Shown piece by piece: positions 1 to 64,000 of a stretch of DNA of 64,000 nucleotides (the first letter of the stretch is position 1; each line of letters opens with the position of its first letter). The stretch spans positions 1 to 64,000 of the IMG/VR virus record IMGVR_UViG_3300032116_000159; one strand, written 5' to 3'. The stretch is from a virus. Under the pieces are notes generated by a model that had not been told where the DNA came from, did not search any database, and saw only the letters and a list, made by a program, of their open reading frames with translations. The translations under genes were made by a program, and so were the position numbers.

Positions 1-3000
1 TACGTTCTGAGTTGTCAGTGTATAGTTTATCGCAAAATTACCGTCTAACGTATAATTGCTTATATTTCCAGTTGTTCCTTGGGTTCCTTGTCGACCTTGC
101 ACACCTTGTGTTCCTTGAGAGCCCGTTATGCCTTGTGTACCCTGACTTCCAACTGTTCCTTGAGACCCCGTTGTGCCTTGTGTACCAATAGTTCCTTGTG
201 AACCCGTAGTACCCTGAGTTCCTTGCGTTCCTTGTGAACCGATTGTACCTTGAGAACCTACGGTTCCTTGACTTCCTATTGTACCCTGAGACCCAGTGAT
301 ACCTTGTGTACCTTGCGTTCCTTGTGAACCAATAGTTCCTTGACTTCCTATTGTACCCTGAGGCCCAGTGATACCTTGTGTGCCTTGAGATCCTTGGGTT
401 CCAATAGTTCCTTGTGTACCGGTTGTGCCTTGTCGACCTTGTGTGCCTTGGGTTCCTTGAGAACCCGTAGTACCCTGACTTCCTACGGTTCCTTGTGTAC
501 CTTGGCTACCAATAGTACCTTGTGAACCCGTTGTTCCTTGGCTACCAATTGTTCCTTGACTTCCTATTGTACCCTGAGACCCAGTGATACCTTGCGTTCC
601 TTGTGAACCAATTGTACCTTGAGATCCAGTAGTGCCTTGTGTACCCTGAGTTCCTTGGCTACCGGTTGTACCAATTGTTCCTTGTGAACCAACTGTCCCT
701 TGTGAACCCGTTGCGCCTTGCGAACCAATTGTACCTTGGCTACCGGTAGTACCTTGTGTACCTTGAGAACCCGTAATACCCTGAGTTCCTTGCGTTCCTT
801 GACTACCAATTGTACCTTGTGAACCTATTGTGCCTTGAGAGCCCGTAGTTCCTTGGGTTCCTTGTCGACCTTGTACGCCTTGTGTTCCTTGACTGCCGAT
901 TGTACCTTGAGAACCTACGGTTCCTTGAGAGCCCGTAGTACCCTGACTACCAATTGTTCCTTGAGACCCAATAGTACCTTGTGAACCCGTAATACCCTGA
1001 GTTCCTTGTGTTCCTTGACTGCCGATTGTTCCTTGACTGCCGATTGTACCTTGAGAACCTACGGTTCCTTGTGAACCCGTAGTGCCTTGTGTACCCTGTG
1101 ACCCAATAGTACCTTGAGATCCTACGGTACCTTGTGTGCCTTGTGAACCAATTGTTCCTTGGCTACCAATTGTTCCTTGACTGCCGATTGTACCTTGTGA
1201 ACCGGTAGTACCTTGTGTGCCTTGTGTACCTTGTGTTCCTTGACTACCAATCGTTCCCTGACTACCAATAGTTCCTTGACTTCCTATTGTACCCTGAGAC
1301 CCAGTGATACCTTGTGTGCCTTGTGTTCCTTGTCGACCTTGCACACCTTGTGTTCCTTGAGACCCAATCGTTCCCTGACTTCCCACGGTTCCTTGGCTAC
1401 CGGTAGTACCTTGTGTTCCTTGAGATCCTACGGTTCCTTGTGAACCAATTGTTCCTTGTGAACCGGTAGTACCTTGAGACCCAGTGATGCCTTGTGGACC
1501 TTGAGTTCCTTGTGAACCCGTTGTACCTTGTGTGCCTTGAGAACCGATCGTACCCTGACTACCTACGGTACCTTGTGTTCCAGTTGTACCAATAGTACCT
1601 TGAGATCCAGTAGTGCCTTGTGTACCCTGAGTGCCTTGCGTTCCTTGAGAACCAATAGTACCTTGAGAGCCCGTAGTTCCTTGTGTACCTTGGCTGCCAA
1701 TAGTTCCTTGTGAACCCGTAGTTCCCTGAGTTCCTTGACTTCCAGTTGTACCAATTGTGCCTTGTGAACCCGTTGTACCTTGTGAACCGACAGTACCTTG
1801 TGTGCCTTGTGAACCCGTTGTACCTTGTGAACCAATCGTTCCTTGTGAGCCCGTTGTACCCTGCCGACCTTGTGTGCCTTGTGTACCTTGAGAACCAATA
1901 GTTCCTTGACTTCCTACGGTACCTTGAGTTCCTTGTGTTCCTTGAGATCCTACGGTACCTTGTGAACCCGTAGTACCAATCGTACCTTGGGAACCTGTAG
2001 TTCCTTGTGTACCTTGGCTACCAATAGTACCTTGAGAACCGGTGATACCTTGTGTTCCTTGTGTACCAATAGTTCCTTGTGAACCCGTAGTTCCCTGAGT
2101 TCCTTGAGAACCCGTAGTACCAATTGTACCCTGACTTCCAGTGATACCTTGCGTACCTTGTGTACCTTGGCTACCAATAGTACCTTGAGAACCAATCGTT
2201 CCTTGTGAACCAACGGTTCCTTGAGACCCAGTGATACCTTGACGGCCTTGTGTTCCTTGTGTGCCTTGAGATCCTACGGTACCCTGTGAACCAATAGTTC
2301 CTTGGCTACCAATAGTACCCTGACTTCCTACGGTACCTTGACTTCCAGTAGTACCTTGTGTTCCTTGAGTTCCTTGTGAACCCGTAGTACCAATCGTACC
2401 TTGTGAGCCCGTAGTACCCTGACTACCAATTGTTCCTTGAGACCCAGTGATACCCTGAGCACCTTGTGTACCAATAGTTCCTTGTGAACCAATTGTACCT
2501 TGTGAACCTACGGTGCCCTGCGATCCTACGGTACCTTGAGAACCAGTGATACCCTGTTGACCTTGTGTACCTTGTGTACCTTGTGAACCGGTCGTACCAA
2601 TTGTACCTTGACTTCCTACGGTACCTTGGCTACCAATTGTGCCTTGAGAACCTATGGTACCTTGTGTACCGGTAGCGCCCTGAGTTCCTATCGTTCCTTG
2701 TGAACCGGTTGTGCCTTGTCGTCCTTGTGTACCCTGAGTGCCTTGACTGCCGATTGTACCTTGAGAGCCCGTAGTACCCTGACTACCAATTGTACCCTGA
2801 CTACCGATCGTACCTTGGGCCCCAGTGATACCTTGTGTACCCTGAGTACCTTGAGAGCCCGTAGTACCAATAGTGCCTTGGCTGCCTACGGTACCTTGTG
2901 AGCCCGTAGTACCAATTGTACCCTGACTTCCAGTCGTACCCTGAGTTCCTTGTATACCTTGGCTACCAATTGTACCTTGTGAACCTATTGTGCCTTGAGA

Positions 3001-4548
3001 CCCAGTGATGCCTTGTGTACCTTGTGAGCCCTGAGTTCCTTGCGTTCCTTGTGAACCCGTAGTTCCTTGTGAACCCGTTGTACCTTGGGTACCCTGACTT
3101 CCAGTAGTACCTTGTCGGCCTTGTGTACCCTGAGTGCCTTGAGAACCAATTGTGCCTTGCGATCCTAAGGTACCTTGTGAACCGGTCGTACCAATTGTAC
3201 CTTGGGATCCCGTAGTACCTTGAGTACCTTGTGTGCCTTGTGTACCTATAGTACCCTGAGATCCGATTGTACCTTGTGAACCGGTAGTACCTTGTGTGCC
3301 TTGTGAGCCCTGAGTACCTTGAGTGCCTTGGCTACCGGTAGTACCAATTGTTCCTTGAGACCCAGTAGTACCTTGTGTTCCTTGAGATCCTACGGTTCCT
3401 TGTGAACCAATCGTGCCTTGAGAGCCCGTAGTACCCTGAGTTCCTTGTGTGCCTTGGCTACCAATAGTACCTTGAGAACCTACGGTTCCTTGTGAACCAG
3501 TGATACCTTGTGTGCCTTGTCGACCTTGTGTTCCTTGTGTACCTTGAGAACCCGTAGTACCCTGACTTCCTACGGTTCCTTGTGTGCCTTGTAAACCAAT
3601 AGTACCTTGTGTTCCTTGTGTTCCTTGTGTGCCTTGTAAACTTAAATTGGTTCTGTATTTTACATTTCCTGTTCCGTCTAAAACAAGAACATTTGTTTCG
3701 TTTGTACCATTAGGTATTGCAGTGAATTTCGCAGTACTACCTGTCAGGCCTTGCGAAATATTTAAAGAACCGGAAACTCCGTACGATCCTGATAGTATTT
3801 TTGAATTTCTATAAACTCTTGAACTGCTATCAAAAATTATTAAATCGCCGTTTTTCCTGTTTATTTCTAATACATCATGTAGTTCACCTAGTTCATAACC
3901 ATTTATCACGTTCACATAAATCGTACCATCAACTGCCTGTGTGATTGTTCGGCCTAATCTTACACCATGGAAAGGTGCTATTGGAATAGTCGATGTGTAT
4001 TGTCCACTTGCCGATAAATATAACATCGTTCCTGGTACGAATGCTGTGGTATTTATGCCTCGTATCAGTCCGTTTGTTATAACATAACCGGTGCCATTCG
4101 TAGATATATTTTGTGCTACAAATCCTAAAGTTGTCGCTGAATCTGTATCATCTGTCCAACTTGCCGTAGCTACGGTCGGTCTCTGACCACTCTCACCATT
4201 AATATAGACAATTATTCCTTTAGTAAGTGTAAACGGGTTTGTATTGCGTACCCTAACTGCATTTTGATGACCGATTTCAATTGAAAAACCATTAATATCG
4301 GTATCGATATTTAAAGTTTTAGTGTCGTCGATCCATTGGAGCCTTCCAGTTAAAAATGGAGGAGTAGCTGTCGTAGTGAAATCGATATAATCGACAGTGG
4401 AAATGTGCGATTGTGTTACTAATAAGGACCCTGTAAGAGTTGCACCTTTCGTGAACTTTCCATACGAGGCTGTAACTGCGTTTGTTACAAATAGACTATT
4501 TAAACGCGCATCGGAACCCGATACGATTACTTTTTTCCAATTTGGCAT
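1..4548 (-). CDS. Giant collagen-like tail fibre (3' end outside window)
   Basis: The reading frame starts at ATG 4548 and stays open to the left edge, giving at least 1516 codons. Residues 1-303 form a non-repetitive head domain that begins MPNWKKVIVSGSDA, closely like the start of the fibre gene at 4963-6228, so both probably attach to the virion through the same N-terminal module. Residues about 304-1496 are an unbroken Gly-X-Y array of about 397 triplets, mostly GTQ, GTI, GSQ and GTT, with few prolines. After position 66 a globular C-terminal domain begins and leaves the window. Collagen-like Gly-X-Y stretches are known trimeric stalks in phage fibres. Role as a long receptor-binding fibre is inferred from this and from its place at the end of the fibre block. 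Confidence 0.85.
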   Translation of the reverse strand, partial: MPNWKKVIVSGSDARLNSLFVTNAVTASYGKFTKGATLTGSLLVTQSHISTVDYIDFTTTATPPFLTGRLQWIDDTKTLNIDTDINGFSIEIGHQNAVRVRNTNPFTLTKGIIVYINGESGQRPTVATASWTDDTDSATTLGFVAQNISTNGTGYVITNGLIRGINTTAFVPGTMLYLSASGQYTSTIPIAPFHGVRLGRTITQAVDGTIYVNVINGYELGELHDVLEINRKNGDLIIFDSSSRVYRNSKILSGSYGVSGSLNISQGLTGSTAKFTAIPNGTNETNVLVLDGTGNVKYRTNLSLQGTQGTQGTQGTIGLQGTQGTVGSQGTTGSQGTQGTQGRQGTQGITGSQGTVGSQGTIGSQGTQGTQGTTGSQGTIGSQGTVGSQGTQGTTGSQGTIGTTGSQGTQGTQGSQGTQGTTGSQGTIGSQGTIGTQGTQGTQGTTGSQGTIGTTGSQGTLGSQGTIGSQGTQGTQGRQGTTGSQGTQGTTGSQGTTGSQGTQGTQGSQGTQGITGSQGTIGSQGTIGSQGIQGTQGTTGSQGTIGTTGSQGTVGSQGTIGTTGSQGTQGTQGITGAQGTIGSQGTIGSQGTTGSQGTIGSQGTQGTQGRQGTTGSQGTIGTQGATGTQGTIGSQGTIGSQGTVGSQGTIGTTGSQGTQGTQGQQGITGSQGTVGSQGTVGSQGTIGSQGTIGTQGAQGITGSQGTIGSQGTTGSQGTIGTTGSQGTQGTQGTTGSQGTVGSQGTIGSQGTIGSQGTVGSQGTQGTQGRQGITGSQGTVGSQGTIGSQGTIGSQGTQGTQGITGSQGTIGTTGSQGTQGTTGSQGTIGTQGTQGITGSQGTIGSQGTQGTTGSQGTIGTTGSQGTVGSQGTQGTQGTVGSQGTIGSQGTQGTQGRQGTTGSQGTIGSQGTTGSQGTQGTVGSQGTTGSQGTIGTTGSQGTQGTTGSQGTIGSQGTQGTTGSQGTIGSQGTQGTQGTQGTTGSQGTIGTTGTQGTVGSQGTIGSQGTQGTTGSQGTQGPQGITGSQGTTGSQGTIGSQGTVGSQGTQGTTGSQGTVGSQGTIGSQGTQGVQGRQGTQGTQGITGSQGTIGSQGTIGSQGTIGSQGTQGTQGTQGTTGSQGTIGSQGTIGSQGTIGSQGTQGTVGSQGTIGSQGTQGTTGSQGTVGSQGTIGSQGTIGSQGTQGTQGITGSQGTIGSQGTIGSQGTTGSQGTVGSQGTIGSQGTQGVQGRQGTQGTTGSQGTIGSQGTIGSQGTQGTQGITGSQGTQGTTGSQGTIGSQGATGSQGTVGSQGTIGTTGSQGTQGTQGTTGSQGTIGSQGTQGITGSQGTIGSQGTIGSQGTTGSQGTIGSQGTQGTVGSQGTTGSQGTQGTQGRQGTTGTQGTIGTQGSQGTQGITGPQGTIGSQGTIGSQGTQGTQGITGSQGTIGSQGTVGSQGTIGSQGTQGTQGTTGSQGTIGTQGTTGSQGTVGSQGTQGITGSQGTQGVQGRQGTQGTTGNISNYTLDGNFAINYTLTTQNV
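67..3639 (-). repeat. 9-bp-period tandem array encoding Gly-X-Y triplets
   Basis: About 3.57 kb of near-identical 9-bp units, read on the minus strand as GG(T/A) ACN CAA and close variants (Gly-Thr-Gln, Gly-Thr-Ile, Gly-Ser-Gln). The units are degenerate at third positions but keep the frame throughout. A second array of the same design lies at 22288-23822. Such arrays are expected to change length by slippage and recombination, and to cause assembly errors. Confidence 0.95.
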
Positions 4549-4619
4549 ACGTCCCTATTTTGTGGTTGGAAACCCTAACTTAGAGCCCACTTCCTTTCGG
4601 CCTACAAAATTTTTTAGGC

Positions 4620-4787
4620 TTATTCACTAAGCCGTTCCTGTTCTGCCTTTTTTGTCAGTTCAAGAATTCTACTATAAATATCTGCAACAACAATCGCATC
4701 CTTGCCAAATATTTGAATTTTTTCAACTGCGTTCTTGAGTATAACCAAATCTTGAAATGTGACTTTCAAATTATGTGACTTATCCAT
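4620..4787 (-). CDS. Small protein of unknown function
   Basis: A 55-residue ORF from ATG 4787 to TAA 4620, starting MDKSHNLKVTFQDLVILK and predicted mostly helical, ending in a charged KKAEQERLSE tail. It overlaps the end of the gene upstream by 8 nt, which suggests translational coupling. It lies between two fibre genes, so a role in fibre assembly or attachment is possible, but no family was recognised. Confidence 0.55.
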   Translation of the reverse strand: MDKSHNLKVTFQDLVILKNAVEKIQIFGKDAIVVADIYSRILELTKKAEQERLSE

Positions 4788-4938
4788 GTAACTGTTTTTC
4801 TAATTTTTGAACAATCGAATTTAATATTTTTACGTTTTCACCTTTGAAATTGGAAGCCGCAATAAAGTGTAATAGGAATTTAACCTCTACATCATCGAAG
4901 CCCGGTCGTTGTTCTTTTGCCTGTAAAAAACTTGCCAT
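4780..4938 (-). CDS. Small protein of unknown function
   Basis: A 52-residue ORF from ATG 4938 to TAA 4780, starting MASFLQAKEQRPGFDDVEVK, with a helical second half rich in Lys and hydrophobic residues. It sits 24 nt after the fibre gene at 4963 and overlaps the next small ORF by 8 nt, as expected inside one operon. No family recognised. A small fibre chaperone would fit the position but is only a guess. Confidence 0.55.
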   Translation of the reverse strand: MASFLQAKEQRPGFDDVEVKFLLHFIAASNFKGENVKILNSIVQKLEKQLHG

Positions 4939-4962
4939 AATTTATAACCTTTTAGTTTTCTG

Positions 4963-6228
4963 TTAAGAGTATATGTAAATATCACCACCAGAAGTTACAC
5001 GTATATTTCCGTTTTTCTGATAGGCTGCTATATCTGTCATCGATGCCGCTTCGTCTACTACTGCTGCAACAAACGCATCAGGTACAATTGCAGTTGCAGT
5101 ACCTGCGAGTTTTGTATTTGTCTGTAAAGAGAAACGTGCTGCTGTATCATACCAACCGAATGCTGCACCAGTGCCGGCCGTTTCAGTTTGTACAATGATA
5201 CCACCATCGCCTGTTGCTGAACCAGAATTCAATAATATGAAACGGTCTTCCACGTTCAAATTCGCAACATTTACATTTACTGTCGTTCCTTGCACAAATA
5301 GATCACCGGCAATATTAACATTGGTACCGAAAGTCGATGTACCGACAGTCAACACATCAGTACCGGCATTATACGTAAATCCGGTATCGCCAGTTACAGT
5401 ATTCGAATCTGACCAATAAGCTACCTGATTTGCAAGACCTGTACCATCTACAAGTGAGGTACCCCATACTCTTGAGTCGATCTCGTCGGATTTTACATTT
5501 CCCGTACCATCGATAACAAGAACAGTAGTTTCACCGGCACCATCTAATAATGTACCATCCAACATTAATTGACTACCGGTAATCGATGTAGTCACGTCAA
5601 GTTTACCGGTCACACCTAAAGTAGTACCATCGAATGTTAGATTCGCTTCCCCATTCAATGAATTCGAATCGGTAAATGTCGCTAAACGATTATCCACACC
5701 ATTTGCAGCATCGACAAGTGTCGTTCCCCAAACACGTGTATCGATTTCATCGGATTTTACATTTCCGGTAGGATCGATTACTAATACAGTCGCTTCTGCT
5801 GCGCCGTCAAGTAATGTACCATCTAATCGTAAATTACTACCGGTAATTGCACCGGTTACATCTGCACGGCCGGTAACAGTTAATAGTGTACCGTCGAATG
5901 TAAGATTCGCTTCACCGTTTATTCCGGTTGATGTTGTCGATGTTATAATTCGATTATCGCCGGAGTTTGTATATGTTGTTACAGCTGATGGAGTAAGGCC
6001 TGTAAGTTGTGAACCGTCACCTTTAAAAGAGCCGGTAAATGAACCGGTGAGTTGCACACCGGATGCACCGTTTGCGATTAGATTACCGGTACCGCTTATC
6101 GCTTTCGATGTTAGGTTGCCGGCATTTCCACCACCAATAACCGCCTGACTTGCGGTTAAGTTATCTACCTTTAATGCTGAAAATTGTGCCGCTGAACCTG
6201 ATACGACGACCTTCTTCCATGTTGCCAT
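4963..6228 (-). CDS. Tail fibre protein with internal duplication
   Basis: 421 residues. The N-terminus MATWKKVVVSGSAAQFSALK is shared in style with the giant collagen fibre. Residues about 104-191 and 192-280 are two tandem copies of one 88-residue unit (each starts NGEANLTFDGT and contains GNVKSDEID and a VWGT motif), typical of beta-structured fibre shafts. The C-terminal part (about 281-421) contains NIAGDLFVQGTTVNVN, similar to shaft and head-like domains of marine phage fibres. A good AAAGGA ribosome site precedes the ATG. It is probably a tail fibre or whisker; receptor specificity cannot be read. Confidence 0.75.
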   Translation of the reverse strand: MATWKKVVVSGSAAQFSALKVDNLTASQAVIGGGNAGNLTSKAISGTGNLIANGASGVQLTGSFTGSFKGDGSQLTGLTPSAVTTYTNSGDNRIITSTTSTGINGEANLTFDGTLLTVTGRADVTGAITGSNLRLDGTLLDGAAEATVLVIDPTGNVKSDEIDTRVWGTTLVDAANGVDNRLATFTDSNSLNGEANLTFDGTTLGVTGKLDVTTSITGSQLMLDGTLLDGAGETTVLVIDGTGNVKSDEIDSRVWGTSLVDGTGLANQVAYWSDSNTVTGDTGFTYNAGTDVLTVGTSTFGTNVNIAGDLFVQGTTVNVNVANLNVEDRFILLNSGSATGDGGIIVQTETAGTGAAFGWYDTAARFSLQTNTKLAGTATAIVPDAFVAAVVDEAASMTDIAAYQKNGNIRVTSGGDIYIYS

Positions 6229-6243
6229 TGTTATTCCTTTACA

Positions 6244-6702
6244 TTATACACCGAAAAACAAATCGCCATTATAAAAATATAGGCCGCCTGATACCGGTGT
6301 CTTTAATTGAGTGTGCATTTTAAAAACTGCAATTTCATCTGTTGTTATTTTGAAAATATTCGAATCGTTATCCGTTTTTATTGCGAACGGGTCATCAGTA
6401 CCATTTGCAGTGATTTCGGCGTAACCGTCGATCTGCAACTTCTGTGTGTCGTTCTCAAATATAAATATGGGCTTATAGGTCGAATTATAGTATTCTCCGA
6501 AACCATTTACAGAAATTTTTTCATCCGCGTACCAATAGTCGCCATTTGACTGGTATGTAAATAGATTTGATGCGTTACCACCGATAAAAATAGGTGTGCC
6601 GTGTTCGACAACTCGAACAATATTCTGTTCTTCGCTAACCGAAACATAATTGCGTTCTTCGGTTACCTTTACGGTATTTTTATCGATTCTTACATTTGCC
6701 AT
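6244..6702 (-). CDS. Probable short tail-fibre or fibre-connector protein
   Basis: 152 residues, beta-rich. The first 35 residues are built of short valine-rich repeats (KVTEERNYVSVSEEQNIVRV), followed by a domain with alternating aromatic and polar residues. The stop codon of the gene upstream overlaps its start by 1 nt (TAATG), so translation is coupled. It lies directly before the fibre gene at 4963-6228. Placement and composition suggest a small virion protein; no named family was recognised. Confidence 0.6.
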   Translation of the reverse strand: MANVRIDKNTVKVTEERNYVSVSEEQNIVRVVEHGTPIFIGGNASNLFTYQSNGDYWYADEKISVNGFGEYYNSTYKPIFIFENDTQKLQIDGYAEITANGTDDPFAIKTDNDSNIFKITTDEIAVFKMHTQLKTPVSGGLYFYNGDLFFGV

Positions 6703-7091
6703 TATCGAGTCACATTATATTTTGTCGTTATCGTGCCCTCTAATAATCTGACAACATATTCAGGATCTGTTTTTGTATACGGATCTGAAGAGGTGAATAT
6801 TTCTAAATCGTAAAAGTACATGTCTTTCACTAAATTATTTGTGTCAGCTGCACTAATATATACGCTTAAAGAACCACTCGTACCAGTTATTGCAATTGAG
6901 GATTTGTTCGCAGTCGAACCGCTCGAGTGTAACGATAAAGATGTCGCTGCGCTACCAGGATCTGTACGTAATTGCATACGAGCATTGTATCCTGTAAGAT
7001 TCTTTATACTACCGGTCGCATCCGTATATTCTACAGTGATTACTTTTGTAGAACCACGATTGATTATAAAATTGTAGTTTTGGCAGCTCAA
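6702..7091 (-). CDS. Virion protein with Ig-like N-terminal domain
   Basis: 129 residues. The start MSCQNYNFIINRGSTKVI followed by LTGYNARMQLRTDP is the pattern of small baseplate or fibre-linked proteins seen in many myophages, where an Ig-like beta-sandwich with an LTG(Y/W)-A-M-(Q/R)-(I/L)R motif is common. It overlaps the next gene by 1 nt. Probably a virion component linking fibre and baseplate; this is from motif pattern and context. Confidence 0.6.
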   Translation of the reverse strand: MSCQNYNFIINRGSTKVITVEYTDATGSIKNLTGYNARMQLRTDPGSAATSLSLHSSGSTANKSSIAITGTSGSLSVYISAADTNNLVKDMYFYDLEIFTSSDPYTKTDPEYVVRLLEGTITTKYNVTR

Positions 7092-7103
7092 TATATTTCC
7101 TCA

Positions 7104-7439
7104 TTATACGTCTTCAATTATCTCGTCTTTAAACCGCTCCACTTTTTTTAGTGCTGCGTATGCGGCCTTATACGCATTTTCATCACCATTTACATCGTAG
7201 GGAAATTCGATTCCGAAATGATGTAACGGCCTTGCATTATTCATACGTGCTTCCTCATCAGGAAACACAAATATACTCGCCACGTTTTCGTGACGTTTAT
7301 CGTATTTCAATATAAGTGAACCGTCGGCTTGTTCTTCGTATCTTTCTGTGAATTCACTTCCCAATACTATTTTTTTAACCTGTAAATACGCACCAGGATA
7401 AAAATCACCATTCACTTCATAATTCATTTTCAATGCCAT
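7104..7439 (-). CDS. Conserved-looking hypothetical protein, first gene after capsid terminator
   Basis: 111 residues, acidic, mixed alpha and beta, starting MALKMNYEVNGDFYPGAYLQ. It is the first gene after the terminator behind the major capsid gene and is preceded by the recurring ATATTTAT motif and an AAAAAGG ribosome site, so it probably opens the fibre operon. The sequence suggests a small virion or assembly protein; no family recognised. Confidence 0.6.
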   Translation of the reverse strand: MALKMNYEVNGDFYPGAYLQVKKIVLGSEFTERYEEQADGSLILKYDKRHENVASIFVFPDEEARMNNARPLHHFGIEFPYDVNGDENAYKAAYAALKKVERFKDEIIEDV

Positions 7440-7452
7440 AGAAACCTTTTTA

Positions 7453-7463
7453 TATAAATATCA
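7453..7463 (-). promoter_or_regulatory. Recurring ATATTTAT motif (copy 1)
   Basis: Reads TGATATTTATA on the minus strand, 13 nt before the ATG at 7439 and just after the terminator at 7493-7524. A new transcript must start somewhere here, which is the best positional argument that the motif is a promoter element. See the finding on this motif. Confidence 0.5.
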
Positions 7464-7492
7464 GTTTTGATTTGTTTACTTAGGTATATAGA

Positions 7493-7524
7493 CAAAAAAA
7501 TAGGCACCTTGTGAGTGCCTATTT
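7493..7524 (-). terminator. Rho-independent terminator after the capsid gene
   Basis: Perfect 9-10 bp stem (AATAGGCAC with GTGCCTATT, 7-nt loop) followed on the minus strand by seven T. It lies 23 nt past the stop codon of the major capsid gene and ends the head operon. Confidence 0.9.
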
Positions 7525-7546
7525 ATATTAATCTACCTTGACAGGC

Positions 7547-9172
7547 TTAGATAGTATTCAAACCTTCAACAAAGATCTTACCGTAGAATTCAGGACGCAG
7601 CATTTCTTTTGCGTATCTTGTCATCACGGCTTTTCTTGGTGTAAAGTTATCAGGATCGTGTACAAGCGGTGTCATAATCAATGGAATGTATGGAGCGTAT
7701 ACGGCACCTGTTTCCAAATATTGTGTTCCTCTGTATCCCATCAAAATTACATTTTCTTTCATGTAAGGTGATTTGTATACAGTGAAACGATTATTGATTG
7801 TACCGATCTTGTGAGATCCCATACTAAACTGATTTCTGCTTCCGTCTGTGTCGGCTGCATAACCAGGAATCGATTCGAGTACAGTTGCTACAGTTGGTGA
7901 GGTAACCAAGAAGTTTGCACCACCTCTAAACGTTAATCTATCGATTTCGTTAGATACTGCTTGGATCTTAGTTCCCAATGTTTGGAACCATGTACCTTGA
8001 TTGTATGCAGCAGCGTTTGCAGCTGTTTGACTGAATGCGTTTGTATCAGGATTATATTCGTATCCTAAACGTGCTGACCAATATTTAGTCGTTTGAGCGT
8101 TCAATCTCAACATGTCTAAGATTTCCAAATCGATTTCTCTCGCAACATATTCACCAAGGATACCGGTTAATTCTGCTTCTGCATCGATGTTCTGGTATGC
8201 GTTGATGTCCTGTGCGAATTCAGGTGTCCACATTGCCTTCAGTTTACGTGTCTTTGCAGTTAACGCTTGGCTATGGAACTCAAGGTTCAATTCAGGAATA
8301 TCTAATGGATCTTGACCAGTTTTGTTCTCTTCAAAATCACCTCTTGTAACATCAGTAGGTTGCTTCTGATAGTAAACTGCCAAGTTAGCGATCTGTGTTG
8401 CTGAACCAGAAATTACAAATGTAATTTGAGTTTTTGCAGCATTGATCGAAGTGAACTGATTGAACTGCGTGTCGATTCCTGTACCACTAACCGTAAATGC
8501 ACGTACACCTTCCAAATCAGGATTTGTCAAAGAACTAACTGCGATAGTCAATTTTTTGATTTTTGCAGAGTCAACAACTGAACTTGAGAATTCGCTATCG
8601 AAGTTTACATCTGATGACAGATTACAACTTGAGAATACGCCTTTAGTTGCAGTTGGCGTACCAGATGAACTTGCGATAAGTCCAGTCTTACTGTAATCGT
8701 TGATTGAATATGCGAATCGTCCTGCACCATAAAGACCACCGGTTGCAACTGCTTCACCCTTAGATGCATCAGTTACACCCCAAATCGAGTCTTCTTGTGA
8801 ATCTTTACCAGAACCACTTGCGAAACCTGGTTGTCCAGTACCATACTTGAATTCCAACCAGAACACGAGTCCTGAAGGTAAATTCATCGGCTGTACCGAA
8901 ACAAAGTCCTTTGCAGTGATTTCACCGAAAATTCTTCTAATCAACGGTAACGCAACACCAGCCCATTCTTCTGAACCGGCAGCTGTTCCTGTTCTGTTTG
9001 CTTCAACTACCAATTGCTTCGCTTGGTTTTCTAAGAGTTGAGCAACATTTCCTTTGTCAAGATCTGACAAGTTTTCTAATAGCCCTGTTTTTTCCCACTT
9101 TGAGGTCAGTGCTACTACATCTTTACGCCTTTGAACGTGTGCGTTCTTTGGCAATAAATTATCAATATTCAT
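7547..9172 (-). CDS. Major capsid protein (T4 gp23-like)
   Basis: 541 residues, near the T4 gp23 length. Residues about 70-110 (EEWAGVALPLIRRIFGEI then VSVQPMNLPSGLVFWLEFKY) match the conserved gp23 region around LVRRVF and VGVQPM-P-G-IF. The N-terminal ~60 residues are helical and charged and contain candidate prohead-protease sites of the (L/I)xE type (for example QLLE), in line with gp23 maturation. It follows the scaffold gene by 22 nt, has an AAAGGA ribosome site and is followed by a strong terminator, as expected for the most abundant protein. Head shell, expanded after proteolysis. Confidence 0.95.
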   Translation of the reverse strand: MNIDNLLPKNAHVQRRKDVVALTSKWEKTGLLENLSDLDKGNVAQLLENQAKQLVVEANRTGTAAGSEEWAGVALPLIRRIFGEITAKDFVSVQPMNLPSGLVFWLEFKYGTGQPGFASGSGKDSQEDSIWGVTDASKGEAVATGGLYGAGRFAYSINDYSKTGLIASSSGTPTATKGVFSSCNLSSDVNFDSEFSSSVVDSAKIKKLTIAVSSLTNPDLEGVRAFTVSGTGIDTQFNQFTSINAAKTQITFVISGSATQIANLAVYYQKQPTDVTRGDFEENKTGQDPLDIPELNLEFHSQALTAKTRKLKAMWTPEFAQDINAYQNIDAEAELTGILGEYVAREIDLEILDMLRLNAQTTKYWSARLGYEYNPDTNAFSQTAANAAAYNQGTWFQTLGTKIQAVSNEIDRLTFRGGANFLVTSPTVATVLESIPGYAADTDGSRNQFSMGSHKIGTINNRFTVYKSPYMKENVILMGYRGTQYLETGAVYAPYIPLIMTPLVHDPDNFTPRKAVMTRYAKEMLRPEFYGKIFVEGLNTI

Positions 9173-9194
9173 GCTTTTCCTTTAGTTTTTAAAT

Positions 9195-10112
9195 TTACTT
9201 AATACCTGCTAATTCTTTCCATCTTGAAGCGAACGCATACTGATTATTCGGTGTGTTCTTAATAGAACGCATAGGCTTCGATGCAGATTCTACAATTTGG
9301 TTTTTCGTATTTGTTTTAGCCTGTCTGTCCAAACTTTCACAAATCGTAGCATATACCAATTTAACTTCTCTGATCGTTTGTGCCCTGTCGAATGCCTCAA
9401 GTATTTTCACTTGCTTCTGTGCAGATAGTTTATTAGCACTTGTAATCTTAGTCAAAAACAACAATTTAGAATTCAAAAGATTTACTTCGTTAATTGCGTT
9501 TTTCTGTGTTGTAATTGCACGGTAAGCCTCTTTAAGTTGGGCTTTCGCTTCAGATAACTCTCTGCGTAAACGACGGTTTTCAGACTGCATTTCTTTTTCT
9601 GTTTCCATATCGTCTTCTTCGTACTTCATATCATCTTCCGCGTCACCTTCGAGTTCCGCAAGAATCTCATCGAGTCCACTCATTAAGTCGTCTTCATCAT
9701 CTGGTTCTTCTTCGTCATCTTCCGGTTCTTCCATGTCCATACTATCGCCGCCTTCTTCACCTTCAAGTTCTGCAAGAATTTCCGCAAGGTCCATTTCGTC
9801 ATCTGCTGGTTCTTCTTCGTCATCCATTGCAGGCACCATGTCGTCTTCTTCTGCGAGTCCGTCATAATCAGGATTCGCGTCGTCATACGTTTCATCTGAA
9901 TACTCTTCGCCCATTGTGTCTTCAGTATCGGTTGGCATTACGTCTTCTTCGTCATCCATGCCTTCTTCTTCTGAAAGTTTCTGAGTGATTAATTGTCTTA
10001 CCGTCGGTTCGAATGCTTCTTTCAGTCGACCGATTGCCGTTTGAACTGCGGTTTCTCTAACTGCTTTTGCATCAGCGATAGCCTCGTTCAAAAGATTTGA
10101 ATCTAATTTCAT
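9195..10112 (-). CDS. Prohead core scaffold protein (gp22-like)
   Basis: 305 residues with an extremely acidic middle (residues about 48-175, runs of Asp and Glu with Met), then a long coiled coil (about 178-215, ENRRLRRELSEAKAQLKEAY) and a basic C-terminal part. This composition and the position between the protease and the capsid gene are typical of T4 gp22-type core proteins, which template the prohead and are then degraded by gp21. The start MKLDSNLLNEAI resembles the leader of the putative internal head proteins. AAGGA ribosome site. Confidence 0.8.
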   Translation of the reverse strand: MKLDSNLLNEAIADAKAVRETAVQTAIGRLKEAFEPTVRQLITQKLSEEEGMDDEEDVMPTDTEDTMGEEYSDETYDDANPDYDGLAEEDDMVPAMDDEEEPADDEMDLAEILAELEGEEGGDSMDMEEPEDDEEEPDDEDDLMSGLDEILAELEGDAEDDMKYEEDDMETEKEMQSENRRLRRELSEAKAQLKEAYRAITTQKNAINEVNLLNSKLLFLTKITSANKLSAQKQVKILEAFDRAQTIREVKLVYATICESLDRQAKTNTKNQIVESASKPMRSIKNTPNNQYAFASRWKELAGIK

Positions 10113-10243
10113 ACAAAATTTCCTTGATTTTTGTAATTTAAGATTATTTAGAATCTTAATAGGTGTGTTCTATAATAGAGGGACCGAATATTAGTATTCG
10201 ATATAATACTATATATATTTTGCAAAATAGAAATAACTCGATT

Positions 10244-10474
10244 TTAGCGATCGTGTTTTATAAATTTGTTTCTGTGTTTTGCTTTGTCAAGTAACTCTTT
10301 TCTGAGTATTGAAGGTTTAACGTATTCACGTTTATCGAATAGTGTTTTGACCTTTCCTGAGTTTTTCAGTTCCTGCTTCCAAACACGAATCGCTAAACCT
10401 AAATCGCCATCAACAACTCTTGCACCAATACCACCAGGCAGTAGTGATAAAAACCGTTTTTCTTTTTTGTTCAT
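10244..10474 (-). CDS. rpsU: Phage-encoded ribosomal protein bS21
   Basis: 76 residues from ATG 10474. An upstream in-frame ATG at 10576 exists, but it would overlap the previous gene by 70 nt, and the bS21 similarity begins only after 10474. Residues about 19-70 follow the bS21 pattern: ARVVDGDLGLAIRVWKQELK, then SGKVKTLFDKREYVKPSILR and a basic tail. bS21 binds the platform of the 30S subunit next to the 3' end of 16S rRNA. The C-terminal part is basic and unlike the acidic-ended bS21 of Bacteroidetes hosts. No Shine-Dalgarno is visible before it. It lies between scaffold and protease genes, so late expression is likely. Phage bS21 homologues are known; its use here is inference. Confidence 0.85.
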   Translation of the reverse strand: MNKKEKRFLSLLPGGIGARVVDGDLGLAIRVWKQELKNSGKVKTLFDKREYVKPSILRKELLDKAKHRNKFIKHDR

Positions 10475-10506
10475 TGTAGAATTTTTAATAAGTAGTATTT
10501 TAGATT

Positions 10507-10833
10507 TTAACGAGTACTCATATTTTTCAAAATATTCCCAAATTTCTTTTCGAAATTTTTCGCAGTCGCATTCCATCTGTTTTTAAATTCATCAATTGGA
10601 ATTTCACCGTACATCTCATCGATCAACATTTCAGTTTCCATTAAAAAATCATCGACGGTATCTTGTACTATTTGTGTGGCAATTTGACGACCATACTCGT
10701 TAAGTTTCGGATTAGATGATTGTGGTATACCAGATTTCATTTTAGTCTCGTCTAAATACTGTCGAGTCATCAGTTCGACAACCTTTGAAATTTTTTCACG
10801 AATTACCTCTGTCGTATTCGATCTACTTTTCAT
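10507..10833 (-). CDS. Hypothetical protein in head operon
   Basis: 108 residues, predicted almost all helical, with many Lys, Glu and Met, starting MKSRSNTTEVIREKISKVVE. It starts 1 nt after the stop of 10835-11329 and is followed by bS21 after 32 nt. Size and helical content would suit a small core or internal head protein; no family recognised. Confidence 0.6.
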   Translation of the reverse strand: MKSRSNTTEVIREKISKVVELMTRQYLDETKMKSGIPQSSNPKLNEYGRQIATQIVQDTVDDFLMETEMLIDEMYGEIPIDEFKNRWNATAKNFEKKFGNILKNMSTR

Positions 10834-10834
10834 A

Positions 10835-11329
10835 TTAGCATTTCCTTTTTTTCTTCGTTTCCGGTAGTGCAGTATATCCTACAGGATTTTGTTTGCCGAT
10901 TTCGTATTCTAAATATTCTGCGGCCGCACTTACATTATGTTTAGCATCGATTATTTTTGTTTGCCACCAGTGAGGAAAATCGACCGGTGACTGTAAATTC
11001 TTTACGAGTTTGCATAATTCGGCTGCGTCTTTTGCTATTGAATATAAATCCGATTTTATCATTTCGAGTTCATCTTCATCATGACTTAAATCTAACGCTT
11101 CCTTTTTAACCGGCAAACCTTTATGTTTTGTTTTAGCGAATTTTTCTAATTCCTTTTCTGACATTTTGTACATTTCTTTAGATGCACCTTTTAATGAAGA
11201 TACTGGAATGTCGCCTCTTTTTGCTGCCAATGCTGCACCGGCTGCTTGTTGTTGGTCTTGTGATACCGATTTTTCGTTTATAACTTCGCTAACTGCTTGT
11301 CGTATATATGTTCGGATTTTATTTTGCAC
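10835..11329 (-). CDS. Putative internal head protein, DUF3008-like motif
   Basis: 164 residues, GTG start at 11329 with a GAGG ribosome site 8 nt before. It begins MQNKIRTYIRQAVSEVINE, a leader ending (I)NE like the capsid-targeting leaders in this window. Residues about 30-70 hold AAGAALAAKRG then SLKGASKEMYKMSEKELEKF and TKHKGLP, a motif I associate with the DUF3008 family. The second half (about 75-150, FPHWWQTKI and AAEYLEYEIG) resembles regions of other T4-like marine phage virion proteins. Likely packaged in, or part of, the head. Confidence 0.65.
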   Translation of the reverse strand: MQNKIRTYIRQAVSEVINEKSVSQDQQQAAGAALAAKRGDIPVSSLKGASKEMYKMSEKELEKFAKTKHKGLPVKKEALDLSHDEDELEMIKSDLYSIAKDAAELCKLVKNLQSPVDFPHWWQTKIIDAKHNVSAAAEYLEYEIGKQNPVGYTALPETKKKRKC

Positions 11330-11331
11330 TG

Positions 11332-11709
11332 TTATACCTCGTAGTATTTTCCTAATACAGTACCGATATCGTCATACGCAGATTCGAATCTTTGTTGACT
11401 CTGACGAAGTTCACCTGCTGTTTTCTGTAATATTTTATAGGCTTCTTTTAACTGTTTCATGTGTCGTTGTACAGTTACACCATCGAACCAATTTTCGGTT
11501 TCTTGCAGTGTCATGTTTTCAGCAGTATCTACCAGCCAACCGATCTCTTCAACCTTTTGACGAATTTCTTCTGATTTCACAAACGACTCTTTATAGTTAC
11601 CGTATTGTCTACATGCTTCTAAAAATGCACGCTTTTCTGATTTCGTGTATCGCAGATTATCGCCAGTTGCATTTTCTTTAAGGAATTTTTTTAAAGTATT
11701 CGATTTCAT
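11332..11709 (-). CDS. Putative internal head protein, helical
   Basis: 125 residues, starting MKSNTLKKFLKE, which fits a capsid-targeting leader with a gp21-type FLKE site at residue 12. The rest is helical and partly coiled coil (residues about 70-115, rich in Gln, Arg and Lys). It is 2 nt from the next gene and 11 nt after the prohead protease gene. Packaging into the head is inferred from the leader and the neighbours; no family recognised. Confidence 0.6.
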   Translation of the reverse strand: MKSNTLKKFLKENATGDNLRYTKSEKRAFLEACRQYGNYKESFVKSEEIRQKVEEIGWLVDTAENMTLQETENWFDGVTVQRHMKQLKEAYKILQKTAGELRQSQQRFESAYDDIGTVLGKYYEV

Positions 11710-11720
11710 ATATACCTATT

Positions 11721-12329
11721 TTATTTTAAACAACATACACCAGAAAGTTCGCATATAATATCGCGTATGAGAACATTAGCGATATCGTAACTTTCAGTAT
11801 TCGGATTTGCTGATTCGTTTACACGTTGCATGAACGCGCCTTGAGTTGAAGGATTTGAAACGAAATCCCATCCGACAAGTGTAAAATCTGGTTGCACCTC
11901 TACGGTAGTTTCATCTAATTGACGCACACTTCCCATACCTCTTGAACTAATACCCAACGTAACACCGGCTTTGAATAGTTCTTTAAGTATATTACCGGAC
12001 GGTGTATTCAGAATCTGAACTTTACCGTATACGTCATCGCCTTTCCATTCCACATTCAGAATATTATGGGATACATTGCGTAAATTCACTACACTCGATT
12101 CAGGATGATCTAATTCCCCCAACGCCCTCTTCTGTGCAATTTCTACTTTACGGTATCGTTCGATTTCACGTTCGAGTATCGGTTTCGGATATATTCTCCC
12201 ATTTTGGTTTTTTACACCAGCACGTTGCAATACACCTTCGACAATAAAAGAATTGTCGCCGTACTTCGATTCGGTTATCGAGTCACGTGTATAAATGAAA
12301 TTGCCGTATTCTACCAATAAGTTTTTCAT
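11721..12329 (-). CDS. Prohead protease (T4 gp21-like)
   Basis: 202 residues, close to T4 gp21 (212). Residues 27-60 hold FIVEGVLQRAGVKNQNGRIY, a typical gp21 start; catalytic His is seen in GELDHP (His75) and catalytic Ser in GISSRG (Ser128 or 129), the family's active-site motifs. The enzyme cuts scaffold, capsid and internal proteins after (L/I)xE during head maturation. It lies between portal-side genes and the scaffold gene, as in T4. The C-terminus ends CELSGVCCLK with three Cys, which is uncommon. Confidence 0.92.
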   Translation of the reverse strand: MKNLLVEYGNFIYTRDSITESKYGDNSFIVEGVLQRAGVKNQNGRIYPKPILEREIERYRKVEIAQKRALGELDHPESSVVNLRNVSHNILNVEWKGDDVYGKVQILNTPSGNILKELFKAGVTLGISSRGMGSVRQLDETTVEVQPDFTLVGWDFVSNPSTQGAFMQRVNESANPNTESYDIANVLIRDIICELSGVCCLK

Positions 12330-12338
12330 ATCGTTTTC

Positions 12339-12512
12339 TTATTTAGTTTTACCTTCTTCAACTGAAGCCTTTCTGTATAGAGGTAATAACTTTTTCAATT
12401 CGTTTGCGAATTTTCTTGCTTCACTTTGCGATTTTTTTGTTTGACCATTATGCGATTCTTCAAAAGATTCCCACAATTTACTAATTGATTCAAATAATTC
12501 ATTCTTTGTCAT
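12339..12512 (-). CDS. Small histone H1/Hc1-like protein
   Basis: 57 residues from ATG 12512, overlapping the stop of the gene upstream in an ATGA. It starts MTKNELFESISKLWESFEE and continues with SQSEARKFANELKKLLPLYR. The pattern of one acidic helix followed by a basic helix with R-K-ELK-L resembles the N-terminal part of the Hc1-like histone H1 proteins of Bacteroidetes (LVxxxExxxEKF then AxxRxRKxLxELKKL). A DNA-condensing or core role would fit between portal and protease genes. The similarity is short and the call is tentative. Confidence 0.5.
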   Translation of the reverse strand: MTKNELFESISKLWESFEESHNGQTKKSQSEARKFANELKKLLPLYRKASVEEGKTK

Positions 12513-13114
12513 TTTCCAATCTCCCTTATTTTATTTTCTAATCGTAACAATCTTTCAGATATTTTATTGAAACGTTGGAAAGTTTGTTTTAAAAATATTT
12601 GTTGATCTGCACCGATTTCAGTTTTTAATTTCGATAACCGATTTACAGTGCTTTCGATCTCGTATAACTGTTTCGAAACTTCTTTGATACCAGTGTTTAT
12701 TTTTTGTTTAAATGTCGAACTCGGATCGTTTTTAAAATCTTTATATGAGATCTCATCTAATTTTTTTATCGTATCGCTCATACGAGACAGTAATTGTTCA
12801 ACAATTGCAGGTTCGTAGTATTTAGGTATCATATTCTTTTTCTTTTTCTTTTTAGAAGTAAATGCATATGGTGTTTGATATTCACCGCCCGCACTTGCTG
12901 TTGTGTTCATCTCGTCGACTTCATCGTATTCATCTACAGTATCTAACGGTTCGGTACCTTCTTCTTTTCTCCACCCACCACCAGCATCTTTATATTCACC
13001 TGCTGCCCACGCGTTTGCATATGCAGACGGATACACATCGAATTTTTTTTTAGCTCGTGATTTATAATACGACCATTTTTGTTTATCGGTCGGCACATTT
13101 TTCTCTGTTAACAT
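12509..13114 (-). CDS. Hypothetical protein with KWSYYKSRAKKKFDVYPSAY motif
   Basis: 201 residues. Residues about 12-52 (KWSYYKSRAKKKFDVYPSAY then ANAWAAGEYKDAGGGWRK) form a motif that I recognise from many T4-like marine phages but cannot assign a function. A Glu/Asp-rich linker and a poly-Lys patch follow, then a coiled-coil C-terminal half (about 110-200). Start overlaps the stop of the next gene upstream by 1 nt. Probably a head-associated or internal protein. Confidence 0.65.
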   Translation of the reverse strand: MLTEKNVPTDKQKWSYYKSRAKKKFDVYPSAYANAWAAGEYKDAGGGWRKEEGTEPLDTVDEYDEVDEMNTTASAGGEYQTPYAFTSKKKKKKNMIPKYYEPAIVEQLLSRMSDTIKKLDEISYKDFKNDPSSTFKQKINTGIKEVSKQLYEIESTVNRLSKLKTEIGADQQIFLKQTFQRFNKISERLLRLENKIREIGK

Positions 13115-13431
13115 TATGCCCCAGTTTTAACATACACGGGTTTTTGCCCTTTTTTCTGCTCTCCACCTTTCTTCGCATCTCCACCTTTTTTCTGAGCAGC
13201 TCTTTTTCTATTTACAAATGATGCGATTCCTTTTTTTCCTAATTTTGACGCTTTCTCTTTCGATAAACATGCTGAATACGCATCCCCCTCTTTTGCATCA
13301 CCGCACTTTCCAACCTTTTCACCTTTTGAATTGTATCGGTCCCATCCACCACCAGTTGAAGATCCTGACCCGCCTTTGCCAAACCACTTTCTAAGGTCTT
13401 CTTTATAAATGTCAGTTAACTTTAGACTCAT
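13114..13431 (-). CDS. Small basic protein, DUF5872-like
   Basis: 105 residues. The block GGGWDRYNSKGEKVGKCGDA followed by GDAYSACLSKEKASKLGKKG and a lysine-rich tail fits a motif found in many marine phages (I associate it with DUF5872). Very basic C-terminus, so DNA contact inside the head is possible. Overlaps its upstream neighbour by 20 nt and its downstream neighbour by 1 nt, so it is tightly coupled in the head operon. Confidence 0.65.
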   Translation of the reverse strand: MSLKLTDIYKEDLRKWFGKGGSGSSTGGGWDRYNSKGEKVGKCGDAKEGDAYSACLSKEKASKLGKKGIASFVNRKRAAQKKGGDAKKGGEQKKGQKPVYVKTGA

Positions 13432-14272
13432 TACGTGATTCCAAGTGATGAATAAGTTCGTAATATTTAATCATTGATGAAATATGTTCGTCTTTAACAC
13501 GTTTAGCATTTACAATCTCATTCGCTAAATTTGTCACTTCGTTCAATTTTATTTTTAATGCTGTATCCTCAACCTTGCGTATCAGAGAATACAATGATTT
13601 TTGTATACCGATAGCTTCGGTATATATAAATTCTTTAAATGGTTGGAGACTTGTATTTTCAGTTATAAAACGATTTATCAATGTTTTTTGTTTCGGATTC
13701 AAGTTCTTGTATTTGTTATTGAACTTTTCGATAACCATTTTGAACGCAAGTTGTTTGATTTCCGAACTCTGCTTATCGTATATAGACTGTGGTGATTCTG
13801 TTAATTTAGTTTTATTCGCACCTGTCAAATGTTCTAAAATCGTATCATACGAATTCACATGCCCTGTTGGATTATCTGCAGAGTCATATTCAAATAATTT
13901 ATATACAGATGCTTTCAATTTATAATCGTGTACACGCGCTTCGAAGAACTTTGCAAGATCGTACTTAGATTTTATCTCAGATATCAGACTGTATTTTTCC
14001 TTATTAAGTTTTTTCTCGTCGATACTCTTTCGCTGTTTCAGTACAATCTCTACGAGTTTAAATGCAGTTGACTCTTTTTTGTTTCGTGTGTCGATTAAGG
14101 CTTGATAACATGCCAGTTCTTTATTTAACTCGGTACCTTCTTTAAAGAATTTTCTAACAATTGTCAAACTCTGATTTTTATTATTAGTCAATACGTCAGA
14201 TGCGACCTGTTTAGACAGCAACTCAAAGATGATACCGGTATTTTTGTATTTTACATGTTTAAATTTCTTCAT
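13412..14272 (-). CDS. Hypothetical head-operon protein
   Basis: 286 residues, almost fully helical and Lys/Glu/Asn-rich, starting MKKFKHVKYKNTGIIFELLS. It lies directly downstream of the portal gene, 45 nt away, where T4-like marine phages often carry a similar long helical protein of unknown function. No signal peptide or motif seen. A recurring ATATTTAT motif lies 25 nt before the ATG. Portal- or core-linked role is a guess from position. Confidence 0.65.
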   Translation of the reverse strand: MKKFKHVKYKNTGIIFELLSKQVASDVLTNNKNQSLTIVRKFFKEGTELNKELACYQALIDTRNKKESTAFKLVEIVLKQRKSIDEKKLNKEKYSLISEIKSKYDLAKFFEARVHDYKLKASVYKLFEYDSADNPTGHVNSYDTILEHLTGANKTKLTESPQSIYDKQSSEIKQLAFKMVIEKFNNKYKNLNPKQKTLINRFITENTSLQPFKEFIYTEAIGIQKSLYSLIRKVEDTALKIKLNEVTNLANEIVNAKRVKDEHISSMIKYYELIHHLESRNESKVN

Positions 14273-14297
14273 GCTATGCTACACCTATGATTTAATA

Positions 14298-14306
14298 ATA
14301 AATATT
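14298..14306 (-). promoter_or_regulatory. Recurring ATATTTAT motif (copy 2)
   Basis: AATATTTAT on the minus strand in the gap after the portal gene, 25 nt before the ATG at 14272. Confidence 0.4.
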
Positions 14307-14317
14307 AAGCAATTCCC

Positions 14318-16168
14318 TTAAACTAATTCATCTAACAATGAATTTTCATCAAGCATCTTAATATTATCGATATCTGAATCGTTTTTTTTCGTTTCATTGA
14401 GTGCAACAACTTTTTTACCGAACGATTTCGCTATAAGTTCCAAATCTTTACCAGCATTTAAAAACCCGTTTGCGAATTCCTTTCTGCCTGACGGGTCTCT
14501 ACCATATAACGGATCTTTATCACGTTCAAACGATCCGTGCTTTAAAGGTCTACCAGTGTTTTCTTCACGTTTGTCTTTCTTATAGAGTTTTGTAATTCGG
14601 TCACCTGCTTCAGATTCCTCTGCATGTTTAATACCCATACTCGATGCGATTTGCATAGATACGATATCGTGAGGTGTACCAAATGATCTTCCAGTTTTCG
14701 CCGGGTCATTACCTTCAGATTTAATCTGCTCTTCTCTGAATTCACGTTTAAGGTCTTCGATCATCAGTTCTTGCTGCTCTTCCCATTCCTCATGTGTCAT
14801 ATTGAATAGATTCTCGTAAACCCATTTACGGCTGAATAATTTGTTTTCTTTTATGTTCTGAATCAGATTCAGTTTCTCATTTAACAGATCGACTTTCTGA
14901 CGTTCATACAACAAAGATGGTGTCGACAATTCCAAAGAGAAATCTACAAGATCTTCATCACGGAAACCTTGCATGTATAAATGTATGTGACCAATTTTCT
15001 GCAATTCAGATACTACAATTTTTTGAATTCTTTCTATGAATCTTGCAAATTTTATATCTTCGGCCGCAAGTGTTCCTTTACCGTCGACACCTTCATCATA
15101 ACCTAAATACGCTTTCGGTATTTTCAAATACGCCATTTGTTTTTTCTGCAAATATTCGATATCCTCTAAACTACCTTCATTTGTCAAACCAGGTAACGAT
15201 TCGATTCCAGTACCACTATCAGCACCTCTTGTCGGTAAATAGAAATCCTCAAGCATATTCATGAGGTTGAAGCGTAAATTGTAGTCGCCAGTTTGAGGAT
15301 CGATGTATGGTACCTTTTTCATTGTATTCGCAACGTCTTCCATGTATCCGTCGATTGCTTCAGGTGGTAAATTTCCGACATCGATTTTAAATATACGTCT
15401 CTCAGGTGCTCTCATAATACGATGTATCAACATCGCATCTTCCATCATGGTCAATTGTTTCCAAACTTTTCTTGCGCCTTCTAATAACGATTTACCATAC
15501 GGTAAAAAGTTTGTATCGGTCAGTACACGAAAATGTGCGATCTCATGATAATCGAAAACGCTTCTTGCTTTCTGATAATTAAACATCGTCTCACCCTCAT
15601 AAATATATTGTGTGAGATTTTGATTATCACCTGCATAGTCATCACGTTTAATCAGTGATGGGTGAATCGGCACTGCATCCACAATACCTACTGAAGGTAC
15701 TGTATTCAAGTATAAGAATAAATCGCCATATTTACATAGCGATCTTGTCCAATGCCACAGATTAAAATCGACATTTAAAATATCGTAATATAGGTTATTA
15801 AGTATTTTTTTCTTTTCTGCATCATCGCACCGTATTGTCAATAGGTTACCATGTGCGTCTTTTACAGTAGCCTCATCTGCATATATGTCTAATGCAGATG
15901 CTAAGATCGGATCCGATTCCATACTTTCATAATCAAGATACATAGCCATTCTTGCCGCATCGACCTGTTCGGTCTGTGAAGAATAACCGGTACCGTATTG
16001 GCTATCACCAAATCTTGACGATTTTATACCACCGTATTTCGGCGTTATATTATTACCGATCGACTGTAATTTATCATAATCGATTACACGGAGTCGATCA
16101 CCCGGTGTTTTTTTTATGATTATTTTTTGACTAAATAGTCGCTGTATTACTTTTCCTATTGCTGACAT
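14318..16168 (-). CDS. Portal vertex protein (T4 gp20-like)
   Basis: 616 residues (T4 gp20: 524). The N-terminal part contains DYESMESDPILASALDIYAD (about 95-115), a typical gp20 segment; further conserved regions are FRVLTDTNFLPYGKSLLEGA and WKQLTMMEDAMLIHRIMRAP (about 215-255), ERRIFKIDVG, and the stretch with KIPKAYLGYDEGVDGKGTLA near residue 350. The C-terminal ~120 residues are acidic and charged, an extension beyond T4. The portal forms the dodecameric DNA gate and packaging motor dock. It lies 12 nt after the terminase gene. Confidence 0.95.
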   Translation of the reverse strand: MSAIGKVIQRLFSQKIIIKKTPGDRLRVIDYDKLQSIGNNITPKYGGIKSSRFGDSQYGTGYSSQTEQVDAARMAMYLDYESMESDPILASALDIYADEATVKDAHGNLLTIRCDDAEKKKILNNLYYDILNVDFNLWHWTRSLCKYGDLFLYLNTVPSVGIVDAVPIHPSLIKRDDYAGDNQNLTQYIYEGETMFNYQKARSVFDYHEIAHFRVLTDTNFLPYGKSLLEGARKVWKQLTMMEDAMLIHRIMRAPERRIFKIDVGNLPPEAIDGYMEDVANTMKKVPYIDPQTGDYNLRFNLMNMLEDFYLPTRGADSGTGIESLPGLTNEGSLEDIEYLQKKQMAYLKIPKAYLGYDEGVDGKGTLAAEDIKFARFIERIQKIVVSELQKIGHIHLYMQGFRDEDLVDFSLELSTPSLLYERQKVDLLNEKLNLIQNIKENKLFSRKWVYENLFNMTHEEWEEQQELMIEDLKREFREEQIKSEGNDPAKTGRSFGTPHDIVSMQIASSMGIKHAEESEAGDRITKLYKKDKREENTGRPLKHGSFERDKDPLYGRDPSGRKEFANGFLNAGKDLELIAKSFGKKVVALNETKKNDSDIDNIKMLDENSLLDELV

Positions 16169-16180
16169 ATTTCAATTTTT

Positions 16181-17776
16181 TTATAGTAACCACCGTGTCG
16201 ATATAGTATTACCTTTTCCGTCATCCATTGTCCATTTTGAATTATCCCCATTCGCATTCGGTGTATACACTCGTTTGTGCATATGTTGTAATGTTTTTCT
16301 GGTCATATCTAAACCAATCTCACGTAGTTTCAGTGCAGTATCACGAACAAATAACGCAATACCTGTCGATAATACTGCATCGTCTTTACGGCCTGGTCTT
16401 GCCTGTGCTTTACCGTTTAGCCATACAAAAACAAGCAATTGTGATATTAGCCTCTTCGACCTTACTATAATTAGTTTTTCATTGAAATATCGCTCGATTT
16501 TTGATACGATCATTGGACGATTTGCGGTAGTTGTTGTGAAACCAGGAACCATATCCTTTTTCGATTTCAAATCGTATCCTTTCGAAATATGTTTTATCGG
16601 ATCGACATATACATCCTGTCTGTAACTATAAAAAATATTCGAATAATTCATGTCGATCGCTTCTTGTACAGTATCATAACCGATATTTTTATTTTCAATT
16701 ACAAGCATTGCCGTGTTGTATTCGGTTGCGATCGATACCGCCATTCTACCTAAATCTCGTGGCGATACTTTTCCAATATACTCGGCAACTTGTTCCATCG
16801 ATTCGACATCAAAAACTTCAATTGCAGAATCGTCGGCACCATCGCCACGAGCAACGTCTACCGATACAACATAAGATCGTGTATAATCAGGATATTTCCA
16901 TATCCAATAATCGCCATCGATCCCTCTGCGTTCTAATGGATCGGTAACCATGTTTTCGTTGTACCATTTTAAAACATCACCTTCAATAACCGAATGACCT
17001 GATGTCAAAAAGTCGCAGTCACATTCCTGTGCCGCCATTCTTTCACCTAAATGGAGAGTCTGTTGGTCACGCCATTTTTGATCTCGTTCAGGATGTAGAT
17101 CCCAATTAAGTTTTATCGGATTAAACGGATCTAAACCGTCTGGTGCTTTTTGTATTTCTGCATCGACCCATAATTGGTGAAATAAGTTGTCTACACCATT
17201 TGGAGTCGATAATAATATTGCATCTCCACCTGTAGCTAATGTCATCTGTGCCGATGCCCAAATACGATCGATGTTGTCAACAAATGCAGCCTCATCTATA
17301 ATCAATAGTGAAAGTGCTTCGGAACGTCCTGCTGTTGGTGAGGATGATACAGCTTTAATTGTTGAACCGTTTGCGAATGATAATTGTAGTTTATTATCAT
17401 CTACTACACGCGTTTTCATCCATGACGGCAAGTTCGTATTCATTACCTTTACTTTATGTACAAGGTTCTTTGCAACATCTTGTGTTGTTGCGATTACGAG
17501 TACTTTGTAGTTTTCACGGAAAAGCATATTCATTAAAGCATATGCAGCAACCAGTGTTGAAATTCCCATTTGACGGGACTTCAATATTATATTGAATTTA
17601 TGCGATATTATTTCTTCAAGGGCCCGTGTTTGAAACGGGAATAGTTGAAACGGAATTTTGCCCTGAATAGGGTGTTCGATCTTGCAGTATTTTTTTATCG
17701 CATAATTATAATCGACACTACATCGTGCAAGTTCTTGGGTTACAATATCACGTATGTTCGGTTGTTTTTCTGACAT
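16181..17776 (-). CDS. Terminase large subunit (T4 gp17-like)
   Basis: 531 residues. ATPase domain: Walker A SRQMGIS at 68-74 and Walker B LLIIDEA at 157-163; the coupling region follows (LSTPNG, 189-194). Nuclease domain: SVDVARGDGADDSA with Asp307, Glu361 in VIENKNIGYDT, and a late Asp pair in GRKDDAVLS, the RNase H-like metal site. It packages DNA into the prohead through the portal and cuts the concatemer. The next gene is the portal, as in T4. No typical small terminase was recognised with certainty; the 213-residue gene at 18473-19114 is a positional candidate. Confidence 0.95.
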   Translation of the reverse strand: MSEKQPNIRDIVTQELARCSVDYNYAIKKYCKIEHPIQGKIPFQLFPFQTRALEEIISHKFNIILKSRQMGISTLVAAYALMNMLFRENYKVLVIATTQDVAKNLVHKVKVMNTNLPSWMKTRVVDDNKLQLSFANGSTIKAVSSSPTAGRSEALSLLIIDEAAFVDNIDRIWASAQMTLATGGDAILLSTPNGVDNLFHQLWVDAEIQKAPDGLDPFNPIKLNWDLHPERDQKWRDQQTLHLGERMAAQECDCDFLTSGHSVIEGDVLKWYNENMVTDPLERRGIDGDYWIWKYPDYTRSYVVSVDVARGDGADDSAIEVFDVESMEQVAEYIGKVSPRDLGRMAVSIATEYNTAMLVIENKNIGYDTVQEAIDMNYSNIFYSYRQDVYVDPIKHISKGYDLKSKKDMVPGFTTTTANRPMIVSKIERYFNEKLIIVRSKRLISQLLVFVWLNGKAQARPGRKDDAVLSTGIALFVRDTALKLREIGLDMTRKTLQHMHKRVYTPNANGDNSKWTMDDGKGNTISTRWLL

Positions 17777-17780
17777 AGTG

Positions 17781-18176
17781 TTATCGAATTGTTGCTACAA
17801 TATACGCTCCTGAAAAGATTGTAAAACCGCCTATTAGTGTACCGGCAATAAAACTGAATTGTTTAGTTTCGTACCATTTCTCTTTAGGTTTCGTAGGAAA
17901 ATCTACAAATCGATTCACGGCATTTTTATAGATGTCGATTTCTTTATTTCGATAATCGATTATTGTTTCGTTATATGAATTTAGACGAGTCAGTGCATCG
18001 ACCTGTTTTAACAGATTCGCATTTTGACTATCCTTGACTTGTAAATCGCTTTCTAAATTTTTTATACGTACCGATGCATTAATCAAGAGATCTTTGTGTA
18101 CAGTGATCGAGTCTGCTTTTTGTGCGAATACGCAAATAGATATTAAAACGAAAAAAGTTGTCAGTATCTGTTTCAT
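17781..18176 (-). CDS. Periplasmic coiled-coil protein with signal peptide and C-terminal TM
   Basis: 131 residues. MKQILTTFFVLISICVFAQ is a signal peptide of the type common in Bacteroidetes, with a cleavage site after VFA. Residues about 25-85 are coiled coil; residues about 105-129 (FSFIAGTLIGGFTIFSGAYI) are a membrane segment. The predicted shape, periplasmic rod plus inner-membrane anchor, and the neighbouring TM coiled-coil gene (18178-18501), recall lysis spanins, but no lipobox of good quality is present. It lies 4 nt from the terminase gene. Confidence 0.65.
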   Translation of the reverse strand: MKQILTTFFVLISICVFAQKADSITVHKDLLINASVRIKNLESDLQVKDSQNANLLKQVDALTRLNSYNETIIDYRNKEIDIYKNAVNRFVDFPTKPKEKWYETKQFSFIAGTLIGGFTIFSGAYIVATIR

Positions 18177-18177
18177 A

Positions 18178-18501
18178 TTATTTACTGTTTAAAATATTCA
18201 ATGCGTCTTCGACTGTTAGATCGACCGGTTTACCTTTTTTAGAATTGCGTTCGATTCGATCAAGTTCTTTTTTCAATTCAGAAATCTCTTCGAGTGTCAA
18301 CTGCTTATCTCGTTCAACCTGTTCACTTTCAACTGCAAGTTTTTCTGCTTCGGTGATTTTCGAATAGACTTCGGTTACGATTTCAGTTTTATACTGATAC
18401 GCATTATATAGAATATATGCAAGTGCGCCGTTTGACATCAGCGACAGTATCATTACGATATAGATTAGTATATTACTCTGAGACTTTTGTTGTGTTTCCA
18501 T
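18178..18501 (-). CDS. Membrane-anchored coiled-coil protein
   Basis: 107 residues if started at ATG 18501 (METQQKSQSN); an earlier start at 18585 would overlap the upstream gene by 113 nt and is less likely. Residues about 10-33 (ILIYIVMILSLMSNGALAYI) form one TM segment, followed by a coiled coil (about 45-90) and a short C-terminal tail. Single N-terminal TM plus coiled coil is the shape of an i-spanin. It ends 2 nt before the start of 17781-18176. Function inferred only from shape. Confidence 0.6.
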   Translation of the reverse strand: METQQKSQSNILIYIVMILSLMSNGALAYILYNAYQYKTEIVTEVYSKITEAEKLAVESEQVERDKQLTLEEISELKKELDRIERNSKKGKPVDLTVEDALNILNSK

Positions 18502-19114
18502 TATATTCTTGTATTTTTTGTAACGCGATTTTTTTAAATTCATGGTATTCTTCACGCATTTTTTCTGCGTGTGTTCGGTCCCCATTCCAAACTTCGATTC
18601 GCCCGTCGCTATTCACAAAGTGAGATTCGCCGGCAATTTGTTCGTAAGTTATGTCGATCTCTTTATCGGCCTGTTTGAAAAACGCTTCGGCGTTACGCAT
18701 CATCTGCTCACGCTCGTACTCTTTAAATTTACCTTCTTGTTTCATTTTGGTTTCGATACGAAATTGGCAGTCTGCACATCTACCGAATTTTGCACGGAAT
18801 CGCTTATCTAATTTCGTGTACACCTTTGTACGACAATTAGGTAAACAGTTCGGATACGAATTCAAGTATTCACGTATCTCCTCTACGGCTTCTTTATGCA
18901 CACCACTGCGTACACGATATCCGTTCTTCTGTTCCCATACTGCAATAACATCACCATTCGAATCTTTCTCTTCCCAAGTCTCTCCAACTTCACGGCGTTT
19001 CGATTTCTCACTCGCTACATCAGCATCGGTGAAACCAATTTTTGTACGTGTTTGAGTTCGATGTTTACCTTCAAGCATCTCACGAACTGCTTTAACATTT
19101 TGTAACCTTGCCAT
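18473..19114 (-). CDS. Cys-rich hypothetical protein next to terminase
   Basis: 213 residues starting MARLQNVKAVREMLEGKHRT. The middle has two Cys pairs, NCLPNC (about 93-98) and RCADC (about 116-120), likely one zinc site. The flanking parts are charged and helical, with an unusual VWEQKNGYRVR stretch. The motif set is familiar from T4-like marine phages, where the gene sits close to the terminase. A small-terminase or terminase-linked role is a positional guess. Its 3' end overlaps the next gene by 29 nt. Confidence 0.65.
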   Translation of the reverse strand: MARLQNVKAVREMLEGKHRTQTRTKIGFTDADVASEKSKRREVGETWEEKDSNGDVIAVWEQKNGYRVRSGVHKEAVEEIREYLNSYPNCLPNCRTKVYTKLDKRFRAKFGRCADCQFRIETKMKQEGKFKEYEREQMMRNAEAFFKQADKEIDITYEQIAGESHFVNSDGRIEVWNGDRTHAEKMREEYHEFKKIALQKIQEYNGNTTKVSE

Positions 19115-19129
19115 ATTCGATATATTATA

Positions 19130-19441
19130 TTAGTCGTTTTTTGATGCGTCTTTTAATCCTTGGACCATTGCATTTATTTTACCTTTCGGTACACCTACTA
19201 AATCAGCAAACTTCACAATTGCTTCTGCCTGGTCACCGGTATTATTGAATTTCAATAGATTTTTCAATGAAGAGTTTTCAAGTTTTTCAAAAAATCTCTT
19301 GACTCTGATTTTTTTAAATTCCTTAGAAGTCTCAGTTTTTTCTTCATTAATCAATTCTGCAAGAGTTTGCTGCACCATTTTTTGTACAGCTAATCTTATC
19401 TGTTTTTCATGCAATGGGTGTTTCGGATTTCTTATGTTCAT
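19130..19441 (-). CDS. Small helical protein, possible head-targeting leader
   Basis: 103 residues starting MNIRNPKHPLHEKQIRLAVQ and reaching LAELINEEKTE; the ELINE end of the helix resembles the (L/I)xE processing sites of the leaders seen in this window, but the leader would be long (about 34 residues). The rest is basic and helical (RVKRFFEKLENSSLKNLLKF). ATATTTAT motif 21 nt upstream. Function unknown. Confidence 0.55.
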   Translation of the reverse strand: MNIRNPKHPLHEKQIRLAVQKMVQQTLAELINEEKTETSKEFKKIRVKRFFEKLENSSLKNLLKFNNTGDQAEAIVKFADLVGVPKGKINAMVQGLKDASKND

Positions 19442-19462
19442 TTCATTCCTTATAATTTACTA

Positions 19463-19471
19463 ATAAATATC
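19463..19471 (-). promoter_or_regulatory. Recurring ATATTTAT motif (copy 3)
   Basis: AGATATTTAT on the minus strand in the gap after the adenylyltransferase-ligase gene, 21 nt before the ATG at 19441, with TAAGGA between. Confidence 0.4.
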
Positions 19472-19484
19472 TTTTTCGATTCGA

Positions 19485-21884
19485 TTAACGTGTAAATGTA
19501 AACACGCCCATTATTTGATTTAACGGTGCAAACGCACCGGTCAGTTTATATGTACTACCTTTATAATTAAATACAATGCCCTCATTAGGTACAATCTTTT
19601 CAAAACCACCTAATGATTCGAGTCGCTTCAATTCCAATTCGAGTTTAATTAAATTTTTAGCATCACCAGTTGCACGTATTGAAGATATCGCGTTTTTAAG
19701 TTTGTCGACAATATCACGTTTCGCCTCTTCAGGATTTACAACAAGTACCGATGACATGAAGGAAAGTACATCGGCGCCAACGCCTAAAAATATTTCTTCG
19801 AATTTCATAAGATTTGTTTTTGAAATTTTCTGGTAGTCGAGTTTATCTGTTTTTTCGGCCCATTGACGGATGTCAGGATCGGTGATCTGATTTAATCGGA
19901 ACGACTTATCGAAAAACGCCCATCGTTTAACTAAACCGTCACGTATATCTGGTGACAAATCTTTCGGAGCGTTTTTATTGATCCATTGTTCCCACCATGC
20001 TTGATGATAGTCTTCAACACCATTCGCATCGTTTAATCCGAATTCTTTTTGCAGTTTCGATATCTTAGTAATATAATCAGGTTGTTTCGCCATTAGATCT
20101 TGACTCTTCGGTAAAGTTTGTACAGGAGGTCCTTGTAATTTAAAACGACTTTGAATATTGGCATTTACCTTTTCGATCATATCGGCAAGTTTAAAACCTG
20201 CTTGAGGATCTTCGCTTATCGGATTCCCTCGTTCATCGTATTCCATTGTACCGTGGAATACTAAAAGCGATTGCCCATATGGAATGACATTTGTATTTTC
20301 AGGATATATCACTTCGCAATTCATGAACGCTTTACCCTCTTTGAATATCGATTCGCGTTCCGCATTAGATAATTGTATTATTGCAGATTTTAAATCCTTT
20401 ATTGCAAATGTAAACGCATCCGATAATGCACCACGTCCTGCAAATTTATCGATGAGATCTTGCTCAGTCATTGCCATTTCACCTGCGTTTACTAAGTGAC
20501 CTTTATTTCTTGCAGAAATCAATGCACCATTTTTCCAACTTATCGCAAGTGCCTGACCATCTGTTTTCTCACGGGCTAATTCGAGTTCGCCAGTTAATGC
20601 TGACTTTACAATTTGTTTGAGATCGCCAAATGTTAAATTCATGTCGATATCGAATGGGTGTGCCATATGACCATATGCACCACCTTCAAGTATTATATTT
20701 TCGGTTAAGGCTTCTGTACGCAATTTTTTTATTTTAGACATTATAGAATCTAATTCGGCTTTAGCTTTTATTTGTTTTGGTGAATTCGGAAACATTTTCA
20801 TCAGTGCCGAAAACAAACGATTTCTCTCCGATTCTAATTTACGGAGTTCGTTCTTTGTATCCTCTACCGATTCTTTGTTTATTTCAATCGCTTGCAGTTG
20901 TTTTATTGCCGCTTTTTTAGTATCATGGGTACCTAATCGTTTACCACCCTTTTTAGGATACACTACCCAGTCGTCACCGACTTTTTTTACTGTTTCAATA
21001 TTTAACACAGGATCCGGTGACTTAAATGCCGGCTTTCGCATAATTGTTTTTGCGATTAATCGATTCGCCTGTGTTTTAAACGGTATATTGATATTTGTTC
21101 TTTTATCCGTAATTACAAATTCCAAATATTTTTTAGTGAATTCATCGAACGCTGCTCTATTTCTAATGAGACGTTTAAAGAACCCGATCATTTCCGCATA
21201 CGAAATTTCTTTGCCGTTTCTTGGATCGTTCAATCGTTGAAAAAAATGATCGATTTCTCTACCAAATTCGAAATCGTATGGAGCTAAATTCGTATCGGCG
21301 AATTTTTCCACAGAATCTAAATCGGCCTTAGCCATTTCATTCATCACATTGAGTTTCGATCGTATCAAATCGTATATGCGCTTGTCGAAATTCGGATACG
21401 CTTTTTCGAAATTCAATTTAGCGTTGTTTTCATCAGATATACTAAGCCAATCTCTTACATCAGTACCACTTATCGCATTCGGTAGTGATGGAGCAACATA
21501 CACGTAGCCCTGTTGTTTAAACGGCAATAAATCAGTGTTACCAGTGTACGGCAAAAAATATTTACCGCCTAAACGGCCGGAGTCTTTTTCACCGACAACC
21601 GTTATCAATATATCCGAGTCTTCATCATAATCGTTCAGAATTTCAATAGGCCGGTACGGATTTTTTACCTGTACCACTTGCGTCTTCGGTATACCGAACA
21701 TCGATGTTATTATGGTTTTTTTATCTTTGAAATCGAATGGCGATTTCGGTAATTCTACTTTATCTGAGGTTCCGATATAAACATTCGCCTTTCCGAATTT
21801 CTTGACAAGATGCATATAGGTCGCATAATGCCCTTTGTGAAAAGGTTGAAATCTACCTACATATGTTACGATGATATTACCCAT
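19485..21884 (-). CDS. Fusion of adenylyltransferase (NMNAT-like) and ligase-type nucleotidyltransferase
   Basis: 799 residues. Residues 1-180 are a NadM/NadR-type nucleotidyltransferase: GRFQPFHKGH (10-19, HxGH-type motif) and ISGTDVR (138-144). Residues about 297-336 match a short module common in phages (VVYPKKGGKRLGTHDTKKAA). Residues about 398-799 look like a covalent nucleotidyltransferase: KTDG at 440-443 (motif I lysine), SARNKGH at 457-463, EGIVF at 768-772 (motif IV) and YKLTG at about 779-783 (motif V). The first part could make NAD+ from NMN and ATP; the second could be a nucleic acid ligase or relative (similar to DUF6267-type phage proteins). Activities are not proved by sequence. 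Confidence 0.75.
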   Translation of the reverse strand: MGNIIVTYVGRFQPFHKGHYATYMHLVKKFGKANVYIGTSDKVELPKSPFDFKDKKTIITSMFGIPKTQVVQVKNPYRPIEILNDYDEDSDILITVVGEKDSGRLGGKYFLPYTGNTDLLPFKQQGYVYVAPSLPNAISGTDVRDWLSISDENNAKLNFEKAYPNFDKRIYDLIRSKLNVMNEMAKADLDSVEKFADTNLAPYDFEFGREIDHFFQRLNDPRNGKEISYAEMIGFFKRLIRNRAAFDEFTKKYLEFVITDKRTNINIPFKTQANRLIAKTIMRKPAFKSPDPVLNIETVKKVGDDWVVYPKKGGKRLGTHDTKKAAIKQLQAIEINKESVEDTKNELRKLESERNRLFSALMKMFPNSPKQIKAKAELDSIMSKIKKLRTEALTENIILEGGAYGHMAHPFDIDMNLTFGDLKQIVKSALTGELELAREKTDGQALAISWKNGALISARNKGHLVNAGEMAMTEQDLIDKFAGRGALSDAFTFAIKDLKSAIIQLSNAERESIFKEGKAFMNCEVIYPENTNVIPYGQSLLVFHGTMEYDERGNPISEDPQAGFKLADMIEKVNANIQSRFKLQGPPVQTLPKSQDLMAKQPDYITKISKLQKEFGLNDANGVEDYHQAWWEQWINKNAPKDLSPDIRDGLVKRWAFFDKSFRLNQITDPDIRQWAEKTDKLDYQKISKTNLMKFEEIFLGVGADVLSFMSSVLVVNPEEAKRDIVDKLKNAISSIRATGDAKNLIKLELELKRLESLGGFEKIVPNEGIVFNYKGSTYKLTGAFAPLNQIMGVFTFTR

Positions 21885-21916
21885 TATTCTTCTTTATTAC
21901 GTGTTATTAATAATTA

Positions 21917-24900
21917 TTAGGTCTTTTTAGTATACAGTTGAAAAGACCAATCTGACGCACCGTTAACTACACCGGTATCTAATCGTAATAGATCTCCTTT
22001 ACTAAGAGTAGTTTGACCTGCTCGGGAACCTGTGACTGCATAATAAAGGAAGCCGGCATCCGGTAATGATACTGTAACTATCGTACCTGAAAATGTAGCA
22101 CCACCGTTTGTTGATTTCAAGGCTTTCATTACAAATGGGCCGCCACTCGGTAAATTTTTTGCTGATAGTGATGCTGAATAGATTGTTACATTTTCAACTA
22201 CATATTTCCATTCTGCTACATCGGCCGCTTCGGTTGAAGGTGTTCCAGTACCTGACCAATCGAATACAAGTGGAAAGTTTGTTGAACCGATAATACCTTG
22301 CGTTCCTTGTGTACCCTGAGTACCTTGCGTACCTTGGGTTCCAATAGTTCCTTGTGTACCGGTTGTACCTTGTCGACCTTGAGTGCCTTGGGTTCCTTGT
22401 GTACCAATATCGCCAGTGTCACCTTTAGTTCCTTGAGAGCCTGTTGTTCCTTGTACGCCTTGAGTACCAATATCGCCAGTGTCACCTTTAGTTCCTTGAC
22501 GACCTTGAGTGCCTTGTGTTCCTTGTGTACCAAGAGTTCCTTGAGACCCGGTATCACCTTTAGTTCCTTGTGAACCCGTTGTACCTTGTGTTCCTTGAGA
22601 TCCTACGGTTCCTTGTGAACCAATTGTTCCTTGTGAACCGGTATCCCCAGTTGTACCTGAAGCACCTTGAGTTCCAATAGTTCCTTGTGTACCGGTTGTA
22701 CCTTGTCGTCCTTGTGTACCCTGAGTGCCTTGTGTACCAATATCGCCAGTGTCACCTTTAGTTCCTTGGGAACCGATAGTTCCTTGTGTTCCTTGAGATC
22801 CTACGGTACCCTGACTTCCAATAGTTCCTTGTGTACCGGTAGTACCCATTGCACCAGTTTCACCTACTGTACCTTGTGTTCCAGTAGTACCTTGCCGACC
22901 TTGTGTACCCTGAGTGCCTTGAGACCCGGTATCACCTTTAGTTCCTTGTGAACCAATTGTTCCTTGATGGCCTTGTGTACCTTGTGTACCTTGTGTACCT
23001 ATAACGCCTTGACTACCAATCGTTCCTTGTGTACCGGTTGTGCCTGCGGCTCCAGTTTCGCCTACTGTACCTTGAGTTCCAGTTGCACCTTGTCGACCTT
23101 GTACACCTTGTGTACCGATTGTACCTTGAGTTCCAGTAGTGCCTTGTGAACCAATTGTACCTTGATGACCTTGTGTACCTTGTGTACCCTGACTGCCTGT
23201 TGTACCATTTGTACCAGAGGCGCCTTGAGAACCTACAGTGCCTTGTGTACCTATAGTGCCTTGATGACCTTGTGTACCTTGTGTACCTTGGGTACCAATT
23301 GTGCCTTGTGTACCGGTTGTTCCATTTGTACCAGAGGTGCCTTGAGAACCTACGGTGCCTTGTGTACCGGTTGTGCCTTGATGACCCTGAGTACCTTGTG
23401 TACCTTGTGTACCAATTGTACCTTGTGTACCGGTTGTTCCATTTGTACCAGAAGTGCCTTGTGAACCAATTGTGCCTTGAGTTCCAGTAGTACCATTTGT
23501 ACCAGAAGTGCCTTGTGAACCAATTGTACCTTGTGTACCGATTGTACCTTGTCGACCTTGTACACCTTGTGTACCGGTTGTACCTTGAGTACCGGTTGTG
23601 CCTTGAGTTCCAGTAGTGCCTTGTCGACCTTGTACACCTTGTGTACCAATTATGCCTTGTGAACCAATTGTGCCTTGTGTACCGATTGTACCTTGTCGAC
23701 CTTGTACACCTTGTGTACCGGTTGTACCTTGTGTACCGGTTGTACCTTGTGAACCAATTGTGCCTTGTGTTCCAGTAGTGCCTTGTGAACCAATTGTGCC
23801 TTGAGGGCCTTGTACACCTTGTATGTTTACTGACCCTGTGAATATTTCAAAATCTTGTTTTAAATTATTATAACTCCCTGATAATATTAGAAATCGTGTT
23901 TTTGTATCTGAACTACTTCCTGAGATTGATTGTATTACATCATTTTCTGATAGAAGATCTCTACGTATACCAAATCCTTGAAAATATACACCATATAATT
24001 GAGTGAATATTCTTGATTTTATACCGTTCTCTGTATAATAGTCGATATTCAAAACAAGTTCGGTATTTGTTTCAAATGACGATAACGGTAATATCAGTCG
24101 TGCCTGATTAGGTGAATATCCTCTTTCATTACGAGGTTGAACTGTTATATTTTTTATATTGACAATATCGCAATCTCTAAATGCGAATACAGGACGTATA
24201 GCACGGGTCGACCCTACTCTAAAATAGAATTCGAACTTTTTCGATTCTGGTGTACTGATTTCTGATACTGATGCTAAATACGATCCTAATAGAGGCGCCT
24301 TTATCGGTTCTCTAACATTTTTGAGATTCAGTATATTTGTAACAACATCTGAACCTGATATAAAAATATCGATTTGTGGGGTATTCGAATTCAGAGATTC
24401 TGCGCCGTTTGTTGTCACGGTCAATTTGAATTCAGTATTTTCAACTGCATTAATCGATAGGTAAGGTCGCACATAATAATCATAATCGGTAACTATAGAA
24501 CTTGTATATGATGCAGACAACGCAGTACCCTGATTATTAAATATCACAGAGTTTACAGGCGTTATTTTTTTAGAGCCGTTTACATATTGCCAGTATTGCG
24601 TGAATTCAGCTGCTGTTTTAAACTTACCGACCGATTTTTCAACAAACTCGATTTTAGTTCGGTCGATTTGCTCTGATACTAAGAAATCCTGCGTTTTTAT
24701 TTTATATTCACCAATGTCACGGAATTCGCCGAATGACCCGAACGGTTTATAACTTATACGAACTTTGTCCGCATCACCTGCAATAGGTTGTAAATTGAAA
24801 AAATCTAATTGTACAAAAGATTCACTTGCAACTTGCGACAACTGTGCGTCTTCTGTTGAATAATAACTTGCAGTCACATTTTGTATATCGAAAAACTTTT

Positions 24901-25867
24901 TTACAGAGTTCGTTTGACCGTCTCTTACATAATCGAATCGGAATGGAGGATATACTTTTGCAGTTTTCGCATCCATCACTTCGAGTACGCTGCAACTATA
25001 TGCCGGTACAGTACCACCTAATGAAACTATGGTCTGTTTGTCTAAACCTAATTGATTTGTCAAACCTTTTACGACAAGAGTACCTCCGACATATTGTTCA
25101 TCGAAACTACCACCTGCATCATAGATAACACTAATGTCTTTAAACGGTGAAATTAGATCCTGACTCGATTCGAAATAGTTCGGACCAACTTTCGGATCGT
25201 AAATTATATTTTCATCGATCTCACTTACTCGAACTGCACCTTTTAGTGTATCACTATATTTGTATTCAACACCGGGTGAGGTTGTAGAAAGTTTAAATGA
25301 ACCAGTGACTACCTTTCTACGGTCACGAGGATCGGTGTCGAAGGCGTAATATCTCTCACGTCTCTCAGTCGCTCTAACTATGGGCGGCGAAGCGAAAATT
25401 AATTCGGTACTATTTTGTATATTCGGAATTATGATTATACGTTTTGACCATATAAGATTCGGATTATCGATAAAATCTGAACTACTGGCATCTCTACTAT
25501 ATGCGAGTTCATTTCCATTTCTAACATCGACCGATGCCCTACCAGCGATGTATATTGTCGCTTCACCAGGTGTAGTTGTTTCGTATATATGTGCAACGAT
25601 CAATCGTGCGTCGTCTTCTCCAATAAAATTGACAACTTCATGGAATACTGTTTTACCTGCAGCATCTATTATATCGATATAGATAAGTGATGACTTAACA
25701 AGTGTATTCGAATTTGCACGTATACGGAATGCGTTTTTTCCTAAATACAGACGTTCTGGTATATCGAATAATCGGAAATAATCAGTCGATAATAAAGATG
25801 TGTCCTGTATAGGGATTTGATTATAAACTTTGTCTAAACCGGTAGCAAATCTTTTACTCTTGAGCAT
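21917..25867 (-). CDS. Collagen-like fibre or adhesin, 1316 residues
   Basis: Residues 1-681 are a large beta-rich head domain (starts MLKSKRFATGLDKVYNQIPI) with no repeats. Residues about 682-1194 are about 171 Gly-X-Y triplets (GTQ, GTI, GSQ, with GETGA and KGDTGD variants that resemble animal collagen). The C-terminal ~120 residues (STNFPLVFDWSGTGTPS onward) are a globular beta domain that may bind a receptor. The gene is complete, unlike the longer collagen gene at the left edge. Probably a trimeric fibre; placed between SbcCD and the adenylyltransferase-ligase genes, away from the other fibres. Confidence 0.85.
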   Translation of the reverse strand: MLKSKRFATGLDKVYNQIPIQDTSLLSTDYFRLFDIPERLYLGKNAFRIRANSNTLVKSSLIYIDIIDAAGKTVFHEVVNFIGEDDARLIVAHIYETTTPGEATIYIAGRASVDVRNGNELAYSRDASSSDFIDNPNLIWSKRIIIIPNIQNSTELIFASPPIVRATERRERYYAFDTDPRDRRKVVTGSFKLSTTSPGVEYKYSDTLKGAVRVSEIDENIIYDPKVGPNYFESSQDLISPFKDISVIYDAGGSFDEQYVGGTLVVKGLTNQLGLDKQTIVSLGGTVPAYSCSVLEVMDAKTAKVYPPFRFDYVRDGQTNSVKKFFDIQNVTASYYSTEDAQLSQVASESFVQLDFFNLQPIAGDADKVRISYKPFGSFGEFRDIGEYKIKTQDFLVSEQIDRTKIEFVEKSVGKFKTAAEFTQYWQYVNGSKKITPVNSVIFNNQGTALSASYTSSIVTDYDYYVRPYLSINAVENTEFKLTVTTNGAESLNSNTPQIDIFISGSDVVTNILNLKNVREPIKAPLLGSYLASVSEISTPESKKFEFYFRVGSTRAIRPVFAFRDCDIVNIKNITVQPRNERGYSPNQARLILPLSSFETNTELVLNIDYYTENGIKSRIFTQLYGVYFQGFGIRRDLLSENDVIQSISGSSSDTKTRFLILSGSYNNLKQDFEIFTGSVNIQGVQGPQGTIGSQGTTGTQGTIGSQGTTGTQGTTGTQGVQGRQGTIGTQGTIGSQGIIGTQGVQGRQGTTGTQGTTGTQGTTGTQGVQGRQGTIGTQGTIGSQGTSGTNGTTGTQGTIGSQGTSGTNGTTGTQGTIGTQGTQGTQGHQGTTGTQGTVGSQGTSGTNGTTGTQGTIGTQGTQGTQGHQGTIGTQGTVGSQGASGTNGTTGSQGTQGTQGHQGTIGSQGTTGTQGTIGTQGVQGRQGATGTQGTVGETGAAGTTGTQGTIGSQGVIGTQGTQGTQGHQGTIGSQGTKGDTGSQGTQGTQGRQGTTGTQGTVGETGAMGTTGTQGTIGSQGTVGSQGTQGTIGSQGTKGDTGDIGTQGTQGTQGRQGTTGTQGTIGTQGASGTTGDTGSQGTIGSQGTVGSQGTQGTTGSQGTKGDTGSQGTLGTQGTQGTQGRQGTKGDTGDIGTQGVQGTTGSQGTKGDTGDIGTQGTQGTQGRQGTTGTQGTIGTQGTQGTQGTQGTQGIIGSTNFPLVFDWSGTGTPSTEAADVAEWKYVVENVTIYSASLSAKNLPSGGPFVMKALKSTNGGATFSGTIVTVSLPDAGFLYYAVTGSRAGQTTLSKGDLLRLDTGVVNGASDWSFQLYTKKT
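22288..23822 (-). repeat. 9-bp-period array encoding Gly-X-Y triplets
   Basis: About 1.5 kb of 9-bp units inside the 1316-residue fibre gene, same codon style as the array at 67-3639 but more diverse, with longer higher-order units that contain KGDTG or GRQGTTG. Confidence 0.95.
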
Positions 25868-25892
25868 TAATAACAGACCTTTATCATAATTA

Positions 25893-28800
25893 TCAAGCAG
25901 CCTTTATTTCGGAAAAACCTTTTGTGTTTTTATTTATATGAATTAGACTATCTGCAAGATCTTTCATAGCATCTAAGTGACTAATACATAAAATAAAATC
26001 GAATTGCGTTTTCAGAAAATCGAAAAGTAAACCGACTGAAGATATCTTATCGGAATCTAATACGCCGAAACCTTCATCGATTGCGATAAAATTTGGCCTT
26101 GGTAAACTCGATACATTTATAAGTGCAGCACGCATTGCTACAGAAATCATAAAACGTTCCATACCCGATGCGAGTTCAACAGGCCAATTCATTTCATCAT
26201 TATAGTGTATATAGCAATTTATATTTTTATCATCGGCCTCAAGTGTAACGTAAAACTCGACTATTTGATTCAGTATTGAATTCACCTCGTCTTCGATCAC
26301 TGGCAGTATCTTTTTTAGAAGCATGTACGGTACACCATTTTTTGCGATCGATTCTAAATACGATTCGTATACGGAAATCTCATCGTATAGATCGTTTAAC
26401 TGCATCTGTTTAGTTTTCCAAATATCGAATGTAGTTTGTAGTGACGACAGTTTATTACTATATGTCATCATATCATTGTGGTATTTTTTCTGTATAGTTT
26501 TGTTCGAGTTATATTCGATTTCTAATTCAGCAATTTTTTCCAATAACAGTTTATTGTTCAATTGAATCGATTCTTGTTTATGGTATTTTTTCTCTTGTTG
26601 TTTTAGATGCTTTATTTTATCATCGATAGTTTTCGATAGTTCACGATTGTTCGAATTCAAATTTTCGTAATTTACAATTTTAGATTCAAGTGAACCGATA
26701 TCGTTTCGCAATTGGTTATATGAAGATTCCGATTGTTGAACCAACGGCTTCAGTTCATCATGTTCCCGTGTCAGACTTTGTATTTCCGATTTAAGTGATT
26801 CGTGTTTTTCTATAGTTTCTGGTAGTTTATCTTTCGCTTCACTTGCTTTTTGTACAAATGGATTATTGACGCAATATTTACAATTCGGATCGTATTCATG
26901 CGAGTCTAAATGTGAAATTTGTTCTTGATAGTGTTTCAAATTAGCAGATACTCTTGCATACTGTTCTTTACGTTTCTGTAAAGAATTTGCGATTTCTTGC
27001 AAACGAGTTTTGTCGGATTCAATTTTTTCTAAATCCAATTTCGAAAATGAATCTTGTAGTTTTACGAGATCTGATTTACATGTTTTTATTTCGTCAGTGT
27101 ATTCGGATATCGTTTGTTTCAGCCGTTCACGAGTCGTAATGTTTTCATCTATCGATTTTGTAACTGCATCAATATCGATAATTTCATCGACATTTTGTAT
27201 CTGTATTCTCAGTGAATTAAGTTCACTTTCTTTAGTTTTTAGTACAGTTTCTTCATGTGTATAGGAACCCGATGTCTCTATAAATTTCTCATGTATTTCA
27301 TTTATCTGAGATGGTAGAGTTGTATAATGGTCTTGCAGTACATCCGATTCCAAATTTTTAATTAGTACTTGTTTACCCTTAATTTCATTTCGAGTTACCA
27401 AATACAATTCGTCGAATATCGATATATCCAAAAACGAATTCAATAAATCTTTACGTTCTCTTTGTGTTTTGAATATGAAATTTTTATTGTCGTTTTGTGT
27501 CGATAGTGCAGTCAAAAGAAAATCGTCATATGAACCGATGTATCCTCTTATTATTTTATTAGTCGAATCTCTATCAATATCGTTCAAACTTTGATATTCG
27601 CCATTTACCATTTTACCGAAATTGACATCGACACGTACATTTCCAGTTCGCTTATGACGTTCGCCGAAACGTTCAATTACAAAAATTTCATTATTCAACT
27701 CGAATGTTAATTTGCATTGAAATTTGTTTCGATTGTTATTCATCACATCTTTTGCACGGTATGTACGCGAACATTTATCGAATAGGCAAAAAGTTACCGC
27801 ATCTAATAATGTAGATTTACCGGAAGCATTTGGAGCAAACAAACCTTGTACACCGGTATAGTTTGAAAAATCTATCGAGTTATTTTCACCATATGAAAAC
27901 ATATTTGAGAATTCGAACACTAAAGGTTTCCAAACAACATTACGCACAATAACTGCGGTCTTATCGAGTTTCGAATTCATTACACGATTGACATGTCGTA
28001 CCAAATCGATATTGACTGTCTTCTTAGAATCTAATGCCTCTAAATACTGAGTTATGAGTGTATTCTGATATTCCACATCACGTACATCGCCTAATACTGT
28101 ATGGTGATCTTGTAAGTTCGACTCGGTATCGTTAACTCGTATTACAGTCGTTTCTAATAAAGTGTGACGTGTCTTTAGTAATTGAATAATTTTCTGTATA
28201 TCCTTATACTCGGTATTTTTATAACGCACACGTAGTCTTAAATTTTTAGGCAGTGCATCGATATACTCTCTTGATGATGTGACTTTCCCATCTAAAATTT
28301 CAATGGTTGCGTATGCAATTGTATTTTCAATTCTTACATATTCAGACTTTTTAGTCGCCACATCCCAAACTAATATTCCATGATCGACATCCTCACCATG
28401 ATTTTGTTGAATAAGTGAACCAGGATATGCTATTGTTTTTTTCGGATCTAAATATTGACGTTTGTGAATATCGCCTAATAGAACTAAATCGAATCCGTCA
28501 AACAATTTAGGTGTAACAAATTCGTTTTCGATATTATAGTTCAAATCGGTTACTGCGCTTGATACAGCACCATGATGTAATGCTATTTTATAATCAGATT
28601 CGATATCTTTTGCAGTTATCCAATTTTCAGGATTTCCGAATACTGAAAATACAGAAAATGCAACTCCACGGAAATTGTAAACTCCAGTGTCTTTCCAATA
28701 ATATATGTTATCGTTATTCAAAGCACTGATAATCGGTGTGAGTGTATCGAGTCGTGAATCGTTATTCAAGTTCGCATCGTGATTTCCGGTAATTACGATT

Positions 28801-29036
28801 GTAGGTGCGATATCGGCACAACCAGTTAAGAACGATGACACCATGTCAACAAGTTCAGGTGACATATCGTTTTTCGAATGGACAATATCTCCACCTAAAA
28901 AAATAACAGATTTCGAATCCGCATTCTGTTTCAAGTATTTAAAAAGACGTTTGAAAACGGATCGATATTCATCATGACGTTTCAAATTTCGTATATGAAT
29001 GTCTGCAACGTGAAATATCTTTGATATATCAATCAT
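25893..29036 (-). CDS. Single-chain Mre11-Rad50 (SbcD-SbcC) recombination nuclease
   Basis: 1047 residues. Residues 1-370 are an Mre11/SbcD-type phosphoesterase: VADIH (10-14), GGDIVH (48-53), GNHD (84-87), LHHG (153-156), GDIHKRQ (188-194). Residues about 366-1047 are Rad50/SbcC: Walker A APNASGKST (401-409), long coiled coils, a zinc hook NCKYC (Cys719, Cys722), an ABC signature in LASGMERFMIS and Walker B FIAIDEGFGVLD near the C-terminus. In T4 these are two genes, 47 and 46, needed for recombination-dependent replication and host DNA breakdown. Here both are one continuous frame. Its start overlaps the primase stop by 4 nt. Confidence 0.93.
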   Translation of the reverse strand: MIDISKIFHVADIHIRNLKRHDEYRSVFKRLFKYLKQNADSKSVIFLGGDIVHSKNDMSPELVDMVSSFLTGCADIAPTIVITGNHDANLNNDSRLDTLTPIISALNNDNIYYWKDTGVYNFRGVAFSVFSVFGNPENWITAKDIESDYKIALHHGAVSSAVTDLNYNIENEFVTPKLFDGFDLVLLGDIHKRQYLDPKKTIAYPGSLIQQNHGEDVDHGILVWDVATKKSEYVRIENTIAYATIEILDGKVTSSREYIDALPKNLRLRVRYKNTEYKDIQKIIQLLKTRHTLLETTVIRVNDTESNLQDHHTVLGDVRDVEYQNTLITQYLEALDSKKTVNIDLVRHVNRVMNSKLDKTAVIVRNVVWKPLVFEFSNMFSYGENNSIDFSNYTGVQGLFAPNASGKSTLLDAVTFCLFDKCSRTYRAKDVMNNNRNKFQCKLTFELNNEIFVIERFGERHKRTGNVRVDVNFGKMVNGEYQSLNDIDRDSTNKIIRGYIGSYDDFLLTALSTQNDNKNFIFKTQRERKDLLNSFLDISIFDELYLVTRNEIKGKQVLIKNLESDVLQDHYTTLPSQINEIHEKFIETSGSYTHEETVLKTKESELNSLRIQIQNVDEIIDIDAVTKSIDENITTRERLKQTISEYTDEIKTCKSDLVKLQDSFSKLDLEKIESDKTRLQEIANSLQKRKEQYARVSANLKHYQEQISHLDSHEYDPNCKYCVNNPFVQKASEAKDKLPETIEKHESLKSEIQSLTREHDELKPLVQQSESSYNQLRNDIGSLESKIVNYENLNSNNRELSKTIDDKIKHLKQQEKKYHKQESIQLNNKLLLEKIAELEIEYNSNKTIQKKYHNDMMTYSNKLSSLQTTFDIWKTKQMQLNDLYDEISVYESYLESIAKNGVPYMLLKKILPVIEDEVNSILNQIVEFYVTLEADDKNINCYIHYNDEMNWPVELASGMERFMISVAMRAALINVSSLPRPNFIAIDEGFGVLDSDKISSVGLLFDFLKTQFDFILCISHLDAMKDLADSLIHINKNTKGFSEIKAA

Positions 29037-29962
29037 AATAACTCTTGTATTTTATATTCGAATAATACCTGTTCGGATAGAGGTGATGTAGACTCTATCA
29101 AGTTCCACATATTTTCATGTCCCAAACTATTTGGATCTGAATTTTTTGGTAGATTCACAAAATATACATTTACACCGAATCCCATAAAATACTCGGCTAT
29201 TTTTATCGACTTCATTAATGCATCGTCATCTAATGCAATATACAGATCGGTAACTCCATTTTCCAATATTTGCAAACGAAGTGACTTCGACAGTGTTGTA
29301 CCGTATAGTGGACTCGCATTACGCTTAACCGTTATCGCATCTAATGCAGATTCGACAAGTACTAAAGGCAGTGACCAGTTCAATTGCATTTCGAAACCTA
29401 CAACATTTCTTGAAAACGGCGGGTTTACAAATTTTGTCTTATTTGTGTTAAGAAACGACCTTGTAGTAAAATATGTAAGTTGACCACTTTTATCGTAGTT
29501 AGGAAATACTATCATATTTTCATACTTACCTTGTGTACAATACCCTATACGATATTTTAGAATATCATAGAGCGTTATACCACGTCGTGAAAGATATTCG
29601 ACACATGTATTCCATAAAAAATTTTTGCGGTTCGGTATCCATAAAGGCGTGTACTCTTTCGGTAAATTGCAGATTTGTCGTATCTGTTCTTTATCTTCCG
29701 TAATTACACGTTTGATTTTAGGTAACAGTTCACCTAAACGTATAAAGTGATGCTCCTTTGCATTTGCACGCTTAAACAAAGTATACATCGATTTACCTTT
29801 TGTACCACAAACCCAACAATTCCAGTATTGTGTTTCAGGATGTATTTCGAGTTTTCTTTTTGCATGGTTACAAAAAGGACAATGGAATGCGTAATTGCCT
29901 TTGCTTTTTTGCGAAGACGCACCTAAAACCGATTCTAATAGTTTCACTAAATCTACAACCAT
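29033..29962 (-). CDS. DnaG-type DNA primase
   Basis: 309 residues. Zinc ribbon: Cys28, Cys31, Cys49, Cys52 (HCPFC and WNCWVCG). Middle part about 90-190 with the SRRGITLYDILKYRIGY region typical of DnaG. Toprim: LVLVESALDAITVKR (about 200-214) and ALDDDAL (about 239-245). It lacks the DnaG C-terminal helicase-binding domain, as in T4 gp61-like primases. It makes RNA primers at the fork. Followed directly by the recombination nuclease gene, so replication and recombination are co-expressed. Confidence 0.88.
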   Translation of the reverse strand: MVVDLVKLLESVLGASSQKSKGNYAFHCPFCNHAKRKLEIHPETQYWNCWVCGTKGKSMYTLFKRANAKEHHFIRLGELLPKIKRVITEDKEQIRQICNLPKEYTPLWIPNRKNFLWNTCVEYLSRRGITLYDILKYRIGYCTQGKYENMIVFPNYDKSGQLTYFTTRSFLNTNKTKFVNPPFSRNVVGFEMQLNWSLPLVLVESALDAITVKRNASPLYGTTLSKSLRLQILENGVTDLYIALDDDALMKSIKIAEYFMGFGVNVYFVNLPKNSDPNSLGHENMWNLIESTSPLSEQVLFEYKIQELL

Positions 29963-30000
29963 ACTTTGTAAAAATACGTAAAATATTTCGAATTTCCAAA

Positions 30001-30447
30001 TTATAGAAGAAGTTTTTTTAAACTTTCGTTGCCACGAAGCGCTACAAAATCCTTTGAACCGATTGCATCATTATAGTAATCTTCTCGTAAAATAACATCT
30101 TTTTTATGTTGAAGATTCACTTCGATATAATTTATCTGACCTTTTGTTTCTGCAAAATAAAGTATTTCAAAATAGAAATTCTCTTTGCCCAAAAGTTTTA
30201 TATCTTCATTCAATTGTTTGTTTGAACCAGTGTAGGTTTTCCAATTCGATTCTTTTTTAACAACATCACGCCTCACACGGCCTGATTCTTTTTGTTTTTT
30301 AGTCAAGGGTTTCCGTGTAGTAGATTGTGTGTATTTTCTACCGATATACTTTTTATTATTTGTCAGGTTTTTAATTTCATAAACAAACCCGCAAACATTT
30401 TCAGGTAATTCTGTTACCGGTTGCCCTTCATATATCCAATGTGCCAT
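30001..30447 (-). CDS. GIY-YIG endonuclease (Seg-like)
   Basis: 148 residues. GFVYEI and KKYIGRK (about 21-42) form the GIY-YIG core, followed by YTGSNKQLNEDIKLLGKENF and EILYFAETKGQINYIEVNLQ with the catalytic Glu. This is the arrangement of phage free-standing Seg-type homing endonucleases and related enzymes. It lies 38 nt before the primase gene and starts right after the stop of the gene upstream, with no intron seen. Homing or a resolvase-like role cannot be separated by sequence. Confidence 0.75.
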   Translation of the reverse strand: MAHWIYEGQPVTELPENVCGFVYEIKNLTNNKKYIGRKYTQSTTRKPLTKKQKESGRVRRDVVKKESNWKTYTGSNKQLNEDIKLLGKENFYFEILYFAETKGQINYIEVNLQHKKDVILREDYYNDAIGSKDFVALRGNESLKKLLL

Positions 30448-30750
30448 TTAAGAGAAAAGTTCTTTCATACCTTTATAAAAAACAGGAAAATATTTTTGAT
30501 AATATTTATGTGCAGATGCTTTAATATGACTATCTCTATATCTGTCATAATCTGATTCTTCTTCTCTATAAAAATCGTTTGCAGTTTCAGAAGCATCAAA
30601 AACAGCAATTATAGAGGGCGGATCTTTAGGGTTACGTAAATCTTTATGCATTGAATTTAATAATACACCTTCATCAGATCCTCCCCAATCTTCCGTTAAC
30701 ATTTTTTTTGTATCTGCTTTAATAAGTGTTTTTAATGATGTTAATCTCAT
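30448..30750 (-). CDS. Putative internal head protein
   Basis: 100 residues, starting MRLTSLKTLIKADTKKMLTE, a leader that ends in LTE like capsid-targeting leaders. The body has MHKDLRNPKDPPSIIAVFDA, a motif seen in T4-like marine phages, then an acidic helical part. Preceded by ATATTTAT (18 nt) and AAAGG. Function unknown; packaging is inferred from the leader. Confidence 0.6.
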   Translation of the reverse strand: MRLTSLKTLIKADTKKMLTEDWGGSDEGVLLNSMHKDLRNPKDPPSIIAVFDASETANDFYREEESDYDRYRDSHIKASAHKYYQKYFPVFYKGMKELFS

Positions 30751-30768
30751 TGTTATCCTTTATTTATA

Positions 30769-30779
30769 TATAAATATCA
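30769..30779 (-). promoter_or_regulatory. Recurring ATATTTAT motif (copy 4)
   Basis: TGATATTTATA on the minus strand, 18 nt before the ATG at 30750. Together with the following bases it forms a 16-bp palindrome TATTTATATATAAATA. Confidence 0.45.
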
Positions 30780-30793
30780 GTGGACATGATTTC

Positions 30794-31267
30794 TTATTTG
30801 AATTTTGCAAAAGTATACCGTACGCCGGCAAGTTGCCGTTTATAGATTTCAATGTTCGGAATAGCCTTTTTTATGTACGCTATATATAAATTGTTTCGTT
30901 TTTCGCCCATGTCACCACCTTTTTGATAAGGTGAGTATTTTATACCTAAGACATCGGAATCATCTGAATCTGAACCTGTGTTTAAACCTTCGAGTGCTGA
31001 TTTTATAATATCCACAATTGTTGCCATTACTGAAAACATTTCTCCCCGATTTGTAACATTATATGATTCATCTGCTTCAAAATCAACTTTTATGAATTTC
31101 AAATCATTTTTCAAGGTAACCCGATAATTCAAACCGCTATCTGTCACAAAACTATAACCTTGTTTTGCTCCTATTTTATTCAAATCACCGGAAATTTCTT
31201 GTTTCCATTTGTATTTAGCGCCGGAGGCTTCACCTATTTCTTTCAGTAGTTTTTTAAGTCGTATCAT
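30794..31267 (-). CDS. Putative internal head protein
   Basis: 157 residues from ATG 31267, which gives MIRLKKLLKEIGEASGAKYK, a short leader with a LLKE site. An upstream TTG at 31282 would overlap the previous gene and is less likely. The body is beta and helix mixed, with LYIAYIKKAIPNIEIYKRQL near the end, a motif found in other marine phages. Function unknown. Confidence 0.6.
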   Translation of the reverse strand: MIRLKKLLKEIGEASGAKYKWKQEISGDLNKIGAKQGYSFVTDSGLNYRVTLKNDLKFIKVDFEADESYNVTNRGEMFSVMATIVDIIKSALEGLNTGSDSDDSDVLGIKYSPYQKGGDMGEKRNNLYIAYIKKAIPNIEIYKRQLAGVRYTFAKFK

Positions 31268-31278
31268 ATCAATATATA

Positions 31279-31911
31279 TCAATGAATGTGCTGAGGTATA
31301 AATATATTTGAATTTTTATCGATCGGTTCAATAGATTTTGTTGCTATCAATGTCACGCCGTCCTTTTTTATATCCCACGATTTAGGTGCAATTTGCACAT
31401 CTCTCCATAAATGATATGTGTACCCATTATTTATATTTGTCTGTGACAATTCTAAAAATTTAGCGGTGTGTGTATCAGTCAATAAATTTGAACCCGTTGG
31501 TGTATATGTAAACGATGTAGATGTAGATTTTGAAAATGCTGTAAATTGTCGCGTTGTTAAATCCTTATAAACTATTTGTACATTGTAATGACGTAATACA
31601 ACACCGGCAACATTTATTGATAGTTGACCTGTTGCATTGAATCTAACCTCTTTTACTTTCGATTTATTATAGATTTCGTAGACTCGGTTTGAACTGACTA
31701 AATAATTGTCCGTTGTTAACGACCCTCTATAGAAAATTTTATCTAAGGTTTGAGTTCTTGATACTAAATGTGGCAATGTATCTGCGGTACTTATATCAGT
31801 TTGTGGTATCGATGCTGCGGATTCTGATTCCATTTCATCTTTCTGACAACCTAAAAATATAACCGATGCTGCTACCCATAACGTAATAATAAAATAGATA
31901 AATTTTTTCAT
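31279..31911 (-). CDS. Surface lipoprotein
   Basis: 210 residues. MKKFIYFIITLWVAASVIFL is a signal peptide with a lipobox (FLGC, Cys22). The mature end CQKDE fits the Bacteroidetes lipoprotein export signal (Lys followed by two acidic residues), which sends lipoproteins to the cell surface. The rest is beta-rich with many Thr and Ser. Strong AAGGAG ribosome site, then ATG. Phage surface lipoproteins elsewhere block the receptor (for example T5 Llp), so superinfection exclusion is a reasonable hypothesis. It could also be a moron acquired from a host. Confidence 0.7.
   Translation of the reverse strand: MKKFIYFIITLWVAASVIFLGCQKDEMESESAASIPQTDISTADTLPHLVSRTQTLDKIFYRGSLTTDNYLVSSNRVYEIYNKSKVKEVRFNATGQLSINVAGVVLRHYNVQIVYKDLTTRQFTAFSKSTSTSFTYTPTGSNLLTDTHTAKFLELSQTNINNGYTYHLWRDVQIAPKSWDIKKDGVTLIATKSIEPIDKNSNIFIPQHIH
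31297..31307 (-). promoter_or_regulatory. Recurring ATATTTAT motif, weak copy (copy 5)
   Basis: ATATATTTATA on the minus strand, inside the 3' end of the lipoprotein gene and about 29 nt before ATG 31267. It may occur by chance in AT-rich coding sequence. Confidence 0.25.
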
Positions 31912-31930
31912 AGAAACTCCTTTTTAAATT

Positions 31931-33628
31931 TTAACCGTCCCATCTTACTAATATATTAAGATCGACATCGTCACGCATTTGTATAGGTTGCCCTAATTTA
32001 CCGATAGCGACTAAATCTCCCTTATCGTTGTACATTCCAATAGATGTTGCATACGGTTTCAGTAATGAACCTGTAATATCGTTTATAAATAAATCCGATT
32101 TAGCCGATCTTAAAGCAGTCGGATTCAGTGTTGTATTAAAATCACCTTTACGTATTCTACATAAAACTTCATATTGGTAGACTGTATGTGTACCTTTATA
32201 CGATATCGTATACGAACCACTGAGTATGTTTTTGTATTTAGGGTGTAAAGGTGATACTACAATATTTCCTGATCGATAAAACGCATTGCCGATTACCGAT
32301 GTATTGTACATAAAATCAGGATTCGCCAGTTTATTATAGAAACCGTTATCGATCACAGAACTTGAATAGAATGCTTTATTTACAAAACGTACTTCGTCTA
32401 ATGAACCACTGAAACTATTTGCACCTAAACGGTTTCGACTACCAAACAATAATGCGAAATCGTTCATCGGATTTACAGTCGAATCGGTGACAGATCCAGT
32501 GACACGATTTCCATTCACAAACATTTTAAGTTTTGCCGAAGAGTTTGTATCGTAGCGTACAATACTAACATGTGACCACTGACTTGCGGATACCGGCAAT
32601 TGTATCTTACTCACACGTGAACCATCTGTACGTGTAAATGTTAATTTTCCTGTCGGACCAGTTTTATATGTCCATGATAGATCGAATGGATACACATCGG
32701 TATTTTGTTCGACATACGAACTCGATGTATGATACTTAGGCCAAACTGTACCTTCTGAATTTACTTTCGGTAATTTACCGTATTGATTTTTAAATAGTAC
32801 ACCGTTTTTCGAAATTACCGAACCGGTGGTGTTTTGTTTTTCAGGACGGATCCAAAAAGATAGTGTAAACTCGTCGTCGCTATCAAAATTGAATTCGTTC
32901 TTATTTGGAGTTAACACATAACCGTAACTTGCCGCATTCTTTTTAAATGTTGCAGTCATACCAGATTTCGATCCGCTTATCGATAAACCTTGTTCGAAAT
33001 ATGTATTGAAAATATCACTCTTGTATGTATACGGTGAAAACGTGAATGAATCGTATTGATATTTGACGCCTGAAACTGTTCCTTTATCAGTTTTAAGTTG
33101 ACGAAAAATATCGTTCCACCCCCAATATGCTATAGTATTATTATTTGGTATATTCGGCAGTTTCGATTCTAAAGTCGCATCGTAAATATTACCTTCTCCG
33201 TCATCAATAACAGTCAAGTTCTGTGCGGTATTACGTATTGTTATCGAATTCGGTTTTATCTTTTCACCATAGTCTAAATACGGCATCGATAAATATGATG
33301 CGGTAAGATTCAGAAATTTGTCGGCGTATCTTCGATTTGAATGTTCTAATGTGTAACCAGGAGTGTACGCATCTCTATAGTATAAATGATCGATGTGTCT
33401 CCAAATAACATGTTTGTAACTTCCGTCGATCGAATTTTTAGGATCGTTCGCCGCTTGAGGGGCGCCAATTGGAGTTATACGTTTTGTATAATAACCTTCA
33501 ACTAAATTATAACCGGAACCAGTGTCTGCTAATACCAAATTATTTATAGAAAACTGCTTGTTTACCTTTAAGGGACTTAAAGTAAAATCTTGAGGTTTAA
33601 CAGGTGCAGTTGTAGATGGTATCGCCAT
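31931..33628 (-). CDS. Virion decoration protein with LamG domain
   Basis: 565 residues. Residues about 240-415 form a LamG/concanavalin-like domain (FTLSFWIRPEKQNTTGSVIS, SQWSHVSIVRYDTNSSAKLK, GSLDEVRFVNKAFYSSSVID), commonly carbohydrate-binding. The C-terminal block SIGMYNDKGDLVAIGKLGQP is shared with the ends of the two genes upstream (33642-37574). Proteins of this type are frequent in marine myophage virions. Role in surface polysaccharide contact is inferred. Confidence 0.7.
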   Translation of the reverse strand: MAIPSTTAPVKPQDFTLSPLKVNKQFSINNLVLADTGSGYNLVEGYYTKRITPIGAPQAANDPKNSIDGSYKHVIWRHIDHLYYRDAYTPGYTLEHSNRRYADKFLNLTASYLSMPYLDYGEKIKPNSITIRNTAQNLTVIDDGEGNIYDATLESKLPNIPNNNTIAYWGWNDIFRQLKTDKGTVSGVKYQYDSFTFSPYTYKSDIFNTYFEQGLSISGSKSGMTATFKKNAASYGYVLTPNKNEFNFDSDDEFTLSFWIRPEKQNTTGSVISKNGVLFKNQYGKLPKVNSEGTVWPKYHTSSSYVEQNTDVYPFDLSWTYKTGPTGKLTFTRTDGSRVSKIQLPVSASQWSHVSIVRYDTNSSAKLKMFVNGNRVTGSVTDSTVNPMNDFALLFGSRNRLGANSFSGSLDEVRFVNKAFYSSSVIDNGFYNKLANPDFMYNTSVIGNAFYRSGNIVVSPLHPKYKNILSGSYTISYKGTHTVYQYEVLCRIRKGDFNTTLNPTALRSAKSDLFINDITGSLLKPYATSIGMYNDKGDLVAIGKLGQPIQMRDDVDLNILVRWDG

Positions 33629-33641
33629 TCATTTTTATCGT

Positions 33642-35912
33642 TTACTGTCCAATTTTAACAGTGAATAAAGATTCGTGCGTCATTGAACTAACAAGTGCCT
33701 TTGAAATCTTACCGACTGCTAACAATTCTTTATTCTCGTTATAAATACCTATTGATGTGAAATACGCTTGATTCTTTCTTTGGAAATCGGTAACAATATC
33801 ACCTAAACTTCCACTTTGGTATGTTGGATTATTTGAGTGATTAAACTTCCTGTTATTTACTCGAATAAAACAGTATTTGTTATATTTTATGTCGACCGAC
33901 CTACCCATAAACCCTAAAGCATCACCTGACAGATCTGTCAAGTTACGATCTAACACGAGTTTCATAGAGTGAAATAATCGATACGTATTATACCCATTTT
34001 TTTCTACTGAGCGATTTGTATTAAATCCGAGTTCGTCCATTTTACGACCAGATAAAACAAGTATACCATGATTCGGATAAAATTTTCCATAAGCATCAGA
34101 TGTTACCGGTATCAATACAAAACCGTTACTATTCGGTAATGTTTCGTAACTTCCAGTTGCAATATATGTTTTCAGTCCCCAACCATCTGTATAGTAGTTC
34201 GCTTCAGCAGATCCTGTAAACGATCCTGTAACGACTGTTTGTCCATAATCAACATCGGTTAGATTATATGTTGTACCAAATGTCGATTCAACACCTGAAA
34301 CGTAATTCGGCATTGCACCCCATTTCAGTGCGCCTTTATATTGTATAAAGTTTTTTGTGAGACGGATTTTTCGATTATTAAAATCCGTTGTAGATGCTAA
34401 CCAATGAAATTTACCGTCATTGTCTCTATTCCATATGCCTCTTGTAGAACCAGACATTATTGTCGGTGCTATTGTGGCACCTGCTGGTATTTTTATACTA
34501 CCAGTCCAAGATCCTTGATATAGTCCGACCTGATATTCGACAGGTGGTACAGTTGTTGTTGCACCGGTTGTGAACCCTGCGAAATTCATTCTGAAAGAAC
34601 CGGTCACGGTTATCGGAGCATTAAAATTATCGTTTCCAGTACCAGGCATATTGTAATAAGGACTCCAAACAAACACGCGGGCGCCTTGTACAATTACAGT
34701 AGTATTAGATGGATTATTACTCGTACTTATATACGAACTACCACCACTCGCAAGACTTGAAGATGCTATACTTGCAGAAACATAGTTTGTGCCGACGCCG
34801 TCTTCTAATGTGCCAACAACAATATCGTAACCTTTACTCGAATAGTATATCGATTTGCCGGTCTTACTCTGACCAGTGAGTGTATCAACAAGTGTTACCG
34901 AATCGTTTTTGAATGACGCAGTTTGCATATTTTCTAATACGCTATCAATGTCGACATCATTTGAGAAACTGCAAGATGCTAAAGAGACTTGCCAGTTACC
35001 AGGATCCATTGCATATTTGTATCGGCTACGGCTGACATCAATTATATACACATAGTCTTCGTCGGTGCCGTTGAAATTAAATTTCTTTTGGCCCGGTGGC
35101 AAAAGTATATTTGCATATTGTGTATACATTGCCTTTGTCAAAGTCTCGTTGTCTTTACCACCTAAGTCTCTTGCACCTTTACCATTGTAGTCGGCGTATA
35201 CAATTTTATATTGCAGCTCCAAACATTCATTACTGTTTGGTGGATTATTATAAACTTCCAATATGTAATTTGCAGAACTCGAAGTCTGTAAACTTGCAGT
35301 ATTTGGTGTTTCTAAAATCGACGCATTATTTGTCCATAACCCTGCAGATGTTGTATCGACTTCTGTTAAAATGTCATTCTGATCGATTTTTGCATAAATT
35401 TGACCTGAACCTAATGGTATTTCTTGGTCTTGAAAAGTAAACGGGCCATTTGAACGAATTGTTGACGCACAGATTTTATAGATTACGAGTTTACGATATT
35501 GTCCATCTTGAGAAGCTAGGCGCGTGCTGTTATCGGGTATTAAACCAGATTGTACAGCAATACCGGACGAATTCATTTCGAAATATGACCAGTCTGAACT
35601 ATTTCGCACACTTAAAATATATACACAATTCGAATTTGAAATTCCTGTTAGATCTACTGGAAGACGATCATTATTATTTGTACCAAATGGTTCGTATCCA
35701 ATTGCACCGTATCTTCTATTCGGTCTATTAAAATCAACCGAGTTCATTACGCAATTATATTTATCAGGACATTCCTCAAACATATCGACACCGACAGTAA
35801 ACTGATTCGGATTCAATGATGCGATAAATGAGTTTATTTCATCCGCAGTATGTATTGTAATATCACGGATTTCTTGCCCTGAAGGAAGAACTATAATTTG
35901 TCGTAACGCCAT
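33642..35912 (-). CDS. Virion structural protein, paralogue group
   Basis: 756 residues, Ser/Thr/Asn/Gly-rich and beta-rich. A central region about 235-360 (YADYNGKG, TKAMYTQYANILLPPGQKKF, IIDVSRSRYKYAMDPGNWQV) has a counterpart in the gene at 35916-37574, and the C-terminal 40 residues (SIGIYNENKELLAVGKISKA) recur in three neighbouring proteins. Likely baseplate or tail-side decoration; exact role unknown. Confidence 0.65.
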   Translation of the reverse strand: MALRQIIVLPSGQEIRDITIHTADEINSFIASLNPNQFTVGVDMFEECPDKYNCVMNSVDFNRPNRRYGAIGYEPFGTNNNDRLPVDLTGISNSNCVYILSVRNSSDWSYFEMNSSGIAVQSGLIPDNSTRLASQDGQYRKLVIYKICASTIRSNGPFTFQDQEIPLGSGQIYAKIDQNDILTEVDTTSAGLWTNNASILETPNTASLQTSSSANYILEVYNNPPNSNECLELQYKIVYADYNGKGARDLGGKDNETLTKAMYTQYANILLPPGQKKFNFNGTDEDYVYIIDVSRSRYKYAMDPGNWQVSLASCSFSNDVDIDSVLENMQTASFKNDSVTLVDTLTGQSKTGKSIYYSSKGYDIVVGTLEDGVGTNYVSASIASSSLASGGSSYISTSNNPSNTTVIVQGARVFVWSPYYNMPGTGNDNFNAPITVTGSFRMNFAGFTTGATTTVPPVEYQVGLYQGSWTGSIKIPAGATIAPTIMSGSTRGIWNRDNDGKFHWLASTTDFNNRKIRLTKNFIQYKGALKWGAMPNYVSGVESTFGTTYNLTDVDYGQTVVTGSFTGSAEANYYTDGWGLKTYIATGSYETLPNSNGFVLIPVTSDAYGKFYPNHGILVLSGRKMDELGFNTNRSVEKNGYNTYRLFHSMKLVLDRNLTDLSGDALGFMGRSVDIKYNKYCFIRVNNRKFNHSNNPTYQSGSLGDIVTDFQRKNQAYFTSIGIYNENKELLAVGKISKALVSSMTHESLFTVKIGQ

Positions 35913-35915
35913 TTA

Positions 35916-37574
35916 TTAGAAATCCAACTTTATTTTAATTAATGCTTCTTCTTTGTACGATTTACGAACCGCCTGTGATAACTTCGCAACTGCAACTAAA
36001 TCTTTATTCGTATTATATAATCCGATAGCAGTTATATATGTTTTAGGATCTGTAAACATATCTGCATGACGTAAATCACCTAATGTTCCTGTTACAAATG
36101 TTGGGTTATTTGAAAAGTTATAATCTGAGTTTTTAGCCCGTACAAAATAATGTGTAGATTTTACCTTTTCTGCGCCTCTACCTTGAAAACCTAAATAGTC
36201 ACCAGTGCCGTCATCAAATTTTGCTGAACCTGAAATTGCTTTATACAATTTATATGCGTTATCGCCATTTGTTTCACGTGCGGTCACTGTTGCAAAGGAT
36301 GCGCTTTGGTCTAATTTAACACCGTCTAATACAATTATACCTTTGCGTTTAAAAAGTAAACCGTATACATGAGGATTCGATGCATTATAAACACCGTCTT
36401 CAATTGTACCAGAGACGATATTATAAACTTCACCTGATTGTTTTATTGTAGCAGGATTTATTTTAGAGTCGTCGATCAATCTTATTACTCTTGCTTGCTT
36501 GGCGGGTAGTATACCATTACCTATTAATTTTACATTACTACCGGTATGTGCTTGTGGTAAACCACCACCAGCAATAAATTTAGATCCTGAAAGTGCTGCA
36601 ATATTCAGTTCAAGATTTCCTTCATCTAAATATTCACGCATTCTTGCACGATTTACATTTATTGCATATATCGAATTTGTTGCTGTACCACCAATTACAA
36701 ATCTTTCCTCGTTAGGATTCAAACATAATAATCGATATTGTCCGTAAATTGCACGTGACGGTGTATCTTCGATTTGACCGCCTTCATCAACTGAACCCGA
36801 TCCTAATTTATGACCGTATGCAACACTAAACTGTGGTTCTGAAGAGCATCCTGCTGCAGATGAACTGTTATATATTTCGTAGTAATAACGTTTTTGTGTA
36901 TTTGTTTGTGCAGAACTTGTAAAAAACGTTAACAAATTACCTACATTATTTGACCATAACGCCCGTGTAACAACTTCTTGTTGATTCGGTACTATATCGT
37001 CGATTGCGAATTGTGAATAAATTTTACCAGAACCTAAACCAGGTACTTGAGGGCCACCACCAGCAGGAGTATTATTTGTGCCACCACCTCCGCCAGTTGG
37101 AGTTCCACCAAAACCACCGCCAGTGCCTGTTCCAATACCGGTGCCTAAGCCTGTACCTGTTCCTGTTGGTGTACCGCCGCCTCCTGTACGATCCGGTCCA
37201 CCATTCGTTCCAGTGCCAGTACCAATAGCTGTTCCACCACCGCCAACCGGTGAAGGTGGTACCGGTGTAATTGTTAACATGTAAGCAACATCTTGTTCAG
37301 ATAATACATAAGGTACACCATTCTGATCTTGGAACGCTTCAACATATTTTCCAGTGTTACCCACTGCAAATTTTATTGCGGTAAAGTTTGCTAAAAGATA
37401 TGTCGAATTGAATGATGTTGGTGTAAGTGTATAACCTGCCGCACGTATCGCGTCAAGTTGACTTTGATCTAATAGTAAACCAGGACTTCTGACGGGAGAT
37501 ACTGGATTTCCGAATTTATCAACGCCCGGAGTTCTCTGTCCACCACCGCCAAATGTATTAAAAGATATTGCCAT
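35916..37574 (-). CDS. Virion structural protein with Gly/Thr-rich linker
   Basis: 552 residues. Residues about 100-175 are a low-complexity linker of Gly, Thr and Pro (GTGTGLGTGIGTGTGGG). It is followed by a region similar to 33642-35912 (SRAIYGQYRLLCLNPNEERF, YAINVNRARMREYLDEGNLE), and the common C-terminus AIGLYNTNKDLVAVAKLSQA. A flexible linker before a beta domain fits a virion-attached adhesin. Confidence 0.65.
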   Translation of the reverse strand: MAISFNTFGGGGQRTPGVDKFGNPVSPVRSPGLLLDQSQLDAIRAAGYTLTPTSFNSTYLLANFTAIKFAVGNTGKYVEAFQDQNGVPYVLSEQDVAYMLTITPVPPSPVGGGGTAIGTGTGTNGGPDRTGGGGTPTGTGTGLGTGIGTGTGGGFGGTPTGGGGGTNNTPAGGGPQVPGLGSGKIYSQFAIDDIVPNQQEVVTRALWSNNVGNLLTFFTSSAQTNTQKRYYYEIYNSSSAAGCSSEPQFSVAYGHKLGSGSVDEGGQIEDTPSRAIYGQYRLLCLNPNEERFVIGGTATNSIYAINVNRARMREYLDEGNLELNIAALSGSKFIAGGGLPQAHTGSNVKLIGNGILPAKQARVIRLIDDSKINPATIKQSGEVYNIVSGTIEDGVYNASNPHVYGLLFKRKGIIVLDGVKLDQSASFATVTARETNGDNAYKLYKAISGSAKFDDGTGDYLGFQGRGAEKVKSTHYFVRAKNSDYNFSNNPTFVTGTLGDLRHADMFTDPKTYITAIGLYNTNKDLVAVAKLSQAVRKSYKEEALIKIKLDF

Positions 37575-37592
37575 ATTGTATGTCTCGTTTTA

Positions 37593-38252
37593 TTAGTTTG
37601 TAAGACTACCTCTATTTGAGGTCGTTTCTTTTTGTACAGTTATATTAATAACAGTTTGACCGCCAGTCTCGTTTCCGTAAATTGTAAGAGTAGTTGTCTT
37701 GTCGACAATAGGTGCTTCTCTTCCTACAATTCTGAAAGACTTACCTGCAAGTGATACTGATTGTCCTGGTTCCAATAATGCTAAAGGTGGAGTAGTGAAA
37801 TTTGTTGTTGCTGCCGATGCTTCTACTACCTCTAAACTTACTACATCACTATCGGCAAGAATTGCAGTGTATCCATAAGTTGTATTTCCGTCACGATAGT
37901 TAATCGTACTTGGGATAATTGTATCCTGTTGACCAGCTAATAATGTTATCGAATTATTCGGTACAGTCACCACTGGAATACGAACTGTATTTTTCGGTAA
38001 AGTTACCAACTTATATCGCATAACTTGCGTCTCATCAGGAACTGCTTCAGTAATGGGCATCGCTTCGATAACTGCACCATAATATGCAGAACCTAATGGA
38101 TGGTCAGGATTCCATAAAGTATAATCGATCTCATCATCTGCTAATGCATAATGTGTTATGTTGAATTCGTTTTGACCTTTTGCTAATAATTCACGACCTT
38201 TTCTTGTCAGGATCGCATCTACAACAATTGAAGAGTTATTTAGATATCCCAT
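37593..38252 (-). CDS. Virion protein, tail or baseplate linked
   Basis: 219 residues. The start MGYLNNSSIVVDAILTRKGR followed by ELLAKGQNEFNITHYALADD is a strongly conserved opening of a virion protein found in many T4-like marine phages. The C-terminal half is beta-rich (FRIVGREAPIVDKTTTLTIY). It precedes the three paralogous decoration genes and follows the baseplate genes. No enzymatic motif. Confidence 0.7.
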   Translation of the reverse strand: MGYLNNSSIVVDAILTRKGRELLAKGQNEFNITHYALADDEIDYTLWNPDHPLGSAYYGAVIEAMPITEAVPDETQVMRYKLVTLPKNTVRIPVVTVPNNSITLLAGQQDTIIPSTINYRDGNTTYGYTAILADSDVVSLEVVEASAATTNFTTPPLALLEPGQSVSLAGKSFRIVGREAPIVDKTTTLTIYGNETGGQTVINITVQKETTSNRGSLTN

Positions 38253-38262
38253 ATTTTCCTAC

Positions 38263-38505
38263 TTACTTTTTATTCAATTTTTTAATTTCAGATTCAACAA
38301 CCAATCGAATCGCTTTTCGTAACCGTATCATCTTGTTATTATAGGTATTTGCGGACTTTGATATTCCCTCGTTTTTCGCCTTGTAGTTATTGTCTACATA
38401 ATCGAAAAACTTCTTTTTCTCTTCATCTGTTTTAAGATCGGCAGGTGAATTTATGTTAAACTTTTCCAATGCCGATTTGAAAAACTTTTCGTAATCTTTA
38501 TCCAT
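38263..38505 (-). CDS. Small helical protein
   Basis: 80 residues, MDKDYEKFFKSALEKFNINS start and a basic C-terminus MIRLRKAIRLVVESEIKKLN, helical throughout. The C-terminal stretch looks like the leader segments of the putative internal proteins but is at the wrong end. Function unknown. Preceded by ATAAGG and an ATATTTAT motif. Confidence 0.55.
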   Translation of the reverse strand: MDKDYEKFFKSALEKFNINSPADLKTDEEKKKFFDYVDNNYKAKNEGISKSANTYNNKMIRLRKAIRLVVESEIKKLNKK

Positions 38506-38531
38506 TATATTTCCTTATGATTTCACTTTCT

Positions 38532-38542
38532 TATAAATATCA
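38532..38542 (-). promoter_or_regulatory. Recurring ATATTTAT motif (copy 6)
   Basis: TGATATTTATA on the minus strand in the gap after the 1451-residue baseplate gene, 26 nt before the ATG at 38505. Confidence 0.45.
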
Positions 38543-38562
38543 TTATATACACAATTTTAACA

Positions 38563-41500
38563 TCATTCTAAACGTAAATTACCTTCAGCACCTCTATCAC
38601 CCAATGTTAAATTATTTGGACTTGTAACTTGAATAACAACAACAGGTCCGCCATCAACTGTATTTGGTGAATCGATATTGATTCCTGGTCCTGATAGTTT
38701 ACTACCTGCAAATCTTGAATTATTTTGAGATGAACATTCGTCGATTTGGTAGTACCAATTTTCTAATACACAACCCTCACGAACATGTGATCGATCACCT
38801 AATTCGTATGCACGTTTTGCCCACCCTTCTTGCCAAGGTGTTAGATACGGATGAATTTCTGCTGTATATAAAAATATACCTTCACGAGTTGCAGGGAATG
38901 TCTCAAAAATATTTCCTGCTCTGAATTTTATCGTGTCAGCACCTGAACCTGTTATATAGTATCGGTATTCTCTTAACCATTTTTTAGAACCTGATACTAT
39001 AGGTTTAACTGTATCTAAATCGTAAATCGAATATTCAATTGGACTACCAGAAGTTATAATCGATACGTTTAATAAATTATGCTCGTAGTTATAGCCACCA
39101 GTCTCGTCGAAATTAAATACGCTACCTGAGGTATAAGGTGCTGCAAATACACGTATTAGATATTTCGCATCTTTTACAGTTGTTACTGATTGTGATATTA
39201 TTGTTCCAAGAGGCATATGAAATGCTGACTTGAATCGATATTCACCGACAATATTATCCCATTTATAAGAAGACGTCTCTTCACTTACAAGATAAGGTGG
39301 ATTATAAGATTCAGTTACCCAATATTGTAAACTACCACTTTGAATATTACTCTCTCTGAATAATGAGTATCTTAAAGGATACGCATCATAATAACATACC
39401 TTTTTCGAATATCGACAATTAGGTCGCATTGTATCGATTTGTCGTATTATAGAACCAGACGCAAAAGTTTCATATGGATCGCGTATACGAATAGAACCGG
39501 TTTCATTTTCTTTTGCAGTTGTTTCGAATTCAAAAGGACTTGCGATTTCACTTTCAATATAACCATAACTTGTATCGACAACTTCTGCTAATTCGACAGA
39601 ACCGGTTTCATAAAAATAACCGACACTTGCAATTTTTTCATGTTGGATATCTGCTTTGTATGTCGGAAACACTCCACTCTGTGATACTGTATAAACAATT
39701 GTCCGATCCCATTGTGGATTTGTGACTTTCGGCCGTTTCGATATTTGAACCTTAGATCGATCTAAAATATGCGGCTCTATTAGAATTCCGGTTATAAGAT
39801 CGGATCTACCAGGAACCAATTGTTTTAACTGTTCGAAAAATGTATAATCGTACAGACTTAAAATTCTAATAAACGAATTGAGATCGTTTTTATTATTGAA
39901 CTTCTGAAAATAATCGTTACGTCTATGTTGCAGTGTTTTATATTCGTTTTCGAATTCTTCCTCAGGGTCTGCGATCCATGTATCTAAATCTGAAAATCCC
40001 ATATGATTAGCAATGTCACGATTTAGATAATCGGCAGTCGAAAACACAATTGCTAAACGATTCGTATCCGTAGGTTTATCATCATATTCGGATTGTTCAC
40101 CTCTTGATTCTGGCGACAATTCATATCGCAATGAATTTTCTTCGATGCGGATTTTTTCGTTACGAATCGGTATACCACCAACTTTCGGAACCTGTGAATA
40201 ATATGTTTCGTTTATCGATTCATATTGTGATTCTTGGTTACCTGTAAAACCTGACATTGATGCCGGTGTAGGTTGTTTTGTTCTATCAGGATGTGATGAA
40301 GATAAATATAAATGTGTAGTATGATCGAATCTCTGTACATCACCACCTAAAGGATAATATCGATACAGCGAATAAAACGACCCTGACGGTGTATCTACAT
40401 TATATGCACCAGGATTTAAAACATGGTTTCTGAAAGTTTCATTTCCGTAAATTGTATAATACTCTTTATACGATTGTAAAGAACCGGAAAACCATGTTGT
40501 AAAATCATGAGGCGTAAAAGTATAGTTATTTATTATCGAACCGGTCAACGATGGCCCGTAATAATAGATGCCTGCTTTACCACCTAAATATACATAGTCG
40601 ATTGGCTGACTTGTATAATCGACACCTGACATCGACATTGCGGATTCGTGGACAACTCTTCCATAAAGATAGTCAGATGCTTTCGCTATCTGAACGCGTT
40701 CATTTAAAATTGTACCGCTTATTGGTGTTTCATTATATAATCGAACCGTCCATAAATCGCCATCGAAAACCGGCAACCAATTACTATATTGAATATCACC
40801 ACTGATAAAATCTTCATATACGAGTTTTCCGTATTCAGTACTTCCTGATACCGAACCGGTACCTGTTAATTCTAATGCAGATACAAGAGATAATACGGAA
40901 TTAAGACCATACGGTTCAGGAAAGTTTGGTGTCGCGTTTCTTTTTACGAATAACGGAATTGCGCCCAATGAACCAGATTGTTTTGTACTGAATCTGAATT
41001 CGTAAGTGTCCGGTGTTCTTGATACTATAGGTTGACCTGGTGTAGCATTGCACCATGAACCGTTACCCCAACCGTAATAAGATGCAGAAACTAATTCTTG
41101 TGCTATTGTTATTTGATTGTTTTGATTGCCGTTTACATTTAATTTATAGGTAAACATGTTTTCGATGGCAATTGGAATATCACTATCAATACCCGGTCCG
41201 CCATATTCTTTTATCGACAATAGGGTTTGAGGTATGCCGTAAATTGACATCAACGCCTTTACAGATCGATCGGTACCTTTTGTTTTTAAGAGATACGGTA
41301 AGTTATTTACAATACGTCGCCAAATTAATTGGGTTTGTCTTTCATGTGGCAATACCGATAAACCAGACGATGTTTGAAAACTTCCGGTAGAATCGGTACC
41401 TAATTTATATAACCATAGACTCGACAGTCCACGGGCATTCTGTAAATTCCATCCGTAACTTTTCGCAATATAATAAAGCAAATCATTACTTGCACCACGT

Positions 41501-42918
41501 TCAGGATGTTCGTCTCGTTCATGAATTTTAGTCAACGCATTTACATACATATACATCACATCGAAATGCTGACCTATCATATTTACAAACGTGATGTATT
41601 CAGAATTGTTCGCATCCATCAATACGTGTTCAGGTATCGACCACCAAAGACTATTCTGATTTTGTAAATCGTATTCGTTTGCTAATTGATAATTCTCTGT
41701 ATACCAATTTTTGACAATACTACTTGTCGATGGATGTAATACGTATTTGTTACCGGTTTCATACTTAGGCCAAGGTGTTACCGATCCTGTAATGTCATGG
41801 GTGAATATTGAACCTGATTGCTGATAATACATCCATCGTTCAAAAGGATCGAACGCAGATACGAGTGTATCTATTCTTGTTTGCAGTGTATCTTTTGATC
41901 TTCTTGAAAATACCGATAAATTTTGACCAGGTGAAACTGAATTATTTATAACAGTTATATCATTATTGTATAATTCGATCTGTTCAACTTTTCGCTTGAA
42001 ATTTGCTAATCGATCCGATGCACTACTGTAAAAAATAAAATTTTCATAATCGGTATAGTCGATATTTATTGTAGCCTGTCCTGAACCTGATATTATGTTG
42101 TCGATTATTCTTTGTGCAGTAGGTGCGTTCGCATCTAATAACTGATTCCAACTCTGATACATTGTTGCGTTAGAATCCCACTGGTCGACATCGATATCGA
42201 ATTTAGGACCGCGTAATTTATTTAGTACAGGTATATCGGATTCAGTTGTTAATATTACATTATCTATATATGAATCTACCGCTTCGACTCCAAACCACGC
42301 ACCATCGTATTCCTCAACTGAATCGGCAAGTTCACCATGTATCTTAACATAAAATACAAGAGGATCTTTCTCGTCGAATCGTATATTTAAAATTCGGTAT
42401 ACATTATTGCCGCCGAAATTTATCGATAAGAAATTCAGAAGATTTACAAAATTGTAGGAGAATACGTAGTCTCTGAATTGTTGCAGTTGTATTTTATTTT
42501 CACCGTCTTTTAGTACGAGTTTTATTTCGTTACGATCTGGTGAAATTTCATCGATAAATACCGGAGGCTTAAATTCGCTACCAGGTCGGCCGTAAATCGG
42601 CACAAAAACATTTACTGCTAATTTATAAGAACCTTTTCGTATTCCTAAATTACTGAATACTTCACGAGCATCAACAAATAGACTGTTAGAATCTGCATCT
42701 AATAACAATCGATTATCGTAAATCGATCCTAAATAATCGTTGCCTAATGTATATACGTGTGCTTCTGTAAACAGTGAGCCTTCATTTACTGATTTTATCA
42801 GAGTATACAGATCCTTCGACTGCAATATTTGATAATCTGTATCAGAATACAGTTCACCATACATTGGCCTGTTAGATGAATTCAGTTTCTCAAAATTTGT
42901 AAATCTTTGTAGGCTCAT
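38563..42918 (-). CDS. Large baseplate structural protein
   Basis: 1451 residues. Residues 538-575 (NNLPYLLKTKGTDRSVKALM then SIYGIPQTLLSIKEYGG) are a hallmark of very large baseplate proteins in T4-like marine phages, in the position where T4 has gp7. The N-terminal 350 residues resemble baseplate wedge assemblies with beta domains; a hydrophobic Trp/Tyr-rich part lies at about 360-470; the C-terminal third is beta-rich. It follows gp6, the DNRLRE protein and the Gly-rich protein. Probable wedge or peripheral baseplate role; a direct gp7 assignment would need alignment. Confidence 0.75.
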   Translation of the reverse strand: MSLQRFTNFEKLNSSNRPMYGELYSDTDYQILQSKDLYTLIKSVNEGSLFTEAHVYTLGNDYLGSIYDNRLLLDADSNSLFVDAREVFSNLGIRKGSYKLAVNVFVPIYGRPGSEFKPPVFIDEISPDRNEIKLVLKDGENKIQLQQFRDYVFSYNFVNLLNFLSINFGGNNVYRILNIRFDEKDPLVFYVKIHGELADSVEEYDGAWFGVEAVDSYIDNVILTTESDIPVLNKLRGPKFDIDVDQWDSNATMYQSWNQLLDANAPTAQRIIDNIISGSGQATINIDYTDYENFIFYSSASDRLANFKRKVEQIELYNNDITVINNSVSPGQNLSVFSRRSKDTLQTRIDTLVSAFDPFERWMYYQQSGSIFTHDITGSVTPWPKYETGNKYVLHPSTSSIVKNWYTENYQLANEYDLQNQNSLWWSIPEHVLMDANNSEYITFVNMIGQHFDVMYMYVNALTKIHERDEHPERGASNDLLYYIAKSYGWNLQNARGLSSLWLYKLGTDSTGSFQTSSGLSVLPHERQTQLIWRRIVNNLPYLLKTKGTDRSVKALMSIYGIPQTLLSIKEYGGPGIDSDIPIAIENMFTYKLNVNGNQNNQITIAQELVSASYYGWGNGSWCNATPGQPIVSRTPDTYEFRFSTKQSGSLGAIPLFVKRNATPNFPEPYGLNSVLSLVSALELTGTGSVSGSTEYGKLVYEDFISGDIQYSNWLPVFDGDLWTVRLYNETPISGTILNERVQIAKASDYLYGRVVHESAMSMSGVDYTSQPIDYVYLGGKAGIYYYGPSLTGSIINNYTFTPHDFTTWFSGSLQSYKEYYTIYGNETFRNHVLNPGAYNVDTPSGSFYSLYRYYPLGGDVQRFDHTTHLYLSSSHPDRTKQPTPASMSGFTGNQESQYESINETYYSQVPKVGGIPIRNEKIRIEENSLRYELSPESRGEQSEYDDKPTDTNRLAIVFSTADYLNRDIANHMGFSDLDTWIADPEEEFENEYKTLQHRRNDYFQKFNNKNDLNSFIRILSLYDYTFFEQLKQLVPGRSDLITGILIEPHILDRSKVQISKRPKVTNPQWDRTIVYTVSQSGVFPTYKADIQHEKIASVGYFYETGSVELAEVVDTSYGYIESEIASPFEFETTAKENETGSIRIRDPYETFASGSIIRQIDTMRPNCRYSKKVCYYDAYPLRYSLFRESNIQSGSLQYWVTESYNPPYLVSEETSSYKWDNIVGEYRFKSAFHMPLGTIISQSVTTVKDAKYLIRVFAAPYTSGSVFNFDETGGYNYEHNLLNVSIITSGSPIEYSIYDLDTVKPIVSGSKKWLREYRYYITGSGADTIKFRAGNIFETFPATREGIFLYTAEIHPYLTPWQEGWAKRAYELGDRSHVREGCVLENWYYQIDECSSQNNSRFAGSKLSGPGINIDSPNTVDGGPVVVIQVTSPNNLTLGDRGAEGNLRLE

Positions 42919-42927
42919 TATTGACCA

Positions 42928-44241
42928 TTATTTTTGCTGCGATAAAAATTTTTCTTTTTCAGTTTCAGCTTCGGCTTTCGCCGCTTCAGCTTCGGCTTTT
43001 TCGGTTTCTGCTTGGGCCTTTGCTGCATCTGCTTCGGCTTTCGCCGCTTCCGCTTGTGCCTTTGCTGCTTCTGCTTCCGCTTTTGCAGCATCTGCTTCAG
43101 CACGTGTTGCGGCAATTTCATTATTCATTGTATCAAACTGTGTTTGTGTTTGTTCTTGGAACGTTTGTATAGTTTGACACTGACTTGTTGTCGTATTTGC
43201 CAATTGCAAAAATGCTTCTGAAAATGTCTCTTGTTGCATACCATCTGTAAATTCTTCAGATCGATCTGGTACGGAATCGCCAGCACCTCCACCAGCACCT
43301 CCACCAGCACCTCCACCAGCACCGCCACCTCCACCAGCACCTCCACCTCCACCGGCACCACTACCGCCACTGCCTGCGCCTCCTCCACCACCGGCACCAC
43401 CTCCACCACCGGCACCGCCACCTCCACCAGCACCGCCGCTACTGCCGCCACTGCCTGCGCCACCTCCGCCACCGGCACCGCCTCCTGATGCAGGTCCACT
43501 TGAACCATCTTTACTTCCACCACCGCCTCCACTACCTTTCGAACCGGCACCTGGTGCTGAACCGCCACCTTTTGCAGATAGACTTCCAGTAGGCATCGAT
43601 GTCGGTAAATTTAATGCGATCTCGTTAGCAACTCTTTGTGCATCATCACGTGTAAACCCTTGTTTTATTAATGCGTTTTTGTCAGACTCTCTTAATAAAC
43701 TTTTAAATTGTGAAGGTTCCACAACTCGAATATCATCTATCAGTTTGCCCTTTTCTGCAAGTAAAACAACTGCTGTTTTGAAATTCGGTATATCTTTTAC
43801 TTCACCATCTTCGATGGTATAATATTTATAGTCTTGCAAATCTTTCACACCTTCACCAGTGACTCTGAAAACTATACCGTCTTCGAGTACAATAGTTTCA
43901 TCTAAATCTAATGCTAAATCTATTGGTGTAAAATATTCGAAACTTGTATTGAATTTATAATCGAAAGAGTCACCGAATACAATTGTCTTTTTCGGTAAAA
44001 AATTTATATAGACCATATCCTTTTCGACAGGTACAGTATATACACCTTTCGAATTTCTCACTGATAATTTAGATGCGATTGGGTGATTTTTTATAACATC
44101 TTCATAATCTTTATTCGAATTAGTAAATTTCGAATTCGTGTCATCGTACAGTGAATGTAATATGAATTTAAACTTTTCAGAATCGATTTCTGTCGGATCC
44201 GAAAATGCCAGTTGTCCTTCTAATAAATTAATTTTTATCAT
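42928..44241 (-). CDS. Gly-rich and EAAK-coiled-coil virion protein
   Basis: 437 residues in three parts. Residues 1-215: mixed domain with no repeats, starting MIKINLLEGQLAFSDPTEID. Residues about 216-330: low-complexity Gly with Ala and Ser (GGAGGGGGAGSGG type), a flexible linker, read from a run of GC-rich repeats. Residues about 375-437: coiled coil of near-perfect A-K/E repeats (AEAAKAQAEAAKAEAD). Overlaps its upstream neighbour by 4 nt (ATGA). The design, flexible linker plus rod, suggests a virion spacer or fibre-attachment part of the baseplate. Confidence 0.7.
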   Translation of the reverse strand: MIKINLLEGQLAFSDPTEIDSEKFKFILHSLYDDTNSKFTNSNKDYEDVIKNHPIASKLSVRNSKGVYTVPVEKDMVYINFLPKKTIVFGDSFDYKFNTSFEYFTPIDLALDLDETIVLEDGIVFRVTGEGVKDLQDYKYYTIEDGEVKDIPNFKTAVVLLAEKGKLIDDIRVVEPSQFKSLLRESDKNALIKQGFTRDDAQRVANEIALNLPTSMPTGSLSAKGGGSAPGAGSKGSGGGGGSKDGSSGPASGGGAGGGGGAGSGGSSGGAGGGGGAGGGGGAGGGGGAGSGGSGAGGGGGAGGGGGAGGGAGGGAGGGAGDSVPDRSEEFTDGMQQETFSEAFLQLANTTTSQCQTIQTFQEQTQTQFDTMNNEIAATRAEADAAKAEAEAAKAQAEAAKAEADAAKAQAETEKAEAEAAKAEAETEKEKFLSQQK

Positions 44242-45359
44242 CTTTCTACTCTAAAGTTAAAATCGTTATCGATTATAGTTTCGGTGTCATTCGCTGCATC
44301 TACAACCTTAAATATAATTTTGTAATAACGTACCGGCATAAAATTTGTTAAATCGATATCGACGTAATGACCATTCGCATCCATTTCAACTTTTGTACCG
44401 ACAGTGTCGAAATCGACTATTGGTATTCCTGTAACCGAGTCGACAATTGAATAATATGTCGTCGTTGGAAAACGATATTCAGTGACACTGCGTAAACTTG
44501 TTGTATACGACTTTGATTCGTATTTAGCACGTATAGCAAAACGCATACGTGTTTTTTCATTTACACGGTATACTGATTTGATATTTTTAGCATATACAAC
44601 TGCCGATTCTGGTATAGTTGATTTCGAAGCAAATGTACCAGTGTATGTTTCGTATGAATTCCAAAATACTTCTAATTTAGGTAAATGTATTGTATGTGAT
44701 TCCCTGCCGAAAAATTTAAGTGAGCCGTATATTGTCGCATCCTCTTCGGCAGATGCAGTGTGCTTTAATATGAGACCGTTATTCGGTATCGTATTCGCCA
44801 TCCATGCTTTGAAAATCTTTGTTACGTCCATACGTACATCAGGTTCTTCGAAAGAAAACGATTGACTTGCTGCGTATTGTGGATACCAATTCGCACCACC
44901 CTTTTCTGTAGCATAATCATGCGAATATGATGAAGAATTCCATTGAGAACCTTGATATCTGCTATCACGATATTTCCAAGAGGCTCCGTTTGTTATTTCA
45001 GGTGTATCATTATAGTTACCGTTACCATTCACCCAAGATTGTGCAATTGGATACGCATATAGTGTGTATTCAGTATTTAGAGATTTAGCATCACATGCTT
45101 TTAGATTGAGATAATATTTTGCTGACGCGGTACTGAATTGACCTGCTGATGCTTGGCGTTTCAAATCGGTCAAATCGAATTCCATCAAAATTCGTGAATT
45201 ATAAGTTGTATCCCATGTTGCAAATTCGTCTGTGACATCACTATATGATTCACCAGGTGCAAATTTTGTAATTTCAATTATTGCGTCGACACCAGAATTT
45301 CTCTCGGGATGTTTTTCGTAAATTGTGGCATCCTTTTTCGGATATAATACTTTATACAT
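44238..45359 (-). CDS. Virion protein with DNRLRE-like domain
   Basis: 373 residues. The first 230 residues follow the DNRLRE beta-sandwich pattern (KDATIYEKHPERNSGVD, NSRILMEFDLTDLKR, AKYYLNLKACDAKSLNTEYT, MDVTKIFKAWM, NNGLILKHTASAEEDATIYG). DNRLRE/CBM96-like modules often bind carbohydrates or form surface-protein spacers. The remaining part has a Tyr- and Ser-rich beta region. It lies between the gp6-like gene and the Gly-rich gene, so a baseplate-periphery adhesin is likely. Confidence 0.7.
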   Translation of the reverse strand: MYKVLYPKKDATIYEKHPERNSGVDAIIEITKFAPGESYSDVTDEFATWDTTYNSRILMEFDLTDLKRQASAGQFSTASAKYYLNLKACDAKSLNTEYTLYAYPIAQSWVNGNGNYNDTPEITNGASWKYRDSRYQGSQWNSSSYSHDYATEKGGANWYPQYAASQSFSFEEPDVRMDVTKIFKAWMANTIPNNGLILKHTASAEEDATIYGSLKFFGRESHTIHLPKLEVFWNSYETYTGTFASKSTIPESAVVYAKNIKSVYRVNEKTRMRFAIRAKYESKSYTTSLRSVTEYRFPTTTYYSIVDSVTGIPIVDFDTVGTKVEMDANGHYVDIDLTNFMPVRYYKIIFKVVDAANDTETIIDNDFNFRVER

Positions 45360-45372
45360 GAGTTCACCTTAA

Positions 45373-47277
45373 TTATAAATCGATTACACGTCCGACAATG
45401 TCGTTCTTAGGATATTTTATTTCAAATATACACGGATCTAAACTCGGATAGATTATATTGTTACGTTTCGCAACATTTAAGTCGTAAAGATTTCCACTGT
45501 ATCCTAATGTTGTATCATGCAGATTTTTCACAACAAAATTTTCTACACTTTGAACACCTTCAAGTTTATCTAATTCAGTTATAAGATTCGAAAGCATTAT
45601 CGGTGCGTTTATCTGCATATTTTCGTTTGACATCAAAACCATTAATCTTTCGTTACATCGCAATAGCACTTCGTAACTGTTATAACCTGGTCGTGTTAAA
45701 ATATCATACTCGACACCTATATTTATTATGAACGGATCTTTAATATTTATAGCATCTGTCATCAAACGATATTGACGTAAATATTGTCTTAAATTTTCCT
45801 TTACGGCCTCGTTCGAATTTACTAATTGCTTCGAATCATTATAACTTAGTATATATAGATTCAATGCATATGGATTTGGTACGCGTTCAGATGCATTCCA
45901 TTTACTACTTTGAAAATCTTGTTCAACATACGCTTTTGCAATTGAACCATAACGATCAGGTAGTGTATAGCAACGTAAAATATAATCTTCTTTTGTAACT
46001 GCTCTATTTTGTGCAGCGAAATTTGCCATTGCCTCTTCACGCATTACGTCTAATGGTCGTTTGTTTATACCACCGTACGCCGGGTGTGGATTGTTTGCAG
46101 TGACCGAATCTTTTACTTCGTTTAGTACATTCAAATCTAAATTATCGATAGTCGATGCGAAATTTATTGTTGGTATTTCAGTAAGTGAATTAGCACGAAC
46201 ATTTCCTAATAGTCCGTTTGATACCGAATACTTAACCGTCAAGGTCGTATCACTTGGAGCAGACCCGTAGGTTTTAGTATATAGGAAATTAGTTGGGTCA
46301 ATACTTACATCTTCAGCTCGTTGGAAATAATCTAAACCGATACCTACGTTTATAGGATTAGGTACAATCTCTTCATCTGCCTCATTCGACAAACCTGCAC
46401 CGAACTGTATTTCTAATAAATCATCATTTCGACGTCGTGTGACAAAACGTTTTTCAGTCTGTTTATATGTTAGTAGATACGGTACAGAACTTTTATACTT
46501 TGCAAGTTTAGGATCGTTATATTCAACATTTCTAACTGGCACCTGTACAAGATCTTGTGCTAAATACGGCACTTCGTACCAGGTATTGCCATCTGAATCT
46601 ACAACTGAAATAATTTCACTTACATTTTCATCTTGTATTACGATCTTATCGTAAATTTTCGCATCGGTGAATTCGAACTGTGCAGTTTTAAGTTCACCTT
46701 CAACTGCCTTTGTACGTTTTTTAAGTAAATAGTATTCTACACTACCATCGTTCAGAACCGAATAAACCGATATATCGGTAGGATCCATACTGCTACTATG
46801 TCGAAAATTTAAAGATTCGACAGTTCTAAACAATCGAACATCTGCTTCACTACGAGCATCGTTACTGATTAAAGTATTCGGATCGATTGTAAGTGCGTAT
46901 CTAAAATCAGGTTTAGTATTTTCACCGGAACCGATTGCCGGTATCAGTTGCATAAATTCGATATCGACCTGTGCAGGTACGAGTGACTTCGGTTTATACC
47001 CAAGGCCTTGTGCTAAATTATATAAATTTTTCTGCTCGTTAACTGTATAAAGAAATGACTCTTGTAATTGAACATCTGAATAAAAATTCAGAACATCACC
47101 TACATAGGCTGCCATTTCAATAAACATCATTCCTGGTGAGGACTCATTAAAATCGTTATAGGTATTCGGAAAATAATTTTTAGCATAGTTGATTAGTGAG
47201 TTTCTTAAATCACCAAAATCACGATTTGTATATTTAACTTCTCGTTTTATTTTATCGCTAATTGACACTTTATTCAT
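45373..47277 (-). CDS. Baseplate wedge protein (T4 gp6-like)
   Basis: 634 residues (T4 gp6: 660). N-terminal VKYTNRDFGDLRNSLINYAK and FNESSPGMMFIEMAAYVGDV (about 14-65) are the conserved gp6 signature, followed by LNFYSDVQLQESFL. The central part carries the SVNGLLGN-type region (VSNGLLGNVRANSL) and the LREYRLMTD-type region (LRQYRLMTDAINIKDPFIIN), also found in gp6 proteins and in the related P2 J family. Start overlaps the stop of the gp25-like gene by 1 nt (TAATG). It forms the wedge ring of the baseplate. Confidence 0.92.
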   Translation of the reverse strand: MNKVSISDKIKREVKYTNRDFGDLRNSLINYAKNYFPNTYNDFNESSPGMMFIEMAAYVGDVLNFYSDVQLQESFLYTVNEQKNLYNLAQGLGYKPKSLVPAQVDIEFMQLIPAIGSGENTKPDFRYALTIDPNTLISNDARSEADVRLFRTVESLNFRHSSSMDPTDISVYSVLNDGSVEYYLLKKRTKAVEGELKTAQFEFTDAKIYDKIVIQDENVSEIISVVDSDGNTWYEVPYLAQDLVQVPVRNVEYNDPKLAKYKSSVPYLLTYKQTEKRFVTRRRNDDLLEIQFGAGLSNEADEEIVPNPINVGIGLDYFQRAEDVSIDPTNFLYTKTYGSAPSDTTLTVKYSVSNGLLGNVRANSLTEIPTINFASTIDNLDLNVLNEVKDSVTANNPHPAYGGINKRPLDVMREEAMANFAAQNRAVTKEDYILRCYTLPDRYGSIAKAYVEQDFQSSKWNASERVPNPYALNLYILSYNDSKQLVNSNEAVKENLRQYLRQYRLMTDAINIKDPFIINIGVEYDILTRPGYNSYEVLLRCNERLMVLMSNENMQINAPIMLSNLITELDKLEGVQSVENFVVKNLHDTTLGYSGNLYDLNVAKRNNIIYPSLDPCIFEIKYPKNDIVGRVIDL

Positions 47278-47750
47278 TAACTAACCTCTACATTTATTTG
47301 CAAATCAGGATTTCCGAAAAAGGTAACTGTACGATTTGCACCAGATTCAGTTACTTGAAATATTATTGTTATATTTATAGAATTCTCGTCATCACTGAAA
47401 TTTCCTTGGATATTTATATCGTTTACAATTATGTAAGGTAAATATGTAGCCATTTGCTGACGTATCAAAAATTCCAATTGAGAATTTGTACTTGTAGTAT
47501 TTTGTTCGAATATTTTATAGTATAAACCAACACCGTATGCAGGTTGCATATAGCGTTCACCATCTTTTGTAAGTAACAAGTTTATCATATTACTGATAGC
47601 CTGTTCTTCCGTGGTGTACGATAGATTAAATATCGAATCGGAAGGTCCGAAGCGTGAAGAGTTCATTGGCAGTTTAATCGCCAAACTTCCCAATGGTTTT
47701 TTATAGTCATCAGGATAGATTTTACTGTTTATAAAAACTGCACGTGCCAT
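47277..47750 (-). CDS. Baseplate wedge protein (T4 gp25-like)
   Basis: 157 residues (T4 gp25: 132). SYTTEEQAISNMINLLLTKD and GERYMQPAYGVGLYYKIFEQ (about 44-83) are the gp25/GPW family core, with the GEr.. P.yG.gL pattern complete. gp25 initiates sheath assembly on the wedge. Neighbour order gp25 then gp6 matches T4. Confidence 0.92.
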   Translation of the reverse strand: MARAVFINSKIYPDDYKKPLGSLAIKLPMNSSRFGPSDSIFNLSYTTEEQAISNMINLLLTKDGERYMQPAYGVGLYYKIFEQNTTSTNSQLEFLIRQQMATYLPYIIVNDINIQGNFSDDENSINITIIFQVTESGANRTVTFFGNPDLQINVEVS

Positions 47751-47753
47751 TTA

Positions 47754-48155
47754 TTAAGTACTCCGCATTTTATTCGAAGATGTACGTTCCATAACATCTA
47801 ATACACGTTTAAAATCTGTATTCTGTATTTTATTCATAACACGTGCTACTGGGTCATCCGCATTTGTAAAATTTTCATCTAAAATAGATTTGACATTATT
47901 TTCATCCTCTTCGAACGGTGTAATTTCTTGAAATATTTCAGATAGATACGAACTTTTACTGAATGGTGACCCTGACCCGTTTCCTTTTTTAGGTACTAAT
48001 TTCGTTTGTGGACTGATCGGAACTGATTTCGCATTTTCGTTTAGTAGATTTCGCAGTTCACTTTTAATTTCACGAATTTCGCTTAGGATTTTAGCATTTT
48101 CCCTTTTCATTTCAAGAATCGACTTCACAAGAGTCTTTAATTGTGATTCATTCAT
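47754..48155 (-). CDS. Hypothetical protein between gp5- and gp25-like genes
   Basis: 133 residues. N-terminal 45 residues are coiled coil (MNESQLKTLVKSILEMKREN), then a Ser/Pro/Lys-rich linker with PFSKSSYLSEIFQEITPFEE, then a charged tail. Recurring motif 20 nt upstream. It sits in the baseplate block, so a baseplate assembly role is likely but unproved. Confidence 0.6.
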   Translation of the reverse strand: MNESQLKTLVKSILEMKRENAKILSEIREIKSELRNLLNENAKSVPISPQTKLVPKKGNGSGSPFSKSSYLSEIFQEITPFEEDENNVKSILDENFTNADDPVARVMNKIQNTDFKRVLDVMERTSSNKMRST

Positions 48156-48175
48156 AACGATGTCTTTTTTATTAA

Positions 48176-48185
48176 ATAAATATCA
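48176..48185 (-). promoter_or_regulatory. Recurring ATATTTAT motif (copy 7)
   Basis: TGATATTTAT on the minus strand in the gap after the gp5-like gene, 20 nt before the ATG at 48155. Confidence 0.45.
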
Positions 48186-48204
48186 GTGAAGATGGAATTG
48201 TAAA

Positions 48205-49269
48205 TTAGACCGGTTTCTTAAATTTCAGATTCCAATCAACTTTGTGAATTTTTGTTATTTGTGCAACATTTGTAGATGCCGCAGTTGGACCCATTGCAGT
48301 TAAATACTGCATTTGTGCTGTTGCGAGTTTCCAAAATTCTGCGTATGCTGAATTTATCCAATCCATCAAATCGTCTAAATCAACTTTGTATTTATCGGAT
48401 TGCAATAACACCTTTTTTCCAGTAACTACGGATTGTTCCTTTCCGACTAAAAACGCTTTGTTCTTTTTAGCGTTAATAATTACACGGTCCGCATCGATTA
48501 CTATTTGTGAACCACCAGACCAGGTCGGTGCCAATTTTACATCAAGATTTTTCGATGACGCACCTTTAAATTTAAGTAGTTTTTGCGATGTTGTCAAATA
48601 TATACTTGCAGCATCTTTTGATATGTCTTCGATATCGTAACTGTTACCAGATTCTGGTTTTTTTACTTTTATAATCATCAACGGATCGTTCTCCTTTGCA
48701 CCGGGCCAATATGTCAACGAGTTTTTCTCATATATACCAGGACCAGGAGGATACGAAAATCCACCATGACGTGTGAAACGAATCGATTGACCGAAACGCC
48801 CTTCCCATAAATCGTCTCCTTCAAACGGTTGGAGCATTTTACTTGTACTTGGATTTTTCTTTATAGTATAACCGATTTGTTTGAAATCTGCAATACCAGG
48901 AGGTGCAGGACGGAGTGGATTTTTACCGTTATTTATCGCGTCTCTTTGAAAATTGAAAGGCATTGTCTGTAGTGTGACATCATCGATTACATTTACCAGT
49001 GTGAAATAGTAAAAGTCGACAGTCTTCTGACGGGCGTCGTGTTTTTCAGTTGACATGCCTTTGAAAATAAAAACTTGTTCGCCTACTAAAGGTATTCGTT
49101 TATTGAAAAACGCAGGTGCGGCGTATACATTATCGACTGTATTAAATATACCTTTTTTACCACCAATACGAACTTCGATTGCACCCTTAAATAAACGATT
49201 GCCGTTGTCGTCTTTTTGACCGGTTTTAAATGCTTTCCGTGTATCGATTACTTCTGCGATTTGTAGCAT
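48205..49269 (-). CDS. Baseplate hub protein (gp5-like, no lysozyme domain seen)
   Basis: 354 residues. The first ~90 residues are an OB-like part with VRIGGKKGIFNTVDNVYAAP. The middle region SIRFTRHGGFSYPPGPGIYE followed by NDPLMIIKV and SIYLTTSQKLLKF is recognisable from gp5-type hub proteins of cyanophages and other marine T4-like phages. No T4-lysozyme domain is present, so local wall digestion must come from another protein. Overlaps 49269-49652 by 1 nt. Confidence 0.7.
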   Translation of the reverse strand: MLQIAEVIDTRKAFKTGQKDDNGNRLFKGAIEVRIGGKKGIFNTVDNVYAAPAFFNKRIPLVGEQVFIFKGMSTEKHDARQKTVDFYYFTLVNVIDDVTLQTMPFNFQRDAINNGKNPLRPAPPGIADFKQIGYTIKKNPSTSKMLQPFEGDDLWEGRFGQSIRFTRHGGFSYPPGPGIYEKNSLTYWPGAKENDPLMIIKVKKPESGNSYDIEDISKDAASIYLTTSQKLLKFKGASSKNLDVKLAPTWSGGSQIVIDADRVIINAKKNKAFLVGKEQSVVTGKKVLLQSDKYKVDLDDLMDWINSAYAEFWKLATAQMQYLTAMGPTAASTNVAQITKIHKVDWNLKFKKPV

Positions 49270-49652
49270 TAATTACCGTTTCCCATCTTAACAATTTTAC
49301 CAGAACCGAATTCACGTGCGTTCGCTATAATTTCGGCACGCTCTTTTTCACTTAAACCGTATGAACTGTCTTCTTCATTATTAGATGCAGATGTTTTTAT
49401 AAATCTCTGCACGAGTGCTGCTAACTTAATAAGTTGTTCATCATTTTTTACACCGACTTCTAAATACGACGCTAATAACGGAACTAATAACGCAGCATCA
49501 TCAGTGTCTTTTATAAAACCAGATAGTTTCAATATGAGGGATCTTATTTGGTCAGATTTCTCGTTCGAGTTATCATGAATCTGTTTCAGTAGTTCATCAA
49601 AGGATTTTCCTTTGTATACTTCGATTTGTGAAAAGTCTATATTTTTAGACAT
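49269..49652 (-). CDS. Hypothetical helical protein in baseplate operon
   Basis: 127 residues, starting MSKNIDFSQIEVYKGKSFDE, all helical in prediction by composition; a conserved-looking block NDEQLIKLAALVQRFIK is central. The end YGLSEKERAEIIANAREFGS fits small proteins found next to baseplate hub genes in marine phages. Role unknown. Confidence 0.6.
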   Translation of the reverse strand: MSKNIDFSQIEVYKGKSFDELLKQIHDNSNEKSDQIRSLILKLSGFIKDTDDAALLVPLLASYLEVGVKNDEQLIKLAALVQRFIKTSASNNEEDSSYGLSEKERAEIIANAREFGSGKIVKMGNGN

Positions 49653-49660
49653 CGCAATCC

Positions 49661-49954
49661 TTAGGATATATACATATTCAATTCGTAATTACGATTCGGT
49701 GTACCGAATACCTGAATGTGTAGTTGTTTTCTTTGAGGTTTTCCGTTTTTAGTCAATTCGATACTGAATCGATTTGTGTTACCAGGTGAAGGCTTTTTAG
49801 GACCTAAACCGACTTGCTTTGCGACTTGTTCTTCATCGTATTCGTAGCCTTCGTTTTTCGCATATTCTAAAGCAGTGTCAATAGCACTCGAGTACTGATT
49901 ATGGTATATTTGATAGTCAGATCTTTCAGACAATAGTTTTTTTAAACTTAACAT
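49661..49954 (-). CDS. Putative internal head protein
   Basis: 97 residues from ATG 49954, chosen over 50053 because it has an AAAAGGA ribosome site and starts MLSLKKLLSERSDYQIYHNQ, a leader with an LLSE site; the longer frame overlaps the sigma gene and does not start with such a leader. The end (TKNGKPQRKQLHIQVFGTPN) is a motif found in other marine phage proteins. Function unknown. Confidence 0.6.
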   Translation of the reverse strand: MLSLKKLLSERSDYQIYHNQYSSAIDTALEYAKNEGYEYDEEQVAKQVGLGPKKPSPGNTNRFSIELTKNGKPQRKQLHIQVFGTPNRNYELNMYIS

Positions 49955-49967
49955 GAATATCCTTTTA

Positions 49968-50705
49968 TTATAAATATTTTTTAGCATCAATAAATCCGTG
50001 TTTACGGTAATCTGAAAACATATCTGTAAACAAATCCTTAAAAATACGTACAACTTTTGTTATATGTTGTGTTTCGACACTTGCACGTTCACGCACTAAT
50101 ATGTATAATAGTTTTTTGTTGTGAATATCGATATCTTCACTATTTCTGAAAATTTCTAATAGTGAATCCGCTATTCTTCTATCGCGTTTCGATTTAAACA
50201 GTTTTTCCAAATTCTGGTCGCACCAATCACACCATTTTATCATAAAATCACGTAGAGTTTCTTGATAATCAGTCAAAGATATTTCAGTTCCAATATTTCT
50301 TTCAGAGTCGACAACATCTAATTCGAATCGTGTTTTTGATGCTTCGTACAAAACTTGAGATTTGTGTATCAAAAAGTTTTTGCATACAATTGTGAAATAA
50401 GAATATGCTCTTCCTTTGTCCTCATCGTAACCAGGCATTTTAGTAAACATGAATGCTACCGCATCACGTTGTAGATCAGAAAATGTCGTTTCGTATCTGT
50501 GAAATTTCCACGTGTTAATGATATTTTCGGTTAGTTTCAAAAACGCAGGATATATTGTATTATTGAAAAGTTTACTCTTTTCTATGTTTCCTGTTTTTTC
50601 GATTTCGAGTATGTTATAACGTATTATAGCATCTTGGACATCTCTACCAAAATATACAGTTCTTTTTTTTGTCGGCTTAGTCGTTTCCAGTACCATCGTT
50701 TCCAT
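49968..50705 (-). CDS. Late-transcription sigma factor (T4 gp55-like)
   Basis: 245 residues. Residues about 46-116 (FNNTIYPAFLKLTENIINTW, FSDLQRDAVAFMFTKMPGYD, RAYSYFTIVCKNFLIHKS) show the sigma70 region 2 pattern as reduced in T4 gp55: core binding plus -10 recognition. No region 4 is seen. gp55 proteins redirect host RNA polymerase to late promoters with a clamp-loaded co-activator. ATG at 50705; ATG at 50696 is also possible. Start overlaps the end of the gene upstream by 29 nt. Confidence 0.8.
   Translation of the reverse strand: METMVLETTKPTKKRTVYFGRDVQDAIIRYNILEIEKTGNIEKSKLFNNTIYPAFLKLTENIINTWKFHRYETTFSDLQRDAVAFMFTKMPGYDEDKGRAYSYFTIVCKNFLIHKSQVLYEASKTRFELDVVDSERNIGTEISLTDYQETLRDFMIKWCDWCDQNLEKLFKSKRDRRIADSLLEIFRNSEDIDIHNKKLLYILVRERASVETQHITKVVRIFKDLFTDMFSDYRKHGFIDAKKYL
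49969..49978 (-). promoter_or_regulatory. Recurring ATATTTAT motif (copy 8)
   Basis: AATATTTATA on the minus strand at the very end of the sigma gene, 14 nt before the ATG at 49954, with AAAAGGA between. Confidence 0.4.
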
Positions 50706-51021
50706 CTGCTTCTTGTAATTTATTTTCTAATATTCGCAATTCTTCGACAAGTGTTTCTATTGTTTCTTTTATTGTTTTGAATACAAAACCAACTTCGTCA
50801 TCCGATTCGAAACTGCCTCTACGGTCAACTCGTTTTAAACGATTCAGTATCTGACTATATTTCACTACGAGACTCTGCACCAATAATACGGATCGTTGTT
50901 CAACATCACTTGCTAAATCGATCTGTTTATATAACGCATCGAGTTTTGAATACAGATTAAACACAAAATATAACAATATGCAAATTGTCGATAATAGAAT
51001 TGCGAATATTATTGTTGTCAT
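50677..51021 (-). CDS. Membrane-anchored coiled-coil protein
   Basis: 114 residues from ATG 51021, which follows the stop of the HD gene at 51023. TM segment at about 2-25 (IIFAILLSTICILLYFVFNL), then coiled coil with VDRRGSFESDDEVGFVFKTI, a motif that recurs in T4-like marine phages. Ends in an acidic Gly/Asn tail. Function unknown; a membrane-anchored partner of late transcription or of lysis cannot be excluded. Confidence 0.65.
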   Translation of the reverse strand: MTTIIFAILLSTICILLYFVFNLYSKLDALYKQIDLASDVEQRSVLLVQSLVVKYSQILNRLKRVDRRGSFESDDEVGFVFKTIKETIETLVEELRILENKLQEADGNDGTGND

Positions 51022-51022
51022 T

Positions 51023-51832
51023 TTATTTCTTATTAAAAATTTCATCGAAACTCGTAGCAAGTTCCTTACCTACTGCTTTTTGTTTTTCTTTACGGTCCTG
51101 CTTCGGCTCTGTTTGTTGTGATATATAATTTAGATTATTATCTTCTAAGCGTTTTGTATTGAATTCATTTGATGTACGATTCCATCTTTCAAACTCGTAA
51201 CGACTTGCAGCAAGATCGGCATTGTGTAGAATTTGCGGCATTGTAGTACGCAATTTCGCTTTGAGTTGCTTAGTCAAATAATAAGATTTGTTTGCATCAT
51301 CATACATTCCATCATGGATTCGTATACCTAAATATTCGTTCCATGAACATGGTATTCTATATGATTGCAATAAAAACAATGATCGATCTTGAACCAGTGT
51401 AAACGGTATATTTTCGTTTGCATCATACATCTTGCCTTGATTTTTACGATGCCATTCCGATGTGTTAAATACGTAACCATCCTTTCCATCACCGACAAAT
51501 CCAAGTTTACCTAAATCATGATGCATCGCAGCAAACATCAATTCGGTTACCGTAAAATTTGTTACATCGATCCCCATCGATTCGTAGTGTTGCCATTCGA
51601 GTAATGCGAAATCCATAACTCGTAATACATGGTCGATATAACCACCAGGTATTGCATTATGATAATAGTTAACTGAAGATGCTGGTGAAAACATTAAGCG
51701 CTCTTCACCTAATGCACTATACATTTCTTTTAAACCTTCAGCACGTTCAGGAAACATTTTATCGATACGGGCAAAAAACTTTTTATAGTTTTCTTGAATC
51801 TGCTCAGCAGTAAGTGAAAATTCTTTCGACAT
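51023..51832 (-). CDS. HD-domain phosphohydrolase
   Basis: 269 residues. Metal ligands of an HD domain: His58 and His68 region (NYYHNAIPGGYIDHVLRVMD), HHDLG with His104/His105-Asp106, then a later Asp in QILHNADLAASRYE. The substrate cannot be told from the motif; nucleotides or cyclic dinucleotides are possible. It lies upstream of the sigma gene. HD enzymes of this shape (with IHDGMYDDANKSYY) occur in many T4-like marine phages. Confidence 0.75.
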   Translation of the reverse strand: MSKEFSLTAEQIQENYKKFFARIDKMFPERAEGLKEMYSALGEERLMFSPASSVNYYHNAIPGGYIDHVLRVMDFALLEWQHYESMGIDVTNFTVTELMFAAMHHDLGKLGFVGDGKDGYVFNTSEWHRKNQGKMYDANENIPFTLVQDRSLFLLQSYRIPCSWNEYLGIRIHDGMYDDANKSYYLTKQLKAKLRTTMPQILHNADLAASRYEFERWNRTSNEFNTKRLEDNNLNYISQQTEPKQDRKEKQKAVGKELATSFDEIFNKK

Positions 51833-51834
51833 AT

Positions 51835-52383
51835 TTATTTAATTATTAATTGTTTACGTAACATTTCAGTTTCCCCTATCGAAAACGGTTTGTCTATTTT
51901 TACACCATTCAATTCTATGAATCTTTCAACACAACCAGCAAAATATTTCAAATCGTTGCCGTTATAAAATTCTATGTATGTTGATTTACTTAATCTGACA
52001 GGTACACCTATATAGAGTAACGGCACCATTGATTTTAAAAATATGCCACGTACACTAATTGATACTTTTATCGAATCATCAATTTTTCGAATATCTTGAA
52101 TGTATTCAGCAAGTGTAATAAATTTCTGAATATACAGATCTGATTTTTCTGAGTTTAAACCACTAAAATCACCTATACAAAAATTCAATACAATATCAGG
52201 TTGTACACCTTGACGTTTCGATTCTAATATATGTGTACGTATTGTTGTTGTAACCACCGCAACCGACGGCGATTCGGCGCTTTCGAAAGTTAGGATGAGT
52301 TGTTCAGGATATTGTACAACTGTATCGGTCTCTTCAGTATTTATACGATCTGGTATGTACTCGCCGTATATATCTGTATTCAT
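51835..52383 (-). CDS. Hypothetical protein, crotonase/ClpP-like pattern (weak)
   Basis: 182 residues. The order of beta strands and helices (DIVLNFCIGDF, EYIQDIRKIDDSIKVSISVRG, IFLKSMVPLLYIGVPVRLSK) recalls the ClpP/crotonase fold, but the Gly-rich turn and the catalytic Ser-His-Asp triad are not visible. No family confirmed. Stop and start of the neighbours are 2 nt apart, so it is in the same operon as the HD gene. Confidence 0.5.
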   Translation of the reverse strand: MNTDIYGEYIPDRINTEETDTVVQYPEQLILTFESAESPSVAVVTTTIRTHILESKRQGVQPDIVLNFCIGDFSGLNSEKSDLYIQKFITLAEYIQDIRKIDDSIKVSISVRGIFLKSMVPLLYIGVPVRLSKSTYIEFYNGNDLKYFAGCVERFIELNGVKIDKPFSIGETEMLRKQLIIK

Positions 52384-52431
52384 AAAACTAATTTAATTCA
52401 ATATAGGTAAAATATCTGAGATAACAAAATA

Positions 52432-53604
52432 TTAAGTTGTATTTTTTGAGATATATCTACGAATCGATTCGTGTGACATATTTTTTATTTGATTAGGTGT
52501 CAGATTTGCAGTATCAGGTTGCATCTCATTTACCGTATCAGGTGTCACCTTTTTTTTTACATTTTCTTCTGTTGGCGCTTCAGTTTTTTTCCTTGCTGGT
52601 TTTTTATCTTTAGTTGCTATCGTTTTCTTTTTTTCTCTAATCAGTTTTAAACGTTTTTCAAGTGGATTTTCTTCGATTTTTTCAGTTGTTTCAATTTCAT
52701 CGTTTACAATATTTACAAATTCTGAAATATTATCGATATCGTTAGTGAATGGATCTGTATCGGTATCAATTTTAATTTCAGTTTCTGCAATTTCTTTTTC
52801 TTTGTTCGATTCTTTAAATGCAAAATTTGCTGCAAGTACCAAAGATATTGCTAATGGATCGAATACGAAAATTATCAGTAATAGAAAATAGTTGACAACA
52901 CGGTCCATAGGTATACCAGTTAATCCGCTTATATATTTCAGAGGACCTAATTCTGCTGCAGCATCAGAGTTATTTTCTAACTCTATCTTTTCGACTTCAA
53001 ACTTTCCAATACTATCAGATGCGACTTGTATTTTTTGAGTTAATTCATCACGTCTTTTCACTGCATCATCTAATTGCTTTTCTAAAGATGCTCGTGCTTT
53101 CGGGTCATTCGATGTTGACGTTACTATCTTACCGGTTCTACGATCTACGAATTGCACTTGACCAGGATTCGATAATGATTTACGCAATTCAGATATCGAT
53201 TGAACTACCGATTCTTTCTCAGTCGTATATTCGGTTTTTGATTGCTCAAAAACTTTCTGCTTTGTGTCGACAAGTTCAATACCACGTGTCACAATCTTAT
53301 CTTGATTTGCAGTCAATTGATATGCGTTACTAAGAAACCCGTATATACCAGCACTTGTAATTAATACAAGAACGACAGTAGCGAGTGTTAGATAAATTCT
53401 TAATAACCGATTTAATCGATTCCAATATTCATGCAAAAGTGTTGCGATAATAAGTTTAGAAACTTCCAAACTACCAGCCATGATTGCAACTTGCAATGCA
53501 GCACCAGCAAACAGTTTACTTAAACCGTATACCGAATAAAAGGCAGCCGAACCACTAACAGCTAAAGCAGATAAAAGTATGATGTAAGGTAAAATTTTTC
53601 GCAT
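52432..53604 (-). CDS. Polytopic membrane protein with coiled-coil loop
   Basis: 390 residues. TM segments at about 5-27, 29-52, 68-92 and 235-262; a coiled-coil loop of about 140 residues (about 93-230) lies between TM3 and TM4. The start (YIILLSALAVSGSAAFYSVY, LSKLFAGAALQVAIMAGSLE, VSKLIIATLLHEYWNR) is a known opening in T4-like marine phages. The C-terminal tail is long, acidic then basic. It is the first gene after the terminator at 53794-53818 and has a host-type promoter before it, so it starts an operon. Function unknown; a membrane scaffold or lysis-timing role is a guess. Confidence 0.75.
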   Translation of the reverse strand: MRKILPYIILLSALAVSGSAAFYSVYGLSKLFAGAALQVAIMAGSLEVSKLIIATLLHEYWNRLNRLLRIYLTLATVVLVLITSAGIYGFLSNAYQLTANQDKIVTRGIELVDTKQKVFEQSKTEYTTEKESVVQSISELRKSLSNPGQVQFVDRRTGKIVTSTSNDPKARASLEKQLDDAVKRRDELTQKIQVASDSIGKFEVEKIELENNSDAAAELGPLKYISGLTGIPMDRVVNYFLLLIIFVFDPLAISLVLAANFAFKESNKEKEIAETEIKIDTDTDPFTNDIDNISEFVNIVNDEIETTEKIEENPLEKRLKLIREKKKTIATKDKKPARKKTEAPTEENVKKKVTPDTVNEMQPDTANLTPNQIKNMSHESIRRYISKNTT

Positions 53605-53742
53605 ATCCGAATCTTATTATGGAGTTACCCTGTTTCAATAATTATTAACGTGTTCTTTTTTCTTTCTTATATTTTATACTATAAAATCTCTTTTATATAA
53701 TCTTCTTTTTATTTTATAAAATATTATTATAGTAATTTAGAA

Positions 53743-53773
53743 TAAAGTTAATAAAAATTTCTGAGATTTGCAA
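53743..53773 (-). promoter_or_regulatory. Host-type promoter candidate
   Basis: Minus strand: TTG, then 20 nt, then TAACTTTA, close to the Bacteroidetes TTTG-N19/21-TAnnTTTG promoter. The box is embedded in AAAAGGTTGCA, an 11-bp string shared with the promoter at 61886-61916. It lies between the terminator at 53794-53818 and the gene at 53604. Confidence 0.5.
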
Positions 53774-53793
53774 CCTTTTGAAGATAAAAGAGC

Positions 53794-53818
53794 AAAAAAA
53801 AGTCCACGAGAAGTGGAC
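53794..53818 (-). terminator. Rho-independent terminator
   Basis: Minus strand: GTCCAC, TTCTC loop, GTGGAC, followed by eight T. It lies 42 nt after the stop of 53860-54129 and closes the PhoH-amidase-methyltransferase block. The gap from 53605 to 53859 holds only this terminator, the promoter and AT-rich sequence. Confidence 0.88.
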
Positions 53819-53859
53819 CTTTGTAACATATAACCTTTTAGTAACTGAAAACGAATACA

Positions 53860-54129
53860 TTAGCCGGGTGCCATACCTCCCAACTTATAATTTTTTTTCA
53901 GTGCTTCTAAAGCAAGTTCGGCAGTTTCACAAATGCGACTCAATTCATGAATCGTTATTTTGAATTCTTTACCATCGATATAAAACGATCCACATGGTGA
54001 ATGTTTACTTTTTTCACGATAGTCGGAATCTGAATACTCAGGATTCGATTCGAAATCAATTGTGTGAAAAATTCTACCTAACCGCTTTGTTGTTTTTTGG
54101 TCAATACCAAAACGCTGATTTACTGACAT
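53860..54129 (-). CDS. Hypothetical protein
   Basis: 89 residues, starting MSVNQRFGIDQKTTKRLGRI. Beta then helix; a SPCGSFYIDGKEFKITIHEL block is central and the end is LKKNYKLGGMAPG. It starts 10 nt after the methyltransferase gene and is the last gene of its operon. No family recognised. Confidence 0.6.
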   Translation of the reverse strand: MSVNQRFGIDQKTTKRLGRIFHTIDFESNPEYSDSDYREKSKHSPCGSFYIDGKEFKITIHELSRICETAELALEALKKNYKLGGMAPG

Positions 54130-54139
54130 ACGGTAAAAT

Positions 54140-54829
54140 TTAAAAAGTGTTATTAAAAATGACTAATTTGAAAACATTAGGAAAATCCGAATTGTCGAAT
54201 GCGAATTTATAACCTAATCTGAATAAAATATTTGATATTTCCGTAAACGAAAACGTTATATACAAATCTGCGTGTGCATGATTATTGTCGTTGAGAAGCA
54301 TAAATACTGCGCCTTTATCTGCAATACTTAACGACTTCCTTATTACGGATTCTAAATATTCATAACGTGAACGCCCATTGAAATTTCCGTAATCGACGGT
54401 TAAATTTGTGACGTGAAAAACCCAGTCATAACGAATGTCTGTCGGATAATCCGAATCGAAATTTCCTTTGATGAGATTGAAAGAATCTGATGCAGTATGC
54501 TCAGGGTATTTATGTTTTCCGACATCGATCGCCAGTGGATTCAAATCAACACCGGTATATTTAATATTGGTATACTCGAGTTCGTTTTTGATATAGTTAC
54601 CGAAATCGCCACGACCGCAACCAACATCTAAAATCGATGTATCAGTATTATCGAGTATACCAAAAATTGTAGATTGATAAACTGCATTCTGTAGCTCTCT
54701 ATCAGAATACCCCATATATGTCGGGTCGTCGATCATATACGGTTGAAACGTTACATTTGATTCCTCTGTAACAACTTCAGAAAGAGTAGTCTCTGTTGTA
54801 CTTTCTGAAAGATCTGAAAACTTTTTCAT
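54140..54829 (-). CDS. SAM-dependent methyltransferase
   Basis: 229 residues. Class I motif I DVGCGRGDFG (68-77), a following YTGVDLNPLA (91-100) and DWVFHVTNLTV (about 136) fit a Rossmann methyltransferase. The substrate is unknown: small molecule, DNA or protein. The N-terminus MKKFSDLSESTTE is an appendage before the fold and fits the head-targeting leader pattern with LSE at residues 7-9, so the enzyme could be packaged. Alternatively it may be just an acidic N-terminal tail. Confidence 0.75.
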   Translation of the reverse strand: MKKFSDLSESTTETTLSEVVTEESNVTFQPYMIDDPTYMGYSDRELQNAVYQSTIFGILDNTDTSILDVGCGRGDFGNYIKNELEYTNIKYTGVDLNPLAIDVGKHKYPEHTASDSFNLIKGNFDSDYPTDIRYDWVFHVTNLTVDYGNFNGRSRYEYLESVIRKSLSIADKGAVFMLLNDNNHAHADLYITFSFTEISNILFRLGYKFAFDNSDFPNVFKLVIFNNTF

Positions 54830-54879
54830 GACAAAACAATTTGATAATATATATGTGTTGTCATTTTATTTTAACTCTA

Positions 54880-55101
54880 TTAGACTTCGATATTTTTATT
54901 AATTATCGCAGTTGCATTTGTATCGATATAATACATCGAATTTTTGACATCGGTTTGTAAATGCGTATGGTGTGTACCATTCTCCATAATTACCGAAAAT
55001 ACTTTCGATTTACCTTTACGGCCGACTTCGGTAATTTTACCGATCTTGCTCACACCATGATCTTTGACAACTACGATGTCTCCTGTTTTCAATTTTTGCA
55101 T
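54880..55101 (-). CDS. Small KOW/SH3-like protein
   Basis: 73 residues. KTGDIVVVKDHGVSKIGKIT and the following TEVGRKGKSKVFSVIMENGT have the sequence of a KOW or SH3-like barrel of translation and transcription factors. The C-terminus is hydrophilic. A near-perfect Bacteroidetes promoter lies 22-52 nt upstream of the ATG, so the gene is likely read early by host polymerase. Function as a regulator is a guess. Confidence 0.6.
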   Translation of the reverse strand: MQKLKTGDIVVVKDHGVSKIGKITEVGRKGKSKVFSVIMENGTHHTHLQTDVKNSMYYIDTNATAIINKNIEV

Positions 55102-55122
55102 ATTTTAGATTTTTTGTTCATA

Positions 55123-55153
55123 CAAATATACAATAATTTTTTCGAATAGCAAA
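55123..55153 (-). promoter_or_regulatory. Bacteroidetes-type promoter
   Basis: Minus strand: TTTG, then 19 nt, then TATATTTG. This is the consensus TTTG-N19-TAnnTTTG of Bacteroidetes promoters, with both boxes perfect. The start of transcription should be about 7 nt further on, giving a short leader before ATG 55101. Confidence 0.7.
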
Positions 55154-55158
55154 ATTAA

Positions 55159-56136
55159 TTAGAGACTATTTATCATTTCGACTAATAATTTTTGAGGTGA
55201 CACATCGCTCTTATCTTTTCTGACATTTGTGTGTGAAAGCAAACCTTTAACTTTACCGTCACGAGCAGATTGATTGAATTCAAATGCCTTTGCAGCACCG
55301 ACTTTAGATATCCAAGCCTTTAAACCTAAATCGGTATTGATACCGGTTTTCTTCTCTATACTTTTAATCAACGCATATAAAGATTCGATTTGATTTTCGG
55401 TGTATTTATGCCAGTACTGATAACCTCTAAACTTAAAACCTAAATCGACTATATTTGCATCTGGTACGCGTACACCAGTGTACGTATAAAACGCACTACC
55501 TTTTTGTGTAAGATACCCCATATTACAAATCTCTATACCGATCGAATGGACATGCATATGCATACTGATACCGTCTTTTGACGTACTACCTAAATGCCAA
55601 CCGAAATAGTCATCAGGTATACATTTAAGTATACGGCCGTCATGGTCAGATTTGCCGGTTTTTATATCGTGCCCTCCTATAACATAGTGGGTGCCTATAC
55701 GTCCACGACTATCAGAGTTCCAATCAGTAATTGTATTATACGGATTCGACCAACCAGATGTATGATGTAAAAACAAGTATTCCTTTTTTGGAACTTTGCC
55801 GTTAGAGGTTACATATTCATCCGAGTCCAACATGAATAACTCGAATGCAGCATCGGTTTCCGATATATCGGTAGTCGAATCTGAGTCTTCGGATTTCGAT
55901 GTGTCACTGTAAATTTCAGTTTCAAGTTTAGATAAGGCTTCGTTATCACTGCCAAGTCTTTGAGTAATCGATTCGTAAACTGCATCGGTTAACACATCGG
56001 AAGATCCATTACCGTAACGTAAATTATAGTTTTTTACAGCTGCTTTAGTGTGTTCATCGTATACACCATTTGAAGGTGTGATACCTAATAACGTTTGAAC
56101 AATTCGGATTTTGTTAGAATCAATAGTTACGCTCAT
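55159..56136 (-). CDS. N-acetylmuramoyl-L-alanine amidase endolysin
   Basis: 325 residues. Residues 1-65 resemble a peptidoglycan-binding domain (IRIVQTLLGITPSNGVYDEH). Residues about 118-260 are an Amidase_2 domain: LFLHHTSGWSNP (first zinc His), DYFGWHLG (His), MHVHSIGIEICNMGYL, with KVKGLLSHTNVRKDKSDVSP giving the last His and an Asp. It cleaves the amide bond between muramic acid and L-Ala. No signal peptide, so release needs a holin; none was recognised with certainty nearby. Confidence 0.85.
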   Translation of the reverse strand: MSVTIDSNKIRIVQTLLGITPSNGVYDEHTKAAVKNYNLRYGNGSSDVLTDAVYESITQRLGSDNEALSKLETEIYSDTSKSEDSDSTTDISETDAAFELFMLDSDEYVTSNGKVPKKEYLFLHHTSGWSNPYNTITDWNSDSRGRIGTHYVIGGHDIKTGKSDHDGRILKCIPDDYFGWHLGSTSKDGISMHMHVHSIGIEICNMGYLTQKGSAFYTYTGVRVPDANIVDLGFKFRGYQYWHKYTENQIESLYALIKSIEKKTGINTDLGLKAWISKVGAAKAFEFNQSARDGKVKGLLSHTNVRKDKSDVSPQKLLVEMINSL

Positions 56137-56140
56137 AATT

Positions 56141-56647
56141 TTAACTCTTTATTGGACATGCTAAAAACATCGAACCTGACCATTCGAAGTCTCTTTTCAA
56201 AAATAAATTACGGTATGTGCCACCTAATGTCATAATATGTGCTGCTAATACCGCACAGAAAATATTTAACCATGCAGCATAGTTTAGATTGCCTGGTATT
56301 GTAGGTCCTTTAAATATACCAGGAAATGTCACTGTCGCGTACCCTAATGGACCGACGACGGTCTGACCATTCCAATATGAATAGAATGCCGGTGCCATTT
56401 GTGTAAATACATTTACAGGCCGTGCGCCGTATTTACGATTCGCATCGAATACCGACTGTAAACCGTTACGCAAAACCGATGTACGTGTAGGTGCTAATAT
56501 TGCTCTACCACCGCCAGTCATCACTTCGAAATGACGTAATACTAAATCGGTATATGCATCTGCAATAACACGTGCTTGTTTTGTTTTACTCTGATGAGGT
56601 GGAACTAAACTCGCTAATAATTCTGCTTTAAATAAGAAATAACTCAT
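56141..56647 (-). CDS. Putative virion protein
   Basis: 168 residues, starting MSYFLFKAELLASLVPPHQS. Hydrophobic and Ala/Gly-rich, with a PVNVFTQMAPAFYSYWNGQT then VVGPLGYATVTFPG pattern that recurs in other myophages. It lies between amidase and beta-helix genes, 4 nt from the former. A virion or membrane-associated role (LNIFCAVLAAHIMTLGGTYR could be a membrane helix) is possible; a holin function cannot be excluded. Confidence 0.55.
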   Translation of the reverse strand: MSYFLFKAELLASLVPPHQSKTKQARVIADAYTDLVLRHFEVMTGGGRAILAPTRTSVLRNGLQSVFDANRKYGARPVNVFTQMAPAFYSYWNGQTVVGPLGYATVTFPGIFKGPTIPGNLNYAAWLNIFCAVLAAHIMTLGGTYRNLFLKRDFEWSGSMFLACPIKS

Positions 56648-57574
56648 TTACCAATACCTTGGAATTTCACCTTCTGATATACGAGTTTCAAGTTCAAGAT
56701 TCTCGTTATAATTCGAATCGGTATGTGTGCCTGATAGTATACATGATCGATTTTCTAAAACACAACCGGTCACTCTTGAATCGCCTTGTATTTGTGCAGT
56801 ATCGATAATTATCGAATTTGTAACCCAAGATTTTCCACGGCATAATGCACCAGTGTTCAGAATACAGTTATCGATTTGTGATTCTTCGAATACCATACTT
56901 GCATTCTCTAAGAGCGAATTCTTTACAACTGCATTATGCTTAATTTCTACAAGATCCTTTATGTGTGACGATTCGATTCGGCAGTTATCGTGGATACGTG
57001 CGTAGTTTTCAATTCGACTATTTACGATTTCTGCATTATCGTAAACAAGGCAGTTTTCTGTGACATATGAACCGTCAAGTATTTTAGCATTACCGAAAAC
57101 TCTTGCACGATGGTCAACCCAAACAGGATTATCAGGATCCAAATTGTCAAGCGATTCCACATAACCACCGATCGTGTAAATTTCTATAGTTTTAGGTATA
57201 ATTAACGAATCAGGATTATCGAGTAGTTTGTCGTTTTTTGTAAACTCTGAACGATAACGATTCAGTTCGTATTCGCACTTAATCTTTTCGGTAGCCAGTT
57301 TTTTAACTTTTTCCGCATCGTTTTTTTCCATAGCGTTGGAAATTAAACCGTCGAAACTGTCGTATGCTTTCTGAATTGTGTCAAGATAACGCTGCATCAG
57401 TTTTTTGTGTTTCTGTGCAGTTTCAGTATCTGTAATTCCTTGTATCGATTTAGGTGAAATTTGAAACGTGCGCATTGCTATAACGCGATGCAGTTTGATT
57501 TCACGATTTTCCTTAGGATGTCTTATGATAATAGTATCGTTGTCTAATAGACCGATATAACCGTTACTCTTCAT
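56648..57574 (-). CDS. Left-handed beta-helix protein
   Basis: 308 residues. Residues about 1-140 are a helical, charged domain. Residues about 145-285 have the hexapeptide pattern of left-handed beta-helices (AKILDGSYVTENCLVYDNAE, IENYARIHDNCRIESSHIKD, AVVKNSLLENASMVFEESQI), about 20-23 turns of [LIV]-G/N-X4. Such prisms form trimers and appear in acyltransferases and in phage spikes. No acetyltransferase catalytic His is seen, so a structural or spike role is more likely. Confidence 0.7.
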   Translation of the reverse strand: MKSNGYIGLLDNDTIIIRHPKENREIKLHRVIAMRTFQISPKSIQGITDTETAQKHKKLMQRYLDTIQKAYDSFDGLISNAMEKNDAEKVKKLATEKIKCEYELNRYRSEFTKNDKLLDNPDSLIIPKTIEIYTIGGYVESLDNLDPDNPVWVDHRARVFGNAKILDGSYVTENCLVYDNAEIVNSRIENYARIHDNCRIESSHIKDLVEIKHNAVVKNSLLENASMVFEESQIDNCILNTGALCRGKSWVTNSIIIDTAQIQGDSRVTGCVLENRSCILSGTHTDSNYNENLELETRISEGEIPRYW

Positions 57575-57587
57575 GATGTATTTTTAT

Positions 57588-57598
57588 TATAAATATCC
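57588..57598 (-). promoter_or_regulatory. Recurring ATATTTAT motif (copy 9)
   Basis: GGATATTTATA on the minus strand, 13 nt before the ATG at 57574, in the gap after the PhoH gene. Confidence 0.4.
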
Positions 57599-57622
57599 TT
57601 ACCAAATCGATTTTACTGCGTA

Positions 57623-58282
57623 TTACGAATTTAACAGTCTTAATACGTTTTTCACTGCTTCATGACGATGATTTTGCGTAAGTGTAGCGACATGTACATA
57701 TTCAGATTTCGAAATTTTTTCAATATCGTGTACTGCCGATGTCAATCGGTTTTTCAAGTCGATTTGTGCAGGGTCACCACAAAAAATCATTATACTATTT
57801 TGACCTAATCTACCTAATGCCATTTGCAATTGCGCCCGTGTAAGATTCTGGTATTCGTCAACAATACACACTGCATTATCGAATGTTTGTCCTCTAAAGT
57901 GAGTTAACGCAATCAATTCAATTGTACCGTCTTCGTATAGTGATTGGATTTTTTTACCATCGTAAATCTTCATCAAATTCGATTTAATCGGAACCATCCA
58001 AGGTTCCATTTTTTCCTTTAAATCACCTGGTAAGAATCCGTTATCTTCAGTTGATACGGACGGCCGTGTTATAATTATTTTCGTCTTCTCACGTTTGAAA
58101 ATTAAATCTAATGCGATTTGACATGCCAATAAAGTTTTACCACAACCGGCTTCACCATGAATAAAACTGTATGCCTTTTCAATAACAATTTTCTTCGCTT
58201 CTTTCTGTTCCTCATCCAATGATATTTTATAGGTTATTGGATTTTTTGGGACTCTCTTTTCTTTTTTCTGTTCATCAATCAT
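57623..58282 (-). CDS. phoH: PhoH-like ATPase
   Basis: 219 residues. Walker A GEAGCGKT at 43-50 and Walker B with VDEYQN at about 141-146, then LGQNSIMIFCGDPAQIDLKN, the PhoH hallmark. PhoH-like proteins are common in marine T4-like phages and belong to a helicase-like P-loop group, thought to act on RNA or on phosphate-starvation responses; the exact job is not settled. Start overlaps the stop of 58275-58547. Confidence 0.88.
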   Translation of the reverse strand: MIDEQKKEKRVPKNPITYKISLDEEQKEAKKIVIEKAYSFIHGEAGCGKTLLACQIALDLIFKREKTKIIITRPSVSTEDNGFLPGDLKEKMEPWMVPIKSNLMKIYDGKKIQSLYEDGTIELIALTHFRGQTFDNAVCIVDEYQNLTRAQLQMALGRLGQNSIMIFCGDPAQIDLKNRLTSAVHDIEKISKSEYVHVATLTQNHRHEAVKNVLRLLNS

Positions 58283-58547
58283 CTGTTTCCTCTATTAGTA
58301 TTATGAGATCCGAATCGCCTTTAAGTATACGATGGTATACTTCTTTACCGATTTCAAGTTTTAGACCATCGGTTAAACTTATAGGCAGTTCGTCTTCGAA
58401 TTGAAACTTCCAATTACCGCTTTGAACGATTTCGACTGTGCGATTTTTATAATCACGGTGCCAAACCAATTCAGATTCGTTTAGATTATCCACCTTAAAT
58501 ATTCGTGTGAATCGATTCGACTCGTGCGGCGTATCTGTGTATACCAT
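58275..58547 (-). CDS. Small cupin-like protein
   Basis: 90 residues from ATG 58547, which forms TAATG with the stop of the gene upstream (a TTG at 58553 is less likely). The pattern SELVWHRDYKNRTVEIVQSG, WKFQFEDELPISL, VYHRILKGDSDLIILIEE resembles small cupin-like proteins found in many phages next to PhoH-type genes. Metal-binding His residues are partly present. Function unknown. Confidence 0.6.
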   Translation of the reverse strand: MVYTDTPHESNRFTRIFKVDNLNESELVWHRDYKNRTVEIVQSGNWKFQFEDELPISLTDGLKLEIGKEVYHRILKGDSDLIILIEETDD

Positions 58548-59116
58548 TACCAATAAGTGTTCATGTTATCGCCTAAACCTAATGTTTTAGCGTAACGCGG
58601 TAATCTACAAGACCAATAACCAGGGCTGGTTCTGTCTGTTTTATCTTTACAATTATGACGGTCTGCAAATGCTTTACGTCTCTCAGGATCTTTGAATTTA
58701 ACTGCTAAACTACCTCCACCATCTTTTGCACCGAAGGCTACTTTTCGTATGTTACCACTTGAAGGATCTTTTACAAACACATAAAACTTTTTCGATCCGC
58801 CACGTTTAGGTTTACCTAATTCAACTTCGCGTCCTTGGTATTCTGCCTCGTTTACAAATGGTAAATCTAATGGAACACGTTCACCATTGTATAATCCGAA
58901 TTCACCTAAATCGGTCTGCAACATATCGGTGTCGTTTTCATTATAATATTTACCAGATCGGCATAAAGTTTTTGCTTCGTTTATAACTTCAAAAAATTTA
59001 GCGCTACCATGACGAAATATATTTTTTGAGACCGGTATATTGTTTTCTATATGATAACGAAGTTCCTTTGAAATTGCAGTCTCCGTTTCGAGTAGTAAAC
59101 TTTTTATGCTAATCAT
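58547..59116 (-). CDS. Putative internal head protein with conserved YWSCR domain
   Basis: 189 residues. Starts MISIKSLLLETETAISKELR, a leader with LLLE at residues 7-10. The C-terminal half (KKFYVFVKDPSSGNIRKVAF, FKDPERRKAFADRHNC, SPGYWSCRLPRYAKTL) is a domain found widely in T4-like phages (I associate it with DUF5754). The His/Cys pattern of RHNC-KDKTDR-SPGYWSC suggests metal binding. Located right upstream of the cupin and PhoH genes. Likely packaged or virion-linked; function unknown. Confidence 0.65.
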   Translation of the reverse strand: MISIKSLLLETETAISKELRYHIENNIPVSKNIFRHGSAKFFEVINEAKTLCRSGKYYNENDTDMLQTDLGEFGLYNGERVPLDLPFVNEAEYQGREVELGKPKRGGSKKFYVFVKDPSSGNIRKVAFGAKDGGGSLAVKFKDPERRKAFADRHNCKDKTDRTSPGYWSCRLPRYAKTLGLGDNMNTYW

Positions 59117-59152
59117 CGCTTACCTGTTTAGTAATATATATAGACAGAGAAA

Positions 59153-59170
59153 GATCTTATCACTAAGATC
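59153..59170 (-). terminator. Weak terminator candidate
   Basis: 7-bp perfect stem (GATCTTA/TAAGATC, 4-nt loop), followed on the minus strand by TTTCTCTGTC, a poor T-tract. It lies after the QueD-like gene. Could be an attenuator or chance. Confidence 0.35.
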
Positions 59171-59215
59171 CTTCTGTTAAATTTGAGTTTATTTTAAATA
59201 ACTGTACAAGTATAG

Positions 59216-59677
59216 TTACTCGCCGTAACTCGCTGAATTTTTCGCATGCTCATAAACTTCAACTTTTGTAACTCTGACTCGGTTGTCGGTTTCAAGTTTT
59301 ACAAAATTGTTTATTTGATTGAACAAAAACTCAGCAAATCTTTCACATCCTACTGCATCTAATACTCGCAATTGAATTATACCTAAATCAGCCAATTCAC
59401 GGAATTTATCTAAATAAGGGTCATCCTCTGCTACAATAGTTGTATGGTCTAAAAGATAATCGAAATACTCTTTCGGTGTTTTACCATCGATTTTATTTTT
59501 GGCACGTTTCATACCGCCAAAATCCCAAACCCAATTACGTTCGTCTAAATCCCCTTCGAACCATACTCTAAATGATACCGCATAACCATGCAGGTATTTA
59601 CAATGAGTACCTTCAGCTCTCCATTGACGGAAGCATGCTGAATACCCATCGAATAATTTTGATGATGTAAACTTCAT
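59216..59677 (-). CDS. QueD/6-pyruvoyltetrahydropterin synthase-like protein
   Basis: 153 residues. SACFRQWRAEGTHCKYLHGY (13-32) followed by WVWDFGGMKRAKNKIDG and DHTTIVAEDDP, then AVGCERFAEFLFNQI and VEVYEHAKNSASY, fits the PTPS/QueD family, often phage-encoded in marine T4-like phages. Catalytic Cys26 is present and His30 aligns with the second zinc His, but the first zinc His is Phe16 and the third is Tyr32. So two of the three usual zinc ligands are missing or shifted. Activity may be changed. No other queuosine genes were seen here. Confidence 0.75.
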   Translation of the reverse strand: MKFTSSKLFDGYSACFRQWRAEGTHCKYLHGYAVSFRVWFEGDLDERNWVWDFGGMKRAKNKIDGKTPKEYFDYLLDHTTIVAEDDPYLDKFRELADLGIIQLRVLDAVGCERFAEFLFNQINNFVKLETDNRVRVTKVEVYEHAKNSASYGE

Positions 59678-59732
59678 AAACTTTTTTTTAGAATATACAA
59701 AATAAAACTCGATTTACCAAATAAAATCGGAA

Positions 59733-60002
59733 TTAATTTAATTTATCCGGTTCGATTGTGTCATGTTCTTTAATTGCCGATACGAGTTCGTATTGTGCAA
59801 TTGTTGCCCACCCGTCAATACCTTCCTTTACAAGAGTTATAAACGATGGAACCATAAGTGGGCTCTGAGGTCCTAACTCATCGATATACATTGCGCTTTT
59901 CACGTCTTCATTACCTTCAGTACCGTCATTTAGAAACATCGGAAAAGGTATCGACAGTTCCGCAATTTCTTCAAGCCTTTCAGGATCCATACTGTTTTCC
60001 AT
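59733..60002 (-). CDS. Hypothetical acidic protein
   Basis: 89 residues from ATG 60002, which has an AAAGG site 7 nt before; an earlier ATG at 60020 lacks one. Starts MENSMDPERLEEIAELSIPF, acidic, ends IKEHDTIEPDKLN. No family recognised. It lies in the early region of small genes. Confidence 0.6.
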   Translation of the reverse strand: MENSMDPERLEEIAELSIPFPMFLNDGTEGNEDVKSAMYIDELGPQSPLMVPSFITLVKEGIDGWATIAQYELVSAIKEHDTIEPDKLN

Positions 60003-60018
60003 TCGATATCCTTTATAC

Positions 60019-60028
60019 ATAAATATTA
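60019..60028 (-). promoter_or_regulatory. Recurring ATATTTAT motif (copy 10)
   Basis: TAATATTTAT on the minus strand, 16 nt before ATG 60002, overlapping the end of the gene upstream, with AAAGG between. Confidence 0.4.
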
Positions 60029-60331
60029 ACTTTTAGATAATTCAGATGGATAAACTGCAACAACTACCAGTTCACCTTCCTTGAAATTTTTATAATTAGA
60101 ATTGCGTATACGTTCACATAATACACGCAGTTGAACTGCCTTTCCTCCAAGTATTGTATTTAGATTCTTTTCGAAAAATCTCACACGTGATTTGAATTCA
60201 TACGGATTAGAGACCTTTTCGGTATACGCACATGTCACATCGGATGTCAGATTCATAAGAGGGTCTGTTACGTATCCGATGTGACGATTTGTATTTTTTT
60301 CAACAACTTTAAAACCTATGCGCATTGCCAT
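60026..60331 (-). CDS. Hypothetical protein
   Basis: 101 residues from ATG 60331, which lies directly behind the stop of the gene upstream (TAATATG); a TTG at 60346 would overlap it. Starts MAMRIGFKVVEKNTNRHIGY, beta-rich, with VRFFEKNLNTILGGKAVQLR central. No family recognised. Confidence 0.6.
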   Translation of the reverse strand: MAMRIGFKVVEKNTNRHIGYVTDPLMNLTSDVTCAYTEKVSNPYEFKSRVRFFEKNLNTILGGKAVQLRVLCERIRNSNYKNFKEGELVVVAVYPSELSKS

Positions 60332-60332
60332 A

Positions 60333-60659
60333 TTAAAAATCTTCAAATGTCACATCCGCATTGATGCCTCCGTGTTTTAAAACAACTTGTTCGATAAGTT
60401 TCATTGGTATATAACCGTATACAGTTCCTGTAGGATCTGCAGGATTGTCTGCATACGTGATTATCAGATCTTCTGGTTCTGAAGGGAACCCGATTTCCAT
60501 CGCTGAAAATTGTGGACCGGTTTTTCTTGGTATCGAGTATGCCATTTCGTTGCCTTGTACCGACATTTTAAAACCGTCCATGCAAACGATTTTAGGTCGG
60601 TGTCGTACAGTACCGCAACGAATCATAAATTCGGTTAGTGTTATAGGTGTCGGTTCCAT
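60333..60659 (-). CDS. Hypothetical protein with conserved phage motif
   Basis: 108 residues. CGTVRHRPKIVCMDGFKMSV, SAMEIGFPSEPEDLIITYAD and TGTVYGYIPMKLIEQVVLKH form a motif set seen in many myophages of varied hosts. Two Cys (Cys15, Cys26) near the start. Function unknown; early-region position suggests a host-takeover or metabolic role. Confidence 0.65.
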   Translation of the reverse strand: MEPTPITLTEFMIRCGTVRHRPKIVCMDGFKMSVQGNEMAYSIPRKTGPQFSAMEIGFPSEPEDLIITYADNPADPTGTVYGYIPMKLIEQVVLKHGGINADVTFEDF

Positions 60660-60670
60660 ATATTATCGAT

Positions 60671-60886
60671 TTATTTTGATGATTCGGATTCGACTGTCGG
60701 CAATGTTCTTCCGGTAAGTTCTTCGTAATCGTCAGGATTTACAGTTCTTACTACTTTGGCGACTCGTTTCAATTCCTTCTCAGAAGGCAGTTTAACATCA
60801 CCGATATAGTTGTTAATCAGTTCATCGAAATCGTTCGATGCGTCGTCGGTTAAATGGTCTAAATAAAACTCTTTCATACGTCCCAT
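60671..60886 (-). CDS. Hypothetical acidic protein
   Basis: 71 residues, starting MGRMKEFYLDHLTDDASNDF, acidic and helical; ends LTGRTLPTVESESSK. No family recognised. It lies 11 nt before the gene at 60333. Confidence 0.55.
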   Translation of the reverse strand: MGRMKEFYLDHLTDDASNDFDELINNYIGDVKLPSEKELKRVAKVVRTVNPDDYEELTGRTLPTVESESSK

Positions 60887-60973
60887 AATTCAATGTTTAA
60901 ATGGTTAATTAATTATATTGTAAAAATAGAAGTCTTTTCTGAGATATCCAAATTATTTGGAATCTTTTTTTAA

Positions 60974-61162
60974 TTATTTTTCGATTAATAATTTAAGTTC
61001 ATGTGCGGCCTGACGTATACTTGAATTCAAGTAACCGACCTCGTATGCGATTTGTGAATGGACATCGTCAGAATATGCACGAGAGGATTCCAGTGCGGTT
61101 TTCTCTATCGATTCAATGAATCCGATAATTTCTACTAATCTGTTTTCTGTTTCTCTATTCAT
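60974..61162 (-). CDS. Small helical protein
   Basis: 62 residues from ATG 61162 (MNRETENRLVEIIGFIESIE), chosen over an earlier frame start at 61237 because the longer form overlaps the gene upstream by 73 nt. Helical, with AYEVGYLNSSIRQAAHELKL at the end. No family recognised. Confidence 0.5.
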   Translation of the reverse strand: MNRETENRLVEIIGFIESIEKTALESSRAYSDDVHSQIAYEVGYLNSSIRQAAHELKLLIEK

Positions 61163-61164
61163 GA

Positions 61165-61362
61165 TTATCGTTTTACAGGTAAACCTAATTGCGCAGCTGC
61201 GTAATTTATATGTTTTTGCGTTGTCACCGACCACCAACCTAATTGATGTAATGCAACACCTGGTTCGACACGTGCAACTAATGTATCATACGATTTAACG
61301 TATTCGAAGCCGTCAAGTCCGTAGGCCAATTGAAGATTCATTTTGTACTTTGGAAATTTCAT
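61165..61362 (-). CDS. Small protein with DUF8033-like motif
   Basis: 65 residues. SYDTLVARVEPGVALHQLGW followed by WSVTTQKHINYAAAQLGLPV resembles a small domain, found in phages and plasmids, that I associate with DUF8033 (pattern S-T-KHINY-A). Function unknown. The sequence before its ATG is a copy of that before ATG 61644 (see repeats). Confidence 0.55.
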   Translation of the reverse strand: MKFPKYKMNLQLAYGLDGFEYVKSYDTLVARVEPGVALHQLGWWSVTTQKHINYAAAQLGLPVKR

Positions 61363-61364
61363 GT

Positions 61365-61414
61365 TTTAATTATTTAAGTGTGATTAATTGAAAATATAAC
61401 TTGTAACATCGGCT
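61365..61414 (-). repeat. Duplicated intergenic segment, copy B
   Basis: Shares GCCGATGTTACAAGTTA and AATAATTAA-type flank with 61645-61693. The same segment in copy A encodes the C-terminal TADVTSY of 61662-61862. Here it follows the stop of 61417-61644 in frame, so it is a non-coding relic of that end. Confidence 0.75.
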
Positions 61415-61416
61415 GT

Positions 61417-61644
61417 TTAGTCTTTGATATGATAGCTATATTGCCATCCGCAATCATCATCGAAGTCGGAATACTCTTCTACATTTGCATTGTGTCCAAG
61501 TATCTGTTTCAGTTTTCCGATACTGATTTGTTGCCAGTATCCGAATCTAAAATACATGTGAGGATCGGTACCCCACGTCAGATCGATATCGAATTCACCG
61601 AACACTTTTTCGATCTCTTTTAATTTTTCAATATAAAGTCTCAT
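61417..61644 (-). CDS. Small acidic hypothetical protein
   Basis: 75 residues, starting MRLYIEKLKEIEKVFGEFDI, acidic end EEYSDFDDDCGWQYSYHIKD. The codons after its TAA continue as TADVTSYIFN and a second stop, matching the end of the gene upstream (TADVTSYNFK). So this gene was probably longer, or the 3' flank was duplicated. No family recognised. Confidence 0.55.
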   Translation of the reverse strand: MRLYIEKLKEIEKVFGEFDIDLTWGTDPHMYFRFGYWQQISIGKLKQILGHNANVEEYSDFDDDCGWQYSYHIKD

Positions 61645-61693
61645 GTTAATTATTTAAGTGATTATTTAAAATTGTAACTTGTAACATCGGCGG
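61645..61693 (-). repeat. Duplicated intergenic segment, copy A
   Basis: Covers the last codons of 61662-61862 and the leader of 61417-61644; similar to copy B at 61365-61414 over about 49 bp with a few changes and short gaps. Confidence 0.75.
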
Positions 61694-61862
61694 TTAATTG
61701 ACGGAATGTTTTAGGTTGCATGATTCTTTGCAACGAGGTTGCTGTAACATATTCTTGACCGTTAAACTCGATAATACCGACCCATTCGATTGATTTAACA
61801 AGGCGATATTTTCTCATCGACTTCGCCCAATTGATGACTTCCGTTCTTTTTAATAACTGCAT
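61662..61862 (-). CDS. Small basic hypothetical protein, first gene behind host-type promoter
   Basis: 66 residues, starting MQLLKRTEVINWAKSMRKYR, basic N-terminus then beta-rich; ends TADVTSYNFK. The host-type promoter at 61886-61916 lies 24 nt upstream, so it is probably one of the first genes expressed. A 9-bp inverted repeat (61861-61869 and 61884-61892) overlaps both the -7 box and the ATG and may be an operator or a coincidence. Function unknown. Confidence 0.6.
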   Translation of the reverse strand: MQLLKRTEVINWAKSMRKYRLVKSIEWVGIIEFNGQEYVTATSLQRIMQPKTFRQLTADVTSYNFK

Positions 61863-61885
61863 ATTTGTTGTTTTTGATTACATAA

Positions 61886-61916
61886 CAAATATAGGGCGTT
61901 ACGGCTTACGATGCAA
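61886..61916 (-). promoter_or_regulatory. Bacteroidetes-type promoter
   Basis: Minus strand: TTG inside AAAAGGTTGCA, 20 nt, then TATATTTG, a perfect -7 box. The 11-bp string around the -33 box is shared with 53743-53773. Expected start near 61880. Confidence 0.65.
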
Positions 61917-61963
61917 CCTTTTCCGACAAAATGTTCGATTGAAGATTCTGAGAAATCCAAATA

Positions 61964-62404
61964 TTATTTTGTGGGGTTGTCACTGTCGATATACTTCGAC
62001 CATACATCTTGTTTGACTCGACGTCGTGTTCGGCGCTTCGGTTTAGGCAGTTCAGTTTCGAGTTCATCGAGTAGTGTACTGACTGCAAGTTCTGATTCGA
62101 TTTCATCTAAACGACTCAGTACACGCATCGCATAATGGCAGTCTTCGTACCTTTCTGCAGCGACAAGATGTGCGATATTTTTTTCGATTGTGGTACGATA
62201 CTCTTTCGGGTCGATTATAATTTCGAGTGATGCCGCTATATCTTCGACATCGATTTGAAAACCCGGTTCATAAGACGGATCGTTGTGGTGTTCGATCGCA
62301 ACAGCAATTTCATCGATTATGTAACGGGAAAACTCAGGTGCTTCCGGTCCATGTATCATATCACGTAATTGCTGTTGCGTTTCGAGTCGTATACGTCTTT
62401 GCAT
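61964..62404 (-). CDS. Hypothetical protein with UVR-like helix pair
   Basis: 146 residues, starting MQRRIRLETQQQLRDMIHGP. Residues about 95-120 (LVAAERYEDCHYAMRVLSRL) resemble the UVR helix-turn-helix of UvrB/UvrC; a basic stretch LPKPKRRTRRRVKQ follows. GC-rich codons compared with the rest of the window. DNA or protein binding is plausible; no function assigned. Confidence 0.55.
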   Translation of the reverse strand: MQRRIRLETQQQLRDMIHGPEAPEFSRYIIDEIAVAIEHHNDPSYEPGFQIDVEDIAASLEIIIDPKEYRTTIEKNIAHLVAAERYEDCHYAMRVLSRLDEIESELAVSTLLDELETELPKPKRRTRRRVKQDVWSKYIDSDNPTK

Positions 62405-62413
62405 AAAGAGAGA

Positions 62414-62695
62414 TTATTTCCAAACTGCGCTACCGTCACTTGTTACGTACTGTCCACGATTGTGGCGGCGTATTACACCTTTCATAGCGGCAGCGATTTG
62501 AGTTTCCATTTCATCACGGAAACGATTTAACTGGCGGTCATCCATTGTACGTACCGATGGGCCCATACCGCTCTGAAAAGAAAAATATTGGTCGACGATT
62601 TCCCGTGCCATTTTTTTAAGGTCAAGTACCTGTGCCTCTTCGAGTTCCTGACGGACCGTTTCCTTTATAATTCTGCGCAAATCTGAGTGTGTCAT
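62414..62695 (-). CDS. Putative internal head protein
   Basis: 93 residues. Starts MTHSDLRRIIKETVRQELEE, a leader ending in LEE. The rest is helical and charged with FSFQSGMGPSVRTMDDRQLN and a basic end. AAGGA ribosome site. GC-rich codon use. Function unknown. Confidence 0.6.
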   Translation of the reverse strand: MTHSDLRRIIKETVRQELEEAQVLDLKKMAREIVDQYFSFQSGMGPSVRTMDDRQLNRFRDEMETQIAAAMKGVIRRHNRGQYVTSDGSAVWK

Positions 62696-62703
62696 CGGTA
62701 TCC

Positions 62704-63021
62704 TTATTGCGGTTCGTATTCATCGAAACGTTTCTGCAATGCAGTACCGGCATCCTCACCGAATCGTATTGTGTACTGATCGAGTAGTTGTTTGAGAAAA
62801 CCGTCACGTTGCTTTGTGTACACGAGACGCTTCTTCGGATCCGATTCCGATTTCAGTCTTTGAGCAAGTGTGCGTAAAGACGAGAAAGAACGATCTTCCA
62901 ACGCCTTAGCCAGTGCCACGACGGCATCATTATACATATCACGTCGCAGTAAACGATCGGTTTCCGATTCTACACGTTTCGGGTCGACAACTACCGCTTC
63001 AAATAAATCACGTAATTTCAT
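62704..63021 (-). CDS. Putative internal head protein
   Basis: 105 residues. Starts MKLRDLFEAVVVDPKRVESE: MKLRDLFE matches the shape of the T4 capsid-targeting sequence (MKTYQEFIAE) more closely than any other here. Helical and charged after that. AAAAGGA ribosome site, GC-rich codons. Function unknown. Confidence 0.62.
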   Translation of the reverse strand: MKLRDLFEAVVVDPKRVESETDRLLRRDMYNDAVVALAKALEDRSFSSLRTLAQRLKSESDPKKRLVYTKQRDGFLKQLLDQYTIRFGEDAGTALQKRFDEYEPQ

Positions 63022-63040
63022 GGTGTTCCTTTTTTATCGA

Positions 63041-63319
63041 TTATCGGATTCGAACTTTATTTTTATCGACCAGATCATCGATGAACTTTTTCGAATCAGA
63101 TTTCGTGTCGTAGTTTTTAAGTTGATTTACAATTAAATCGAAGGCCTTCTTTCCTGAACTTCCTTTTGCTTGTGTTATAAGGAGTGTTCGCCCGCCGGGG
63201 AATTCAAGTGTTACTCTATGCATTTGCGGGTCGGAGGTATCTACTTTGTGACCTATGACCTCCGAAGATTCAGTTAAAGCCCGTCGGACTTCTTCTTTAA
63301 TGATTTGTTGCAATTTCAT
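63041..63319 (-). CDS. Putative internal head protein
   Basis: 92 residues. Starts MKLQQIIKEEVRRALTESSE, a leader ending in LTE. The body VTLEFPGGRTLLITQAKGSS is beta-like, then a helical end. GC-rich codons. It lies behind an intergenic hairpin region (63349-63417). Function unknown. Confidence 0.6.
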   Translation of the reverse strand: MKLQQIIKEEVRRALTESSEVIGHKVDTSDPQMHRVTLEFPGGRTLLITQAKGSSGKKAFDLIVNQLKNYDTKSDSKKFIDDLVDKNKVRIR

Positions 63320-63348
63320 GGTATCTCTTTTTATTCAGTTTCAAATTA

Positions 63349-63417
63349 GTTCGACGAAGTCGAACAGAGTCCGACCGCAATCGTTTCACCGTGTGTACCG
63401 TTCGGTACCTTCGGTAC
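63349..63417 (-). promoter_or_regulatory. Intergenic hairpins and GGTACCGAA repeats
   Basis: A perfect 7-bp hairpin GTTCGAC-TTC-GTCGAAC (63349-63365) and, at 63395-63417, three near-copies of GGTACCGAA that can fold as alternative 6-bp hairpins. No T-tract follows, so a terminator is unlikely. May be a stabiliser or processing site between two small genes. Confidence 0.45.
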
Positions 63418-63421
63418 GGCG

Positions 63422-63724
63422 TTAACCGCGTCGCGTCGCTTCGATTTCTTTACCGATCGCTTCGATCACTTTAGGAAACTCACGGGCCCATTCACCGTCT
63501 TTGACAATGCGGTATGCGTCTTCTAAAGCACGGTTAGCACGTTGGAGGTTCTGCTGCGACGGCGCCGCGTTTTTCTCTTCGACGAATACACGGAGTTCCC
63601 GTAGAAACTCCCACATTTGTTGATAGAACAAACCGAACCGTGGTCGGAGGTTTTCGCTTTCCCAACCGGCTGCTTCACGGAGTTGCCGACGGACTTGTTC
63701 CGGTGTTAAATGGTTTAGATTCAT
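63422..63724 (-). CDS. Putative internal head protein
   Basis: 100 residues. Starts MNLNHLTPEQVRRQLREAAG, a leader ending in LRE. The body is helical (LRELRVFVEEKNAAPSQQNL). AAAAAGG ribosome site, high-GC codons (many CGN Arg), unlike the AT-rich main block. Function unknown. Confidence 0.6.
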   Translation of the reverse strand: MNLNHLTPEQVRRQLREAAGWESENLRPRFGLFYQQMWEFLRELRVFVEEKNAAPSQQNLQRANRALEDAYRIVKDGEWAREFPKVIEAIGKEIEATRRG

Positions 63725-63774
63725 GTGTGCCTTTTTATTTCTTCACGGACTGTTTGTTTTAGTTTCATTGAGTT

Positions 63775-64000
63775 TCATTCCTGTGATTCAAATTTAGCAG
63801 TTACACCCAATGTATCAAATGTTGCAGACAAGTCCTTTTCCAATTCATCAAGTGTTTCAGGCTCTTCAGGAAAAAACCAATAACCCTTTCTTGCATTCCA
63901 ATAGGCAATGAGTTGATGATCTTCAATGATGTCTTTGATTGTATTGTTATCAATAGGTGTACGACCTTTCACAACCAGGCCAGGACCCGTAAAATCAGCA
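63775..64000 (-). CDS. Partial hypothetical protein, 5' end outside window
   Basis: The frame stays open to the right edge; a GTG at 63972 is the first start candidate inside the window, but the codons before it (ADFTGPGLVV) look coding, so the gene probably begins beyond 64000. The visible part is acidic, with NTIKDIIEDHQLIAYWNARK and YWFFPEEPETLDELEKDL. No family recognised. Confidence 0.55.
   Translation of the reverse strand, partial: ADFTGPGLVVKGRTPIDNNTIKDIIEDHQLIAYWNARKGYWFFPEEPETLDELEKDLSATFDTLGVTAKFESQE

Follow-up and report, generated by a model that had tools for sequence, protein, structure and literature searches.

The window analysed here comprises bases 1–64000 of a 66,612-base IMG/VR record. 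Its minus strand carries a T4-type head module, with genes for terminase, portal gp20, an S77 protease, a core protein, scaffold and gp23; the record combines a gp21-type prohead protease with gp23 and gp20 head genes (Table 1). The gp21-like protease proposed in an earlier, sequence-only reading is confirmed by profile search (Peptidase_S77, E 4e-32; 111.8 bits against PF03420, for which the curated cut-off is 27). Judged by capsid protein, two named records come nearest, Microcystis phage Mel-JY01 at 56% identity and Flavobacterium phage immuto at 52%, and an identical capsid protein is found on contigs from three other IMG/VR samples (L002–L004). The annotated head operon of Mel-JY01 includes, between protease and capsid protein, a gene resembling that for ribosomal protein S21 (RpsU; L082, 7185–7412). 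Candidate leader genes of the two named phages lie at 60276–60926 and 60923–61105 in Mel-JY01 and at 81525–81944, 102294–102869, 113188–113946 and 114006–116531 in immuto. Two S77 matches in other contigs (G034:C1:50206-50733 and G152:C1:12918-13247) each contain one in-frame TAG, for which recoding is possible. At the beginning of the window (1–4548, minus strand), a frame that stays open for at least 1516 aa runs off the record start. It has a raised G+C (0.48) and a strong AT skew, and starts MPNWKKVIVSGSDARLNSL, resembling the start of the gene at 4963–6228 (MATWKKVVVSGSAAQFSAL); it is perhaps fibre-related.

Ten small genes had been said to begin with leaders resembling the T4 capsid-targeting sequence (CTS), and translation of each start shows all ten N-termini to be present at the coordinates given, on the minus strand. 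Most of the starts are preceded by an aagg/agga-like site, a plausible ribosome-binding site. Three leaders were overlooked, one within the window (19130–19441) and two beyond its end (64569–64928 and 64957–65274). The 13 bodies share no mutual similarity (BLASTP, none at E <0.05); they are small (8–20 kDa) and mostly basic (pI >8 in 9/13). Several lie in a small-gene cluster near the window end, where G+C is 0.44 (62–64 kb) compared with about 0.36 across most of the window.

Table 1. Head genes and candidate leader genes of the record; an arrow marks the predicted leader end or maturation site
Feature	Position	Strand	Remarks
Major capsid protein, gp23-like	7547..9172	-	PF07068 E 6e-72; predicted maturation site QLVVE57↓A
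Prohead core/scaffold protein	9195..10112	-	MKLDSNLLNE↓AIADAKAV; sits between protease and capsid protein
Leader MQNKIRTYIRQAVSEVINE↓K + DUF3008 domain + C-terminal helical part	10835..11329	-	GTG start
Leader MKSNTLKKFLKE↓N, head-operon core protein	11332..11709	-	start 11709
Prohead protease, gp21-like (Peptidase_S77)	11721..12329	-	PF03420 E 3.8e-32; PHROG 207 head maturation protease 1.7e-57
Portal gp20	14318-16168	-	PF07230 E 2e-77
Terminase	16181-17776	-	
Leader MNIRNPKHPLHEKQIRLAVQKMVQQTLAELINE↓E	19130..19441	-	homologues MNEEKLRKAIRNEIRKALDE↓A, MNEENLRKAIRTEIRRTLKE↓A
Leader MRLTSLKTLIKADTKKMLTE↓D, ORFan body	30448..30750	-	translated start
Leader MIRLKKLLKE↓I, body of unknown type	30794..31267	-	passes strict rule
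Leader MLSLKKLLSE↓R, small alpha/beta body	49661..49954	-	11 homologous loci, several MIKLKxLLxE↓body
Leader MISIKSLLLE↓T, PHROG 7595 C-terminal domain	58547..59116	-	PHROG 7595 E 2.5e-11
Small-gene cluster with leader genes	60974..63972	-	extends to 65274 of record
Long-type leader MTHSDLRRIIKETVRQELEE↓A	62414..62695	-	PSSM 16.6; homologue MKNSTLKQIIKEEVRSALNE↓A in L281
Short leader MKLRDLFE↓A, ORFan basic body	62704..63021	-	passes strict rule
Long-type leader MKLQQIIKEEVRRALTE↓S, ORFan basic body	63041..63319	-	PSSM 25.6; null 0.04 hits/genome
Possible leader MNLNHLTPEQVRRQLRE↓A (weak)	63422..63724	-	translated start at 63724
Cluster leader MNEKALLLKKLIREEVQRQLRE↓E	64569-64928		past window end
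Cluster leader MQTKNVQRLKALIREEIRRQTGLLRE↓E	64957-65274		past window end

The boundary between leader and body can be followed in several of these genes. In 10835–11329 the DUF3008 domain (PF11450, E 3.8e-24) begins at residue 23, directly after the leader, and DUF3008 homologues that lack a leader start where this domain starts. A homologue of 30794–31267 in L588 begins MIRLKTILKE↓IGDAS, and L128 has a copy within a fusion, where the junction reads INE↓IGEAS. The AlphaFold model of 49661–49954 (mean pLDDT 81) has a folded body behind residues 1–12 with pLDDT <50; a fold search with this model gave no match at E <0.04 and no convincing TM-score. The 38 loci homologous to 58547–59116 have varied N-termini, for example MIRLKDLITE↓A; the predicted structure is poor (pTM 0.43), and a sequence search of the PDB with this family gave no match. 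The leader of 62704–63021 is almost that of an ADP-ribosyltransferase-like protein of a relative, G007 (MKLRDLIPE↓G). No homologue was found in a search with 30448–30750. The coding score of 63422–63724 is weak, codon score yields no gene call there, and a proline lies within the leader.

A leader rule was defined as a basic, amphipathic segment without P, G or C, with hydrophobic-x-E within 26 residues. Because it was framed after the window had been seen, and was then run unchanged on 24 other genomes, the evidential weight lies with the relatives and controls. Five of the ten genes (10835, 30794, 62414, 62704 and 63041) pass this strict rule, and the other five fail. Among the latter, 49661, 58547 and 11332 are backed by homologues with the same kind of leader; for 30448 and 63422 the support is their resemblance to the others. 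The failure of half of the ten, and the lack of a homologue for 30448 and 63422, would be expected if these were coincidental basic N-termini chosen by eye, with real targets only in the head operon. Such a coincidence is highly improbable: 7/77 genes of the record satisfy the rule, shuffled N-termini give 1.0, and none of 200 shuffles reaches seven; independent profile matches exist; and homologues of 30794, 49661, 58547 and 62414 in other phages retain both leader and body. Leader-like N-termini number 59/1691 in 13 S77-bearing relatives, against 15.6 expected, compared with 11/892 against 7.9, hence no excess, in seven S77-lacking phages (phi14:2, SPO1, crAss001, FelixO1, phi4:1, N4 and T5). 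The gene caller was simple and its choice of starts imperfect, alike in every genome. Counts in T4 and KVP40 are only modestly above chance under a rule that excludes the net-neutral T4 CTS. By these counts, leader occurrence is non-random.

The motif is not specific by itself, since it also matches the N-termini of terminases (LKEIIRDEYKRC) and of a protein from the baseplate operon (MKLDQLRKIIREEVRSAVKEELQEV). The latter protein, with its leader-like helix, is found at 47754–48155 of the window, in G004 (77027), in G007 (61818) and in many L25x–L32x loci. It occurs once per contig, with an actatttata-like sequence upstream that resembles a late promoter.

The ten leaders had been treated as a single family. 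At least two can be resolved, a short type (MIKLKxLLxE) and a long type (MK-x3-L-(K/R)-x-I-I-(K/R)-E-E-(I/V/L)-x3-L-x-E). The long pattern occurs in at least 120 IMG/VR stretches and its permutation in six, five of them inside one protein (ORF) family. In 257 Gb of bacterial and archaeal genomes there are 31 long-pattern matches, most of which are not N-terminal or lie on phage-like MAG contigs. Leader genes at loci L382, L387, L388, L383, L397 and L402, in MAGs labelled 'uncultured bacterium' or Candidatus Nitrosopelagicus, are probably on phage contigs binned with these organisms. Among the matches listed, the short pattern is at a true N-terminus in 82/92, versus 1/52 for its permutation. 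A long-core profile (a PSSM trained on IMG/VR genes) matches four genes of the record (62414, 63041, 64569 and 64957) versus 0.04 expected, and has no match in T4 or KVP40. A tblastn search of named phages with a 21-aa leader, too short a query, gave no match. The invariant M1 and E10 of alignment A1 are partly set by the search pattern and are not counted as evidence. The open-access literature searched yielded no paper on either leader family, which does not prove that there is none.

A search of other genomes of the group for the same leader on unrelated bodies had been suggested, and such cases were found: tens of bodies follow the same leader, with the boundary at LxE. The 129 pattern-bearing proteins cluster into 88 body families, and an overlapping set of 89 long-leader proteins forms 71 clusters. 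Conversely, members of one body family differ in their leader, which is of the short type in L548 and L583 and of the long type in L254 and L270. Sequence comparison thus establishes that the leaders are modular and swapped on homologous bodies. Tandem arrays occur: L326 has ten long-leader genes within about 8 kb and L319 has seven, and the paralogues in these arrays are conserved at positions 1–20, up to (L/I)(N/K)E, and divergent beyond. Neighbours in both arrays also share some sequence just upstream of the start and leader DNA. This could reflect duplication or recombination in hypervariable regions, through a shared 5'-UTR/start cassette that aids body swap or translation and encodes a functionless peptide. 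We give this very little likelihood, since codons differ among leader copies and the peptide is kept, the leader is conserved across distant genomes, and P3 and P1 are constrained. In L612, L599, L601, L573 and L128, domains that are single leader proteins elsewhere are fused, each after (V/L/I)xE↓(A/G/I), as if in a polyprotein. Internal (LIV)xE(AGS) sites are not enriched across leader proteins; the idea that leader proteins are generally polyproteins joined at LxE↓A was therefore rejected, and these junctions are anecdotal.

The leader end has the character of a cleavage site. An (L/I)xE lies within 14 residues past the long core in 65/85 leaders (mean 20.2, maximum 32, in 1000 shuffles), and the distance from core to LxE varies (3, 4, 6, 7 or 8) with the motif kept. 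In 67 distinct gp23 homologues, the maturation site placed by alignment to T4 has V/I/L at P3 in 67/67, E at P1 in 67/67 and A at P1' in 62/67, which suggests that these proteins are cut at (V/I/L)xE↓A. The scaffold N-terminus has LxE↓A in 47/59 homologues. The protease itself begins MKNLLVE↓Y, which is CTS-like, and its homologues begin MxKQLLV(E/D/N); that P1 is here often D, not E, counts against the capsid-targeting reading.

The protein encoded beside the protease (11332–11709) has a conserved body, with homologues in 85 loci, and an exchangeable leader. This is of the long type in L005 (MKSDTKNRLRKLIREEIRRQNKRRLFE↓S) and T4-CTS-like in L028 (MALYEKFLQE↓E), L571 is among several loci with MIKLKDLLNE↓E, and hydrophobic-x-E is present in the leader of 60/60 distinct homologues. 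The CTS-like leaders among head-operon homologues (MALYEKFLQE and MDYMKKFKQFLAE) are too short for a statement of homology. Since short, long and T4-CTS-like leaders all occur on this protein, the leader types of the scattered genes also serve a head-operon protein. As read from these alignments, such swapping is the strongest evidence for a capsid-targeting role. Most relatives have this gene next to the protease, and a conserved protein of the prohead core is therefore a likelier identity for the 11332–11709 product than an accessory effector.

Association with the S77 protease was counted on contigs of at least 15 kb. S77 is present in 13/32 long-leader contigs (7/7 at ≥95 kb) and 28/50 short-leader contigs, as against 1/46 random contigs (1/5 at ≥95 kb) and 5/28 contigs with the permuted short pattern. 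Fisher tests against random contigs give 1.6e-5 for the long and 1.4e-9 for the short type, and 1.7e-3 for short against permuted. Leader and protease therefore co-occur in these contigs; part of the association is shared ancestry, because leader genes occur in T4-like phages. Among 41 leader contigs without S77, gp20 portal is found only in G148 and G044, in both near the contig end, and the protease could lie off the fragment. Against the association, G160 (207 kb) has a leader gene and neither S77 nor gp20 was detected in it.

Terminase and the baseplate-operon protein start with similar helices, and the leader might accordingly be a general docking helix for virion or replisome assembly (tail, baseplate, terminase), uncleaved, with (L/I)xE as a mere helix end. 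We regard this as unlikely. LxE is kept while helix length varies, the link to S77 is tight, a head-operon protein bears the same leaders, and the leader end matches the gp23 site. Together with the many bodies, the S77 association, the swapped head-operon leaders and the gp23 site form partly independent lines that favour the original proposal of T4-like capsid-targeting leaders. It is likely, from these sequence patterns, that the leaders direct internal proteins to the capsid as removable propeptides, in the manner of the T4 CTS.

Some bodies resemble enzymes. In 90 representative leader proteins, four Pfam families match (a zeta-toxin/AAA_33 P-loop family and two weak ones among them), none of which is known as anti-defence. 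Eighteen PHROG families match, mostly unknown but including a deoxyribonucleotidase and polynucleotide kinases, and PADLOC gives two marginal hits. In the T4-like phage contig G006, 86125–86805 (L128:6128-6805) encodes an Fe/Mn superoxide dismutase (E 1e-33) with the leader MIRLRDIITE↓S and an enzyme domain from residue 15. The ADP-ribosyltransferase-like protein of G007 is encoded at 78198–78821 (L132:18201-18821; PF03496, E 8e-7), and a leader gene of immuto has a weak RegB-like match. Enzyme-like bodies in relatives are compatible with injected effectors. An anti-defence or takeover role, suggested by the T4 precedent, by the prevalence of ORFans among the bodies and by the few enzyme-like examples in relatives, is the least certain part of the reading.

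T4 Alt is an injected ADP-ribosyltransferase with a 7-residue propeptide; the leader-bearing G007 protein, in a relative and outside the window, is likened to it by type. T4 IPI–III block type IV restriction enzymes and are, to our knowledge, the main ones among the few injected internal proteins with an established function. The T4 CTS suffices to package foreign proteins and is removed by gp21, and internal proteins share the leader only (PMC9026906, PMC12373910). T4 internal proteins are basic and of about 8, 10 and 20 kDa (PMC9026906). The leader genes resemble IPI, IPII and IPIII in that an N-terminal propeptide of 10–19 residues, here a putative one, is common to otherwise unrelated small basic proteins (PMC9026906, PMC12373910), and in both systems the S77 protease is encoded beside scaffold and gp23. 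They differ in leader sequence (MIKLKxLLxE and MKxxxL+xII+EE..LxE) and in their larger repertoires and arrays, such as that of L326; moreover, packaging and injection are proven in T4, whereas here they are predicted. The prohead protease of SPN3US and phiKZ similarly cuts after x-x-E and removes N-terminal propeptides of internal proteins (PMC10052503), but these are other phages with mostly long propeptides, whereas here the protease is a Peptidase_S77 and the capsid protein a gp23. DarA and Hdf of phage P1 are also comparable, being head-associated proteins that counter host restriction (PMC12810830). No virion proteome was found for immuto, the closest cultured relative.

In the proposed mechanism, a basic helix of 8–33 residues would dock its protein on the prohead core (scaffold, 11332-type protein and protease). 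The S77 protease, activated in the closed prohead, would cut both the leader and gp23 behind an (L/I/V)xE, and the cut would free the mature bodies inside the head. These would be ejected with the DNA and act immediately in the host. We infer docking, cleavage, packaging and ejection by analogy with T4, and class the system with the T4 CTS in its mode of action, probably because the head machinery of both goes back to a common ancestor. The novelty is in the other leader sequences, larger arrays and other bodies, which would give uncultured T4-like phages their own and far larger repertoire of internal proteins. A broader proposal, to which we give an even chance, is that the two leader families serve aquatic T4-like phages generally as an interchangeable code for packaging. 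It would mark a large, fast-turning pool of effectors, packaged in the head and injected, that includes enzymes one would not expect in a virion (Fe/Mn superoxide dismutase in G006, the ADP-ribosyltransferase-like protein in G007 and zeta-toxin-like P-loop proteins), and the leader alone could be used to mine metagenomes.

If the leaders act like the T4 CTS, a short tag singles out, in aquatic phages that are abundant, tens of ORFan families without mutual relationship, which would be candidates for proteins of the first seconds of infection. The leaders would then point to new anti-defence proteins and virion-borne enzymes, and may supply further packaging tags for laboratory phage work.
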